Below are positions 1-64,000 of a DNA stretch of 64,000 bases, piece after piece; the stretch's first letter is position 1, and every line of letters starts with the position of its first letter. This stretch comes from Diphasiastrum complanatum (taxonomy: Eukaryota; Streptophyta; Lycopodiopsida; Lycopodiales; Lycopodiaceae). The stretch is taken from positions 30,527 through 94,526 of the forward strand of contig MU831959.1 in assembly GCA_029204225.1 (NCBI GenBank), written 5' to 3'. The notes below the pieces were generated by a model. It made no database searches. It was not told where the DNA came from and was given only the letters and a program-made list of their open reading frames with translations. A program made the translations under genes and the position numbers.

Positions 1-491
1 AATGAGGCCAAAGTGTGCGATTGTTGGAGAAAGAGGGTGTGTGAGCGTGAGGAACAAAAATAGCTGAAAAAGAAACAAACACGAAAAGAAGCAAACTCAA
101 AACTTGAATGAGAAACGAACTCGAACGAAAAGTGTTTGTGTGCAACGGAATGAGCAATATTACTCTTTCCCTAAGCATGACTATGCCTATCAGAAATGAA
201 CAGAACGTTAGTGATAGAAATCACAGTCAATCTGATTACATAGCCAAACATTAACAAAACATCAAAAGAATAATTTTTCACCAACAGCTAGACAAATTTA
301 TAGTCATGAATGATTTGTGAAGAGCTAGACTGAGCTCAACTGATAATCAGTCACGAATTAGTTGTCAAAGACAAGACTAAATATTAGCTGTCAACAACTA
401 GACTAATAATAATTCACTAAGAACAGATTACCAGATTGAGCAACAAGAGAGTAAGACATAATGAAGAAAAACATAGCAATATCGACACAAA
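1..491. repeat. LTR-retrotransposon-derived flank
   Basis: AT-rich DNA without a credible gene. The stretch around 170-260 (a CATGACTATGCCTATCAG-like phrase, a later 'gtagccaaacat') resembles the LTR starts at 20132 and 24362, so this looks like a decayed LTR into which, or beside which, the F1 transposon end lies. The last 51 bp (441-491) recur inverted immediately outside the right F1 end. Confidence 0.4.
441..491 (+). repeat. Flank duplicated in inverse orientation at 63598-63648
   Basis: The 51 bp just outside the left F1 terminus (starting CAACAAGAGAGTAAGACA) are found reverse-complemented just outside the right F1 terminus at 63598-63648, with about one mismatch. Beyond it the two sides differ: LTR-like DNA on the left, copia DNA on the right. 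Either the inverted duplication of F1 included some target DNA, or the true terminal repeat is 51 bp longer than assumed. Confidence 0.75.
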
Positions 492-527
492 CATTAGGGG
501 AGGTCCAAGTGCTATAAGGGCCCTTTG
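492..527 (+). repeat. F1 transposon terminus, left
   Basis: Begins CATTAGGGGAGGTCCAAGTG and ends near CCCTTTG. The same 36 bp is reverse-complemented at 63562-63597. The F2 terminus (28909-28944, 18227-18262) shares CATTAGRGGAG at the tip and a CCCTTT block at the inner side with the same spacing, so this is a real element end. Because both F1 arms here come from the same side of the element, the TIR length inside F1 cannot be measured. Confidence 0.8.
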
Positions 528-1280
528 TAAAGACACTTTTTTTTGACTTTTCAGCTATTCGACGTCCACATGTCCCAATATTATTTTTACATGTGTGCAG
601 GACGGTAACGGTGTTTGTCGGACAATTTTTTTTTACAATTTCCCAGGCATATTTTTAGCCAGTTCAAAACTCCTGCCGAGCAGAGTCTAGATATGTGATT
701 GGATAATATATTGTTTCTCGTCGGGAAGAGACTACCCAAGTTTAACTAACTGAGGTTAAACTAACTTGCATGGATGGTTCAACTAACTGAAGTTATCAAT
801 CATTTTGTACATTATCAATCGTTTTGTATCTTGGGTGTTCATTATCAATCGTTTTGTATCTTGCACTGTTATGCAATGGCCGTTTGCAATCGAAGACCGC
901 GTAGTGCGATCAATTCGGTCACTGTTTGTAATGAAAGGGATTCTGAAGGATTATGGATACCATGCACATACAGAAAGTTTTAATGGGTTGTGATGCATCC
1001 CTCATCAAATGGTGCATTTCGCAAAAGAAAGAATTCAAATATGGATTACAGAAACTTTTGGAAATGAAGAATTTTTGAGTTCAAAGTTTCAAAGGGAGGT
1101 CAATCCATTTCAATAGTCTTGATTCAACATGTGTATATGCACAACGAAGTTATGGTGGAGGATGTCAATTCCGTAGATCGACTCAAATGCAATTGTATGT
1201 GATGCAACTTATGCTGGTTTTTCTATGTTAATGATCCACATTCATTATTGTGATATATTTGTGTTAAAATAGAATATTGT
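528..1280 (+). other. F1 subterminal region, possible 5' part of gene D
   Basis: Holds a T-rich stretch, then repeats of ATTATCAATCGTTTTGTATC (about 815-862). Short open stretches at 774-993 recur in the right arm (63095-63314, minus), where the conserved phrases KWCISQKKEFKYGLQKLL and SLDSTCVYAQ can be read at 62941-63135. This may be an upstream exon or exons of gene D, but I cannot fix a start codon or splice sites. No known domain recognised. Confidence 0.35.
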
Positions 1281-2230
1281 CTTTTGCAAACTTGTATCCA
1301 TCGAGCATAAGCAAATGGCAACCAATACAATCACTTGCAGGCATCATAGACGTCATTCATTCTGATATCGGTTTACTCCAGTATAAGCATCGTCCTTTAA
1401 AATCACTTTTGGATTCTGGCATTTTTTTTACGATTCTCTAGTACATACCATGCAAAAATGGTTTGAATGGCAAACTAGAAACTCTACCACATTTTTTAAG
1501 TGAGGAATGGGTTCCCCCCGATTCTACCATAGCAAAAAGTTTTAGATCGAAGTTTTTTATGGACATTCAAAATTGCATGAAATGTAGCACAGGTTCAAAA
1601 ACCAATAGACTATATTGGTATTTACCATTTGCAATTTTTGTATATTTTTTTGCTAGATGTAATGTTCGTAATTCAGTTACAATGTTCATTGCTAAGGATT
1701 TAACTGACGAAATGATATCAGAACTCCTTGATGATCATTGGGATGTGAAAACTGATGGTAGCATTCAATGTAGGGCTAAAAATCATCCATGATATTTTCA
1801 TATCATATAGAAAAACAAATGCTTTCTTTTATGTTTTATTATAGAAAATGGATTAGAGGTAATAATGAATGGAAAGCATTAGATCAAGATTTTACAGTGA
1901 ACCATCAAGAGCAAATGCAAATAGAGGTGAAGCAAAATGAGGTTGTTATTGCGACAATTGAAGTGGAGGAGGATTGGAGTCTAAAATATATACGATCGGA
2001 ACTTATAATGTTCCAATTTGACATACCTCAAAGCTATGGTTTTTGAGTAAATGGAAGAAAGGTACATTTTTGTATTAAATAGTCTATTATATAATTGTTA
2101 GACTGTAATTTATTAACAATGATTTATTGATAGATCATTTTCAATGTTAATGCAGATTAGAGCAAGGCAAGGAGATCATATCCCATGCAAAGATTTATTG
2201 TCAAGCATAGAAATTGTCGAAACAAATTAA
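1281..2230 (+). pseudogene. Gene D of F1, unrecognised protein
   Basis: The frame runs from about 1290 (YPSSISKWQPIQSLAG) through a TAG at about 1430 that the right arm shares, then a 110-residue stretch with a C-x2-C pair (NCMKC), NRLYWYLPF and FARCNV. A 1-nt deletion near 1780, judged against the right arm, shifts it into the next part, which has EVEEDWSLKYIRSEL and FDIPQSYGF-VNGRK. A GT-AG intron (2062-2155) then leads to a last exon ending IEIVETN and TAA at 2230. The pattern strand, then IR..., then IP..F.F.VNGRK resembles a beta-grasp (ubiquitin-like) module, but that is a weak guess. It is convergent with gene C (stop at 2563). It appears absent from F2, where only about 300 bp separate gene C from the TIR. 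Confidence 0.5.
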
Positions 2231-2562
2231 AGCTTTGATGAATCAGTAAATCTACAATATTGGTGAGCTTAACTTTCTTTGTGAAATTTTAGATTGCTAA
2301 CTTTTGGCTCCTTTTATATTAACCCACATTGTTTATTGATAAATGTAATTCCATTGTTTTCATGTGCAGGTTCAAGAAAAGTGAAATGAAGAATTGAAAT
2401 AGCAACAATAGAATACCAAATGATGGAAATAGCAACAATCAAATATCAAAAGACTCGACAGGGTCATCATTTGTACACATTGAATGTAAATTTTTGAAGT
2501 ACATATTTTTGTATTGGCCTTTCAATAAGACCATTTATCTATTTTTCTATATAAATTTCTTT

Positions 2563-4499
2563 TCAATGAGCTCTTTCAAGTGTAAGCTCCCCAGCTTCTT
2601 GATCAGTTGTCACCGATGTTGCATTAGAGAAAAAAATCTTAAGCATCTCTTGTCGAAATTCAAATAGGTCATTTTGTGTGAATTCCGGATAGGTGAACTG
2701 CAAATCATCAACAATAGACAAGTTAGACAAATACACAAAAGTAGAAAATCATATAAATAAAATCAGTGTACATCCAAACCCAAATTACCTGACGTATATC
2801 GACATTTTTCCCTTGGTTGATGAACCAGTCCATAAAGCATTTTACATTTTTAATGGCATACTAGCCACAACTGAATGAGTCAACTTGATGAGAGGACTGA
2901 GAATCAAAATACAAAATGTTAGTTTCACATTTTTTTATATGGCAATTTGCATCACAAAAAGACTAACTGAAAAATTGGTTACTTGTGCGTCTATTATCTC
3001 TATGTGCCTTGCTACACATAGGGCCTTCGTTGGAAAATAAATGATCATGCTTTTGTACATCTTAATGTCGACATTGAGGTGTGTTGATCTCAAAGAGTTC
3101 ATTCTCAGCACCTTTGGATTACACAAACTGGCTTCATCCACTCTTAGTGATATAATATGTATAGACCAGTGATGACTACAATCAACCAAATAGTCAATGA
3201 TATGTAAATGAAAAAAATACAATTAAAGCATATAATAAAACAATACACACAACTCAAATTAAACAATACATACTTTTGATAGTATGGCACAACAACGAAA
3301 TTTTTGGAGTCGCATGGCATATGTCGTAAACATGATGCAGCTGATTGCTCATCCTTAAGCATGTGACAAAAAAATTGAGTAAGCACAAAAACACCAGAAA
3401 CACTGTTGCTTTTGTACAACTGAACCCAATAATTGAGTCCAGCTTTGAGAATTGGGTGTGTGAGGTCCGAAGACTTATTCAATACCTCCTTACAGATAAC
3501 ATGATTAAAATAATTCATATTTGAGACCGAATATCTATACAAAGCGACCACCTAATTTATTTATTTTTTTAGCTATGTACTCGTCAAAAATTATGTATCA
3601 CTCTGAATAAAAAAATGTCAGCATGGGATCGACCAAATATTGAACAGCTAAATTTTTATATACAGTTCCTATTGATTGAGATGGGCTATCAGGAAAAAGA
3701 GCAATTGATTTTGTTATATATTTATCCAGATCCTCTGTGGTGTGTCTCGGCACATCCAAAGACAGGTCACTATCAGAAGAGTAATCTAGTAAAAAATTTA
3801 GACCAGGACTGACAAGAAGACCCTCTTGACCTTTCAATGTATCAAGAATCAATTGGGGCTGGCCTATCATCTACTCGGTCTCATCTGATAGTACTAATCT
3901 TCTTTTAGACGGAGGTGGAGGAGAGGGGGATTCTTCAGGTTCCACCCTAGACGGCCTAGCTTGATCATGAGTTGGCTGGTCTTCAACTGGCTTGATTTGA
4001 TTTTTTTTTGGCCCTAGTTCCTGACCTCACTGGCCTTGACTCCTTTCTTTTCCTCTGATAAGTGGGTCTAAACCCTAGGAGCTGGTCGGGGAGGTGGAGG
4101 TGCCTTGAATACCTTCTCGTACTGATTCCTCAGCCTAAACACAAGCTCCATATCCTTGGGCATGATAGCCACCCACTTTGTGTGTACAGCAACAAGCACA
4201 GTATCTTCAAAAAACCTAATCTGATAATCTTTATAGGCTGTATGCAATGCTTCAATTGCAGTCACGCACCATCTGACATCCACAGACAAAGACCTTGTCA
4301 CATCCCTCACTATTCGGTTGAAGTGAGCTTTCGGTATTAGAAGGTTGGTGGACTTCTGTAACCTCCTGATATCTCTGAGCCATGGGCAGAGTTTTCTGCC
4401 AGTTCCCCTAGCACGAGGCCGAGTAGCTGCAGGATGCAAGGATGATGTGGCTTGACCAGCAGATGAGACAATAGACTTTGGACGTGTGGTCGCAGGCAC
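2563..4499 (-). pseudogene. Gene C of F1: H3-like histone fold plus Ulp1-like (C48) domain
   Basis: Reading from 4499 downward: an H3-type histone fold (4068-4499), a linker rich in Pro (KAPPPPRPAPR; later SPSPPPPSKRR), a region of about 200 residues, then a Ulp1/SENP-like core. The core shows VVVPYYQ, a GT-AG intron, HHWSIHIISL with the catalytic-type His, and LRMNSLR where the family Asp-Ser usually lies. A second intron (2897-2982) precedes SSHQVDSFSCG with the expected Gln and nucleophile Cys. A third intron (2698-2788) precedes the last exon (FTYPEFTQ... ending LTLERAH, TGA at 2563). Intron positions and exon ends match F2 copy d. Breaks: TAG at 4068, a frameshift in the linker, TAG before 3870, a stop at 3598, and TAG in place of Trp after SFSCG. 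The first in-frame codon at 4499 is GTG and no ATG follows the upstream stop, so the start was lost or lies in another exon. Two adjacent genes instead of a fusion cannot be excluded. Confidence 0.75.
4068..4499 (-). other. Histone H3-type fold domain of F1 gene C (CENH3-like)
   Basis: An open 143-residue stretch. LRDIRRLQKSTNLLIPKAHF aligns with the H3 alphaN helix; IVRDV is helix 1. Loop 1 ends in VDVRW, helix 2 is AIEALHTAYKDY..., FFEDTVLVAVHTKWVAIMPKD matches the H3 [20 protein letters not shown] block, and MELVFRLRNQ is helix 3. There are no gaps against canonical H3 in the fold. Traits shared with centromeric CENH3 proteins are LIP instead of LIRK before helix 1, Trp where H3 has Phe after loop 1, and an unrelated N-tail without the ARTKQTARKS motif. 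Loop 1 has canonical H3 length, not the longer CENP-A loop. The tail is rich in Ser, Thr, Arg and Pro. Confidence 0.85.
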
Positions 4500-5381
4500 G
4501 CAACTAGGTCGTAGATGAGTTACTTGAATGCAGATCCTCGCGCGGCTCCGATATCAGCCCAATAGATTCCAATATCGCAGCGACGCGAAAGCAACCAGAA
4601 TTCTCAGAAATCCTGTTGATGGTCGCGCGGCTCCGATATCAAGTTTCCGTGAGAGAGAGCAAGGAATGATTCAGGAATCCGGTAGCCAAATGGTTTTCAT
4701 TCGCGGTCTCTGCTTATATAGAGAGAGATTTTTCGTGCATTAAATTAAAGACGCCACGTGCCAATTTTTTATTGGTGTGTCCTATTAATGATTGCTTTAC
4801 ATGTGCAAATACACGTGTCATATTTTCAACCACACACGTGCCAAATTCTGATTCGTGTATTTTATTAATAATTCCTCGACACATGTGGATACACGTGTCC
4901 TCTTTTCAGCCACCCACGTGTCACCTATGGATTTGGCCGAAATTTCACATAAATGTTTCACACGCGTTACAGGTATTGACGTATCTCTGAAGTGTCGCAT
5001 ATCTAACGGTTATTTTTGAACGGCTACGATGAATCTATGGGATCTATATAAGGGCTAAACAACGCCATAAAACGTTTTGCTATTCAGAGATCGTCAAGGC
5101 AATATCGCAACCACGCGATTCCACTACGTTTGATTTTATTTGCCATCACTCCCTCGCATGCCTACGATATTAGTTATTCGTTTCAGTTGCCGAATATCGC
5201 TATGACGCGATGCTGCTACTTTTCTCTATTTTTCCTGCACACCGTCACGTGCCTGCGATATTGTTACATTCTGTTTTGTCTGATATCGCTGTCACATGAC
5301 AGTCTCTCTGTCGATCCGAATTGTTTCCATTCCTCGCGTGCCTGCGATATCCAGTATCCAGTGTTGTCTATCATTTTCGAT
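4500..5381. promoter_or_regulatory. F1 bidirectional control region between genes C and A
   Basis: About 880 bp between divergent genes C (-) and A (+). The centre (4750-4925) holds five CACGTG cores in ACACGTGTC/CACACGTGCC contexts plus ACACGCGT near 4960. Both shoulders carry GCGATAT or ATATCGC motifs: CTCCGATATCA near 4548 and 4630 and CCAATATCGCAG near 4565 on the C side; six on the A side between 5100 and 5352, several paired with CGCGTGCCTGCGATAT. Likely TATA elements include TATATAAGGGC near 5045 (A side) and TGCTTATATAGAG near 4711 (C side). The layout is shared with F2 copies b and d. CACGTG is the plant G-box/E-box core; whether host factors or the element's own proteins bind here is inference. 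Confidence 0.6.
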
Positions 5382-6891
5382 ATGGAATCTAACAAGCTGC
5401 ATAAATTTCTCTCTGACGCTAGTGTTCTAGACAGGATTGAGTACTTTTCATCGCTTTTTCGTCTTAAATTTGATGTCGATAGATTTTTGCTTGAGCACAA
5501 GTCTCACTTATTAGAATTATTCGAAAAGTTTCGGACTAGCATCCTCGAATTATCTCTTGTTATTGATGGCCTGAAGTGTATTCATTTCCATGGACTGATA
5601 GTTGCCCAGCCTGAAGCCAAGCACAAGCATGATAGGAAGTTTACCAAGCTTGACGAGAGCCTGAAGGTGGTACAATATTGTGAATCCCATAGGAGATCAT
5701 GCAGGTTTATAGCTGAGAACATAGCTTTTGTTTTCTTCATATCTGCGTTAATACCTGATGAAGGCCAATCTTTCGGATTAATTGGTTTTGGTTCTTCAAG
5801 TAGAACATCTACTTAGAGATTTCCAATCGATGTGGACAAAAATTTAGAAGACGAAGTATTGGGTGATGAGGAAGAGGCTAGGCTGGCGTCGATGTATGAC
5901 CCTGCTCTGTCATGGTCGATGGTAATATCTTCTACATCAGATGTAGAAGAACATGATAAAAGGAAGACACTGCTCGACATTCCTGTATACCATATGAATA
6001 GTCTGCCATATTTATCATTGAATGATATTGGGGATGTGTTAAACATGAGAGAGGACGAGATCCTATCTGTACTAGCCAATGCATTGTCAGAATTTCGGAT
6101 ATAATAGACTTCAATCATGATGATTTAATTGAAGGGATTGACTATCAAGATGAAGGTGGTTGGAAGTCTGGAGGGCAGGCCTTACAAATTACAAGGCAAC
6201 AATGTCTAGCCTATGGCGCAAATGCTCCCAGTGAGGAGGAGTTCATTGAGTTTCAAAAAAAATATCCTCCTCTAGAGCAATATATTTTTTCTGAGGATAT
6301 GTTTCTTGTTGGGCATGACTTGCATGGAAAAGGATTGTTGGAGTATGATCAGCATGACATGGTAATTTTTATTTTCTTATTCCATTATAATCATATTTAG
6401 CATTGTATTCAATGAAAATCCATCTGAAAATTTAACTGATTACAAATTTTTGTATTTATATTGCAAGACACAATTGAAGTTGATGATTTTGCTACGAGAA
6501 GAGGAGGTGCCCGAGGTGTTGTTGGCGATAAGGATTCAACATTGTGCCATTATCTGAAATACTTTGTACAAACTGAAATCTGTATTCAACATGACAACTT
6601 TTATTCACAAGCAAGAACTATAGTAATGGCAATAAAGGCATTGTCCTATCTTTGTGATGGACATAGATATCCTAATAGTACATACAAAATCATATTTGTG
6701 AAGAGGGATATAGCTATCAAAATATTGGGTTATGTTTCTAAAAATGTACCCAAAAGATCATCTGCTTTAGCAGTGTACGCATAGAGTTGAGCAAAAGAAG
6801 ATCAATTGAGCATCTGGATCCATATGAGAGGAGACAATTTCTTCATGACCATATTGCTCAGCTGACCTTTGATACCGATGAGGATATGTAA
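5382..6891 (+). pseudogene. Gene A of F1, left copy: acidic accessory protein
   Basis: Starts MESNKLHKFLSD. The N-terminal part is mostly helical (IEYFSSLFR..., LELFEKFRTS), then come CESHRRSC and a hydrophobic stretch (FVFFISALI), then an acidic middle (EDEVLGDEEE, ALSEF). A GT-AG-like intron (6361 to about 6467) leads to exon 2 with VDDFATRRGGARG, YLKYFVQTEICIQ, VMAIKALSYL and KIIFVKRDIAIKILGY, and an acidic tail (TFDTDEDM, TAA at 6891). Breaks against the right copy: TAG for CAG at 5814, a 1-nt deletion near 6100, and a small deletion at 6782. The family is unrecognised. The last helix-strand-helix pattern is faintly histone-like. Its end is only 19 bp from the convergent end of gene B. 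Confidence 0.6.
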
Positions 6892-6910
6892 TATTTTAAT
6901 TGTTTTTCTA

Positions 6911-8037
6911 TTACGATGATGAAGTTGAACTATTTCTCCTTAGATGTTGAAATGCCTTTTTGAATGAAATGAGGATTGTTGAATATTTGGTTTGATATCT
7001 AAACTGTGCTCTTCTAAAGAACCATTGAAATAATTGATATAAGTAGCATATCTTTGAATTATATCCTCCATGGTTGGTTGCTTGATGTAAAGCTCCTCTT
7101 GCTTGCCAATGCGATTTCTATATACCTTGAGAAGACCATATGCTCATACTTCCATATTCTTTTGCAAAAAATCTGGTGTGATGTAATAGAATATGCTGCA
7201 ATCAGTAAAATACATATATCAGAAATCAAATTAATGACGTTGCAGAACAATTTTTGCACAAAAACAAATAGTGAATTACCATATAGTGTGTAACATGATC
7301 CTCTCCCTAACATTCTGCTACCGATTTGACAAATATCTCACAATATTTTTGTAAATTTGCAATGTCAATTTCAGATAACTTTTCTTTTCGCAACATGCCA
7401 ATCAAATTGTCAAGATTTTGCCATACTGCAGCTTTTTTTAATCTTGTGTTGCCCCTCTCTTCAAAATCTTTTGATGCTGCAACAACGTCTTTCCGAACAT
7501 TGTATGTCATGGTAGAAGACTTTCCAGTGTGATTGGATAAAAACCTTCTAGCTTTTGCACCACCAACAGATGGCTTGTTTGGAACGTTCCTTGATTTACC
7601 GGATTATTTTTCACTTTTTTCTATTTTACATTCCCCTTGTGCAAACCTGCTTTTGAAAGTACTTGCTCTAATCTCTCAATTCCAATTTTAGAAGCCGATT
7701 CAGGTTTGGTATTTCAGACATACAAAATATGATTATAAATCAATTTTTCAATAATTCGTACCTCAGCATGCAATGTGCATATGTGAACATTGATCAATGG
7801 AATTGCCAACACAGGTCTAAAGTTCGGATCCTCTTGATCTCTTGTTGGACCAACTCATGATCTTGTCATATTCAAGTCTTGACAATTCTTCATACAACAC
7901 AAACAAGGGTGTTTAGTATTTTCCCCATGCGAAACATTATACATACATTTCAGTGTCTTTAAATCACCTGCAAGATGCCATAAAATTTGAAACATGCCAT
8001 AGTTTGGCACATATATTTTGTTTCCACCCATATGCTC
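6911..8037 (-). pseudogene. Gene B of F1, left copy: C-terminal half of the transposase
   Basis: Minus strand, read from about 8037 to TAA at 6911. It keeps GDLK...YNVSHG with the CLCC-type cysteine pair (about 7890-7970), LINVHICTLHAEVRIIEK, GKS-rich VPNKPSVGGAKARRFLSNHTGKSS, WGEDHVTHYM, an intron, and HILLHHT-FFAKEYGSMSIWSSQG-EKSHWQAR. The exon structure equals the right-arm copy (57672-60244). It is cut at 8037 by copia LTR sequence, removing the first catalytic Asp region and the N-terminal coiled coil. Several stops and frameshifts are present. Confidence 0.65.
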
Positions 8038-8330
8038 TTCAAGCTCTCTAATTCATTATCCTCTTTCTATTTCTGATACTTGCTACAATGATTGATATCA
8101 AATATCCAATTGAAATAGTGTGAAGCTGTCACAAACATCCAATTGTTTCACTTTCTTCATGGCTACAACTACCTAGATTTTTTACCAGTTAGAAGAACGA
8201 TTTAAGTAATGATATGAATTTGATAATTTGATTTGATCCTTTATAGTATTCATTGTATTTCCTTTGGCTAATGTAGATATCTTGCTAGAGTAGTAAATAC
8301 TCACAGGGTGGTATCAGAGTGGGTTCAAAT
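8038..8330 (+). repeat. LTR fragment followed by a tRNA-Met primer-binding site
   Basis: 8080-8306 is the reverse complement of the LTR at 42698-42900 (shared phrases around 'ctttggctaatgtagatat'). It runs into TGGTATCAGAGT at 8309-8320, the standard plant initiator-tRNA-Met primer-binding site, and a short leader that is also copied at 42600-42680. So this is the 3' edge of a copia LTR on the plus strand. Its internal domain is lost, replaced by another LTR from about 8385. Confidence 0.65.
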
Positions 8331-8384
8331 TATCAATTGAATTCATGATTATTACCATTCTTAGATTGTCATTTAATCATGCCT

Positions 8385-9290
8385 TTAATCATGGAATTCC
8401 AGAGGTCTAATCTTGCATAGATCTAGCCTCAATAAAGTCAGCGATTTTTAAGACAAAGATTTGGTTGAAAAACAGTGGATTTTGATATTAAAACAAGGTG
8501 ATTTCTAAAAATCTGAGCAAGGTCAGAATTCGTGGAGGTGATAGGATAAAAGATCAGGGTCTGTTATGGGTGCAGATAGCTCGACGATTTCTGATATAGC
8601 TGATTGGTTGAAAAAAGTGTCACTTGGGTCAGTTCTTTCAGAGAAAATGTCCAAGTTGATACTTTTGTTGCTTCCCCCCGACTTGATGGAAGCTTGTGTA
8701 GGACCTGGAGAGAAGATGTGTGTTGTAGTGTGAAGAAGGATAGCAAGCAAGCATACACACAAGCACGGTAGCAATGAAAAAGAAAATAAGAAAGCTATGT
8801 AGATAAACTTAAAAAGTGACAACGATGCCAATGTTGGAAGTAATCTTACTCTTCTATGGGTGGCTAGGTCTAATGAGGGATTCATGCATAGTATAGTGGT
8901 AGACCAGTCGTCCACCTTCTAAGATCTACACAAAAGCTTTCAACTGGAAATAAAAACATAAACAAAAGGAGAGCACCAAGGCTTCCCATCGGAATAGAAA
9001 CTAACTAAACTTGGCTAAGGCTTCCCAACTAACCAAGATCAACAAAATAATAAACTCTTGCTAAGGCTTACCCAACTAGAAAGATGATTAGGCTAATTCC
9101 TACTTAGCACCCAGAACGTAAGTTTCAAGAACTTATGTTACAAACTTTTTGTTTAGAAGCTAGATTTTTGCCAATTTCTCACACTCCTCAAAAAATAGCT
9201 TGGAAAGGTACTAGATCACTTGAGAAGTTTGTAAATCTTTTTGAGTGGATCCTTTGGTATGCATAAGAAGTGAAGATCAGCCAAGGGATC
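8385..9290 (-). repeat. Second copia LTR and leader (minus strand)
   Basis: Reverse complement of about 43760-45500, including the LTR edge with GTCTACCACTATACTATGC-like DNA near 8875-8910. A 130-codon open stretch (8523-8915) also occurs at 44984-45376 on plus. That stretch overlaps the LTR and leader; its hydrophobic part is probably not a real protein, but MGGSNKSINLDIF-like text could be a gag start. Repeated 'ctaaggcttcccaact' phrases near 8985-9080 are LTR-internal. Confidence 0.5.
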
Positions 9291-9292
9291 CA

Positions 9293-10043
9293 TCATAGCA
9301 ACACCCTCACCATATCCATGATAAGATCTCTTTGGTAGAGATCTCTTGCCAATGCCTTTGAAGAGCGCTCCACCAATATGCCATTATGATCATGGACTTC
9401 CTCCATGCTTGATGATGATCTTTGCTTTGAAAGTTCCACTTGCATGATGGATGCACCATAAATAGAGAAATCTGAGGCTTCCAAGCCTCATAAGGTCATG
9501 GAGATCAAGATCATAAGATGTGAAACAATGATGATTATCAAGATTATGCTTTCTAGCTTGACTAGTCCACATACAATGAACTATATCCATGATGGATCTA
9601 ATCTTGATATCAAAGACTACCTTGATCTTTTTCAGGATAGCTAGTCTCTCAAGGATGTAAGTGTCCACTTTGGATGCTTCACTTAATCTCAAGAGGAATT
9701 TACAATTTGCCTCAAAACATGTGAAAACATGATTTTCAAAAAAGTGAGTACCAAGCTCAGTCTTGTTCTTACTAGAACCAAGAGCATACTTTTGACAATA
9801 CAATACCTTGCTTTCAAAAATTATTGGAAACATATCTAAGTCAATAATGACAAGAAACATGTCCATGCCATAAGCATCATACAAAACTAGTATAGCTTTT
9901 CTTGAACTTTGAGATCCAAAAAATTCAATGAAGCAAGATAGCATTTCAAGCAAAAGAAGAGAAGCATATATGAATGTGTTGTAGATACAACATGAAAGAT
10001 GCCCCTCTTTGCCATGTAAGGTGAGCCATAAAGACTCGGTCAT
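9293..10043 (-). other. Retroelement 3' region, unassigned open stretch
   Basis: A 217-codon open stretch on minus (9390-10043) directly downstream of the copia gag-protease. I cannot match its translation to copia RT or RNase H. The segment from about 9130 to 9510 is repeated in inverse orientation at the end of the window (63655-64000), including the shared frame MEASDFSIYGASIMQVELSK, so it belongs to a multicopy element. Confidence 0.35.
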
Positions 10044-10066
10044 GCATCTTGAAGATCTTCTTGAAA

Positions 10067-11874
10067 TTATATGAAGAAGAAATCCTCCTCACACCTTGGC
10101 CCCATCATAACTTGAATACCTTCAAAAAAGATAACTTGTGATGCTTCTTGAGAAGCCTTGATCTCGGCCACTTCCAAGATTGAATCTTTATGCAATATGA
10201 CATCTCTATTCACAATCACTTTTGAAATAGAGAGTGTAAAGACACTAAAGGCCTCCTTGATGGATGAGTATCCAATCATGGTCCATGAGCTTGGATCATC
10301 CTTCCTCCTTGTTTCCAAGGGAACATGTGCAAAGCAAGCACTACCAAGTTCACTAAGGTGATCAACCTTAGGCTTTATCTTGAATAAAACTTCATATGGT
10401 GCTATTCCCTCAAGAGCTCCAATACTCCTCAAAGCTTTGATCTTCAATGAGAATTTCTTCTCAACATATGCTTTGAATAATAAGGAATAATCATACACCA
10501 TAATACTTGAAGAGAGAAGATATGTGCATCTTGTGTGATCATCCTCCTTTGAAATATTGGACATATAAGAAACATCAAGAGATTTTGCACTCTCACTTGG
10601 ATCCAATTTGTAGATGCCTTCAAACCTTGATCCATATGCAAGGATCTGACCATCCTTCTTGATCACACAATTGTCAATATTGAAATTGACATCAAAGCCA
10701 CTATCAAGAAGTTGGCCAACACTTAAGATGTTCTTTGTAAGCTTTGGGACAAAAAGAACATTGTTGAGAAAGAGATCTTTGGAAGATGCAAGCTTCAAGG
10801 GAATAATCCCTACTCCTTCAATATTGCACTCATGCTTACTTGCAATGTATATGGTCTTCTTGACTCCATCATAAGGCATAATAGATGAAAAGGAGTGCTT
10901 GGAGCCACACATATGTGAAGATGCTCGACTATCAATATACCATGAGTCATCCTTGTTGAAGGTGGAAGAGGAGAAGCTTGATGCCATAAGAGAGCCTTCT
11001 CCATCACTTGCAATATAGTCTTCTTTCTCATTGGTGATGTTGGCTTGATTGAGTTGATTCTTCTTCTTGAAGCAACTGGTGGCATAATGGCCTTTCTTGC
11101 CACAATAAAAGCACTTGATCTTCTTCTTCTTGAGATTTGAATTAGAAGCATGAGAGGTATCCTCCTCCTCTCCATCTTGGTCTTTAGCTTTGTCATTAGA
11201 GAAGTGATGATGCTTCTTCTTACTCTTCTCTTTGTGCTTAGCAAATAGAACTTTGCCATCATCATGATTGAGTGATAGCTTGTCCATCCTCAAGATTTTG
11301 TACTCTTGTCTTGATTCTTCAGAAATAAGCACACTTTGAAGGGCCTCCAAACTTGTTAGATCCTCCTTAATGGCATAGGATTGGACAAGGTTGTCATATT
11401 CACCTCTCAAGCCATTGAGAATGACTTGGACTAGCTCACTTTGATTGATTGAGTCACCAATACATGCAAGCTCCCTATGAATATCCTTGACTCTCAAAAC
11501 ATAATTAATGCACTCTCATCACTCTTTTGACTACTTTGGAAGATTTGATTTCTAAGAGTGAGGAGCCTAGAGGTGTTCTTAGCCTCATAGATGGACTTGA
11601 GACAATCTCAAACTTCCTTGGATGTAGAACAATCACCAATCTCCCTCAATATCTCATTAGAGACATTCATCTTAATGTAGTGGAGAGCCATCCTAGCTCT
11701 CTTCTTGTATTTTTGTACTTCTTGAAGGACTTGAGGCTCCTCCTCAATCCCAAGTACAATGTCCATCACATCTTGGAGTATCAAGATGGACTCCATCCTC
11801 AACTTCCATATTGAATAATTGGAAGTAGACAATCTCTCACTTGGTTGCAACAAGTATGAACTCATTGAAGTCAT
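10067..11874 (-). pseudogene. Ty1/copia gag-protease pseudogene with fused pol remnant
   Basis: The gag start (MTSMSSYLLQPSERLSTSNY, 11874) is the usual copia SNYSIWK...M region. It is shifted out of frame near 11500 and continues as GDSINQSELVQVILNGL. A CX2CX4HX4C zinc knuckle (CFYCGKKGHYATSC) lies near 11070-11110. The protease motif WYIDSRASSHM has Arg where D-S/T-G is expected, so it is inactive. The pre-integrase segment (VPKLTKNILSVGQL) is present. The integrase core is deleted: the frame jumps into a fragment ending SPYEVLF-like plus an HVPLETRRK block. A primer-binding site lies downstream on plus at 12535-12546, giving a minus-strand element. Confidence 0.8.
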
Positions 11875-12534
11875 GTAAAGTGGAGATAAATAAAAGTGAT
11901 GAACAAAAAATGTTGCTTCTCTCTCACTATAGGATCCAATAATTGTGTGCTACCATCTCCTATGCAAGATCTTGCAACAAACTGTGAGATGATTCTCACT
12001 AGCTTAAATACACTAAGAAACCAAATTTTACTCAAATGCAATGATATTGCATGAAACAAAATGGCTAAGATCTCAAAACAGTGCCTAGATCACATATAGA
12101 TGAGATTGGTAAGCATTCAACTGTGATTTTGGATCAAACAAGCAATCTCTTGACCAAACCAAATGTGTCCACCCAGTTCTAGGTGCCCTACCTAACCCTC
12201 TTCTAAAGCTTATAACTTTTGATTGGCTCAACCATATGGAATGAAACTGATTGCAACAAAAACTAGACAAAAATAGCTTCAAAACAAGCTATCTAGCAAG
12301 ATTTTTGGATCAAACATGAAAGAGAACTCCCAAACTGAAATTGGATGTTCCTCACACGTGTCTCAGCACCTGATTTCATATAGTACCAGGTCAGATTTAA
12401 TCAATGTCCTTTTGATCTCTTTTGATCCAAAATTGAACAAGATAGCTAGGAAAATGGGCCTTGACAATTTCTAGCTCAAGATTGATGAATAGTTTTCACT
12501 CAAATGGATCAAAATGCATGGTAACCTTAGGTAG

Positions 12535-12657
12535 GCTCTGATACCATGTTGATTTCACACGTGTGGATTGTCCACAACATGTACTTGTGATCTCCTAAGG
12601 TGTGTAGATGCACCAAGATCAAGACTAGATTGAGATTCAAGATCTATCTTTGATTCT
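12535..12657 (-). repeat. Primer-binding site and LTR edge of the minus-strand copia element
   Basis: GCTCTGATACCA (12535-12546) is the reverse complement of the tRNA-Met primer-binding site. The LTR edge then begins TGTTGATTTCACACG at 12547. About 110 bp of LTR remain before a different copia fragment starts near 12658. Confidence 0.65.
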
Positions 12658-13868
12658 ATGACAAAAACACCATGTGACTACTACATGCATTCAATCACTT
12701 CCAACTCTCATTCATCCAACAAGAAAGCCTATCGAATCTACATGCTCTCTACCTCTAAAGTAATTGATAGTAGAGGTGTAGTTTTTCATGAAGAAGAAAA
12801 GTCCAATCTTGGAGGGGCCGAGATCAAGCAACCTGAAAATCTATCACCTATTGTTATTGAAGACAATCAACATATGGAGGAGTGGATTTAATTGATTTCA
12901 ATGTTGATACATGTACAATCAAGGAGCATGATGAGATCTTTGCATTTGGGTCTAGATATGGTGGAAGCTACAAGCTTGATCCCAAAGAGTATGCTAACTC
13001 TTGTGATAGTGCTTTCGCTACTCATATGTCTTTGGAGGAACTATGGCATAGAACGTTGGGACATCCTAACTATAATTCTATGGTGTCCATGGTCAAGAAA
13101 GCCAAAGCTATTGGCTTGCCTAATCTTATCTCCAAGAATTTCAAGCCATGTGAGGCTTCTGCCATATCTAAGTCTCATAAGAAGCCTTTTTCAAAGTCAT
13201 CTATCAAGACTACACATCCATTGGAGCTCATACGCTCAGATGTGCACTTCTCATCTTCAAAGAGCAAGGGTGGTGCTACTTGCTTTGTAGCTTTCATTGA
13301 TGATTTCACTAGATTTACTTGGGTATATCTTCTAGCTTCAAAATCTATGGTGTTTGACTATTTTCTAAAGTTCAAAGCTCTAGTTGAAAAGCAATTTTCT
13401 TACAAAATCAAGATTCTTAGAAGTGATGGAGGTGGTGAGTACACTTCCAATAAATTTCATGATTATTGTGAGCTTGAAGGCATTAAAAGGGAGTTTTCTT
13501 GTGCATATACACCATCTCAAAATGGGGTGGCTAAAAGAAAGAATAGAGCACTGTGTGAATGTGCCAAAACCATTAGAATTGAGGCATCCTTGCCAAAAGA
13601 CTTTTGGGGTGAGGCCATCAATTGTTCAAACTATCTTTGCAATAGACTCCCTCATGTTGCACTTGGAGGAAAGTCACCATATGAAGCACTCTATTTGAAG
13701 AAACCTAAGGTTGAACACCTTAGAGTATTTGGATGCATATGCTTTGTCCATATTCCCTTGGAAGCGAGAAAGAAGAATGATCCTTGTGCAAGCAAAGGAG
13801 TAATGGTCTTTCTTGACCATGGACACCATAGAATTATAGTTAGGATGTCCCAACCTTCTATGCCATAG
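12658..13868 (+). pseudogene. Ty1/copia integrase fragment
   Basis: A short pol piece (12658-12890, KVIDSRGVVFHEEE) precedes a 328-codon open stretch (12882-13868). The latter has pre-integrase ELWHRTLGHPNYNS and an integrase core with RSDVHF, FIDDFTRFTWVY, LRSDGGGEYTS and PSQNGVAKRKNR. The family triad is D-D-E with the Glu in NGVAERKN; here it is Lys, so the core is inactive although nearly 1 kb is open. It ends by running into an inverted copy of its own beginning at about 13806. Confidence 0.85.
12890..13104 (+). repeat. Inverted repeat, left arm (copia)
   Basis: This 210-bp stretch, encoding TCTIKEHDEIFAFGSRYGGS and onward, is repeated nearly perfectly on the other strand at 13806-14008. 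The 700-bp spacer is the integrase core. The arrangement is a head-to-head join of two copia copies. Confidence 0.8.
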
Positions 13869-14813
13869 TTCCTCCAAAGACATATGAGTAGCGAAAGCAC
13901 TATCACAAGAGTTAGCATACTCTTTGGGATCAAGCTTGTAGCTTCCACCATATCTAGACCCAAATGCAAAGATCTCATCATGCTCCTTGATTGTACATGT
14001 ATCAACATTGAAATTCACATCTAGTCAACTATCAAACAATTGCCCAACACTAATAAGATTTTTTGTTAACTTGGGAACAAAAAGTACATTAGACAGAGAA
14101 AGAACTTTTGATGAAGAAAGCTTTAAGGGAATGGTCCCTATGCCTTCAATAGCACACTCATGATCATTTGTTGTGTAGATGGACTTCTTGGCTCATTCAT
14201 AAGGTGACATGGATGAAAAAGAATACTTGGAGCTACACATATGTGAGGAAGCTCCACTGTCGATATACCACAAACCATCCTTCTTGAAAGGTGATGAAGA
14301 AAAACTCGAGACCATAAGAGATCCCTCTTCATCACTTGCATGAGCATCTTCCTTCTCTTCATTAGAAATGTTGGCTTGCTTGAATTGACTCTTCTTCTTG
14401 AAGCAATTGGTGGCATAATGTCTCTTCTTGCCACAGAAGAAACACTTGATGTTTTTCTTCTTCTTCTTGGATATGGAAGTTTGAGAGGACTCATCCTCAT
14501 CTCCTTTCTCCTTGGAAATAAGATTGTTCTTGCTTGAAGAGGATTGGTGTTGATTCTTACTTCTTGTCTTGTGCTTGTCTTTGGTAAAGAGAGCTTTACC
14601 ATCAATGTTGAGATAGTCTCTCCATTTTCAAGAGTTTATACTCTTGTCTTGATTCTTCAGAAATGAGCACACTTTGGAGTGCTTCCAAACTTGGTAGCTC
14701 CTCCTTAATGGCATAACTCTAAAAAGGTTGTCATATTCCTCCTTTAACCCATTAAGTATGACTTTAACAAGTTCATTTTGGTTGATGGAGTCTCCTATGC
14801 ATGACAACATCAA
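13806..14813 (-). pseudogene. Ty1/copia gag-protease remnant, inverted
   Basis: Minus strand: gag end (GDSINQNELVKVILNGLKEE near 14800), a Lys/Arg-rich stretch, and a zinc knuckle with Cys and His codons near 14390-14460. A protease-like segment near 14220-14290, a pre-integrase segment and ELWHRRLGHPNYNS follow. The reading frame changes several times. It is a cousin of the 10067-11874 element. The right end at about 14813 abuts F2 gene B. Confidence 0.7.
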
Positions 14814-14817
14814 ATGA

Positions 14818-16629
14818 AAAGTGTAAAATAGTAGAGTCTTTGATGGTGGACATTCAAAAAATTTTAGATAAGACTATAGTTCAGGGTGCTTGTGATTTTG
14901 CAGATATTAGCAAGGAAGCATATGCAACAATATTTAAACTAATTAGAGAAGCTTTTAAGCAAGTTCAAACTAGAAAAGTCCCAATCTCTAGGACATATCA
15001 CTTGAAGAAAGAGAGGGATACATTAAACATAGATATGCATAAGATCACTGGAACTCCATTTCATATTGAAGAGGTGTATGAAATTGATGGAAGGTCGATA
15101 TTCTATAATTCATCAAACAATTTATTTGTTGATCTAAATTACTTGCTGAGATACATTGTCACATTCTATGATATAACCTATGAAAAGGTGAATGGCAAAA
15201 TAATCATAGTACTTAAGTTAGATGAGTCAGAAATTGTGAAAGGGAAGAAGATGGAGAGGGTTAGTATAACTCTCATGAATGGTGCTCTATCACAAACAGA
15301 GAACCAAGAAGATTTCAGATTCAGTGTCCAGTCAAAAAATGATCTATGGTGGTTGGCAGCGTTTCAGGTAACTAGCCTCAATATTACATTACATCCATTG
15401 AATAGTATTGATACATTGTAAACTGAGTCTGATTAATTCTTTGGATAGGTGCTGAAAGAGGATCATGATATATTATCATGGATATTCTCAAGGACATCTT
15501 ATCCGAGGATCATCAAGGATCATATGGATGGAGGACTTCTCAATGTTCCAGGAGTTGGAGACTTCAATGTTGAATGGCACTTAGCAGGTGATTTGAAAGC
15601 ATTGAAATGTATATATAATGTCTCTCATGGTGCTACATCAAAAGACCCTTGTTTGTACTGCATGAAAATGGCAAAAGATGTAACTAGGAGTACACGAATT
15701 ACTAGAGAATATGCAGATCCAAACTGGAAGCTTGTGCTGCCTATCCCCTTAAAAATTGTGCATGTTTGCACTCTTCATGCATAAGTTAGATTATTAGAAA
15801 AGATCATTTATCTTCATATAAGTTTTGCTTGGAATACTAAGCCAGCATCATTAGCAAAGGAAGCTATCTCTCGATTAGAAGATGTTTTATCAAAAGTAGG
15901 ACTCCATAAGGGACATGTCAAAATTCAAAAAGATGAAAAGCTTCTAGGAAAGAATGGGAACATGCCAACTAAGCCAAGCATAGGAGGAACAAAAGCACGT
16001 CGTTTTTTATCAAATCATACTGGTAAGGCTTCTAATATTCAACACTCAGTCTGGACAGATATTATTGCTGCCACTCAGGACTTCGAGAAAGACGGCAAAA
16101 CCAGAGTACTAAAAGTTGATGTATGGAAAAAGCTTGATAGTATGATTGCTATTTTAAGAAAAGAAAAATACTCTGATATTGATAAGAAAGCTGTTCGAAG
16201 GACTTGTGTCGAGTTTGTTAATGCGATATCAAAAACATGGGGAGAAGATCACATCACTCATTACATGGTTAGTATAAAATTTTCAAAATGCTTTCAAATT
16301 TTCATATATATTTAGATCCAAACATAAGACTAACATTATGATTTTGACATATGCAGCACATACTAAGAGATCATACAACATTTTTTGCAAATACATATGG
16401 AAGCTTGAGTGTATGGTCATCACAAGGGATGGAGAAGTCACACTGGCAAGCACGAACAACATTTCATCAAAATACACAACATGGAGAAACCAATGAAAAA
16501 CAAAACTACATTTGTCAATTGTTTCAGTGGTTCTACCGCAGAGTTCAGATTCGACATATAACAAAGTCCACACAATACAACAAGTTTAGAAAAGCATGCA
16601 AGTTCATACAGGAAGAGAAAAGTAGATGA
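14818..16629 (+). pseudogene. Gene B of F2, copy a: transposase without its N-terminus
   Basis: Long open exons: ...GACDFADISKEAYATIFKL; IIIVLKLDESEIVKGKKMER, where the LD..E block is the likely first catalytic Asp; NDLWWLAAFQ; then an intron with donor CAG/GTAACT near 15369 and acceptor near 15449. VLKEDHDILSWIF follows, then EWHLAGDLKALKC, the likely second Asp, and a CLYC cysteine pair. After that come HVCTLHA, a stop at 15782, GGTKARRFLSNHTGKAS and WGEDHITHYM. An intron (16267-16356) leads to HILRDHTTFFANTYGSLSVW and SSQGMEKSHWQAR, and TGA at 16629. The D...GDLK...CxxC...H...SQGMEK pattern fits a DDE/RNase-H-fold transposase. From memory it resembles uncharacterised invertebrate proteins, but I cannot name the superfamily. 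Confidence 0.7.
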
Positions 16630-16763
16630 TTGATGAGTAGAAAATCATTATTGTCATCAAATCATGACATGTTCAGAATTGCTTTGCAAATTCATTGAAC
16701 AAGAGAGGAGAAATACCCAATGTAAATGTATTGATTGTATTATACCAAAATACAAAGTGTTAA

Positions 16764-17188
16764 CTATTCATCATCAGATCTTGTATCAGATTCTATGACA
16801 GTATTGTCATGTAGAAATTCTCTGCTAGCGTATGCATCTAATAGATGTGCATTATCCTTATTTCCACTAGGCTCAATATAAGTGGAATACAATGAATAAT
16901 GGGAGCTCCTTAAAGGAACATTCCCATCAGTAAAGCCTAAAATGTTCAAAACATAAGATCTTTTGACAAAAATGATCTTATTCGTCTTACCAAATTTATG
17001 TCCTCCTAGGTAAAATGATAAAGCTTTAACTGCCATTATAAGACTCTCCCCGACTGGGCTCAGCTTGGAATGAGCAATACAGATCTCATTCTTTAGGAAA
17101 TGCCTAAGATAGTGGCCCAGTCCACTGTTCCTCTGGAACGAGGATGCGTGTTGTCTGAAATCACCTCTTCTCGCAGCAAAATCATCTA
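16764..17188 (-). pseudogene. Gene A of F2, copy a: last exon only
   Basis: Minus strand, from DDFAARRGGFRQHASSFQR through FLKNEICIAHSKLSPVGESL, MAVKALSFYLGGHKFGKTNK, IIFVKRSYVLNILGF and REFLHDN to the acidic tail DTRSDDE and its stop. The exon is fully open. Upstream, gene A exon 1 and the control region are deleted and the exon is joined head-to-head to gene C at 17185-17193, where both parents share AGGAGAA. That deletion also occurs in copy c. It converges with gene B; 134 bp separate the stops. Confidence 0.65.
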
Positions 17189-17190
17189 GG

Positions 17191-17947
17191 AGAATGCAGA
17201 CAAGGAGGGACTTCTTCTCTCCTAGCTCATCCTCATCCCCTGCGGTTGCCATCACACCACCCGCTAGACCTAGAACGCGCAACCGCAGCAGGTGGCTCTT
17301 TGTGATACGCAAGTATCAGAGATCAACAACTGTGTTGATCCCAAGAGCTCCATTCTACCGTGCTGTTCGGAACATAACAAAAAATGATCTCGGACAGCTG
17401 GTTAGATTCACACCCAGTGCTCTTCAGTGCCTTCAGGAGGCTGTTGAAGATTACATTAGCCTTTTTTTTTAGTATTCTTTTTTGGTTGCCATCCATTCCA
17501 AGAGGGTTACCATAATGCCCAAGGATTTTCAGCTCCTGATGAGGATGAGGGATAGGTACTATAGGTTACATGTATCTTAGCCTGCTGCTCCTAGACCAAC
17601 TCCTATAGATAGGACTGATCTTCCTACAAAGCATCCTAGGAAGCAGACAGCCCCCAAGCATGCTCCTAAGAAAGTGAAGCCTAACCCTTCAAATTTTGTG
17701 AAGCCTAACCCGGAATCCATTGTAGATAACAATGCTGTTGATTCATGATTAGTTTTCTATTATGGTGATGTTTTTGGCCATTACTAATACATGAATGTTT
17801 GCAGTTTACACTTCATGAGTACACATCAATCTAGGTGTACAGATGTAGACAAGAAATTATCTTCAGTATACTGGCTAGGGAAAGGCTTCAGTCTCCCTTT
17901 ATTGATGATGGTGCAAAGGATGATGTAGTTATACTAAATTATCTATA
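17191..17947 (+). pseudogene. Gene C of F2, copy a: H3-like fold, protease core deleted
   Basis: From ATG at 17194: QTRRDFFSP, Arg/Pro-rich tail (PPARPRTRNRSR), then IRKYQRSTTVLIPRAPFYRA and VRNITKNDLGQLVRFTPSAL. LQEAVEDYISLFF is followed by TAG, then continues in frame as FLVAIHSKRVTIMPKDFQL, the H3 helix 2-loop 2-helix 3 block. VS, TAG, PAAPRPTP and a Lys/Pro-rich linker (PRKQTAPKHAPKK) follow to VKPNPESIVDN. A deletion then removes the Ulp1 core, leaving only the last exon (LHEYTSI...VDD-type end) near 17800-17947. Loop 1 is one residue longer than in canonical H3. The LFF-TAG and VS-TAG stops are also in copies c and d. Confidence 0.75.
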
Positions 17948-18226
17948 ACTGTAACTAGTATAGTTAGAAAATTTCATTATACTAACCAACATAATCAAGT
18001 AAATTTAACTTGAGGTATTGACGTCGGGCATATTAGCACGTGTCGGGCAGGAAGAAGAAACCAATGGGATACGTCCATGCTGCCCGGATACAAATTTCAG
18101 AGTCTTCTATATTGCATTTTTATTTTTTAGTTAATTTGAATTACGTTACATAGATTTCAAGGTATGTGCATTTTGATTGGGCCTTGTGACGGTCGAAACT
18201 ACAGAAACAAAATAAAAGTATCTTTA

Positions 18227-18262
18227 TAAAGGGTCTTTTTGATATTGAGAACTCCTCTAATG
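18227..18262 (-). repeat. F2 terminal inverted repeat, right end of copy a
   Basis: Ends ...GAACTCCTCTAATG. Its reverse complement starts CATTAGAGGAGTTCTCAATA and matches 28909-28944 across 36 bp. Outside it (18263 on) lies the middle of another F2 gene C, so copy a abuts or is nested in copy b. Confidence 0.85.
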
Positions 18263-18735
18263 GGGGCTGCCTGCTTCCTAGGACGCTTGGTAGGAAGATC
18301 AGTCCTATTTAGAGGAACAGGTCTGGGAGCAGTAGGCTGAGATACATGTAACTTGCAAAACCTCTCCCTTATTCTCATCAGTAGCTAAAAGTTCTTGGGC
18401 ATTATGTTGACTCTCTTGGAATGAATTGCAAGCAAAAATGAATCTTCAAAAAGAAGGCTCATATAATCTTTAGCAGCTTCCTGAAGGCACTGAAGAACAC
18501 TAGCTATGAATCTAACCAGCTGTCCAAGATCATTTCTAGTTATATTTCGGATAGCACGATAGAATGGAGCTCTGGGAATCAATAGTGCGGTTAATCTCTA
18601 ATACTTACATATTTCAGAGAGCCACCTGCTGCAGTTGCACGTTCTAGGTCTAGCGGGAGGTGTAATGGCAACCACAGAAGCTGAGGACGAGCCAGCAGAG
18701 AAGAAGTCTCTCCTTGTCTACTTTCTCCTATCCAT
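18263..18735 (-). pseudogene. Gene C of F2, copy b: H3-like fold fragment
   Basis: ATG at 18735 (MDRRK, then TAG for Gln). The tail ends PPARPRTCN, and the fold shows LLIPRAPFYRAIRNITRNDL, LQEAAKDYMSLLFEDSFLLA and IHSKRVNIMPKNF. Here the LLFED block is intact, where copies a, c and d have a stop; the VSQPTAPRPVP linker also reads Gln where they have TAG. Its own stops lie after MPKNF and near KY. The fragment ends in the linker (PRKQAAP) at the TIR of copy a. It is therefore an independently decayed lineage showing that the fold and linker were once one frame. Confidence 0.75.
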
Positions 18736-19449
18736 GGAAGTGTACTATGGGATATCAGACTTGTGCGTGACAACTAGGATGAGCAGGGAAGGATTATAAA
18801 GCCCTCGCAGAGGACCCATATGTACGGACAAAATGTATGGTATATCGGACCTATGCGAGCCGAATATCAGAGAGATAGATTAGTATAGAAGAGAGGCGCA
18901 CAAGTGCGATATGCAGAGCGAAAAAAAAAGTGAAAAAAATTCATCGAATTTTGTGATTTTATATCCCGGTTTGCATGTGCGAAAGAACGTCATGTCACAC
19001 GTGTGGGACTTGTACGGTCAAATGCGAGAGTGACACGTGTCAAGCTGTCAATTTACACGTGTGGGATTTTTACGGGCAATTCCGAGAGAGACACGTGTTG
19101 TTGAACAAACAAATGAACATGAGCACCGTGTACAGGTATCATTTTACATGTTCACCTCACACGTGCCAGTGCCTATAGTCCAATCAAAAGTAGACACGTG
19201 TCCATTGACTGTTGACCACACGTGTGAAAATTTAGTATAAATGGCATGAAACTCTATTAATTTTTTACTTTTTTATTCTCAAAATTCATGGCATACCGCT
19301 CTTTTGTGCGCGCATTGTTGTCCATTTGTTTGCAACGATACCTACTTGCGCACAAGTGCGATATTCAGTATCTACCTGCCGTACATATCTCTCTTGAGTG
19401 CGATCTTGAGAGTTATTTTTGTTTCGATTGTTAGCCCTAGCACACAAGT
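18736..19449. promoter_or_regulatory. F2 bidirectional control region, copy b
   Basis: Lies between divergent C (-) and A (+). Seven CACGTG cores occur between 18998 and 19227 in ACACGTGT or CACACGTGCC contexts. Both shoulders have CACAAGTGCGATAT-type motifs (near 18900-18915, 19345-19360, 19441-19455) and a TATA-like GTATAAATGGCA near 19235. The layout equals copy d (49876-50671) and parallels F1 (4500-5381). Confidence 0.6.
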
Positions 19450-19665
19450 GTGATATCCTCTTCCTCAAGATCTTCACAAGATTCAGGCCTGAGTTCATTT
19501 TTTACTGAATTTAGATTCAAAGATATACTTAGTAAGCCAGTTTTCTCCATAAGTTCACTCCAGTACATGCATTATACTGATCTTGTTCATTTCTTCCTAG
19601 CTTTCAGACATAGACTAGATAGAATGCTCACCAAATTGTTTGATCTTTTCAAAAGCAGTTCAATG
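19450..19665 (+). pseudogene. Gene A of F2, copy b: N-terminal fragment
   Basis: Reads SSQDSGLSSF, then, after an internal deletion relative to copy d, FKDILSKPVFS and LQYMHYTDLVHFF. Near 19665 it changes abruptly into copia DNA that matches 23870 onward, so the rest of gene A is replaced. Confidence 0.55.
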
Positions 19666-20131
19666 CAGCTTCCCCCCAAAAGGACTTCAGAAGTGTTGCA
19701 TGTAATAACATGCACTTTGCTGATTCGACTAAGGTTCTGTTCTTTCTCTCATCAAGACCATTTGATATATTGAGGATAATAAGCGCGAAAGCTTTACCGT
19801 CCTTCAATTCTCACTTTGAGTTGTCATCTTTAGGTTTTACTTCTATACTTGTGACAACATCCCATATTTCATTGGCGATTAACAAAGTTTTCATCTTAAA
19901 TTTCCACAGATAATAATTGGACCCATTCAGCTTGTTTGCGATGAGACCGGATTTACTATCAAAATCCATCTAGAACTTAGTCTGGAAACCAATTCTCTGA
20001 TACTGAAAGGTTGGAAAGAATTGAAGATTTTGATATCAATTTGATATCGTGAAATATATCAACTATTAGAGATTTCGCTCTGATATCATGTAGGAATCAG
20101 ATAAAGAAGTAGTAAAATAGCTCTGATACCA
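19666..20131 (-). repeat. Copia internal fragment with primer-binding site
   Basis: A copy of 23870-24361 on the same strand: the gag start on minus, a PBS-like CTCTGATATCATG and a true GCTCTGATACCA at 20120-20131. The right copy has a 44-bp insertion near 24169-24212. Confidence 0.6.
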
Positions 20132-22200
20132 TGTCGAAAATAGGTTAGATAATTGTAGCGGAAACTTCCTACTTCCAGTGCATGACTACGCCTATCAAAA
20201 CTCAATAAAGTGGGAATCACGTTCAATCTTTAGCAACTAACTTTGAAATTGCTAGATACTAAGTGATTACGTAGCCAAACATGAAGCATTGAATTCTCAA
20301 ACAATTTCTATCAGTTACAAAAAAAATACAGAGATGTAGGCATTCTAACATATACTCAACGCAATAAAGGATAGTATTGATTTAGAAAAACAAATCAGAT
20401 GCTAATGAGCGCAAAACAATAGCGGATAGAAACTGCGCACTCTAAGTTGTCTCAAAGTAACTGAGGATAAGTCTGATAATAAGTAACTATGCTGATAAGC
20501 AATAGCGCAATAACAACTCTCTAATATAACTCTAAAAGACTGAGCTAGAATGCTCAAGAGAGTTCAAGCTTGAAAGCTTGATAGAGAGCTAACAAAAATA
20601 CTTGCTGATTGATCTCTTGGATCATTTTTTTAACTTGCTTGCTTGAAACTGTATGAACATAAACAACTATTTATACTAAAAATTAGGTTGTCAATTGCGA
20701 TTCGAGTTGGCTGGGATTTGTTGGCATCCATCTGGTTTCTTGTCATTGATTGCTGATAAGCGATGAAATTGGCCGTAAACGTTATCTGCATAAATGAACC
20801 AAAACTGCAGTTTTGTAGAAATGAACTAAAACAGCCACAGGCAACATTGTCGCAAAACTGTGACAGTGTCAAGATTTTTTGAAATAGGAGATAGTGCCTT
20901 TAAATCTCATTTAGGGCTGCCCTACACTTTGCTAGAGTCATTTCCTTAGCATTGAGGCTCTTTGGAAAAAGCAAAAATGCGACATTCTGTATGGTAAAAA
21001 TGTGACTCTGCATATTTACACGAGAATCCTGACAGGCGATAGCTTTGCAAAAAGCAAAAAGCCGAAGTGAGAGAGAGATGCAACACTGTGGTAAAACTCT
21101 GTGTATTTCTACAAACTGTGTAAAAACACTTGTAAAAGACTGTAAAAAGACATGGAAAAATCCGCAGAACTGGATAAACAACGAATGAAGATTAAAACCG
21201 ATTAGTCGATTAGGAAGAAGGAGAATAATCCAACACAATCCTTAAAACTCAAAGACTTCCAAGTCGTAAATAAGGTCCTCTTATACCAAGACAAAGCCTT
21301 TAAACAAAAACTAAAATTTTCTGGCCAAGGATCTTATGTAATCCAAAAGTTTCTTGCCTCTGCTTACGTACAACTTCAAACCCTACAAGGCAATACTTTA
21401 GACACTGTGGTCAATGGAAGCAGACTCCAAAAGTACAACGAACCATGTTTTTATCTTGATATGTACTAGGTTTTGTTTATTCCCTAAATTTTGTTACTTA
21501 TTTTTGTTTACTACCTGCTTGACATTTTGATGGATTTTTCGATATGTTTCTTATTTAGAACATCAAGATATCCACAGATCAGTACTACAATCAGACTTTT
21601 TCTATCCAACCACAAGATTCATTTTTTTAATGAAGTTTTGATGCACAATCATACCATATAGAATTCGCTCACATCCATTTTTATTGTCGATGATTTATTT
21701 ATTACTTCCACGAATTCTAGCTCAGTATCAAACTTTTCAAAAATAGAAAAAATCATTTTTTGCATCAAATCCTCACTGACAAAATTTATAGATAATTCGT
21801 TGAGTCTCAAAATTACTTTCACGATTTTTCTGTCATCTCCACAAATTTTGATTGTTCTATCATCTCACTACACAAGAACCCTCATTAGAGCTAGATACCA
21901 TTAGATTAACTGCCAACATCGACACCGACTAGTCCTCCATCATCGACTATTCGACAGACACCGATCATCATCATACTCCAACACCAACTAATCATTGGGT
22001 ACTTCCGACTAGTCGTCAGACACATCCGACTAGTCACTTCACTGACTAAGTCACGTATCAATTCAAATAGTAGGCTCAAAGATTTGGAGGCTCAACAGTA
22101 CCTTCATCATGTCCAGACAAGATCTCTAACGGAACCAAATATTGTCCAAAGGTGACTGCTAACAGCACGTAGTGCCTTAAGCCTATTTGTAAAGTACAGA
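20132..22200 (-). repeat. Copia LTR (left copy)
   Basis: Starts TGTCGAAAATAGG directly after the primer-binding site. It is repeated in the same orientation from 24362 to about 26033, an offset near 4.2 kb. Internal sequence lies on both of its sides, as in a tandem LTR-internal-LTR array. Its outer end is uncertain; the part 21860-22180 also resembles 28601-28907. No gene is seen. Confidence 0.6.
21915..22045. repeat. Short CCGACTAGTC-type repeats in the LTR
   Basis: Several imperfect copies of CCGACTAGTC / CACCGACTA spaced 20-35 bp. The same cluster lies at 28640-28770 in the related LTR fragment. It is probably a U3 repeat array. Confidence 0.55.
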
Positions 22201-22549
22201 CCAAGGATTCTTTTAATTAGTCATCCATGTGTATAAATCCAGTGACTTATCAGTTGCTTGGTTAGATGTTTAATCAATAACTTGATCAAAAATCCAGAGC
22301 ATGATTATATGTTCTTTCTCTCTGTTACCATAGAGTATTGTTTCAGAAAGAATGTGACTCTGTTTGCATTCAGACTTGTATTTTTCACGATTGAATAATC
22401 AATGTTCCAATAATCTAGGTCGTGCATGTTGTGTTGGATGCTCACTTTAGTTCTATGTTCTGATTGATTCTTGCTTGCAGAAAAATATTTGTAGATTAAA
22501 TTGCTTCATGTGAATGTTAGTCTGTGTTGACTATAATGCTCTAAGTTAT

Positions 22550-23483
22550 GCACTAAAACGCTTTCGCAAAGCTAAAGTTGTATATCACTCTACTTCGTGT
22601 ATGGCTATAGAATCGATTGCGTCGATCCATTGACATCAAAACTGTAATCAAGTAGGGCGGTCTTTGAATAGACATAGTTTTCAAGCACCAAGGGATACTC
22701 GCCCCTGTCGCAACATATGTATTGACATCCATACTTACCATAATCATCTCATCTCCAGCTTGAAAAAAATCATGTCAATTGCGTTGAAATTGCCAATTTT
22801 TTATGAGAATATTTTCATTGTTTTGTATCCTTTGGTTCATTGCTTCAAGCCATAAAGTGTCTTATGGAGTTTGCACACATGTCGACATTTACCATCAATA
22901 ATATAAGCTTCGAGTTGCACCATGTAAATATCTTCTTCGATAACTCCATTGAGATATGTTGTCTGTACATCCATTTGCGACAAATGATAGCAAAAGTTGA
23001 ATAGAAGAATCTTTGACTACTGGACTGAAAGTTTCAATGTAATCGACGATGTATACCTGAGAAATCTTCTGACAATAAGTCGTGCCTTTCTTCTGTTGAT
23101 GCTTTCATCTACGTTGTACTTGACTTTGAAAATCCATTTGCAATCAACCACGTTTCTACTAGTAGGTAACTCGACAATCGTCCATGTCTGGTTCTTGATA
23201 AGAGATGAATACTCTTTATCCATAGCTTCTTTCCAGAGATCAGAATCAGCTGACTGAGTGCCTCTTTGACAGACATCGATTCCTGAACAAGGTAGGCTGC
23301 AGACTCATCGATATACTGGTTGGGTGGTCTGCTAGTTCTTGAAGATCTTCTGGGTAATAGAGGAAGTTGATCGTTTCTATCATACTGTAATTGTTGAACT
23401 GCAACATCATCATCTTCTGACCCGTCGTTGATTTGTTGTTTGTTGGAAGTAGAAGAGCTTGGACCTTCAATATGAATAGTCAC
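22550..23483 (-). pseudogene. Ty1/copia reverse transcriptase N-terminal fragment
   Basis: Minus strand: linker with SRTSRPPNQYIDE, then SLIKNQTWTIVELP, VDCKWIFKVKYN and QMDVQTTYLNGVIEEDIYM (the first RT aspartate block), then CKLHKTLYGLKQ near 22830-22870. Stops interrupt it and the YVDD region is missing. It lies downstream of the gag-integrase remnant at 23640-24119. Confidence 0.75.
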
Positions 23484-23639
23484 CTACGGAACTACAAAGT
23501 TCAAAGCATCAGGAGAATCTGACAAGTCGGCTACATGGGAACTGCCCTTTCCTTTGAGGTCTTGAAACTGACCTTCGATGAATATCACATCCCGACTAGT
23601 GAATATCTTCGACTCGATGGGATCGAACAACTTGTAGGC

Positions 23640-24119
23640 TTAATCTGAAGTAGTGTAGCTGATGAAAGACATTTGATACTCTGGAAGTCGAGCTTCTTCT
23701 TGAGACTCATGAGGTATCTGTGCAAAAGCAGTACATCCAAAAACTCGTAAGCTTGATAAAGAAGGTTTGGTACCTATCCAAACTTCGAATGGTGTTTTGT
23801 CTGAGAGGCCTTTAGTAGGACATCTGTTCTGAATATAGGTTGCTATTGAAACAGCTTCAGCCCAAAAGGACTTCAAAAGTATCACATGTAATAACATGCA
23901 CTTTGCTGATTCGACTAAGGTTTTGTTCTTTCTTTCAGCAAGACCATTTGATATATTGAGGATAATAAGTGCGAAAGCTTTATTGTCCTTCGATTTCCAC
24001 TTTGAGTCGTCATCTTCAGGTTTTACTTCTGTACTTGTGACAACATCCCATAATTCACTGGCGATTAGCAAGGTTTTCATCTTAAATTTCCACAAATAAT
24101 AATTGGATCCATTCAACAT
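23640..24119 (-). pseudogene. Ty1/copia gag joined to integrase by internal deletion
   Basis: MLNGSNYYLWKFKMKTLLIA (gag start) runs through AFALIILNISNG and joins in frame to LAERKNKTLVESAKCML, just after the integrase NGLAERKN Glu block. It continues with FWAEAVSIATYIQNRCPT, TPFEVWIGTKPS and LRVFGCTAFAQIP. The zinc knuckle, protease and integrase core are absent, so this was a non-autonomous derivative. The primer-binding site lies at 24350-24361. Confidence 0.8.
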
Positions 24120-24361
24120 GTCTGTGATGAGACCGGCTTTACTTTGAAAATCCGTCTGGAACTTAGTCTGTCGATTGTATTGATGACGCTAAGATGTAGT
24201 AATCCCAACAATAGGAAACCAATTCTCCGATATTGAAAGGTTGAAAAGAACTGAAGATTTTGATATCAATTTAATATCATGAAATATATCAAGTATTAGA
24301 AATTTTGCTCTGATATCATGTAGGAATCACATAAAGAAGTAGTGAAATAGCTCTGATACCA

Positions 24362-26033
24362 TGTCGAAAATAGGTTAGATAATCGTAGCGGAAACTTTCT
24401 ACTTCCAGTGCATGACTATGCCTATCAAAATTGAACAAAGCAATAGTGATGGGAATCACGTTCAATCTTTAGCAACTAACTTTGAAATTGCTAGATACTA
24501 AGTGATTACGTAGCCAAACATGAAGTATTGAATTCTCAAACAATTTCTATCAATTACAAAGAAAATACAAAGATGCATGCATTCTGACATATACTCAATG
24601 CAATAAAGGATAGCATTGATTCAGAAAAACAAATCAGATGCTAATGAGCGCAAAACAATAGCGGATAGAAATCGTGCAATCTAAGTTGTCTCTAAGTAAC
24701 TGAGGATAAGTCTGATAATAAGCAACTATGCTGATAAGAATAGCGCAATAACAACTCTCTAATATAACTCTAAAAGACTGAGCTAGAATGCTCAAGAGAG
24801 TTCAAGCTTGAAAGCTTGATAGAGAGCTAACAACAATACTTGTTGATTGATCTCTTGGATCATTTTTAAACTTGCTTGCTTGAAACTGTATGAATATGAA
24901 CAGCTATTTATACTAAGAAATTAGATTTTCAATTGCGATTCGAGTTGGCTGGTATCCTTTGGCATCCATCCGATTCCTTGACATTGATTGCTGATAAGTG
25001 GTAAAATTGGTCGTAAACGTTCTGTCTTCATAAATGAACCAAACAGTGTCGAGATTTTGTGAAAAAGGAGATAGTGCCTTTAAATCTCATCTAGGGTTGC
25101 CCTACACTTTTCCAGAGTCATTTTCTTAGCATTGAGGCTCTTTGGAAAAAGCAAAAATGCGACATTCTGTCTGGTAAAAATGCGACTCTGCATATTTACA
25201 CGAGATTCCTGACAGGCGATAGCTTTGCAAAAAGCGAAAAACCAAAGTGAGAGAGAGATGCAACACTATGGTAAAACTCTGTGTATTTCTACAGACTGTG
25301 TAAAAACACTTGTAAAAGAGTGTAAAAAGACATAGGAAAATCCACAGAACTGGATAAACAACGGATGAAGATTAAAATCGATTAGTCGATTAGCAAGAAG
25401 GAGAATGATCCAACACAATCCTTAAAACTCAAAGAGTTTCAAGTCGTAAATAAGGTCCTCTTATACCAAGACAAAGCCTTTAAACAAAAACTAAAATTTT
25501 CTGGCCAAGGATCTTATGTAATCCAAAAGTTTCTTGCCTCTGCTTACGTACAACTTCAAACCCTACAAGGCGATACTTTAGACACTATGGTCAATGGAAG
25601 CAGACTCCGAAAGTACAATGAACCATGTTTTTATCTTGATATGTACTAGGTTTTGTTTATTCCCTGAATTTTGTTATTTATTTCTGTTTACTGTCTGCTT
25701 GACATTTTGATGAATTTTTCGATATGTTTCTTATATAGAACATCAAGATATCCTCAGATCAATACTATAGTCGGTCTTTTTCTATCCAACCACAAGATTC
25801 TTTTTTTTTTTGATGTTTTGATGCACAATCATACCATATAGAATTCGCTCACATCCATTTTTATTGTCGATGATTCATTTATTACCTCCACAAATTCTAG
25901 TTTAGAATCAAACTTTCCAAAATAGAAAAAATCATTTTTTGCATCATATCTTCACTGACGAAATTTATAGATAATTTGCTGAGTCTCAAAATTACTTTCA
26001 CAATTTTTCTATTATATCCACGAATTTTGATCA
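24362..26033 (-). repeat. Copia LTR (right copy)
   Basis: Direct repeat of 20132-21855 with scattered substitutions and small indels. It is cut at about 26033, where unrelated AT-rich DNA begins. With the left copy it brackets the gag-integrase-RT remnants. Confidence 0.65.
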
Positions 26034-26859
26034 GACCAATTTTTGTAATGTCAGCCAATTTTACTCATTTTGTACAAAATAAACCACTTACAAGAACTCG
26101 TCGGACCTCAGAACATTGCCTTGAAATTTGTGAACCTCACTAGAAAATCGTGGGCACTGAGGACGATTTTTGGTAGAAGTTACGATTTGCTATCAAAAAA
26201 AATTTCTATATGTAGGCCTCAACCATCCTCTCCACGAGTTCATTCTAGATTTCTGCTCAAGAGTTCATGTTGAAATTTTCTTCCTTGATACGCACCTCAT
26301 TGAGTGTTGCGTTCAAAATTCTCTCTACGTGTATATTTCTATCTCTGATCCAATACATATATCATGCTGGATTAGATTACAAGACTGATTAGCTAAGTTT
26401 AAGCTAAACATCCGTTTAAGTACGTTTCTGTTAACATTGCATGGTGGCGGTGGATCATGATAGTTTAAAAAATTTCATGTCCAAGTTGTTGAGGTCTGAT
26501 AGTTCTTCCATGCTTGATAGTTCGTCCTCACCCTGGCTTCTATATGGATACTCTGAAGTGTCAGCCTGACCCAAAGTGTCGGCCCTCTGAGTATGTGCTG
26601 AAAAACCCAAAAAAGCCGAAGGTTGGCTAAAACAAAGTCCTGGGTCATTTTAGATCTATTATCGCCTTTTTACCAAAAACACGAACTATGCAAAAAACAA
26701 TTCAAATATGTAGACTGTGCACAACCAAGTTAAAATATGCAACAGTCTAAAAAGACAAGAAAAAATACTAAAGTTTAAAAAAAAGAAACTTAATGTTTCT
26801 TCAGCTCACTCTTAAAGCGTGTATTTTCCTGATTTCCAAGCTGGCTCTCTGCCTTTTGA
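26034..26859. other. No gene seen
   Basis: AT-rich DNA with only short open stretches; a possible LTR remnant. Nothing recognisable on either strand. Confidence 0.4.
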
Positions 26860-27600
26860 ACATTGTCTTGTCCAATGCCTTTGTAAAGATATTAGCTACC
26901 ATCTGTTTTGTCGATATGAAGATGGTCTTCAGTTCGCGTCCTTCTCAACCAAATCCCTGATCAAGTGATACTTGATGGTGATGTACTTCGTTTTGGAATG
27001 AGACAGTGGATCTTTTGTCAGATAAATAACAGAGGTGTTGTCCATGTATAGGATCAACGGTTCATTGGTGATCTGTCTTAGTCCATTTAGGAATATGTCA
27101 GCTCATTGGCCATTGTGGCTGCAACAGCATATTCTGTATCATAGGATGATTGGGTAGTTATTGTCTACTTTTTGCTAATCCAGATAACGACTACATCCTC
27201 TTGAGATGCTTTTACTATCATCTTTCAGGGACACCCAGCTTGCATCACTGTAGGATTCAATCTTGAATCCTACATCTCAGCAATAGCATAGGCCATAGTC
27301 CTTTGTGTTCTGCAGGTATTGCAAGATCCTCTTGGCAGTCTTCCAGTGTGTTAGACCTGAATTGACATTGAATTGGCTCAATCTAAGCACTGCCTAACAA
27401 TGTCTGGCCGCGTATTGTCTGCCAAGTACATCAAAGAACCGATAAGCCTTCTATAAGGCTTATGAACCATTGTTTGTCGTCCTGCTTCATCTCTGGGATA
27501 GTTTTCATTTGTCAGCACTATGTCAGGAACCATTGGAATATTTACTCCCTTGCAATTTGTCATCTCGAAATCATCAATAATCTTCTGAACGTATCTTCAC
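26860..27600 (-). pseudogene. Ty1/copia RT-RNase H fragment
   Basis: Minus strand: YRRLIGSLMYLADNTRPDIV near 27400-27470; SYSDASWVSLKDDSKSISRG near 27190-27250, the RNase H strand with its Asp; TEYAVAATMANELT; and DNTSVIYLTKDPLSHSKTK. These are standard copia RNase H landmarks, but frames shift and stops are frequent. Confidence 0.75.
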
Positions 27601-27699
27601 TGGTGTAGATATAGTCTCCTGCCTTGAAGATCTTTGTCGATTTGTAAACCCATGTAGCATTTGGCTTCTCCTAGGTCTGATATATCGAAGTGCTTCAAA

Positions 27700-28600
27700 A
27701 TATCTACCTTCACCTGATCGGCAACAAAATTTACCAATCTTGACAACAACAATCTTGCCTCCAAAAAGCTCAAAAGATCTAGGAAGAAAAAGCATCGATT
27801 GGTGTGGGACCACCAATCCAATAAGGAGGGGGCTAATCTTAGCAATTGTACAAACACAGTGAAAAATATAAAAATAAAAATAAACTTTGTGGCATGTGTT
27901 TTGTAAGCCCACGTATGAGTATTTGCCAATAAACTTCTACTATGGCATGTGTTTTGGAAGTCCATGGGTAGAAGCTTAAAATAATAAAATAACTTAAACT
28001 TAGGATTAGAACTTAGACTTAAGAAACTTAAGCTTAGAAAGATTCTACATTATCTTAAGTCTCAAGTTAGAAAGTTCCAAAAGTTCTAGGTTCTAAGTTA
28101 GAAGTTTTTTAGAAGCCTTAGAATGGCTAGTTTAGAACTAATCCCATAAGCTAGTGGATGCCTATGGAAGGCCCTCCTTGTTATAAGAGGAGAGGTATTT
28201 CTTATGTACACAACACTTTGAGATTATGCTACATTGCTCTCTAGTTGAGAAGTCATTCTATTTCCTTGTGTTCCCATTGGAAGGTGCATAGCTTGAGGGA
28301 AGGTGCTCAGGCCTCCTCTTGTCTCCTTTCATTGGTTTTTATTGTGGCATATTTTTAATTGCTTATTGCTTAGTATTAGCCGCAATATCTTTTCACCCTT
28401 GCTAGTTGGGTAAGCCTTAGCAAGTATATTTATTTTCCATGTAGTGGCTAGTTGGGTACCGCCTTAGCCACACCATTTTTATTTTGAGCACCAGTTGGGA
28501 AGCCTTGGTGCTCCCCTTTTGTTATTGTTCTTTATTTGCAGTTGAAAGCTTGTAGAGCTTAGAAGGGCGGACGAGCAGTCTACCACTATACTACACAAGA
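27700..28600 (+). repeat. Copia LTR related to 44190-45010
   Basis: Shares long phrases with 44270-45010 and, inverted, with 8840-9130, such as the 'gtaagtccacgtatgagta' region, 'cttgagggaaggtgctc' and 'gtctaccactatacta'. No coding sequence. Confidence 0.6.
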
Positions 28601-28908
28601 ACCCTCATTAGACCTAGCTGCCATAGTAGAATAGACTGCCAACATCGACACCGACTAATCCTCCGTCATCGACTATTCAACAGACACCGACTCATCATCA
28701 TACTCCGACACCAACTAATCATCGGATACTTCCGACTAGTCGTCGGACACCTCCGACTAGTCAGTTCACTGACTAAGTCACGTATCTATTCAAATAGTAG
28801 GCTCAAAGATTTGAAGGCTCAAAAGTACCTTCATCACGTCCGGACAAGATCTCTAAAAGAACCAAATATTGTCCAAAGGTGACGGCAATCAGCACGTAGT
28901 GCCTTAAT
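28601..28908 (-). repeat. LTR fragment serving as F2 insertion site
   Basis: Matches 21860-22180. The match stops exactly at GCCTTAA, where the F2 TIR begins one base later, while the empty relative continues with GCCTATTTG at 22181. It is an occupied/empty pair for the left boundary of F2 copy c. Confidence 0.65.
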
Positions 28909-28944
28909 CATTAGAGGAGTTCTCAATATCAAAAAGACCCTTTA
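28909..28944 (+). repeat. F2 terminal inverted repeat, left end of copy c
   Basis: Starts CATTAGAGGAGTTCTCAATA; the 36 bp equal the reverse complement of 18227-18262. It fixes gene B as the gene nearest this end. Confidence 0.85.
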
Positions 28945-29439
28945 AGGAATGCCATGTAGGATATAGAAAAATATCAAAATAAAAAAAACAATATTGTTTA
29001 TTTGCTTGCCCACACCACTCCCAAGGCCTCCCCAACTCCCAATGATCTAACCACAACATCTATAGTCACAGTTAACAACTGTTAACAATTCGCAGTATAA
29101 CTTGACTAAATTCAAAAATATTTCCTCCATTGGTTACAAAAAGAGAATATTTTTACTGCATCTAGAATATGACCGCCATCCCCAAATGCAAATCAGGAAA
29201 AATTGCAAAATGTTTACATATGCATTACTTCCACGAGAATGGAAAAATGAGCACCAACTACCTATTGGAATGAAAAAATGAGCGGCATTTTCAAATTTGA
29301 ATCAAGCATACAAGCATGGAGATTGGATTGATCGTACATAGTATATGATATAATCAAAGATGAGTATTTTGTTTTGCTTCATAGAATTTGGTCATAGTAC
29401 TTTGATGCAGCTGATTACTCTATTCTTTTTTTGATGATG

Positions 29440-31469
29440 ACATTGTATCATCTACATGTGGATATCCCTATTGATTTGGCACCTTTGCAAAGAAAAGGAG
29501 GCAAAGGAATTCAAATATCTGTTGAGGATCGTTCTCGTTACAGGGCCGAAGGAAAAAAAACTTGAATTTGTGGATAGATGAAACATTCTATCCACAAGAT
29601 CCAAGCACTTTGACACATCCCACATTCTCTTCAATAACTCATTTAGTTACATGAATACGCAATGGGCATAGTGGATTAATAGGATATTGTGAAAGATTGC
29701 AGAACCATGGAAAACAATTTTATATGAATAAAGTTCACTTTTTAGAAGGTGAGTTAATTCGGATATCCTCTTATTGTCAGAATAGAGATTGTCTCCAAAA
29801 GACGTTAGAAGAAAATGAACAACTTAATAAAAATAATGAATCATTATAGAATATAACAATCAATATCAAATCAGAACTAGAGCAAATGCAATCAGGCTTA
29901 CAGTCTATTTGTATTGAAAACTTACAATTATTGAAGGATGTGGATTTGGCAAAGAAGAAAGCTAAAAGTAAGAAGCAAAAGCGACAAAGTTGCAAGGATA
30001 TTAAAATGCTTTCAAAAGGAGGTTATCGAAATGGAAGGATCCGTGCATTCAAGTAAGCATATTCTGATTTTTGTAGGTTTTTCAATGACATTTGGATTTA
30101 ATTTCAGCTATGGTGATATTTTGTTAACTATATGTTTTTTTTGCAGATCTGCATTGGTAGCTCCTCGGAATATTAAAGACAATGCTTCACTAGGAATGTC
30201 ATTGGGCACAAAATTGACTTGCAAATCCACTGAGCATATCATGATGAACAATAGGATTTCAAATGTAAAGAATAAAATAGCATAGTCTTTGATGATGGAC
30301 ATTCAAAAATTTTTAGATAAGACTATAGTTCAGGGTGCTTGTGATTTTGCAGGTATTAGTAGAGAAGAATATGCAACAATATTTAAACTAATTAGAGAAG
30401 CTTTTAAGCAAGTTCAAATTAGAAAAGTCCCAATCCCTAGGACAGATCACTTGAAGAAAGTGAGAGATACATTAAACATAGGTATGCATAAGATCACTAG
30501 AACTCCATTTCATATTGAGGTGTATGAAACTGACGGAAGATCGATATTCTATGATTCATCAAGCAATTTATTTGTTGATCTAAATTACTTACTGAGATAC
30601 ATCGTCACATTCTATGATATAGTCTATGAAAAGGTGAATGGCAAAATAATCATAGTACTTAAGTTAGATGAGTCAGAAATTGTGAAAGGGTAAGCAAAGG
30701 AAGCTATCTCTCGATTAGAAGATGTTTTATCAAAAGCAGGACTCCATAAAGGACATGTCAAAATTCAAAAAAATGAAAAGCTTTCAGGAAAGAATGGGAA
30801 CATGCCAACTAAGCCAAGCATAAGAGGAGCAAAAGCACATCATTTCCTATCAAATCATACTGGTAAGGCTTCTAATATTCAACACTTAGTCTGGACATAT
30901 ATTATTGCTGCCATTCAAGACTTCGAGAAAGACGGCAAAACCAGAGTACTAAAAGTTGATGTATGGAAAAAGCTTGATAGTATGATTGCTATTTTAAGAA
31001 AAGAAAAATACTCTGATATTGATAAGAAAGCTGTTCGAAGGACTTGTGTCGAGTTTGTTAATGCGATATCAAAAACATGGGGAGAAGATCACATCACTCA
31101 TTACATGGTTAGTATAAAATTTTCAAAATGCTTTCAAATTTTCATATATATTTAGATCCAAACATAAGACTAACATTATGATTTTGACATATGCAGCACA
31201 TACTAAGAGATCATACAACATTTTTTGCAAATACATATGGAAGCTTGAGTGTATGGTCATCACAAGGGATGGAGAAGTCACACTGGCAAGCACGAACAAC
31301 ATTTCATCAAAATACACAACATGGAGAAACCAATGAAAAACAAAACTACATTTGTCAATTGTTTCAGTGGTTCTACCGCAGAGTTCAGATTCGACATATA
31401 ACAAAGTCCACACAATACAACAAGTTTAGAAAAGCATGCAAGTTCATACAGGAAGAGAAAAGTAGATGA
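29440..31469 (+). pseudogene. Gene B of F2, copy c: transposase with N-terminal domain, catalytic centre deleted
   Basis: ATG at 29440: HVDIPIDLAPLQRKGGKG..., a 1-nt shift, then LNLWIDETFYPQDPST and NGHSGLIGYCERLQNHG. A Gln/Asn/Lys-rich coiled-coil stretch and a Lys-rich patch (KKKAKSKKQKRQ) follow. An intron (GCATTCAA/GTAAGC to TTTTTTGCAG) leads to RSALVAPRNIKDNASL and FAGISREEYATIFKLIREAF, then on to VLKLDESEIVKG. There an 0.9-kb deletion removes the AAFQ-VLKEDH-GDLK-CLYC part. It resumes at AKEAISRLEDVLSKAG and runs to TGA at 31469. Only this copy shows the N-terminus of F2 gene B; it aligns with F1 at 57672-58190. Confidence 0.7.
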
Positions 31470-31603
31470 TTGATGAGTAGAAAATCGTCATTGTCATCAA
31501 ATCATGACATGTTCAGAATTGCTTTGCAAATTCATTGAACAAGAGAGGAGAAATACCCAATGTAAATGTATTGATTGTATTATACCAAAATACAAAGTGT
31601 TAA

Positions 31604-32028
31604 CTATTCATCATCAGATCTTGTATCAGATTCTATGACAGTATTGTCATGTAGAAATTCTCTGCTAGCGTATGCATCTAATAGATGTGCATTATCCTTA
31701 TTTCCACTAGGCTCAATATAAGTGGAATACAATGAATAATGGGAGCTCCTTAAAGGAACATTCCCATCAGTAAAGCCTAAAATGTTCAAAACATAAGATC
31801 TTTTGACAAAAATGATCTTATTCGTCTTACCAAATTTATGTCCTCCTAGGTAAAATGATAAAGCTTTAACTGCCATTATAAGACTCTCCCCGACTGGGCT
31901 CAGCTTGGAATGAGCAATACAGATCTCATTCTTTAGGAAATGCCTAAGATAGTGGCCCAGTCCACTGTTCCTCTGGAACGAGGATGCGTGTTGTCTGAAA
32001 TCACCTCTTCTCGAAGCAAAATCATCTA
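31604..32028 (-). pseudogene. Gene A of F2, copy c: last exon only
   Basis: Differs from 16764-17188 by one residue (Ala to Ser in AARRGG); the exon is open and ends in DTRSDDE. The head-to-head deletion join with gene C is the same as in copy a, so both derive from one deleted progenitor or a segmental duplication. Confidence 0.65.
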
Positions 32029-32030
32029 GG

Positions 32031-32787
32031 AGAATGCAGACAAGGAGGGACTTCTTCTCTCCTAGCTCATCCTCATCCCCTGCGGTTGCCATCACACCAC
32101 CCGCTAGACCTAGAACGCGCAACCGCAGCAGGTGGCTCTTTGTGATACGCAAGTATCAGAGATCAACAACTGTGTTGATCCCAAGAGCTCCATTCTACCG
32201 TGCTGTTCGGAACATAACAAAAAATGATCTCGGACAGCTGGTTAGATTCACACCCAGTGCTCTTCAGTGCCTTCAGGAGGCTGTTGAAGATTACATTAGC
32301 CTTTTTTTTTAGTATTCTTTTTTGGTTGCCATCCATTCCAAGAGGGTTACCATAATGCCCAAGGATTTTCAGCTCCTGATGAGGATGAGGGATAGGTACT
32401 ATAGGTTACATGTATCTTAGCCTGCTGCTCCTAGACCAACTCCTATAGATAGGACTGATCTTCCTACAAAGCATCCTAGGAAGCAGACAGCCCCCAAGCA
32501 TGCTCCTAAGAAAGTGAAGCCTAACCCTTCAAATTTTGTGAAGCCTAACCCGGAATCCATTGTAGATAACAATGCTGTTGATTCATGATTAGTTTTCTAT
32601 TATGGTGATGTTTTTGGCCATTACTAATACATGAATGTTTGCAGTTTACACTTCATGAGTACACATCAATCTAGGTGTACAGATGTAGACAAGAAATTAT
32701 CTTCAGTATACTGGCTAGGGAAAGGCTTCAGTCTCCCTTTATTGATGATGGTGCAAAGGATGATGTAGTTATACTAAATTATCTATA
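32031..32787 (+). pseudogene. Gene C of F2, copy c: H3-like fold, protease core deleted
   Basis: Virtually identical to copy a (17191-17947): the H3-type block IRKYQRSTTVLIPRAPF ... HSKRVTIMPKDFQL, the same two TAG stops, a Lys/Pro linker and a deletion of the Ulp1 core, leaving only the final exon. The TIR-proximal 270 bp follow, to 33053. Confidence 0.75.
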
Positions 32788-33053
32788 ACTGTAACTAGTA
32801 TAGTTAGAAAATTTCATTATACTAACCAACATAATCAAGTAAATTTAACTTGAGGTATTGACGTCGGGCATATTAGCACGTGTCGGGCAGGAAGAAGAAA
32901 CCAATGGGATACGTCCATGCTGCCCGGATACAAATTTCAGAGTCTTCTATATTGCATTTTTATTTTTTAGTTAATTTGAATTACGTTACATAGATTTCAA
33001 GGTATGTGCATTTTGATTGGGCCTTGTGACGGTCGAAACTACAGAAACAAAAT

Positions 33054-33731
33054 AATCGACTGTGTGTCCTTTGCATCTGCAAATCACGCATGTCTTCCTT
33101 TCGTTGTCTTTATGTCTCGACTTTCCTTTCTTCTTCCATTTGCCTTTGCTAGCTCCTTCTGTTTGTTGGGCTCGATCCTACTTTCAGTCTAACTCCCTCT
33201 TAGGCTTGAACTGCATCTTCAGCTTTTCTTTGTTGTTGTAGAGAGCCTGATCAGAGGAGTTCTTGTGATCAAGGTGCTCATGGGCTTTGACTTCTTCTCG
33301 AATCCTGATTGCTACTTTTTCGAGAGTCATCTCTGGATCTTTTTCTAGCAATGTTCGGGTCGTCTGGAAGGATTTTGGTAACGCTCGTAGCAAGTAGGTG
33401 AGCTGCTTCTCAGCTGATATTGCATTGTCTTTTCTGGCGTTGTGTAACGAAACAAACAGATCCTTCATCTTTCTGATAAAGGATGTGAGGTCTTTGCCAT
33501 CCCATCGTAGGTTTGTTAGCTAATCTTTGAGAAGCATTATCTGGCTACGTGATTTCGTTTGGAACCTGGTAAGTAATGCCTTCCACATCTCTTTTGTATT
33601 AGAGAGTGTCACGAGATCAAGCATTAGGCTATTTTCGATGGATGATGACAACATGGCTACTGCCTTGTCATCCTTTTCTCGCCATTCTCGTAGCCCTTTG
33701 TCGGTGGTTGTAGGCATTCCTACAGTGCCAT
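33054..33731 (-). pseudogene. Ty1/copia gag, C-terminal part (split by an LTR retrotransposon)
   Basis: Minus strand from 33731: TDKGLREWREKDDKAVAMLS, IENSLMLDLVTLSNTKEMWK, LLTRFQTKSRSQIMLLKD, a stop, LLRALPKSFQTTRTLLEKD, a Lys-rich patch, and the start of a zinc knuckle (CVICRCKGHTVD) that is cut at 33053 by F2 copy c. The N-terminal part lies at 38813-38947, beyond the inserted retrotransposon. Confidence 0.8.
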
Positions 33732-34976
33732 TGTTGTAAAGCTACCTTTACAAGCTTTACTTTCGGCGCCATTGGCGCCAGCTATGTCCCCGGCGCCAGC
33801 AGTGCCCCTGCTGCTCCCGGCGCCAACGGCGCCGGCGCCGCTCCCGGCGCCACTGTGACCAGAATCCAGCCGGCGCCAAGTTCCTATGGCTGAAAATCTT
33901 TGATCGGTTCTAGCGGAGTCCAGAGAGCTCAGATCGATGTGCAATCACCTCACACGATCTAGGCATGATTAAAGGAAGCCTGGGGATCAATAAAATCTAG
34001 AGAGAGAAAATGACTTTCTAGAAAGAGAAAATCCTAGAGAGAGAAAAACGTGCTTTACCAGCTTAGGTAGAGTGCTTGTTATGAGGGGAGGTGCCGAATC
34101 ACACCAATACTATAGGGGAGTGCGGGTTGCGACTCAGGGCGAGCTCCAACCAAGTCTCAGCCTCCCTTGCTGGAATGTTGTCATGGCTCTCGCCTTGGCA
34201 TGCTAGCGCCCCGGAGACTAGGGTCGGTCACACACTTGAAATGTAACCTTCTCAGATTTATCAATAAAGTGGGATTTTCCTCAAACTGACTCTGATTACC
34301 TTCTGGGTTTCAGTGTTCGGTAAAAGCGCCAGTTGTAAGGCCGCTTTCAAAATTTTTAACTTGGCACATAGCTGAGGGTCGTATCCCGGGACGCCAGCGG
34401 TATGCCGTCGGGACCATTCGGTCCGTGGCGCCAGCGGTATGCTGTCGGGACCATTTGGTCAAGGAACTGGTTGTTTCCATATCTGTCGCAGCTTGTAGTT
34501 CTGAGTGTTCCTTGCATGAACGTGAATGGGTTAAGCTCTTGGGGAACGGGCTCTAACCTGTCGGCTGAGTTGGATGGCTTGCTTGGGTGGATGTTACCTG
34601 TTTATGGCTGTCCAGTCTGGCGTGGCGCCAGGTTGGCTTCCAGCGCTCGTGACGAAGCTTTCAGTTGGTTAAGTCTGATGTAAGTCAGACTGCTTGCTTG
34701 GAATGGATGTTACTCGTTTGTAACGAAGCTTCGAGTTGGTTAAGTTTGATGTATGTCGGGCGGCTTGCTTGGAGGGAAGTCACCCACGTCGGGACTCCCG
34801 ATCTGGCATGGCGCCATGTTGGATCTCAATGTTGGTTTTCGGAACTTCAAGTTGGTTAAGTCTGATCGTTGTTGGCGAGTTGGCTGCTTGTATGTCAAGT
34901 GGGTTTGGATGGCAAGAGTTGAAGGCTGGGAAGCTAAGTCGTGGTTCCCGGCTCCCTTTGGGATGCCTGCGCTACA
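33732..34976 (+). repeat. 5' LTR
   Basis: TG...CA ends. Eight GGCGCC palindromes cluster at 33765-33877, purine-rich GAGAGAGAAAA runs lie near 34003-34050, and a possible poly(A) signal AATAAA is at about 34263. Confidence 0.92.
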
Positions 34977-34978
34977 TG

Positions 34979-34990
34979 TGGTATCAGAGC
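34979..34990 (+). promoter_or_regulatory. Primer-binding site (initiator tRNA-Met)
   Basis: TGGTATCAGAGC two bases after the 5' LTR, exactly complementary to the 3' end of plant initiator tRNA-Met as used by copia-type elements. Confidence 0.9.
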
Positions 34991-35065
34991 CGACTGGCCG
35001 GTCAGCTATGCGGATCTCACGGAAATGGCCACGGTTTGGGGTTCATCAAGACAACTGTTGTGCAA

Positions 35066-35455
35066 GGTGCTGCCCACAGTGTAAGCACGGGTGCGTCCAC
35101 GGTCGGGGTGGTCGGCAGAACGGGGGACTTGATGAGTCAAAGTGCTGCCCTTGAGGTGTAAGCACGGTCAGTTCTCGCGGTTCGGGCCTGGCGCTGTCTG
35201 CACGTAGGACGGATGAGGCAAAGTGCTGCCTAGGGAGGTGAAAGCACGGTCTGTACCTTGTGGGGTGCGGGGCGACATATTCGAACTGTACGGGTTAACC
35301 ATTGATACAGAGATGCTGCTCGAATTCGGGTGTAAAGCACGGGTGGTTAGCTGCCGGTGCGGGATAGCTGCCGATCGTTTAGCTATAAGGGCTATCGACC
35401 AAAAAGTGGTGGGGCGTGACTGAGGCAATGTGCTGCTTAATGGTGAAAGCACGGA
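35066..35455 (+). repeat. Five spaced GTGCTGC...AGCACGG stem-loop repeats
   Basis: Units at 35066-35090, 35141-35167, 35221-35250, 35311-35343 and 35428-35455. Each has (A/G)(A/G)TGCTGC, 8-16 variable bases with GGTG, then (A)AGCACGG. GTGCT pairs with AGCAC in most units, so the RNA would fold five small hairpins just downstream of the primer-binding site, where packaging and dimerisation signals lie in retroelements. Confidence 0.65.
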
Positions 35456-35730
35456 TAGTTGGAGGGGTGTCCTATGTGGGCTGATTCCGTGATCGATTTG
35501 TATGGGCGCGGCCAGGCAAAGGTCCGTTGGCAGGACCATCTCAAAGGGGGACCTTGTCTTTGTTACTTGTTAGTAAACCTGCCTGAGTGTCTTACTTGTA
35601 CGTATTCGTGGTGAGTCTTAGTACTCGTGCTTTGCCTGGTTTGCATGATTGCTTGTGATACAAGGAGCTGATGGCTCGAGAAGGAACCTTTTCTTTTGAA
35701 GGCTGATACCATCAAACAAAGAGGACTACA

Positions 35731-36230
35731 GAATCTGTGGGGCGGATTTGCAGTTCAAGTACTCACACGTGAACGACAACGAAACGACTCAATGTTTGCA
35801 AAGGATGGATGGCTAGCCTGTTTCTTAGGTTAGTTTCATTTGCGACAACGCCCACCAGACGCAAGCAGGAAGTCAAAAGTTGGAAAGGGCCATTTCAGAG
35901 GAGATCTTCTATGGAGCAGTTGGTCTTCATTTTGGGACGGCCACCTTCGGAACTGAAACTCACTGAGCATGAGCGATATCCAGAATCTGTGCGGCGGATT
36001 TGCAGTTCAAGTACTCGCACGTGAACGACAACGAAATGACTCAACGTTTGCAAAGGATGGATGGCTAGCCTGTTTCTTGGGTTAGTTTCATTTGCGACAA
36101 CGCCCACCAGACGCAAGCAGGAAGTCAAAAGTTGGAAAGGGCAATTTCAGGGGAGATCTTCTATAGCAGTTGGTCTTCATTTTGGGACGGCCACCTTCGG
36201 AACTGAAACTCACTGAGCATGGGTGATATC
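35731..36230 (+). repeat. 252-bp tandem duplication in the retrotransposon interior
   Basis: 35731-35982 and 35983-36230 are near-identical, both starting AATCTGTG.GGCGGATTTGC and ending near GCGATATCCAG. The frames differ between units, which argues against coding. Confidence 0.85.
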
Positions 36231-37567
36231 CAGTATCAGTTGGGTTTTTCCTCAAAGGGGAAAAGACTAGGATCCTCTTCAGAGATTGGCAACAAGTTGG
36301 ATCGAGCCATAATCCTAGCATATGGGAAGCAAAGTGTTGGAAAGGCTTTTTGTCCGAAGAACTCTACTCTAAGTCCGATCAGCTGATTTATTAAGTGGAG
36401 GGGAACTATCACACACACCTCTCTCTTGGGGCAAATTTTGAATGAAAGTTGATCAAAATGGGGGCAAATTCAAGGTGACCTAGCCATACTCACACGAGGA
36501 GACTGGCGAACTTTGGACCTAATAAGTTGACAAGTTTTTGTTGTGGAAAGGAAAGTTTGTTATAGGCTTTCTCTGGACCAGCAATGATGAGGAAACATAT
36601 GAGTACGCTGGCTTGTGTTATGTGTAAGGCAGCTGATCAATGAACGAATTGTGAAAGTTGAGTCTTGCATGAGAGACTTGGTATTTCGAACGGACGCTAA
36701 GGGATAGTTCGCGTTGAGATCGGACTAGTGCAAACTCTGGGTGCATGTGTCTGAATCAAAGAGAGCTACTTGAAGCCAAGCTCGATGTACACTTCTTGTT
36801 TTTGAATGTGAGGCAACTGTCCAGTGATGGAATTGTGAAAGTCAAGTTTTGCGCGACGGACATGGTGCTTCAAACAAACGCGAAGAGATAGTTCGGATGC
36901 GGATCAAACTGGTGCGACCCTTTGGCTTTCCACGAGGTCAATGGTTACATTTGGGCTGATTCAAAGAGCTACTTCAAGCTAAGTGAGAGGTGCATTGCGG
37001 AGTACTCAATCTTTGCCTACCTTAAAGAGCCAAGATGGAAAAGTATCAAGATCAGGCTGGGACAAGGAGAGAAATCAAGGTGCAGAAGCAACAAGGCACA
37101 GAGTGGACCATAAAGTGGGTAATCAAACGATAAATCCTTCGGCTCAGGGAGCCTTGATACCTATGCGGAACCGAACAAATCTGGAGCTCAGGGAGCTCAA
37201 CACAAAGTGCATCAAGGACAAATCAGGAGCTCAAAGGAGTTCCAAAGTCGAAAGTCAGAAGCGACAGGGGCGAACATTTCAAAGAAAGGCTTCTGTCACC
37301 AGTTAATAAGGCTCTCGGGTTTTACGAAAGCGATATCAAATCTACGCTTTTCCCAGACAAAGATATTTGTTTCAAGTTATGTAATTTTTCAGTACAAAGA
37401 GCTGAGCCTCCGACTTGTGGTGTGCCAGCTTCAATGTTAATAAAAAGTGGCCAGTAAATTGAGTACTGTGCCAAGTAGCATAAATGTATAGTCATTTTAA
37501 TTGGGAGACACCTTTACTTTAATCTGACATCTGATGAGGACATCAGATTTTATAAAGGTGGGGTGGA

Positions 37568-38812
37568 TGTTGTAAAGCTACCTTTACAAGCTTTACTTTC
37601 GGCGCCATTGGCGCCAGCTATGTCCCCGGCGCCAGCAGTGCCCCTGCTGCTCCCGGCGCCAACGGCGCCGGCGCCGCTCCCGGCGCCACTGTGACCAGAA
37701 TCCAGCCGGCGCCAAGTTCCTATGGCTGAAAATCTTTGATCGGTTCTAGCGGAGTCCAGAGAGCTCAGATCGATGTGCAATCACCTCACACGATCTAGGC
37801 ATGATTAAAGGAAGCCTGGGGATCAATAAAATCTAGAGAGAGAAAATGACTTTCTAGAAAGAGAAAATCCTAGAGAGAGAAAAACGTGCTTTACCAGCTT
37901 AGGTAGAGTGCTTGTTATGAGGGGAGGTGCCGAATCACACCAATACTATAGGGGAGTGCGGGTTGCGACTCAGGGCGAGCTCCAACCAAGTCTCAGCCTC
38001 CCTTGCTGGAATGTTGTCATGGCTCTCGCCTTGGCATGCTAGCGCCCCGGAGACTAGGGTCGGTCACACACTTGAAATGTAACCTTCTCAGATTTATCAA
38101 TAAAGTGGGATTTTCCTCAAACTGACTCTGATTACCTTCTGGGTTTCAGTGTTCGGTAAAAGCGCCAGTTGTAAGGCCGCTTTCAAAATTTTTAACTTGG
38201 CACATAGCTGAGGGTCGTATCCCGGGACGCCAGCGGTATGCCGTCGGGACCATTCGGTCCGTGGCGCCAGCGGTATGCTGTCGGGACCATTTGGTCAAGG
38301 AACTGGTTGTTTCCATATCTGTCGCAGCTTGTAGTTCTGAGTGTTCCTTGCATGAACGTGAATGGGTTAAGCTCTTGGGGAACGGGCTCTAACCTGTCGG
38401 CTGAGTTGGATGGCTTGCTTGGGTGGATGTTACCTGTTTATGGCTGTCCAGTCTGGCGTGGCGCCAGGTTGGCTTCCAGCGCTCGTGACGAAGCTTTCAG
38501 TTGGTTAAGTCTGATGTAAGTCAGACTGCTTGCTTGGAATGGATGTTACTCGTTTGTAACGAAGCTTCGAGTTGGTTAAGTTTGATGTATGTCGGGCGGC
38601 TTGCTTGGAGGGAAGTCACCCACGTCGGGACTCCCGATCTGGCATGGCGCCAGGTTGGATCTCAATGTTGGTTTTCGGAACTTCAAGTTGGTTAAGTCTG
38701 ATCGTTGTTGGCGAGTTGGCTGCTTGTATGTCAAGTGGGTTTGGATGGCAAGAGTTGAAGGCTGGGAAGCTAAGTCGTGGTTCCCGGCTCCCTTTGGGAT
38801 GCCTGCGCTACA
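37568..38812 (+). repeat. 3' LTR
   Basis: Same as 33732-34976, offset 3,836 bp. Preceded by the polypurine tract and followed by GCCAT. Confidence 0.92.
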
Positions 38813-38947
38813 GCCATCTACCCAGCAGGGCCATAGCCCTTCTCCCTTTAAAATGAGAGAGGTCTTTACCTTCCATGCTAGGAAGTTAGACCTAGTTGAG
38901 TCGAGGATTGTGCAGATATTCGACTGAATGCTGCTTATAGATGCCAT
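38813..38947 (-). pseudogene. Ty1/copia gag, N-terminal part
   Basis: Start at 38947: MASISSIQSNICTILDSTRS, NFLAWKVKTSLILKGEGLW. It continues across the inserted retrotransposon into 33731. The two halves join at GCCAT, confirming the insertion. Confidence 0.8.
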
Positions 38948-39062
38948 TGTTGTGAACTATGTTCTTTAGCTTGTTTTCTGGTTGGTTCTGAATGTTCGAT
39001 CTCCTGGATCTGATAACTGCAATAAGCTTTGATGAGCTAAACTGCCTAGATAGGAGCAAGAG

Positions 39063-39920
39063 GCTCTGATACCACTATAGGAAATTCTGAGAACAACAGA
39101 ATTGGTTCGAAGGCGATGTGAATTGTGGTCGCTCTGATATCACTATCGTGGAACCTAGATTGAATTCGATTCTGTCTGCTGGCAATTGCCTGCTAGATCA
39201 AATCTACAATCCTCCAGACACTGTTGACCTACGTTGTAATTCGTTTAGCATTCAACAAGGTGAAACTAGTGTGCGGAATAAAGAGTAAACAACTAAAAAT
39301 ATAAAGATAACAATTAGACATTCAAGCATTCGAGATCATTCAACATGTGCATTCAAGCTACTATATTATCAATGATATTTTGCTAAAAGCGTTGTTGTGA
39401 CAAACCCACACAACGCATCGACGCGAGAGAAACTATGTCTCTCACGAGTAATATCAAAACGTCTCGCTTACTAGCGGACACCTTGGACATCGGTTGGCAA
39501 TTCTGTGCCTAGCTCACATTGGCGTTCAACCAAATTTAATGTTCAACCGATTCCCTTATCTTCAATCTGATTATATAGATGGAGAGAGAAACGGTTTAAT
39601 CTAGTCTGAGATTACAAGAATGGCTGATTAAGCACGTTCCATTGTACGTCCCCTTACTTTCTTAATTTTCTTTGTACTTGGAGCGTGAAGATTCGCCGCC
39701 TTTTGGTTTTCGAGTCTTCTTCGCCTTCATGTGTTCTTTTGCCTTCGGCTTTGCCATTGAGCCTCTTCGGGCCCACGAACATTTGATCTTCACGTTCGGG
39801 TGTCCTTCAGTCCACAAACATTTGACCTTATCCTTTAGTCCTCGAAGCTTTGGTCTTCGCGTTCGGGTAGTTCCCTTGCGTTTGTGTAGACATGAGCTCG
39901 AAAGCTAGCAAAGCTTTGTG
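39063..39920 (-). repeat. Primer-binding site and LTR of the split copia element
   Basis: GCTCTGATACCA at 39063-39074, the reverse-complement tRNA-Met site, follows the gag start and is followed by LTR-like DNA. A second PBS-like GCTCTGATATCA lies at 39131. The LTR end is not determined; no gene. Confidence 0.55.
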
Positions 39921-41381
39921 GCTCGAAACATTTTGTTTCTTCAATATCGTTGCAAGGCAAGTTCATGTGCTTAATTCTAGGAAGATGAAATTACTATCAC
40001 TTTTGAAGATAATACTGAACTACCAAGTCATTTGAAGGTTTGGAATAAAATCAGCCTTGTGATTTTAAAGGAAGTGTCCACCCTTCAAATTCCAAGCCAA
40101 CTTGGGTGCAAGGAATCAAGCATAGACATGTGGTTGAACATGATTGGACAATTATCATACTTTTGCTACAAGATATAAGCCCTAGGACCCAGAGCCCATG
40201 GCATAAGGCACTCTCTCCCCACACATTTTTGGGTTTAAGTTGAGGGTGGGAATTTTGAGGTGGCCAATGCAAGGTGGAGCCTATGGGGGGGCTGTCCCTA
40301 GTACCTTGTACTTACCCAATGAAAATAGGAGACTTGACATTGAGCGTGACCATTACCTATAACCTACAATGTATGTAGCACATTTATCTATTTTTGTCAA
40401 GTTCCATTCCTAGATGATATAGTTACATTTTCTATCCTAGGCATAGATGATGGGTGCCTTACAATGTTAAAACTTTCAAGGAATAGAATAAAAAATCATA
40501 GCATTCGCAAGATGTAATGTATGTTAAAGGACTATGTATGTCAATGAAAGGCAAAATCTAGATCAAAGTGTTATATGAAAGGCAAATTTTAGAATTAAGT
40601 TTTTTTAAGGTCACAGAAAAAGTCAAGTTTCATAGAAAGTCCAAAATTAAATGTAGTTTAAAAATTATCCTTTCATTTGAAAGGTAATCAAATATTCAAA
40701 GTTTCATACATGGTCCACTTCAAAAGTTTTAGATATTTTGACATTTATAGGAATCCTTTGTTTAAGAAGGTTAAATATATTTTATATTTTTATTAATCCT
40801 TTAATTTAAACGGTGAGATACTTATACAATTTTAAATTAAAGAGAAAACCTTCAACGAAGCATGTCGTTTGAAAGTTGAAATAGAAGAAGCCTTTTAGCT
40901 CTTCCATGACTATCACCAAAGCTGTAAGTCAAACACTCAAGCCCCCTTATAATAATAGATTATTAGTATATGCCAATGTGATTTTTTTCTATTAGGTACA
41001 TGCATTTAGGTCACTTCACAATGTTTACATTGTATATCCACAAGAAGGTTTAGCCAAATCTGGAGCACAATGCTCCTAGATATTCCTAATTGCAAATATT
41101 TGAGCTTGTGTCAAAGAGCAACTCTTATCCGAAGATGAAAAAAAAACATATTGTTAATTCTTTGTGGATAATTAAGATGTAAATTCATTTGTAAGATCAC
41201 AAGATCGCATGTTGAATGTAAGATAATTTTCTATTGTCTAGCTTGGGAATTTAAGACTTCAAGAATCAAGGCCAGATATGAAAGAGGGATCTGGCCTTGA
41301 TGTTTAAAACCAAGTTAATCAAGGGTAAATTGAAATTTATAGGTCCTATTCTTCAAAATCACTCACATTCGTAGAAAGTGC
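39921..41381. other. No gene seen
   Basis: AT-rich, low-complexity DNA with no open stretch above about 75 codons and no motif that I recognise. Possibly old LTR or other repeat remnants. Confidence 0.4.
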
Positions 41382-42624
41382 CTATTCACAACTCAAGATA
41401 TACGAATTTTCTTTTCTATTTGTAGAGAAAATTGCATTAGATTCTTCATCCATGATGGTACATTGTCTAGAATTAAACAAAGATCTAAAGCCTTGATTTG
41501 TGATCTTGTTGATAGACAATAAATTCTTTATTAATTTGGGTACATAAAATATATCATCAAGTAATCTAGAAATACCATCTAGAAATTGAGGATGCAAATT
41601 GATCCTTGGCCTTCGATGTTGTGTGAACTTGAGTCTCTAAAGTATATATATACTTCGAATATGATGTTGTGAGATCTTCGAATAGGTACTTGCATGGAGT
41701 CATGTCCTAAGAAGCACCTGAATCGAGATACTATTGCTGGTGATCTCTAATTCGGTGATCTTGTATCATCAGTAGCGTTGGATCTTCATGGGAGTTTTTG
41801 GTAGAACTAGAACTTCCTTCTTGCTACTGCACCTTCTTCTTCACCTCGTTGTGCTTGAAAACTCGACAATCCTTGATGCCGTGATTGATTCTCTTGCAAT
41901 ACTTGCAGAAGAGTTTGGTCTTCGGCCTTTGTTGTTGTCAACCGTGATGTTGTTGCTAGTTCGAGTCAGTTTGCTCAACTTTTATCTTCTTGTCCTTTGA
42001 TTTCTTCTTCCTCTAGGACTGTTGCTTATTTGAATACAAGGCAATTGTGTTGGTATTCAATAAAAATAAGCCCTTACTTCTTCTTGCAATAAACTTGATG
42101 TCAGCTTTTGAAGAGACAACTCAGACCAATACTAGATTGTCGTAAGAGGGAGGAAGACATATTAGCATCTTCATCCGTGATACTGGTGATACTACTTAGT
42201 TGATTAAGCAACTGTTTGAATTCATTTAAATGATCACTGACCGAAGTTCCCTCACGGATAATATGAATTTCTTGAGCAATAGGAATTTCTTTCTTAGAAA
42301 GAGATGATTCGTAACATCTATTGTTTCATACAAACCGGTCATAATGACTCATGCTTATTTGGAAGTGGAATAGTTAGCTACATGAGCTATTTGTGAATCC
42401 TTTAGATTTAAGGATACGATGGCTAAAGCTTTGCCATATTTTGCTTCCCACGTGGAGAATATTTCAGGTTCGGCCAGTTTGGCTATCGAACCATTGACAT
42501 ATCTCCTTAATTCTTTTTTGATCAGTGTCATTCTCATCTTGAACTTCCACATGTGGAAGTCGTCATTGTTGAACTTATTGATCAACCAAATCTCTGAGGT
42601 TAAACCTTCCATGATTAAAGGCAT
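41382..42624 (-). pseudogene. Ty1/copia gag-protease pseudogene
   Basis: Minus strand: MPLIMEGLTSEIWLINKFNN and DDFHMWKFKMRMTLIKKEL (gag start), then further gag in broken frames. A CX2CX4HX4C zinc knuckle (CKYCKRINHGIKDC) lies near 41850-41895, and the pre-integrase YVPKLIKNLLSINKI near 41520-41560. Primer-binding site at 42683-42694. Confidence 0.75.
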
Positions 42625-42682
42625 GATTAAAGGACAATCTAAGAATGGTAATAATCATGAATTCAATTGATAATTTGAACCC

Positions 42683-43000
42683 ACTCTGATACCACCCTGT
42701 CAGTATTTACTACTCTGGCAATATATCTACATTAGCCAAAGGAAATTATGAATACTATAAAGGACCAAATTAAATTATCGAATTCATATCATTACTTAAA
42801 TCGTTCTTCTAACTGGTAAAACATCTAGGTAGGTGTAACCATGAAGAAAGTGAAACAATTGGATGTCTGTGATAGCTTCACACTATCTAATGCATGTAAA
42901 GAAAACAAAAAATATGTATATGAGCTGTTTTGATAACAATGATAAGATCATGAAAGGGTGAATCTTGTGCCCGATAATGCTTCACAACACTGGTGCACTA
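42683..43000 (-). repeat. Primer-binding site and LTR
   Basis: ACTCTGATACCA (42683-42694), then the LTR edge TGTCAGTATTTACTACTCTG from 42698. About 200 bp recur inverted at 8080-8306. The end of the LTR is not determined. Confidence 0.65.
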
Positions 43001-43389
43001 AGCGCTGTGATCCTACTATGTTTGTTATAAATTAAGATGATAGTTCTATCTTTTTAAATTACTCTCACTCTCTCGATATCTCTGATTATGAGGAATTAGA
43101 TCATCTAATACAATTCAATTCTCAGTCGAACTCTAAATCTTGCATCCTATTTTGATATGTTTTTGGCTTCTTGTGATTTTTTGTATATATATACAAAGTT
43201 ATACAGATCGTGGCTAACTAGTGCATTATGCATGATATAGAGTTTACAAGATAATGCTAAATAGTTTAGTGTAAACTGTATAGTCTATAGACGTGAAACT
43301 AGATAGTTACTATATAGTTGCATGTTTGAATGGTGAAGTAGTCTGATTCGGAATTGTCAAACAAAGAGTTTCATTTTTAGTGGTACCAT

Positions 43390-43500
43390 TCAACATCCAT
43401 AGTTCGACAATGTCGATAGTGCTGATAGTGACAACAATGTCGATGAGGTCGAAAGTGTCAACAATGTCAACAAGGCCGATAGTGTCGATGTCGATGGATC
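43390..43500. repeat. Imperfect GTCGATAGTG repeats
   Basis: About eight imperfect copies of (AT)GTCGA(T/C)A(G/A)TG in 110 bp, a degenerate 9-12 bp tandem repeat. No gene. Confidence 0.6.
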
Positions 43501-43682
43501 TACTTCAAAAATCCATGTATTTTTGCAGACTGTTTGAACGTGCATGTAAAACTGTAGACTATCTCAAATAATAGTTCATTTCTACAAATTGTCGTGTATA
43601 GCGAGTTTTTACGTTTTATATGAGTGCTCAAAAGATGAATTTACGTGAGTACCAGTAAGATTATCTCCAACAATAGGCAGTC

Positions 43683-43731
43683 CCCTACCCTCCCTCCTCT
43701 TTTGTTCGTTGGAGGGGGGGGAAGGGTAGGG
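43683..43731. repeat. Hairpin with CCCTACCCTCC / GGGTAGGG arms
   Basis: CCCTACCCTCCCTCC pairs with a G-rich partner ending GGGTAGGG across about 13 bases. It could be a tiny MITE-like foldback or the tip of one. Confidence 0.55.
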
Positions 43732-44189
43732 AGTACACTCCTCCTGTCATCAATTGATTCACAAAGAACATACTTCTAAACAAAAAGTTTGTAACATAAG
43801 TTCTTGAAACTTATGTAATCTTAAGATTTAAAACTTTTGTAAACTTAAGTTTAAAAAATCTTATAACAAAAGTTTCATGATTTAGAATCTTGTGAAACTT
43901 TTATAACTCGATAACTTAAACATCTTGAGCTTAAAGTCAAGGTTAAAAGAGTTTGTATTATCTTTTAATCCATAGCTTGTATAAGATTGTAGTTTCAAAC
44001 AAAAAATTTAAGCTTGAATCTGAAGAAAGAGGAGAAGGGAGTGGAAGAGGGTACCACAACCTATACTTGTAGTTGTACTTGCAACAAGTACAAGCCTATG
44101 GAGTGTAACTATCCAACTCCCATAGCCTCCTCTTAAGCCTCTTCCATCCTCTTTGTCTTAAGCCACCTACATACCAAAAAAAAATTATA

Positions 44190-45500
44190 TTCGAAGCATT
44201 CTGACAACCTCAAAGGAGAAAAATGATGTTAGCAACAGAGTGAAAAAAAATAAAAGAAATAAAACTCTGTGGCATGTGTATTGTAAGTCCACGTATGAGT
44301 AAATGTTAATAAACTTCTACCATGGCATGTGTTTTGTAAGTCCATGGGTAGAAGCTTAAATAAATGAAACAACTTAAAGTAGACTTAGAACTTAGACTTA
44401 AGAAAACTTAAGCTTAGAAAGATTCTTAGTTATCTTAAGCTAACTTAAGTTAGAGATTCTAAAGTCCTAAGCTCTAAGTTAGAAATTGGAAAGCCTTAGA
44501 ATGGTTAGTTTAGATACTAATCCCATAAGCTAGTGGATGCTTATGGAAGGCCCTTCTTGCTATAAGAAGAGAGGCATTTCCCTTGTAAATAACACTTTGA
44601 AATCATGCTAAATTACTCTCTCTTGAGATTGTCTTCTATTTTCATTGTGTTCCCTTTGGAAAGGTGCATAGCTTGAGGGAAGGTGCTCGGGCCCCCTCTT
44701 GCCTCCTTTTCATAGGTTTTATTGTGGCATGCATCTATTTGCTTGATGCTTATTACTAGCCACAATCATATTTTGAAATGCCCTTTGGGTGCTAAGTAGG
44801 AATTAGCCTAATCATCTTTCTAGTTGGGTAAGCCTTAGCAAGAGTTTATTATTTTGTTGATCTTGGTTAGTTGGGAAGCCTTATCCAAGTTTAGTTAGTT
44901 TCTGTTTCGATGGAAAGCCTTGGTGCTCTCCTTTTGTTTATGTTTTTATTTCCAGTTGAAAGCTTTTGTGTAGATCTTAGAAGGTGGACGACTGGTCTAC
45001 CACTATACTATGCATGAATCCCTCATTAGAGCTAGCCACCCGTAGAAGAGTAAGATTACTTCCAACATTGGCACCGTTGCCGCTTTTTAAGTTTATGTAC
45101 ATAGCTTTTTTATTTTCTTTTTCATTGCTACCGTGCTTGTGTGTATGCTTGCTTGCTATCCTTCTTCACACTACAACACACGTCTTCTCTCCAGGTCCTA
45201 CACGAGCTGCCATCAAGATGGGGGGAAGCAACAAAAGTATCAACTTGGACATTTTCTCTAAAAGAACTAACCCAACTGACACTTTTTTCAACCAATCATG
45301 TATATCAGAATTCGTCGAGCTGTCTACAACCATAGTAGACCCTGATCTTTTATGCTATCACCTCCACGAATTCTGACCTTGCTCAGATTTCTAGAAATCA
45401 CCTTGTTTTAATATCAAAATCCACTGTTTTTCAACCAAATCTTTGTCTTAGACATTGTCGACTTTACTGAGGCTAGATCTATGGAAGATCAGACCTCTGG
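44190..45500 (+). repeat. Copia LTR and leader
   Basis: Related to 27700-28600 (same strand) and, reverse-complemented, to 8385-9130. It includes a 130-codon open stretch 44984-45376 with a Lys/Asn-rich end (GGSNKSINLDIFSKRT). Its presence in two copies on opposite strands shows it is part of a multicopy element, not a host gene. Confidence 0.55.
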
Positions 45501-46130
45501 AATCTCTGCAAATTCTACCTCAGAGATTTAACATGTTTTTTGTCAAAGAAATACCTTTTTCAATAATCCCCTTGTCTATCAGAAAAAAATTTTGTTTCAA
45601 AAATTGCCAACCCTACCACGAAATCGCCCACAGTCTGAAATCTCGAAAAACACCCTCTGCGAATTCCATCCTTTGAAAAAATTTCAAAAAAACTACAAAA
45701 TGTCAGTACTTTACAGTGAAACTTCTCTGTCAGAATTCATGAGTCCTATATTCTGATTTAATAGGTCATTGGATCCACCCTAATATGGGGTCAAGATCTC
45801 AAAATCTTAAAACAAAACATGCTCTTTTTAGCTCCTAGAATTTTTCTAGCTTATCTAAGCACACTTTGGCCTCATTTCAAAGATGCTATCACAATGTAAT
45901 TTGAGAAATGAAGTCTTGGAAAAGCATCCTATGTTATTTGGCACGTGTGGCATCTATTTACATGGCCATCTTGCTAATTACAATGCATGTGACCAAAATT
46001 GGTCAAGCTAGAATTGTGAAATTTCAACACTCCTCACAATTTAGCTTGATGAGACTATCCAGGTTCAATAATAATTACATGCATAAAAACAACATAATTA
46101 ACAGGTTCTTGATGTATTTAGTGAGTATGA
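45501..46130. other. No gene seen
   Basis: Leader-like AT-rich DNA between LTR and pol remnants; no recognisable domain. Confidence 0.4.
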
Positions 46131-46634
46131 TCACTCATTACAATAAGAACATAATTTGAGCTCCATAAAGGTTGTCTTCAAGATCCAAGCTTTGTCTTTG
46201 GTAGGTTGTTGAATAATTACCTTGTTTTCTTGTCCACAAAAATGAGCATTGATGGCTCCATCTTTGCTCTTGTGGAAGTCACAGATTTTGGTCCTCATCT
46301 TGATCAAGCTCCTCCTTGATCTCAACCATATCTTTGCAATATGGCTCTTAGAGGATTCATCATTCAAGATTACAAATATCGTGGCTCTACCATTCCTCTT
46401 TGTGCTAGCAAAATATACATCCAAATGAATCAACTTAAGAGGGTGAGTAGTCTTAGTTATAATGTTAGAGAAAGTCAACCTATGTCCTTTAGCCAAAGCA
46501 CATGCTTCGCAAACCTTTTCCTCCTTTTCCATGAATATTGGAAGGCCTAGAGCAAGCTCCTCCTTGCACATGACTTCCATAGACTTGGTGTTGATGTGAC
46601 CAAGCCTCTTGTGCCACACATCATTTGTGGTCAT
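46131..46634 (-). pseudogene. Ty1/copia pre-integrase and integrase start
   Basis: DVWHKRLGHINTKSMEVMCK followed by CEACALAKGHRLTF (HHCC zinc-binding block) and THPLKLIHLDVYF with the first catalytic Asp. After ATIFVILNDESS the frame becomes unrelated, so the core is truncated. Confidence 0.8.
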
Positions 46635-46639
46635 CTTGT

Positions 46640-47340
46640 CCAGGAAGAGGAGCAGATAAGAGAGTATCCTTATCGATCGATACTTGGATCTCTCATGTAC
46701 GCAATGGTCTGTACAAGGCCAGACATCTCTTTTGCAGTTAGCTCACTCAGCCAATATATGGCTAATCCTGGCATTACCCATTGGAAGGCTCTCATAAGAG
46801 TCATGAGATACATTCGAGCTAGCATGGACCAGTGCATCTGCTATGGAGATGTCAGCAACTACAATCTTCATCCGCTTAGTGGATATTTTGATGCAAGCTG
46901 GGGAGGAAATGTACACAATCGTAAGTCCACATCTGGATTTACATTCTTCTTCAACGACGGTCCTATCTCATGGAACAATCGTAAGCAAACCTCTATCACA
47001 TTCTATTCTACAGAAGCAGAATACATTGCTGCTTTTCAATCTATTAAGGAAGCGTTTTGATTGAGAAATTTACTGTCAGACATTAATTTGTATCAGTACA
47101 ACCCCACAATTTTATTCTGTGATAATCAGAGAGGTATTGCCTTATCGGCCAATCCTAGATTTCACTCTATGAGTAAGCACATTGAAACTAGATATCACTA
47201 CATCAGAGGCAAAGTTCTCAACAAGGAGGTGAGCTTAACATACTGCAGAACGTAAGACATGATTGCAGATATATTCATGAAGGCATTAAGTGTTAATGCA
47301 CACAACAAATTTTGTGCATTGCTCAGTCTGAAGATCAAGG
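46640..47340 (+). pseudogene. Ty1/copia RNase H end
   Basis: PYRSILGSLMYAMVCTRPDI, GYFDASWGGNVHNRKSTSGF, SWNNRKQTSITFYSTEAEYI, then, after a stop, ILFCDNQRGIALSANPRFHS and KHIETRYHYIRGKVL. This is a standard copia RNase H with one stop near 47058 and others later. It is head-to-head with 46131-46634, so two elements are joined here. Confidence 0.85.
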
Positions 47341-47358
47341 CATTCACGGATCCAGATT

Positions 47359-47860
47359 AAGGGGGGGTGTTGGATTTGTCTCCTCTACTCTCGTAAGTCC
47401 TATTTTAATTTGCCTCCATTCATGCTGCATGTTTACTCATGTTGTCGCACAGTCTACATATTTAGGACAGGTGAAAAACTCGACTGTCTGCATAAATGCA
47501 AGTAAATTTCCACAGGCAAAAAAGGCAAAAAACGCAATACTGTGTTTTTACATGAGATTTGTGATAGGCGAAAAAGGTGACACTGCCTTACAAAATGCCA
47601 AAGGTGTCCTAGGAAAAGCCAAGGCATTTCGTCAGAGTGTCACATTTTTTACATCTTCACCAACGTTCATTTCAGCAAAGGCTAACGTCGCAGCCTTTTC
47701 ACGCTTATCCCATGCACCAACATATTTCAGATTTATCATCAACGTAAGACTCGTAAGTACTTTATGTTTATTGCCATTTCAAAACAGAACAAAATAATAA
47801 AAAATGTCATCATTTACAATTGCACATTCACTAATATTTGCCATGTCACAGATGCGAAAA
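47359..47860 (+). repeat. Polypurine tract and 3' LTR start of the plus-strand copia
   Basis: AAGGGGGGG (47359-47367) directly precedes TGTTGGATTTGTCTCC, the usual 3' LTR start. The LTR has no partner in the window. Its end and the junction with F2 copy d lie somewhere between 47860 and 48120. Confidence 0.7.
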
Positions 47861-48121
47861 AGACATGAGCTGATAACGTGCTGCAAAGATCTACCTACAA
47901 CAATCACCATTGTGGGAGAACAATGGATTCAAATAAACTTTAGTAAAACTTTGTGTATACAGTCTTTCATTCAATAAATGAAAGCCCAAGTTGGGCATCT
48001 ATACATGTATTTTGTGCTCCCAAATTCATAAACTAGAGCAGCATTTGATATAGCAATGTATAACTTTCTATGAATTCTATACATGTATTTTTGCTCTATG
48101 CTATCTATGTTTATTCTAATC

Positions 48122-49875
48122 TTAATTTAGTATAACTACATCACCCGCTGCACCATCATCAATAACGGGAGGTTGAAGCCTTGCCCTAGCCAGTATACTT
48201 CGAATAATTTCTTGTCTAAATCTGTACACCTGGCTTGATGTGTACTCATGAAGTATAAACTGCAAAATAGAACATTCATGTATTAGTAATGGCCAAAACA
48301 TCAACAAAATAGAAAACTAATCATGATTCCAAAATAAGAATAAACAGAATTTATTACCTTAGAAATATCAACATCTTGCTGAAGGTTGAACTACTCAAAA
48401 AATAACTTTGCATTGTATAATGTGTACCACCCATAGCTGAATGAATCATTTTGGTGGGGTGACTGGAAAATAATTCAGCACACAAGAAATCAATTATGAA
48501 ACAGAATGAATTAGAATGAAACAATTACATTAGAATACTGATTTCAAAATGCTATTAAGAAAGAGTTTACCTCCAAAGTGACGATCTGCCAGTCCACGGA
48601 ATGGGGAACATCTGTAGGAATATATTTACTTAGATATGGAAGGTATATATCTACATCCTTATGCATATTTCTCGACGAATTCATCTTGACACAAAAACCT
48701 TTAATAATATTATCTATAGATCTCTTAATAGGGATCTGGTTTAAACTCCAGTGGTCACTGCAAAATAAGACTGAAATTTTTTTAGTTGCAATTTTGAGAA
48801 CTCTTTCCATTGACAATGCCAATGTTAATGCATTGAACAACAAAAAGCATTTAATATATCTTACTTCGTATGATAAGGGATGAGCAAATACTTTGTTGCT
48901 GGTGTGAATCCACTTGTCAGACACTGTGACAATGTGTCATTATTCTCCTTGAAGGCCTGAAGCAGAAAGTTACTCAGCACCAGCAACTCATTGGATGAAT
49001 CTCTTGCAATGTCATATTGCAAGAGTGTAAGCCCGGACTCTATCACATGATCACTAATAGAAGTCCATCTGTCTTTGAGATCCAAGCAATCTAGAACTCT
49101 AAAATTAATACTAAAATCAAGTTCATCTAGTCTAAAACAAAAAGGAGTACCAATTGTATCTATAGCATCGGATATGTCTTTCTCAAATTTAAGATAATCA
49201 TCCGAATCTATATATGTATGAAAATTTGGAGGAGGAGGAGGTGGATGTGTAGTATCTACAGGAATTAAAGGGGCATTCAAAACAGATGTAGCTATATTTA
49301 CAACATTATCAACAACAACGTTATCTACAATGGATTCCGGGTTAGGCTTCACATAATTTGTGGTGTCTACCCTCCTTACTCTTCGGAGCTCTCTTGGGGG
49401 CTGTCTGCTTCCTAGGACGCTTCATAGGAAGATCAGTCCTATCTAGAGGAGTTGTTCTAGGAGCAGCAGGCTAAGATACGTATAACCTACAATACCTATC
49501 CCTCATTCTCATTAGGAGCTGAAAATCCTTGGGCATTATGGTGACTCTCTTGGAATGGATTGCAAGCAAAAAAGAGTCCTAAAAAAAAAGGCTAATGTAA
49601 TCTTCAACAACCTCCTGAAGGCACTGAAGAGCACTGGGTGTGAATCTGACTAGTTGTCCGAGATCATTTCTTGTTATGTTTCGAACAGCACGGTAGAATG
49701 GAGCTCTTGGGATCAACAGAGCTGTTGATCTCTGATACTTGCATATCTCAGAGAGCCACCTGCTGCGGTTGCATGTTCTAGGTCTAGCGGGTGGTGTAAT
49801 GGCAACCACAGGGGCTAAAGATGAGCCAGGAGAGAAGAAGTCCCTCCTTGTCTGCCTTCTCCTATCCATGGACAT
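48122..49875 (-). pseudogene. Gene C of F2, copy d: H3-like histone fold plus Ulp1-like (C48) domain
   Basis: True ATG at 49875 (MSMDRRRQTRRDFFSPGSS). Arg/Pro-rich tail, then the fold: SEICKYQRSTALLIPRAPFY, VRNITRNDLGQLVRFTPSAL, LQEVVEDYISLFF, TAG, DSFLLAIHSKRVTIMPKDFQ. VS, TAG, a Pro/Lys linker with one frameshift near 49360, VKPNPESIVDN and a PPPPPP run follow. A segment of about 150 open codons ends YLLIPYHT. An intron (48758-48864) leads in frame to NDHWSLNQIPI (catalytic-type His). Next come VKMNSSRNMHKDVDIYLPYL and WQIVTLE, an intron (48463-48570), and SPHQNDSFSYGWY, where Tyr replaces the nucleophile Cys that F1 has. An intron (48260-48357) precedes FILHEYTSSQVYRFRQEII and VVILN, TAA at 48122. 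Three intron positions match F1. The TAG after SLFF, where H3 has Glu, and the VS-TAG stop are shared with copies a and c. Confidence 0.78.
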
Positions 49876-50671
49876 GTACTATGGGATAGCGGACTTGTTC
49901 ATGACGGTTAGGATGAACAGGGAGGGATGATAAAGACCTCGTAGAGGACCAATATGTACGGACATAATGTACGGTGTATTGGACCTATGCAAGCCGAATA
50001 TAAGAGAGACCATTTAGTTTTGAAGAAAGGCACACAAGTGCGATACGGGGAGATACGTAGGCAGATGTATCCGACCTGTGCGCATGGAAGGTGGTAGGAG
50101 GAATATTGATTGTGAAAGACATGCACAAGTGCGATATTCGGAGCGAAAAAAAAAGTGAAAAAAATTCATCGAAGTTTGTGATTTTATATCGCGGTTTGCA
50201 CGTGCGAAAGAATGTCCTGTCACACGTGTGGGAGTTGTACAAACAAATGCGACGTGTCACCCTGTCACATTACACGTGTGGAATTTGTACGAGCAAATGC
50301 GATAGCGACACATGTTGTCAAGCAAACAAATGAACATGCGACACGTGTCCAAGTGTCACCTCACACGTGCCAGTGCCCGTAGTCCAATTGAAAGTAGACA
50401 CGTGTCATTTTTCCGTTGACCACACGTGCAAAAATTTAATATAAATGGCACAAAAATCGATTAATTTTTTACCTTTTCCGTTCTTGAAATTCGCGGCATA
50501 TCGCTCTTGTGCACGCGCATTGTTGTCCGTTTGCTTGCAACAATACCTACTTGCGCACAAGTGCAATATTCAGTATCTGTCTGTCGTACATATCCCTCTT
50601 GTGCGCCATCTCGATAGTTAGTTTTGTTTCAGTTCTCCCTTGCGCACAAGTGCGATATTCACGTTACTGCC
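49876..50671. promoter_or_regulatory. F2 bidirectional control region, copy d
   Basis: Between divergent C (-) and A (+). Six CACGTG cores at 50222-50427 (CACACGTGTG, GACACGTGTC, CACACGTGCC). GTGCGATA motifs lie on both shoulders near 50037, 50110, 50559 and 50649, with ATATCGC near 50186 and 50497, several inside CACAAGTGCGATATTC. A TATA-like ATATAAATGGCAC lies near 50438. The order of motif blocks is the same as in copy b and in F1. Confidence 0.6.
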
Positions 50672-52173
50672 ATGGCCTCTTCCTCATGATCCTCACGAGA
50701 TTCAGGCTTGAGTTCATTTCTTAGTGACTTTGGGATTACTGAAAACCTAGATTACTTCCACAGCCTATTCAAGCCATATCTACATATTTTCAGGACTGCA
50801 CAACCAAATTCTGATGTATTTTATGAACATTATGTTAGATTCAGAGATATACTTAGTAAGCCTGTTTTCTCCATTGGTCCACTCCAGTACATGCATTATA
50901 CTGATCTTGTTCATTTCTTCCAGCTTTCAGACATAGACTGGATAGAATGTTCACCAAATTGTTTGATCTTTTCAAAAGTAGCTCAATGTGTTCGTAGTGG
51001 TTGAATATCAGAGTGGTTTCATGCTTTTCCTGTTAATTCAGAACCCAGATGATGAAAAAGTTTCTACTGCTGACCCTCCTTTTGCATCATCCTCTATTCA
51101 GTCAGCTATTAAGGATATCAGTCACTTTCTTATCGACACTCCTCAGATAAGGAAAGTGACTTTATTGATGTAAATACTGATGTTCTCCGAGATTCTTTTA
51201 TTGGCCAAAATACATCTAATGATGAATCCAACCCTATAGAGGAGTCGAAATGTCTTTTCAATTTGCCTGTATATGATATTTAATGACGATGTATATTTTA
51301 CTACTGTTGATTTATGTAAATTTTTTGACTATCGTGAAGACGAGGTTCTATGTTTATTATCCAGCACAATTTTTGAATTCTCCGACTTTGTAGATTTTGA
51401 AACAGATGACCTTGTTGTTGATATTGATTTTGATGATGAGGAGGGACTTATGACCGGTGAAGAATGCTTAACTAAGACTTTATCAAATGTAGCTGAGGAT
51501 GGGCGAGGCAGACCATCCGATGAAGAATTCATGGCATTTCAATCCCAGATGGGCTTCCCTCGTCCATCATTAATGCATTTCACTTATATGATTACACTTC
51601 AGTACATGGTCATTATATTGATCATCCTGATCTGGTTGTTGCTGATGAAGAAGAATGTGTAAGTATTTAAACTTCCTTGCATTAGAATGTTTTTAATCAC
51701 TGAATGTATTTTTGCTAACATATTTCCTTTTGCAAGATGCTCTCACAGTAGATGATTTTGCTGCGAGACGAGGTGGTTTCAGACAACACGCATCCTCGTT
51801 CCAGAGGGACAGTGGACTAGGCCACTATCTTAGGCATTTCTTGAAGAATGAGATCTGTATTGCTCATTCCAAGCTGAGCCCAGTCAGGGAGAGTCTTATA
51901 ATGGCAGTTAAAGCTTTATCATTTTACCTAGGAGGACATAAATTTGTTAAGACAAATAAGATCATTTTTGTCAAAAAATCTTATGTTTTGAACATTTTAG
52001 ACTTTACTGATGGGAATGTTCCTTTAAGGAGCTCCCATTATTCATTATATTCCACTTATATTGAGCTTAGTGAAAATAAGTATACTGCACATCTATTAGA
52101 TGCATACGCTAGCAGAGAATTTCTTCATGACAATACTGCCATAGAATTTGACACAAGATCTGATGATGAATAG
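50672..52173 (+). pseudogene. Gene A of F2, copy d
   Basis: ATG at 50672 (MASSS, TGA, SSRDSGLSSFLSD). Then LDYFHSLFKPYLHIFRTAQP, FRDILSKPVFS, a frame change, VVVEYQSGFMLFLLIQ (matching F1 VVQYCES...FVFFISALI), NPDDEK, DVYFTTVDLCKFFDYREDEV and an acidic run (VDIDFDDEEG). The intron begins near 51660 and has its acceptor near 51736. The last exon is open: VDDFAARRGGFRQ, YLRHFLKNEICIAHSKLS, MAVKALSFYLGGHK, KIIFVKKSYVLNIL, DTRSDDE. Residues conserved across F1 and F2 lie mainly in the last exon. Function unknown; an acidic chaperone-like or histone-fold partner of gene C is only a hypothesis. Confidence 0.65.
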
Positions 52174-52307
52174 TTGACACTTTGTATTTTGGTATAATAC
52201 AATCATTACATGTACATTGAGTATATCTCCTCTCTTGTTCAATGAATTTGCAAAGCAATTCTGAACATGTCATGATTTGATGACAATGATGATCTTCTAC
52301 TCAGCAA

Positions 52308-53783
52308 TCATCTAACTTTCTCTTCCTGTATGAACTTGCATGCTTTTCTAAACTTGTTGTATTGTGTGGACTTTGTTATATGTCTAATCTGAACTCTGCG
52401 GTAGAACCATTGAAACAATTGACAAATGTAGTTTCATTTTTCATTGGTTCCTCCATGTTGTGTATTTCGATGAAATGCTGCTCGTGCTTGCCAGTGTGAC
52501 TTCTCCATCCCTTGTGATGACCATACACTCAAGCTTCCATATTTATTTGCAAAAAATGTTGTATGATCTCTTAGTATGTGCTACATATCTCAAAATCATA
52601 ATGTTAGTCTTATGTTTGGATCTAAGTATATATGAAAATTTGAAAGCATTTTGAAAATTTTATACTAACCATGTAATGAGTGATGTGATCCTCTCTCCAT
52701 GCTTTTGATACTGCATTAACAAACTCGACACAAGTCCTTTGGACAGCTTTCTTATCAATATTAGAGTATTTTTCTTTTCTTAAAATAGCAATCATACTAT
52801 CAAGCTTTTTCCATACATCAACTTTTAGTACTTTGGTTTTGCCGTCTTTCTCGAAGTCTTGAATGGCAGCAATAATATATGTCCAGACTAAGTGTTGAAT
52901 ATTAGAAGCCTTACCAGTATGATTTGATAGGAAATGATGTGCTTTTGCTCCTCTTATGCTTGGCTTAGTTGGCATGTTCCCATTCTTTCCTGAAAGCTTG
53001 TCATTTTTTTGAATTTTGACATGTCCTTTATGGAGTCCTGCTTTTGATAAAACATCTTCTAATCGAGAGATAGCTTCCTTTGCTTATGATGTTGGCTTAG
53101 TATTCCAAGCAAAAACTATATGAAGATAAATGATCTTTTCTATTAATCTAACTTTTGCATGAAGAGTGCAGACATGCACATTTTTTAAGGGGATATGCAG
53201 CACAAGCTTCCAGTTTGGATTTGCATATTCTCTAGTAATTCATGTACTCCTATTTACATCTTTTGCCATTTTCATGCAGTACAAACAAGGGTGTTTTGAT
53301 GTAGCACCGTGAGAGACATTATACATACATTTCAATGTTTTCAAATCACTTGCTAAGTGCCATTCAGCATTGAAGTCTCCAACTCTTGGAACATTGAGAA
53401 GTCCTCCATTCATATGGTCCTTGATGAATATCCATGATAATATATCATGATCCTCTTTCAGCACCTGTCCAAAGAATTAATCAGACTTAGTTTACAATGT
53501 ATTAATACTATTCAATTAATGTAATGTAATAATGAGGCTAGTTACCTGAAACGCTGCCAACCACCAGATATCATTTTCTAACTGGACACTGACTCTGAAA
53601 TCTTCTTGGTTTTATGTTTGTAATAGAGCACCATTCATGAGAGTTATACTAACCCTCTCTATCTTCCACCCTTTCACAATTTCTGACTCATCTAACTTAA
53701 GTACTATGATTATTTTGCCATTCACCTTTTCATAGGTTATATCATAGAATGTGACGATGTATCTCAGCAAGTAATTTAGATCA
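52308..53783 (-). pseudogene. Gene B of F2, copy d: C-terminal two-thirds
   Basis: Minus strand from about 53783: KIIIVLKLDESEIVKG with the first putative Asp, NDIWWLAAFQ, an intron, VLKEDHDILSWIF and EWHLASDLKTLKC, where the G of GDLK is Ser. The cysteine pair CLYC, a stop after RST, GAKAHHFLSNHTGKAS, W-EDHITHYM, an intron, and HILRDHT...SQGMEKSHWQAR follow (here split by frame changes), then TGA at 52308. It is convergent with gene A (135 bp between stops). Homologous DNA runs in the opposite direction at 55980-57450. Confidence 0.65.
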
Positions 53784-55343
53784 ATCCTCTAATTGGAGGG
53801 CTACATTGGAATTGATCCCGATTGGATCCAAACCACGATCCCAAAAACATTCTTGCTGCATTAGAAAGGCCATGGATAGGCAATATTTGACACCTTCTTG
53901 CACGCATAGATCGAATTGGTCTTGTATTTGTGCTCAAAGTCCAGCAAATATAACCTCAGGTCATCCAGGGAGATTTTGTCTGAAATTTCTAGAATCACCG
54001 GCCAGTTCACCAATTCAACTCGTGGCTTCTCTACAGGCCATGGATTTTTTCGTTTGAGAGGCATGTAGAATGGATCAATTCATTTCTACGTTGGTGCCCT
54101 CAGGTACTCTTGCAGCTGCCTGCTATCTTTTAAGACCTTGCTCCGCCATTTAGGTTGCGGTTGCAGTGCCACAATGATCTCAGTCATGGTGGAGTATTGG
54201 CTTTGATCGATCTCCTCTCTGCCTCCCCTCATGTTGGGAGGATGTTTTCTTTCGAATTTCTCTGACTCTTTGGTATTGGCCATCTTGCCCCTTGGCCTGG
54301 TAGGAGAAGCTGCCCTACATTGTTGTGGTGGCCTTGCCAGGTAATCATCCAGGGCCTTAGTGTTCATATCTTTTTCCTTTGTCCACTCGCTCGTAGATGG
54401 CTCAACTGCACCCATGTCTTGTCTGGGCGAGAATTTCCTTGATTTTGTTGGATCTGCCAGGAAGTCGTCATCACCCTCGATGTCGGTGTTAATTTTTGGA
54501 GGGTCAGGGATGGAGTGATCTGGAGAGAGAGGTGCAGGGATGACAGATTTAGGAGGAGGTGGGTTTAACAAATTGTAGACCGCACCGGGGAAGCGAAGTT
54601 GTTGAAGGAACTGGTCACGTCGGGCTTTGTATGTGTCAGTTGGACCTTTAGATGGGCCCAATAATCTACTAGGAGGTGGTGGAGAGAGAGAAGATGAAGA
54701 AACATGGTAAGTTGGAATGAATGTTTCAGAAAAATTAAAAGCAAAATAAGATGAGGGGTTAAAAGTGGGAGGGGGAAAGGGAAAAACTCCGAAAGCAGCT
54801 TCGGTTCTCTGGCTACCCGATCCCGAGCTACCATCTCATGGTCGGGTTTGCCCGTCCTTATTGCCTGTTCCGTCATCTCCATTATCGTCCCATGATTTCT
54901 TTGTAAGAGCGCCTGCTTTGGCCTTGCACGCCGTGTCCCACAATCGATTCACCTTGTCCAAGACTTGCTGCAGGGCCTTTGTTGTATCTTCTAGCTGCTT
55001 CTGGGACTCAAGGATGATCTTTTCCTGCTTGGCCACAATATTTTCGAAATTTCTCTTTTCGGCTTCTCATTCCTAGATCAGCCGTACATATTTTTCCATC
55101 CAGATGGTTGTAGCCTGTGGGGTGACAACCACAATATTTTCGAAATTTCTCTTTTCGGCTTCTCGTTCCTAGATCAGCCGCACATATTTTTCCATCCGGA
55201 TGGCTGTGGCCTGTGGGGCTTGGAACTATATGTCCTCGAGCTTAATTAGAGGGGCACCAACTGTCATTGCACCCGATGATTCGTCTCGTGCTTGGTCGAT
55301 CTGGATCATCAGGTGCTTCAGTTGTTGTTGGACCTCTTCTAAT
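53784..55343 (-). pseudogene. Inserted gag-like element of unknown family
   Basis: Minus strand, reading from 55343: a Gln/Glu/Lys coiled-coil region with two 32-residue repeats (MEKYVRLI...EREAEKRNFE), KQEKIILESQKQLEDTTKAL and a Gly/Asp stretch. A frame change follows, then a Pro/Ser-rich acidic part with QFLQQLRFPGAVYNLL, LQPQPKWRSKVLKDSRQLQE, LVNWPVILEISDKISLDDLR and LYLLDFEHKYKTN. Composition is unlike the flanking F2 DNA. The plan (coiled coil, disordered Pro-rich centre, helical C-part) would suit an LTR-retroelement or pararetrovirus-like gag, but I recognise no diagnostic motif. It interrupts gene B at the centre of the F2 palindrome. Confidence 0.4.
55033..55220 (-). repeat. 96-bp tandem repeat encoding a coiled-coil unit
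   Basis: Units 55033-55128 and 55129 to about 55220 differ at a few bases. 96 bp is 32 codons, so the minus-strand frame is kept across both units (MEKYVRLI, stop, E-EAEKRNFENIV). The same stop (TAG) is in both units. Confidence 0.8.
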
Positions 55344-57450
55344 GTGATCTAAGTAAGAAGCGACAGCGACAAAGTTGCAAGGATATTCAAACGCTTTCAA
55401 AAGGAGGTTATTGAAATAGAAGGATCCGTGCATTCAAGTAAGCATATTTTGATTTTTGTAAGTTTTTCAATGACATTTGGAATTAATTTCAACTATGGTG
55501 ATACTTTGTTAACTATCTGCTTTTTTTGCAGATCTGCATTAGTAGCTCCTCGGAATATTAAAGACAATGCTTCACTAGGAATGTCATTGGGCACAATATT
55601 GACAGGCAAATCCATTGAGCATATCATGATGAACAATAGGAGTTCACATCTAAAGTATAAAATAACAGAGTCTTTGATGGTAGACATTCAAATAAATTTA
55701 GTTAAGACTATAGTTCAGGGTACTTGTGATTTTGCAAGTATTAGCAGGGAAGCATATGCAACAATATTTATTCTAATTAGAGAAGCTTTTAAGCAAGTTC
55801 AAATTAGAAAAGTCCTAATCCCTAGGACGTATCACTTGAAGAAAGTGAGAGATACATTAAACATAGGTATGCATAAGATCACTAGAACTCCATTTCATAT
55901 TGAGGTGTATGAAACTGACGGAAGATCGATATTCTATGATTCATCAAGCAATTTATTTGTTGATCTAAATTACTTACTGAGATACATCGTCACATTCTAT
56001 GATATAGTCTATGAAAAGGTGAATGGCAAAATAATCATAGTACTTAAGTTAGATGAGTCAGAAATTGTGAAAGGACAGAAGATGCAGAGGGTTAGTATAA
56101 CTCTCATGAATGGTGCTCTATCACAAACAGAGGACCAAGAAGATTTCAGATTCAGTGTCCAGTCAAAAAATGATCTATGGTGGTTGGCAGCGTTTTAGCT
56201 AGTTACATTACATTCATTGAATATTATTAATTCATTGTAAACTAAGTCTGATTAATTCTATGGAAGGTGCTGAAGGAGGATCATGATATATTATCATGGA
56301 TATTCTCAAGGACATCTTATCCTAGGATCATCAAGGACCATATGGATGGAGGACTTCTCAATGTTCTAGGAGTTGGAGACTTCAATGTTGAATGGCACTT
56401 AGCAGGTGATTTGAAAACATTGAAATGTATGTATAATGTCTCTCACGGTGCTACATCAAAACACCCTTGTTTGTACTGCATGTAAATGGCAAAAGATGTA
56501 ACTAGGAGTACAAGAATTCCTAGAGAATATGCAGATCCAAAGTGGAAGTTTGTGCTGCCTATCCCCTTGAAAAATGTGCATGTTTGCACTCTTCATGCAG
56601 AAGTTAGATTAATAGAAAAGGTCATTTATCTTCATATAGCTTTTTCTTGGAATACTAAGCAAGCATCATTAGCAAAGGAAGAAGCTATCTCTCGATTAGA
56701 AGATGTTTTATCAAAACCAGGACTCCATAAGGGACATGTCAAAATTCAAAAAGATGAAAAGTTTTCAGGAAAGAATGGGAACATGCCAACTAAGCCAAGC
56801 ATAGGAGGAGCAAAGGCATGTCGTTTTCTATCAATTCATACTGGTAAGGCTTCTAATATTCAACACTCAGTCTGGACAGATATTATTGCTGCCACTCAGG
56901 ACTTCGAGAAAGACGGCAAAACCAAAGTACTAAAAGTTGATGTATGGAAAAAACTTGATAGTATGATTGCTATTTCAAGAAAAGAAAAATACTCTGATAT
57001 TGATAAGAAAGCTGTCCAAAGGACTTGTGTCGAGTTTGTTAATGGAGTATCAAAAGCATGGGGAGAAGATCACATCACTCATTACATGGTTAGTATAAAT
57101 TCTTCAAGATGCTTTCAATTTTTCATATATATTTAGATCTAAACATAAGACTAACATTATGATTTTGAGATATGCAGCACATACTAAGAGATCATACATC
57201 ATTTTTTGCAAACACATTTGGAAGCTTGAGTGTATGGTCATCACAAGGGATGGAGAAGTCGCACTGGCAAGCACGAGCAACATTTCATCAAAATACACAA
57301 CATGGAAGAACCAATGAAAAACGAAACTACATGTGTCAATTGTTTCAATGGTTCTACTACAGAGTTCAGATTAGACATATAACAAACTCCACACAATACA
57401 ACAAGTTTAGAAAAGCATGCAAGTTCATACAGAAAGAGAAAATTAGATGA
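55344..57450 (+). pseudogene. Gene B of F2, copy e: most intact F2 transposase body
   Basis: Begins in the Lys-rich patch (KKRQRQSCKD), intron donor TTCAAG/TAAGC near 55436, acceptor near 55532. RSALVAPRNIKDNASLGMSL, GTCDFASISREAYATIF, LKLDESEIVKGQKMQR and NDLWWLAAF follow. The next donor is damaged (TTTTAGCTAG against TTTCAGGTAA in copy a, making a stop). VLKEDHDILSWIF, EWHLAGDLKTLKC, CLYCM, TAA (for AAA) near 56482 follow, then a long open stretch 56486-57136: NVHVCTLHAEVRLIEKVIYL, GAKACRFLSIHTGKAS, WGEDHITHYM. An intron (57088-57177) leads to HILRDHTSFFANTFGSLSVW, SSQGMEKSHWQAR and TGA at 57450. Only two disabling changes are seen in this part. Confidence 0.75.
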
Positions 57451-57584
57451 TTGATGAGTAGAAGATCATCATTGTCATCAAATCATGACATATTCAGAAT
57501 TGCTTTGCAAATTCATTGAACAAGAGAGGAGATATACTCAATGTACATGTATTGATTGTATTATAACAAAATACAAAGTGTCCA

Positions 57585-57671
57585 CTATTCATCATCAACT
57601 TGTGTGTCACATTCTATGGTAGTATTGTCATGAAGAAATTCTCTGCTAAAGTATGCATCTAATAGATGTGC
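57585..57671 (-). pseudogene. Gene A of F2, copy e: last 29 codons
   Basis: Minus strand AHLLDAYFSREFLHDNTTIE and the acidic end, TAG at 57585. It is cut at about 57671 where F1 gene B begins, an F2-to-F1 chimeric junction. Confidence 0.6.
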
Positions 57672-60244
57672 AGAGAAAAAAATTGTAGAAATATTGATTT
57701 GTGGACAGTTGGATCAATTTATCCCAAAGATCCAAGTACAGGATGTTTTTTAGACTTTCAAACTACTGGCCAGTTATTGAATTTTGTGTGTAATGGACAT
57801 AGTGGATTGTTGGGATACTGTCAAAAGTTGAGCCAATACGGGATGTATGAAGCAATGAAGCGAACACAAGTATTGGAGTATTTGTTGAACCAAACAAACA
57901 ATGAGAAGACAATACTTCAAGAAAATTTGCAGAAACAAATATACGAGAATACGACATTGAGCTCCAATATATCAAAATTGAAAACTATTATTACCAATCT
58001 TCAAATATCCAATCAAGTTATGTTGAGAGACGTTGAGAATTTTAAAAGAGAAATCTTGAGTGCTATTGTTGAAGGCGAAGTTCTTAGGAGAAAATTTAAT
58101 ATAAGAAAATGCAAACGACTTTCAAAAAAGGACATAGATGATCTGTCTTCAAGAAGTGGAAACAAGAAGAAAAGGATTCAAGCATTCAAGTAAGTATTAA
58201 TTAAAAGAGCAAATGACATGCTTGCTAAGTTTTTATGTGCTTGTTTTTCTAATGCTTGCTAATTTAATTATTTATTATGTCTTGCATATCATCTTTGGTG
58301 GTGAGAGAACATTATAAAGATTCTACGAGTATTGGAAAATATTTGGGTTCCATATTATCATCAAAAACTAAAAAAGAAATGTTAAAGAATTCTCGTTATG
58401 ACAGGATTAAGAATGATATTGTTGCAATGATTATACAGAGCATTCAACATGTCTTGGATGCAAGAGTTATCTAGGGAGCATGTGATGATTCAGGAATTAG
58501 TTGTAAAGCATATACTCTATTGTTTAAAATTGTACAGGAATCCTTTGCACATGTGAAGATTCAAAAGCTACCTCTTCCTCGTCCATTTAGAGTAAAAAAA
58601 ACAAGATATTGTCTTAATGAGAGTATGAGTATGCTTATAGGTGAACCATTTCATATCAAGAAATTGTATACGTGAGAGTAGAACATTGGAATACAATGAG
58701 TCCAACAGTTTATTTTTGGATATTAACAAAGTAGTGGCATACATGATTAAATATTACAAAATATTTGAAAGATAAGTCCAAGGAAAATTGATATTGGTTA
58801 TTAAACTTGATGAGTTTGAAATTGTTAAGGGACAAAAATTGGAACGGGTAAGTATCACCTTTATGAGCAGAGCATTGAACAATACTGAAAATGATGCAAA
58901 TGATTCCTCATTTAGTGTTCAATCAGAGAATGAAATATGGTGGTTGGCAGCATTTCAGGTATATTTTAATTTTACTTAGTATTGTATTTTATCACCTAAG
59001 TTGCTAATGTCAATGTTTGTAACTTTGTATGTGTTCGTTACTTTTCAAGTTTTAAAAGAAGACCATCCTATCTTGTCGTGGATTTTTTTGACATCAAATT
59101 ATGCAAAGATTATTGACAAGCATATGGGTGGAAACAAAATATATGTGCCAAACTATGGCATGTTTCAAATTTTATGGCATCTTGCAGGTGATTTAAAGAC
59201 ACTGAAATGTATGTATAATGTTTCGCATGGGGCAAATACTAAAAACCCTTGTTTGTATTGTATGGAGAATTGTGAAGACTTGAATATGACAAGATCACGA
59301 GTTGGTCCAACAAGAGATCGAGAGGATCCGAACTTTAGACCTGTGTTGGCAATTCCATTGATCAACGTTCACATATGCACATTGCATGCTGAGGTACGAA
59401 TTATTGAAAATTGATTTACAATCATATTTTGTATGTCTGGAATACCAAACCTGAATCGGCTTCTAAAATTGGAATTGAGAGATTAGAGCAAGTTCTTTCA
59501 AAAGCAGGTTTGCACAAGGGGAATGTAAAAATAGAAAAAAGTGAAAAACTATCGGGTAAATCAAGGAACGTTCCAAACAAGCCATCTGTTGGAGGTGCAA
59601 AAGCTAGAAGGTTTTTATCCAATCACACTGGAAAGTCTTCTATTGTGACATACAATGTTTGGAAAGACGTTGTTGCAGCATCAAAAGATTTTGAAGAGAG
59701 GGGCAACACAAGATAAAAAAAAACTACAGTATGGCAAAATCTCGACAATTTGATTGGCATGTTGCGAAAAGAAAAGTTATCTGAAATTGACATTGCAAAT
59801 TTACAAAAATATTGTGAGATATTTGTCAAATCGGTAGCAGAATGTTGGGGAGAGGATCATGTTACACACTATATGGTAATTCACTATTTGTTTTTGTGCA
59901 AAAATTGTTCTGCAACATCATTAATTTGATTTCTGATATATGTATTTTACTGGTTGCAGCATATTCTATTACATCACACCACATGTTTTGCAAAAGAATA
60001 TGGAAGTATGAGCATATGGTCTTCTCAAGGTATGGAGAAATCGCATTGGCAAGCAAGAGGAGCTTTTCATCGGGCAACCAACCATGGAGGATATAATTCA
60101 AAGAGATGTTACTTATATCAATTATTTCAATGGATCTATAGAAGAGCATAGTTTAGATATCAAACCAATTATTCAACAAATCTCATTTCATTCAAAAAGG
60201 CATTTCAATATCTGAGGAGAAATAGTTCAAATTCATCATCGTAA
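57672..60244 (+). pseudogene. Gene B of F1, right copy: nearly full transposase
   Basis: N-terminal domain (NIDLWTVGSIYPKDPSTGCF, NGHSGLLGYCQKLSQYG), then a coiled coil (LLNQTNNEKTILQENLQKQI). A Lys-rich patch (RKCKRLSKKDIDD) precedes an intron (58190-58287) whose acceptor reads GCAT instead of GCAG. SLVVREHYKDSTSIGKYLGS, ILVIKLDEFEIVKGQKLERV with the putative Asp, and NEIWWLAAFQ follow. An intron leads to VLKEDHPILSWIF, LWHLAGDLKTLKCMYNVSHG, CLYCMENC and HICTLHAEVRIIEN. GGAKARRFLSNHTGKSS and WGEDHVTHYM are followed by an intron (about 59875-59959), HILLHHT...GSMSIWSSQGMEKSHWQAR, and TAA at 60244. Stops near 58471, 58672, 58773, 59413 and 59714 disable it. About 800 codons when whole. A zinc finger (CxxC) and a DDE-like core are inferred; the superfamily is not assigned. 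Confidence 0.72.
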
Positions 60245-60263
60245 TAGAAAAACAATTAAAATA

Positions 60264-61770
60264 TTACATATCCTCATCGGTATCAAAGGTCAGCTGAGCA
60301 TGAAGAAATTGTCTCCTCTCATATGGATCCATATGCTCAATTGTTCTTCTTTTGCTCAACTCTATGTAACTTGCGTACACTGCTAAAGCAAATGATCTTT
60401 TGGGTACATTTTCAGAAACATAACCCAATATTTGATAGCTATATCCCTCTTCACAAATATGATTTTGTATGTACTGTTAGGATATCTATGTCCATCACAA
60501 AAATAGAACAATGCCTTTATTGCCATTACTATAGTTCTTGCTTGTGAATAAAAGTTGTCATGTTGAATACAAATTTCATTTTGTACAAAGTATTTCAGAT
60601 AATGGCACAATGTTGAATCCTTATGGCCAACAACACCTCGGGCACCTCCTCTTCTCGTAGAAAAATCATCAACTTCAATTGTGTCTTGCAACATAAATAC
60701 GAAAATTTGTAATCAGTTAAATTTTCAGATGGATTTTCATTGAATACAATGCTAAATATGATTATAATGGAATAAGAAAATAAAAATTACCATTTCATGC
60801 TGATCATACTCCAACAATCCTTTTCTATGCAAGTCATGCCTAGCAAGAAACGTATCCTCAAAAAAAATGAATTGCTCTGGAGGAGGATATCTTTTTTGAA
60901 ACCCAATAAACTCCTCCTCACTAGGAGCATTTGCGCCATAGGCTAGACATTGTTGCCTTGTAATTTGTAAGGCCTGCTCTCCAGACTTCCAACCACCTTG
61001 ATCTTGATACTCAATCCCTTCAATTAAATCATCATGATTGAAGTCTATTATATCCGAAAATTCTGACAATGCATTGGCTAGTACAGATAGGATCTCGTCC
61101 TCTCTCATGTGAACACATCCCCAATATCATTCAATGATAAATATGACAGGCTATTCATATGGTATACAAGAATGTCGAGTAGTGTCTTCCTTTTATCGTG
61201 TTCTTCTACACCTGATGTAGAAGATATTACCATCGACTGTGACAGAGCAGGGTCATACATCGAAGCCAGCCTAGTCTCTTCCTCATCACCCAATACTTCG
61301 TCTTCTAAATTTTTGTCCACATCGATAGTAAATCTCTGAGTAGATGTTCTACTTGAAGAACCAACACCAATTGATTTGGAAGATTGGCCTTCATCAGATA
61401 TTAACGCAGATATGAAGAAAAGAAAAGCTATGTTCTCAGTTATAAACCTGCATGATCTCCTATGGGATTCACAATATTGTACCACCTTCAGGCTCTTGTC
61501 AAGCTTGGTAAACTTTCTATCATGCTTGTGCTTGTCTTCAGGCTAGGCAACTATCAGTTCATGGAAATGAATAAACTTCAGGCCATCAATAACAAGAGAT
61601 AATTCGAGGATGCTAGTCCGAAACTTTTCGAATAATTCTAAGAGGTGAGAGTTGTGCTCAAGCACAAATCTATCGACATCAAATTTACGACGAAAAAGCG
61701 ATGAAAAGTACTCAGTCCTGTCTAGAACACCAGCGTAAGAGAGAAATTTATGCAGCTTGTCAGATTCCAT
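60264..61770 (-). pseudogene. Gene A of F1, right copy
   Basis: ATG at 61770 (MESDKLHKFLSYAGVLDR). Compared with the left copy it keeps CAG where the left has TAG (TSTQRFTIDVDKNLED) and keeps the frame at ALSEFSDIIDFNHDDLIEG. It is broken elsewhere: a stop near 61555, a frameshift near 61108 and one near 60430. The intron lies between DQHEM (about 60790) and the exon starting near 60690. It ends RRQFLHAQLTFDTDEDM, TAA at 60264, 19 bp from the stop of gene B. The two F1 copies have different disabling changes, so both descend from an open gene. Confidence 0.65.
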
Positions 61771-62285
61771 ATCGAAAATGACAAACAACACTGGATACTG
61801 GATATCGCAGGCACGCGAGAAATGGAGACAATTCGGATCGACAGAGAGACTATCATGTGGCAGCGATATCAGACAAAACAGAATGTAACAATATCGCAGG
61901 CACGCGACGGTGTGCAGAAAAAATAGAGAAAAGTAGCAGCATCGCGTCGTAGTGATATTCGACAACTGATAGGAATATCCAATATCTCAGACGGGAGTGA
62001 TGGCAAATAAAATCGAACGTAGTGGACTCGTGTGGTTGCGATATTGCCTTAACGATTTCTGAATAGCAAAACATTTTATGGCGTTGTTTAGCCCTTATAT
62101 AGATCCCGTAGATTCATCGCAGCCGTTCAAAAATCACCGTTAGATATGTGACACTTCAGAGATACGTCAAGTGTAACGCGTGGCTCTCCTTGGAATAGTT
62201 GAAAAGATGACACGTGTATCCGCACGTGTCGAGGAATTATTAATAAAATACACGAATCAGAATTTGGCACGTGTGTGGATATCGA
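61771..62285. promoter_or_regulatory. F1 control region, right copy, truncated
   Basis: Keeps the A-side GCGATAT/ATATCGC cluster (61800-62045, seven or so sites), the TATATA near 62095 and three CACGTG cores (62212-62272). The C-side half is deleted together with gene C. Confidence 0.55.
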
Positions 62286-63314
62286 AATATCATGGATGAT
62301 TTGTTAGCCCTACATTGAATGCTACCATCAGTTCTCACATCCCAATGATCATTAGGAGTTCTGATATCATTTCATCAGTTAAATCCTTAGCAATGAACAT
62401 TGTAGCTGTTTTACGAACATTACATCTAGCAAAAAAATCTACAAAAATTGCAAATGGTAAATACCAATACAGCCTATTGGTTTTTGAACTTGTGCTACAT
62501 TTCATGCAATTTTGAATGTCCATAAAAAACTTCGATCTAAAACTTTCTGCTATGGTAGAATCATGGGGAACCCATTCCTCAATTGAAAAATGTGGTAGAG
62601 GTAGAGTTTCTAGTTTGCCATTCAAACCATTTTTGCATGGTATGTACTAGAGAATCGTAAAAAAAATGCCAGAATCCAAAAGTGATTTTAAAGGACGATG
62701 CTTATACTGGAGTAAACCGATATCAGAATGAATGACATCTATGATGCCTGCAAGTGATTGTATTGGTTGCCATTTGCTTATGCTCGATGGATACAAGTTT
62801 GCAAAAGACAATATTCTATTTTAATACAAATATATCACAATAATGAATGTGGATCATTAACATAGAAAAACCAGCGTAAGTTGCATCACATACAATTGCA
62901 TTTGAGTCGATCTACGGAATTGACATCCTCCACCATAACTTCATTGTGCATATACACATGTTGAATCAAGACTCTTGAAATGGATTGACCTCCCTTTGAA
63001 ACTTTGAACTCTAAAATTCTTCCTTTTCAAAAGTTTCTGTAATCCATATTTGAATTCTTTCTTTTGCGAAATGCACCATTTGATGAGGGATGCATCACAA
63101 CAAATTGAAACTTTCAGTATGTGCATGGTATCCATAACCCTTCAGAATCCCTTTCATTACAAACAGTGACCGAATTGATCGCACTATGCGATCTTCGATT
63201 GCAAGCGGCCATTGCATAACAGTGCAAGATACAAAACAATTGATAATGAACATCCAAGATACAAAATGATTGATAATGTACAAAATGATTGATAGCTTCA
63301 GTTAGTTGAACCAT
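62285..63314 (-). pseudogene. Gene D of F1, right copy (3' end deleted)
   Basis: Minus strand: stretches at 63095-63314 and 62941-63135 (KWCISQKKEFKYGLQKLLKR), then 62335-62625 (LPLPHFSIEEWVPHDSTIAE, NCMKCSTSSKTNRLYWYLPF, MFIAKDLTDEMISEL). A 1-nt difference near 62300 keeps the frame that the left copy lost. The EEDWSLKYIR exon and last exon fall in the deletion. No domain recognised beyond the notes on the left copy. Confidence 0.45.
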
Positions 63315-63561
63315 CCATGCAAGTTAGTTTAACTTCAGCTAGTTAAACTCGGGCAGTCTTTTCCCGATGGGCAACAATATATTATCCAATCACATATCTA
63401 GACTCTGCTCAGTGGGAGTTTTGAACTGGCTAAAAATATGCTCGGGAAATTGTAAAAAAAAAATTGTCCGACAAACACCGTTACCGTCCTACGCACTTGT
63501 AAAAATAATATGGGGACATGTGGATGTCGAATAGTTGAAAAGTCAAAAAAAAGTATCTTTA

Positions 63562-63597
63562 CAAAGGGCCCTTATAGCACTTGGACCTCCCCTAATG
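63562..63597 (-). repeat. F1 transposon terminus, right
   Basis: Reverse complement of 492-527, ending GGACCTCCCCTAATG. Followed by the 51-bp duplicated flank (63598-63648). Confidence 0.8.
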
Positions 63598-63654
63598 TTT
63601 GTGTCGATATTGCTATGTTTTTCTTCATTTTGTCTTACTCTCTTGTTGTTCAAT

Positions 63655-64000
63655 TGATCTCCATAATCCTTATGAGACTTGGAAGCCTCAGATTTCTCTA
63701 TTTATGGTGCATCCATCATGCAAGTGGAACTTTCAAAGCAAACATCATCATCAAGCATGGAGGAAGTCCATGATCATAGTGGCATATTGGTGGAGCACTC
63801 TTCAAAGGCATTGGCAAGAGATCTCTACCAAAGAGATCTTATCATGGATATGGTGAGGGTGCTGCTATGATGGATCCCTTGGCTGATCTTCACTTCTTAT
63901 GCATACCAAAGGATCCACTCAAAAAGATTTACCAAACTTCTCAAGTGATCTAGTACCTTTCCAAGCTATTTTTTGAGGAGTGTGAGAAATTGGCAAAAAT
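63655..64000 (+). repeat. Copia-type fragment, inverted copy of about 9130-9510
   Basis: The open frame MEASDFSIYGASIMQVELSK at 63679 recurs at 9484 on minus, and similarity continues to the end of the window. The element presumably goes on beyond it. Confidence 0.75.

Follow-up and report, generated by a model that had tools for sequence, protein, structure and literature searches.

A lineage of TIR transposons with a transposase of predicted RAG1/Transib-like DDE fold carries a histone H3 gene as an old and selected component. In the majority sequences of five subfamilies, both the H3 tail tip ARTKQTAR and the histone fold are kept, and K9 occurs in no sampled tail. The evidence comes from a 64-kb stretch of DNA (the window) and from its 1.745-Gb source assembly, which was searched as the genome. 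The H3 gene of the elements is called gene A, the transposase gene is gene B, and a further gene is gene C; the family labels F1 to F5b are our own.

The initial annotation placed an H3 histone fold, aligned without gaps, in an ORF at 4068-4499. This ORF was confirmed on the minus strand, and extended to the upstream stop it covers 4071-4553. The suggested profile search matched it to PF00125 of Pfam (E=2.5e-20; bit score 73.4, cut-off 26.4), and its best sequence matches in the PDB were histone H3, with E down to 8e-21 and no gaps over residues 56-144 (phmmer). Fold and alignment were borne out, but the extent was not, as gene A of F1 is longer than the ORF and its similarity to F2 continues to about 2566. 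Human H3.1 was also used as a query against the 724 stop-to-stop ORFs of at least 40 codons in the window; five matched at E<1e-9, and the next match had E=0.43 (phmmer). The same five match PF00125 (E 2.5e-20 to 3.5e-13). Four of them belong to F2 (E 3.5e-13 to 8.7e-15), and phmmer and Pfam agree with the F2 positions that had been annotated as diverged H3 folds, of which 18385-18735 carries two stops. All H3 copies of the window are incomplete, or have stops or frame changes. In the F1 copy the start codon is gone, as is the beginning of the tail with the ARTKQTAR tip, whereas its sister copies keep both (L008 and L033 were compared).

The element copies of the window are listed in Table 1. 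F1-left and F1-right are inverted copies of each other, and in the self-alignment they match over 435-1804 at 95% and over 4830-8042 at 93%. F1-right has nothing that matches about 1805-4755 of F1-left in this alignment, that is, the H3 gene is absent. In F1 and F2 the gene order is gene A with H3, divergent gene C and then gene B, and CACGTG boxes lie in the divergent promoter of genes A and C in F1, F2 and F3. The H3 gene of F1-left has the TIR on one side and genes C and B on the other, in agreement with its annotated place between an element terminus and a transposase-like gene. F2 copies 1 and 2, at 17 and 32 kb, match each other at 99.2% and have a common internal deletion compared with the copy at 48-54 kb. 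One end of F2 copy 1 lies inside gene A of a further F2 relic (about 18261), which we read as a nested insertion.

Table 1. Element copies and features of the window
Feature	Position	Strand	Details
F1-left element	492..8042		H3-side TIR CATTAGGGGAGGTCCAAG at 492; on the gene B side, similarity to F1-right stops at 8042
Gene A H3 fold, F1-left	4071..4553	-	start codon and tail tip lost
Gene A Ulp1-like (C48) pieces, F1-left	2843..3171	-	HWSIHIISL 3145-3171; SFSCG*YAIKNV 2843-2878
Five CACGTG boxes	4755..4920		divergent promoter of gene A/gene C
Gene C, F1-left	5382..6891	+	relative P0016
Gene B 3' part, F1-left, predicted RAG1/Transib-like transposase, broken	6960..8042	-	by family fold
F1-right element	57696..63597		gene B 57696-60148(+); gene C about 61986-60300(-); TIR 63587-63597
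F2 copy 1	14801..18262		gene B 14801-16629(+); gene C 3' part 16767-17315(-); H3 17113-17469(+); TIR 18252-18262
F2 copy 2	28909..33055		TIR 28909; gene B 29935-31466(+); gene C part 31607-32155(-); H3 31953-32309(+)
F2 copy 3	48123..53784		gene A 48123-49878(-); H3 49582-49878; C48-like motifs 48409-48753; gene C 50708-52173(+); gene B 52311-53784(-)
Further F2 relic	18261..19665	-	H3 18388-18735(-) with stops; CACGTG-box promoter 18998-19224
F2-type gene B fragment	55353..57447	+	by similarity
H3-like ORFs in window	4071-4553, 18388-18597, 17113-17469, 31953-32309, 49582-49878	-, -, +, +, -	phmmer E<1e-9

Gene B matched no Pfam family up to E 10, and its relatives matched none above the cut-off. 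Nine relatives were found among 8,000 candidates scored (E 9.3e-133 to 2.4e-65; sources coded lgn and ena). The structure of the gene B family was modelled from protein P0004 with alignment A1 (pLDDT 59.7, pTM 0.46), and Foldseek aligned the model with five RAG1 entries at E 2.5e-8 (6cik) to 9.1e-6 and with Transib (6pqr) at E 9.3e-5. These were the only PDB matches below E 0.001, the next having E 0.25. The TM-scores are modest (0.23-0.31 by query, 0.37-0.46 by target) and the rmsd is 14-20 A, so the likeness concerns the overall fold and does not reach to its details. The second D comes 96-103 residues after the first, and C(2)C lies 20 residues past the second D (nine of nine relatives). 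H(4)H is found 24-25 residues before E in the two relatives that reach E, in the window copies and in L031, L033 and L038; in F1-left itself a stop codon stands where the catalytic Glu belongs (7097-7132). In RAG1 the spacing is closely similar. To our knowledge there is no solved structure of a CACTA or Chapaev transposase, and for this reason gene B is placed in the CMCT group and no finer. C(2)C and H(3-4)H between the second D and E are given as a feature of CMCT transposases in the accessible part of PMC12730594, and by its modelled fold gene B is a RAG1/Transib-like DDE transposase of this group. A hAT identity was rejected because gene B has no Pfam match and a RAG1-like fold.

CACTA/EnSpm elements are marked by a Pfam transposase match and CACTA ends, and Transib elements by a 5-bp target-site duplication and CAC ends. 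The ends found here are CATTAG, neither CAC nor CACTA, and gene B has no Pfam family even at E 10, so both marks of CACTA/EnSpm are absent. Exact copies of CATTAGRGGAG stand at 492(+), 18252(-), 28909(+) and 63587(-) in the window. Across the genome, H3 copies recur with fixed spacing in elements that have CATTAGGGGA ends, gene B and gene C. The exact left end CATTAGGGGAAACCTC has 57 genome matches and the other end CATTAGGGGAGGTCCAAG has 84, while the reversed patterns have none. L073 and L032 together form a complete element with both ends, 8,995 bp long by subtraction, and the H3-like gene is placed between the TIRs of a DNA transposon. No convincing target-site duplication was found in eight elements at six distinct sites: there was none at four sites, 2 bp at one, and one was ambiguous because of a microsatellite. 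Gene C has no Pfam family match, and the protein collection contains a single relative (P0016, from Diphasiastrum complanatum; E 1.6e-39); the structure model of gene C (pLDDT 39.9) was set aside.

When the F1 protein was searched against the genome, 6,613 candidates were obtained at a loose setting, and all 150 that were scored had E<1e-35. A canonical plant H3 query found 13 full-length host genes at 97-99% identity, some partial matches at 82-97% and then the element-type H3 at 44-55%. Linkage to genes C and B was determined for the best 87 of the 150 F1-type H3 matches (at least 68% identity), using 100 of 128 gene C matches (omitting 23 at 45-47% identity and five small fragments) and 96 of 150 gene B matches (omitting those of about 64-71% identity). 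Linkage to the left end used 89 H3 matches and all 57 left-end matches, and all co-occurrence counts are lower bounds. At least 45 of the 87 H3 matches have gene C within 10 kb, compared with 0.1 expected under uniform placement; among the 45 pairs listed, 44 are divergent and 34 are spaced by 868-956 bp. Reciprocally, H3 is among the matches listed within 10 kb for at least 46 of the 100 gene C matches. Gene B is listed for at least 25 of the 87 H3 matches, upstream and on the same strand in all 25 and at 2.76-3.27 kb in 18. An exact left end lies up to 12 kb upstream of at least 19 of the 89 H3 matches, in the same orientation in all 19.

Eight loci of 10 kb (L031-L038) were scanned at E up to 0.01. 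The trio of H3, gene C and gene B is present in L031, which duplicates the window, and in L032, L033 and L037, the last of which represents a diverged subfamily, and it is rearranged in L038. L034 has gene C with a 36-residue piece of gene B, L035 has gene C without gene B, and L036 has neither. In F5, L069 contains all three genes in a different order, L070 has a weak gene C match (E 0.001), and L071 has neither B nor C below E 0.1. The linkage of H3 to gene C, to gene B and to the left end rules out chance capture near each insertion, and together with the trio in L037 and L069 it supports the proposal of the initial annotation that H3 is ancestral cargo. In the one genome searched, H3 ORFs do occur with gene B and CATTAGRGGAG ends. 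Since H3 is absent in F1-right and 54 of the 100 gene C matches have no listed H3 within 10 kb, an element copy can do without an H3 gene in cis.

The majority N terminus of gene A is MARTKQTAR in all five subfamilies F1, F3, F4, F5 and F5b. Over the ARTKQTAR tip, the majority codons of these subfamilies differ in 61 of 80 comparisons and the amino acids in none of 80, whereas at the three positions after the tip the codons differ in 30 of 30 and the amino acids in 29 of 30. K9 follows the tip in none of 55 tails, and the ARKS motif, the context of K9 and K27, is absent from the three tails checked; beyond the tip, the canonical tail with K9, K14 and K27 is not kept. At single loci, the tip is exact in 22 of 64, has at most one change in 41 and fits a loose pattern in 55; the loose pattern tolerates listed substitutions, and strict counts were made separately. 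These 64 loci include the window copy (L001) and near-duplicates (for example L002; L005/L011; L018/L019; L024/L025; L091/L092). Exact tips number 10 in F1, 4 in F3, 6 in F5 and 1 in F5b, and F4 is the weakest family with 1 in 17 loci; the loose pattern is found in 26/31 loci of F1, 6/7 of F3, 14/17 of F4, 8/8 of F5 and 1/1 of F5b. F2 begins with MDRRRQTRR and lacks the exact tip. The distance from tip to fold is about 30-45 residues in F1, F3 and F4 and about 300 in F5 and F5b. The F5 5' ends were read at eight loci only, and an in-frame Met lies four codons upstream, so that in F5 the protein may begin before the tip; the upstream ORF of F5 matches no family. The fold matches PF00125 at E 1.6e-24 in F3, 2e-25 in F5 and 6.1e-24 in F5b, and many individual H3 copies are decayed, with stops. 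The protein of F1, F3 and F4 extends past the fold, and that of F5 and F5b stops right after it. A protein of the fern Ceratopteris (P0015) likewise has a tip-insert-fold layout; its 22 member sequences are all from one contig and so do not demonstrate multiple copies.

Selection on the fold was estimated as pN/pS by NG86 over 89 codons, omitting pairs closer than 0.005 (4 of 465 in F1 and 3 of 45 in the host) as well as L031-L033, which repeat L002, L004 and L008. F2 was left out because of a one-codon insertion. The values are 0.35 within F1 (461 pairs) and 0.36 within F5, and between families they are 0.30 for F1-F3, 0.33 for F1-F4, 0.29 for F3-F4 and 0.24 for F5-F5b. One pair each gave 0.12 in F3, 0.39 in F4 and 0.65 in F5b. 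For F1/F3/F4 against F5/F5b the values are 0.51-0.59, with synonymous sites saturated. Host H3 genes have 0.05 among themselves. With values mostly at 0.24-0.36, these codon comparisons indicate that the H3 fold is under purifying selection through old divergence, and that selection is looser than on host H3.

Plants silence repeats via H3K9 and H3K27 methylation. We propose that the element makes its own H3, which would pair with host H4 and be laid down at element copies or close to them. As the K4 tip is kept while K9-S10 and K27-S28 are lost, the resulting nucleosomes would be able to bear the active H3K4 mark and would not be fixable in a silent state. A further effect of the tip might be to attract K4 readers or the transposition complex, and the protease described below, where it is fused, would be delivered to the same element chromatin. 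The initial annotation had suggested that the element may use its own nucleosomes to mark, silence-proof or target its DNA, and the tail-tip result makes this suggestion more specific. From the sequences at hand, we give an even chance (probability about 0.5) to the deposition of an element-owned H3 on or near element copies, with the K4 tip kept and the K9/K27 substrates of silencing gone. At somewhat under even odds, this would be a private, silencing-proof H3 in a RAG1-like lineage, which rewrites its own chromatin or licenses the transposase via the K4 tip in at least five subfamilies and perhaps more widely (P0015). The loss of K9 and K27 could also reflect a mere lack of constraint beyond residue 8. 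In plants, exchange of H3 variants is linked to the inheritance of DNA methylation (PMC10529913, accessible part).

Within the tail, nothing but the eight tip residues is constant. K4 readers bind near these residues, and the tip could act as a peptide ligand, by which the H3-like protein would partner the transposase and recruit or occupy host H3K4 readers of the PHD or WDR5 type. The RAG1-like transposase of gene B is consistent with this, and in the RAG recombinase it is through the PHD finger of RAG2 that H3K4me3 lifts the inhibition (PMC6510410, accessible part). However, the histone fold would be superfluous for a mere tip ligand and is also under purifying selection, and we regard this explanation as unlikely.

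The part of gene A past the fold offers another possible function. In F3, the protein contains PF00125 and, past the fold, PF02902 (C48) above the cut-off, with E 1.8e-5 for the whole joined protein and 2.9e-6 and 5.6e-7 for the pieces. The region has HWS, Q and SCGW motifs, whose His, Gln and Cys were read from the frames. H3 in F3 is thus fused to a predicted Ulp1-like protease domain. The same fusion probably exists in F1, where the joined piece reaches E=0.01, under the cut-off. Outside these elements, four long H3 proteins were found among 8,000 candidates scored; C48 was present in none of the three that were scanned, and the fourth has PF00125 and PF00022 (precomputed). The H3 fold might accordingly serve to bring the Ulp1-like domain to element chromatin, where it would remove SUMO-dependent silencing. 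This role is decidedly unlikely, because F5 and F5b end after the fold, with no protease fusion in F5, F1 stays under the C48 cut-off and F2 has no C48 profile match. Moreover, the F3 region has Asn in our reading where Asp is expected, and a PDB sequence search with the C48 part found nothing up to E 10.

The H3 tree, with an uncertain root, separates two groups, F1, F3 and F4 with F2, and F5 with F5b, which may stem from one or more captures. Arabidopsis HTR12 falls between the element groups, and the LLIP and RW residues of the element H3 resemble plant CENH3. The gene might thus derive from centromeric H3 and target insertion to, or persistence at, centromeres. CENH3 has a longer loop 1 than H3, but in F1, F3, F4, F5 and F5b loop 1 is as long as in canonical H3 (one residue more in F2), and the genome searches with the F1 protein and with canonical H3 together have matches on every one of contigs C1 to C24, which makes this origin and role very unlikely. 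Passive transduplication of a host H3 gene without a role has a precedent in the hAT elements of Dothideomycetes (PMC6710886, accessible part) and would suit the many broken copies seen here, but it is most improbable, as among F1, F3 and F4 the fold has a pN/pS of 0.29-0.33 despite near-saturated synonymous divergence, the identical tip is made from different codons, and the trio is also present in another order (L069).

Hosts silence transposons by histone marks, and an H3 brought by the element would be a new strategy of counter-defence. With selection on the K4 end and the fold only, nature would have separated the functions of the histone tail in an experiment of its own. The presence of an H3K4 tip beside a RAG1-like transposase is also relevant to the question of why the RAG recombinase of vertebrates depends on H3K4me3.

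Several known systems share single features with these elements. Kaonashi elements are Ulp1-bearing plant MULEs with a MULE transposase, and they also combine a C48 protease domain with a plant transposon; we know of no histone in Kaonashi-type MULEs. With Transib and RAG1 in the CMCT group, the elements share the RNase H-like DDE fold, the C(2)C and H(4)H motifs and the closest solved structures. They differ in having CATTAG ends and a plant host, and neither a 5-bp duplication nor a RAG2-like gene was recognised in them. Epigenetic genes are also carried as SET in HarbingerS and MuDR, as TET/JBP in fungal elements and as the VANDAL anti-silencing protein, but in the accessible part of PMC12730594 these are enzymes or a regulator and not a core histone.

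The closest parallels are in fungi. A hAT element of Pyrenophora tritici-repentis carries the H3-like gene H3L, has a shorter non-autonomous form, and is represented by H3L ESTs (Manning et al. 2013, PMC3538342, accessible part). This is similar to the H3-like gene between the TIRs of the DNA transposon described here, but the transposase is of the hAT type, the host is a fungus, the 26 copies are very similar and recently expanded, and no protease fusion like that of F3 is described in the accessible text. In Pseudocercospora fijiensis and relatives, a hAT with a captured H3 has likewise multiplied the H3 coding sequence, there to hundreds of copies; the amplified H3 are all inactivated by RIP and the original alone is intact (Dhillon et al. 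2019, PMC6710886, accessible part). As far as these partial sources extend, the elements here are set apart from the fungal ones by their transposase, presumed host kingdom and age, by the conserved tail tip and by the protease fusion. The initial annotation knew of no plant transposon defined by an H3 gene. For plants this agrees with the literature searched, most subscription papers being outside its scope, in which no plant transposon with a histone gene was found; beyond plants it needs the addition of the fungal hATs (PMC3538342, PMC6710886). The H3-carrying transposon is thus already known as a kind from fungi, and, against the literature searched, the plant form with a RAG1-like transposase and the tail-tip pattern are new.

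The window lies on an unplaced contig (G000:C441) of the source assembly that has a near-copy on G000:C12, near 56.11-56.18 Mb (L002, read out again as L031). The histone H3 of the near-copy is 99% identical to that of the window, the sequence beyond the terminal inverted repeat is identical, and gene B, the RAG1/Transib-like transposase, and gene C, the third element gene, score equally in both. Fragments of Copia-type retrotransposons lie among the DNA transposons of the window (Table).

In subfamilies F1, F2 and F3, the divergent promoter between gene A, the element-borne H3 gene, and gene C carries 3 to 8 CACGTG boxes per cluster (raw counts). The 64-kb window holds 31 such boxes in total, again as a raw count. 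No CACGTG boxes were found near the F4 H3 of locus L035. Two 3.1-kb derivatives, on C1 and C16, have an H3 match flanked by both CATTAG-type ends and are probably too short to hold all three genes. Judging from their identical outer flanks, they are copies of one insertion.

Table. Coordinates of features in the window, the source assembly (G000) and individual loci (L)
Feature	Location	Position	Remark
3.1-kb derivative	G000:C1	77492469-77495555	both ends, H3 match between
3.1-kb derivative	G000:C16	16728063-16731149	both ends, H3 match between
Copia-type fragment	window	10070-11497	Pfam domains incl. Pol_BBD, rve
Copia-type fragment	window	12882-13865	Pfam domains incl. Pol_BBD, rve
Copia-type fragment	window	46134-46742	ORF similarity
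CACGTG cluster	window	4755-4920	
CACGTG cluster	window	18998-19224	
CACGTG cluster	window	50199-50428	
CACGTG cluster	window	62211-62273	
CACGTG cluster	L032	5343-5508	
CACGTG cluster	L033	5375-5505	
CACGTG cluster	L037	5255-5473	
CACGTG cluster	L038	5148-5408	distance upstream of gene A equal to other clusters
Additional ORF	L069	4395-5066	5' of F5 H3 gene
Additional ORF	L070	3347-4054	5' of F5 H3 gene

F5 and F5b constitute a second abundant repeat class bearing H3 (L049-L071, L108-L113). Their protein has an ARTKQTAR-type tip, followed by a Pro- and Gln-rich stretch of approximately 300 residues and a C-terminal H3 fold. In the F5 locus L069, genes C and B are also present, in a different order. 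L069 and L070 have an additional ORF located 5' of their F5 H3 gene, for which a Pfam search found no family, with PB1 appearing only at E 0.1. P0015 from Ceratopteris richardii, which represents 22 member sequences, all from one contig, so that their number is no evidence of repetition, and P0013 are long H3 proteins with an MARTK tip, a long insert and the fold at the C terminus. Both resemble F5 in this layout of tip, insert and C-terminal fold.
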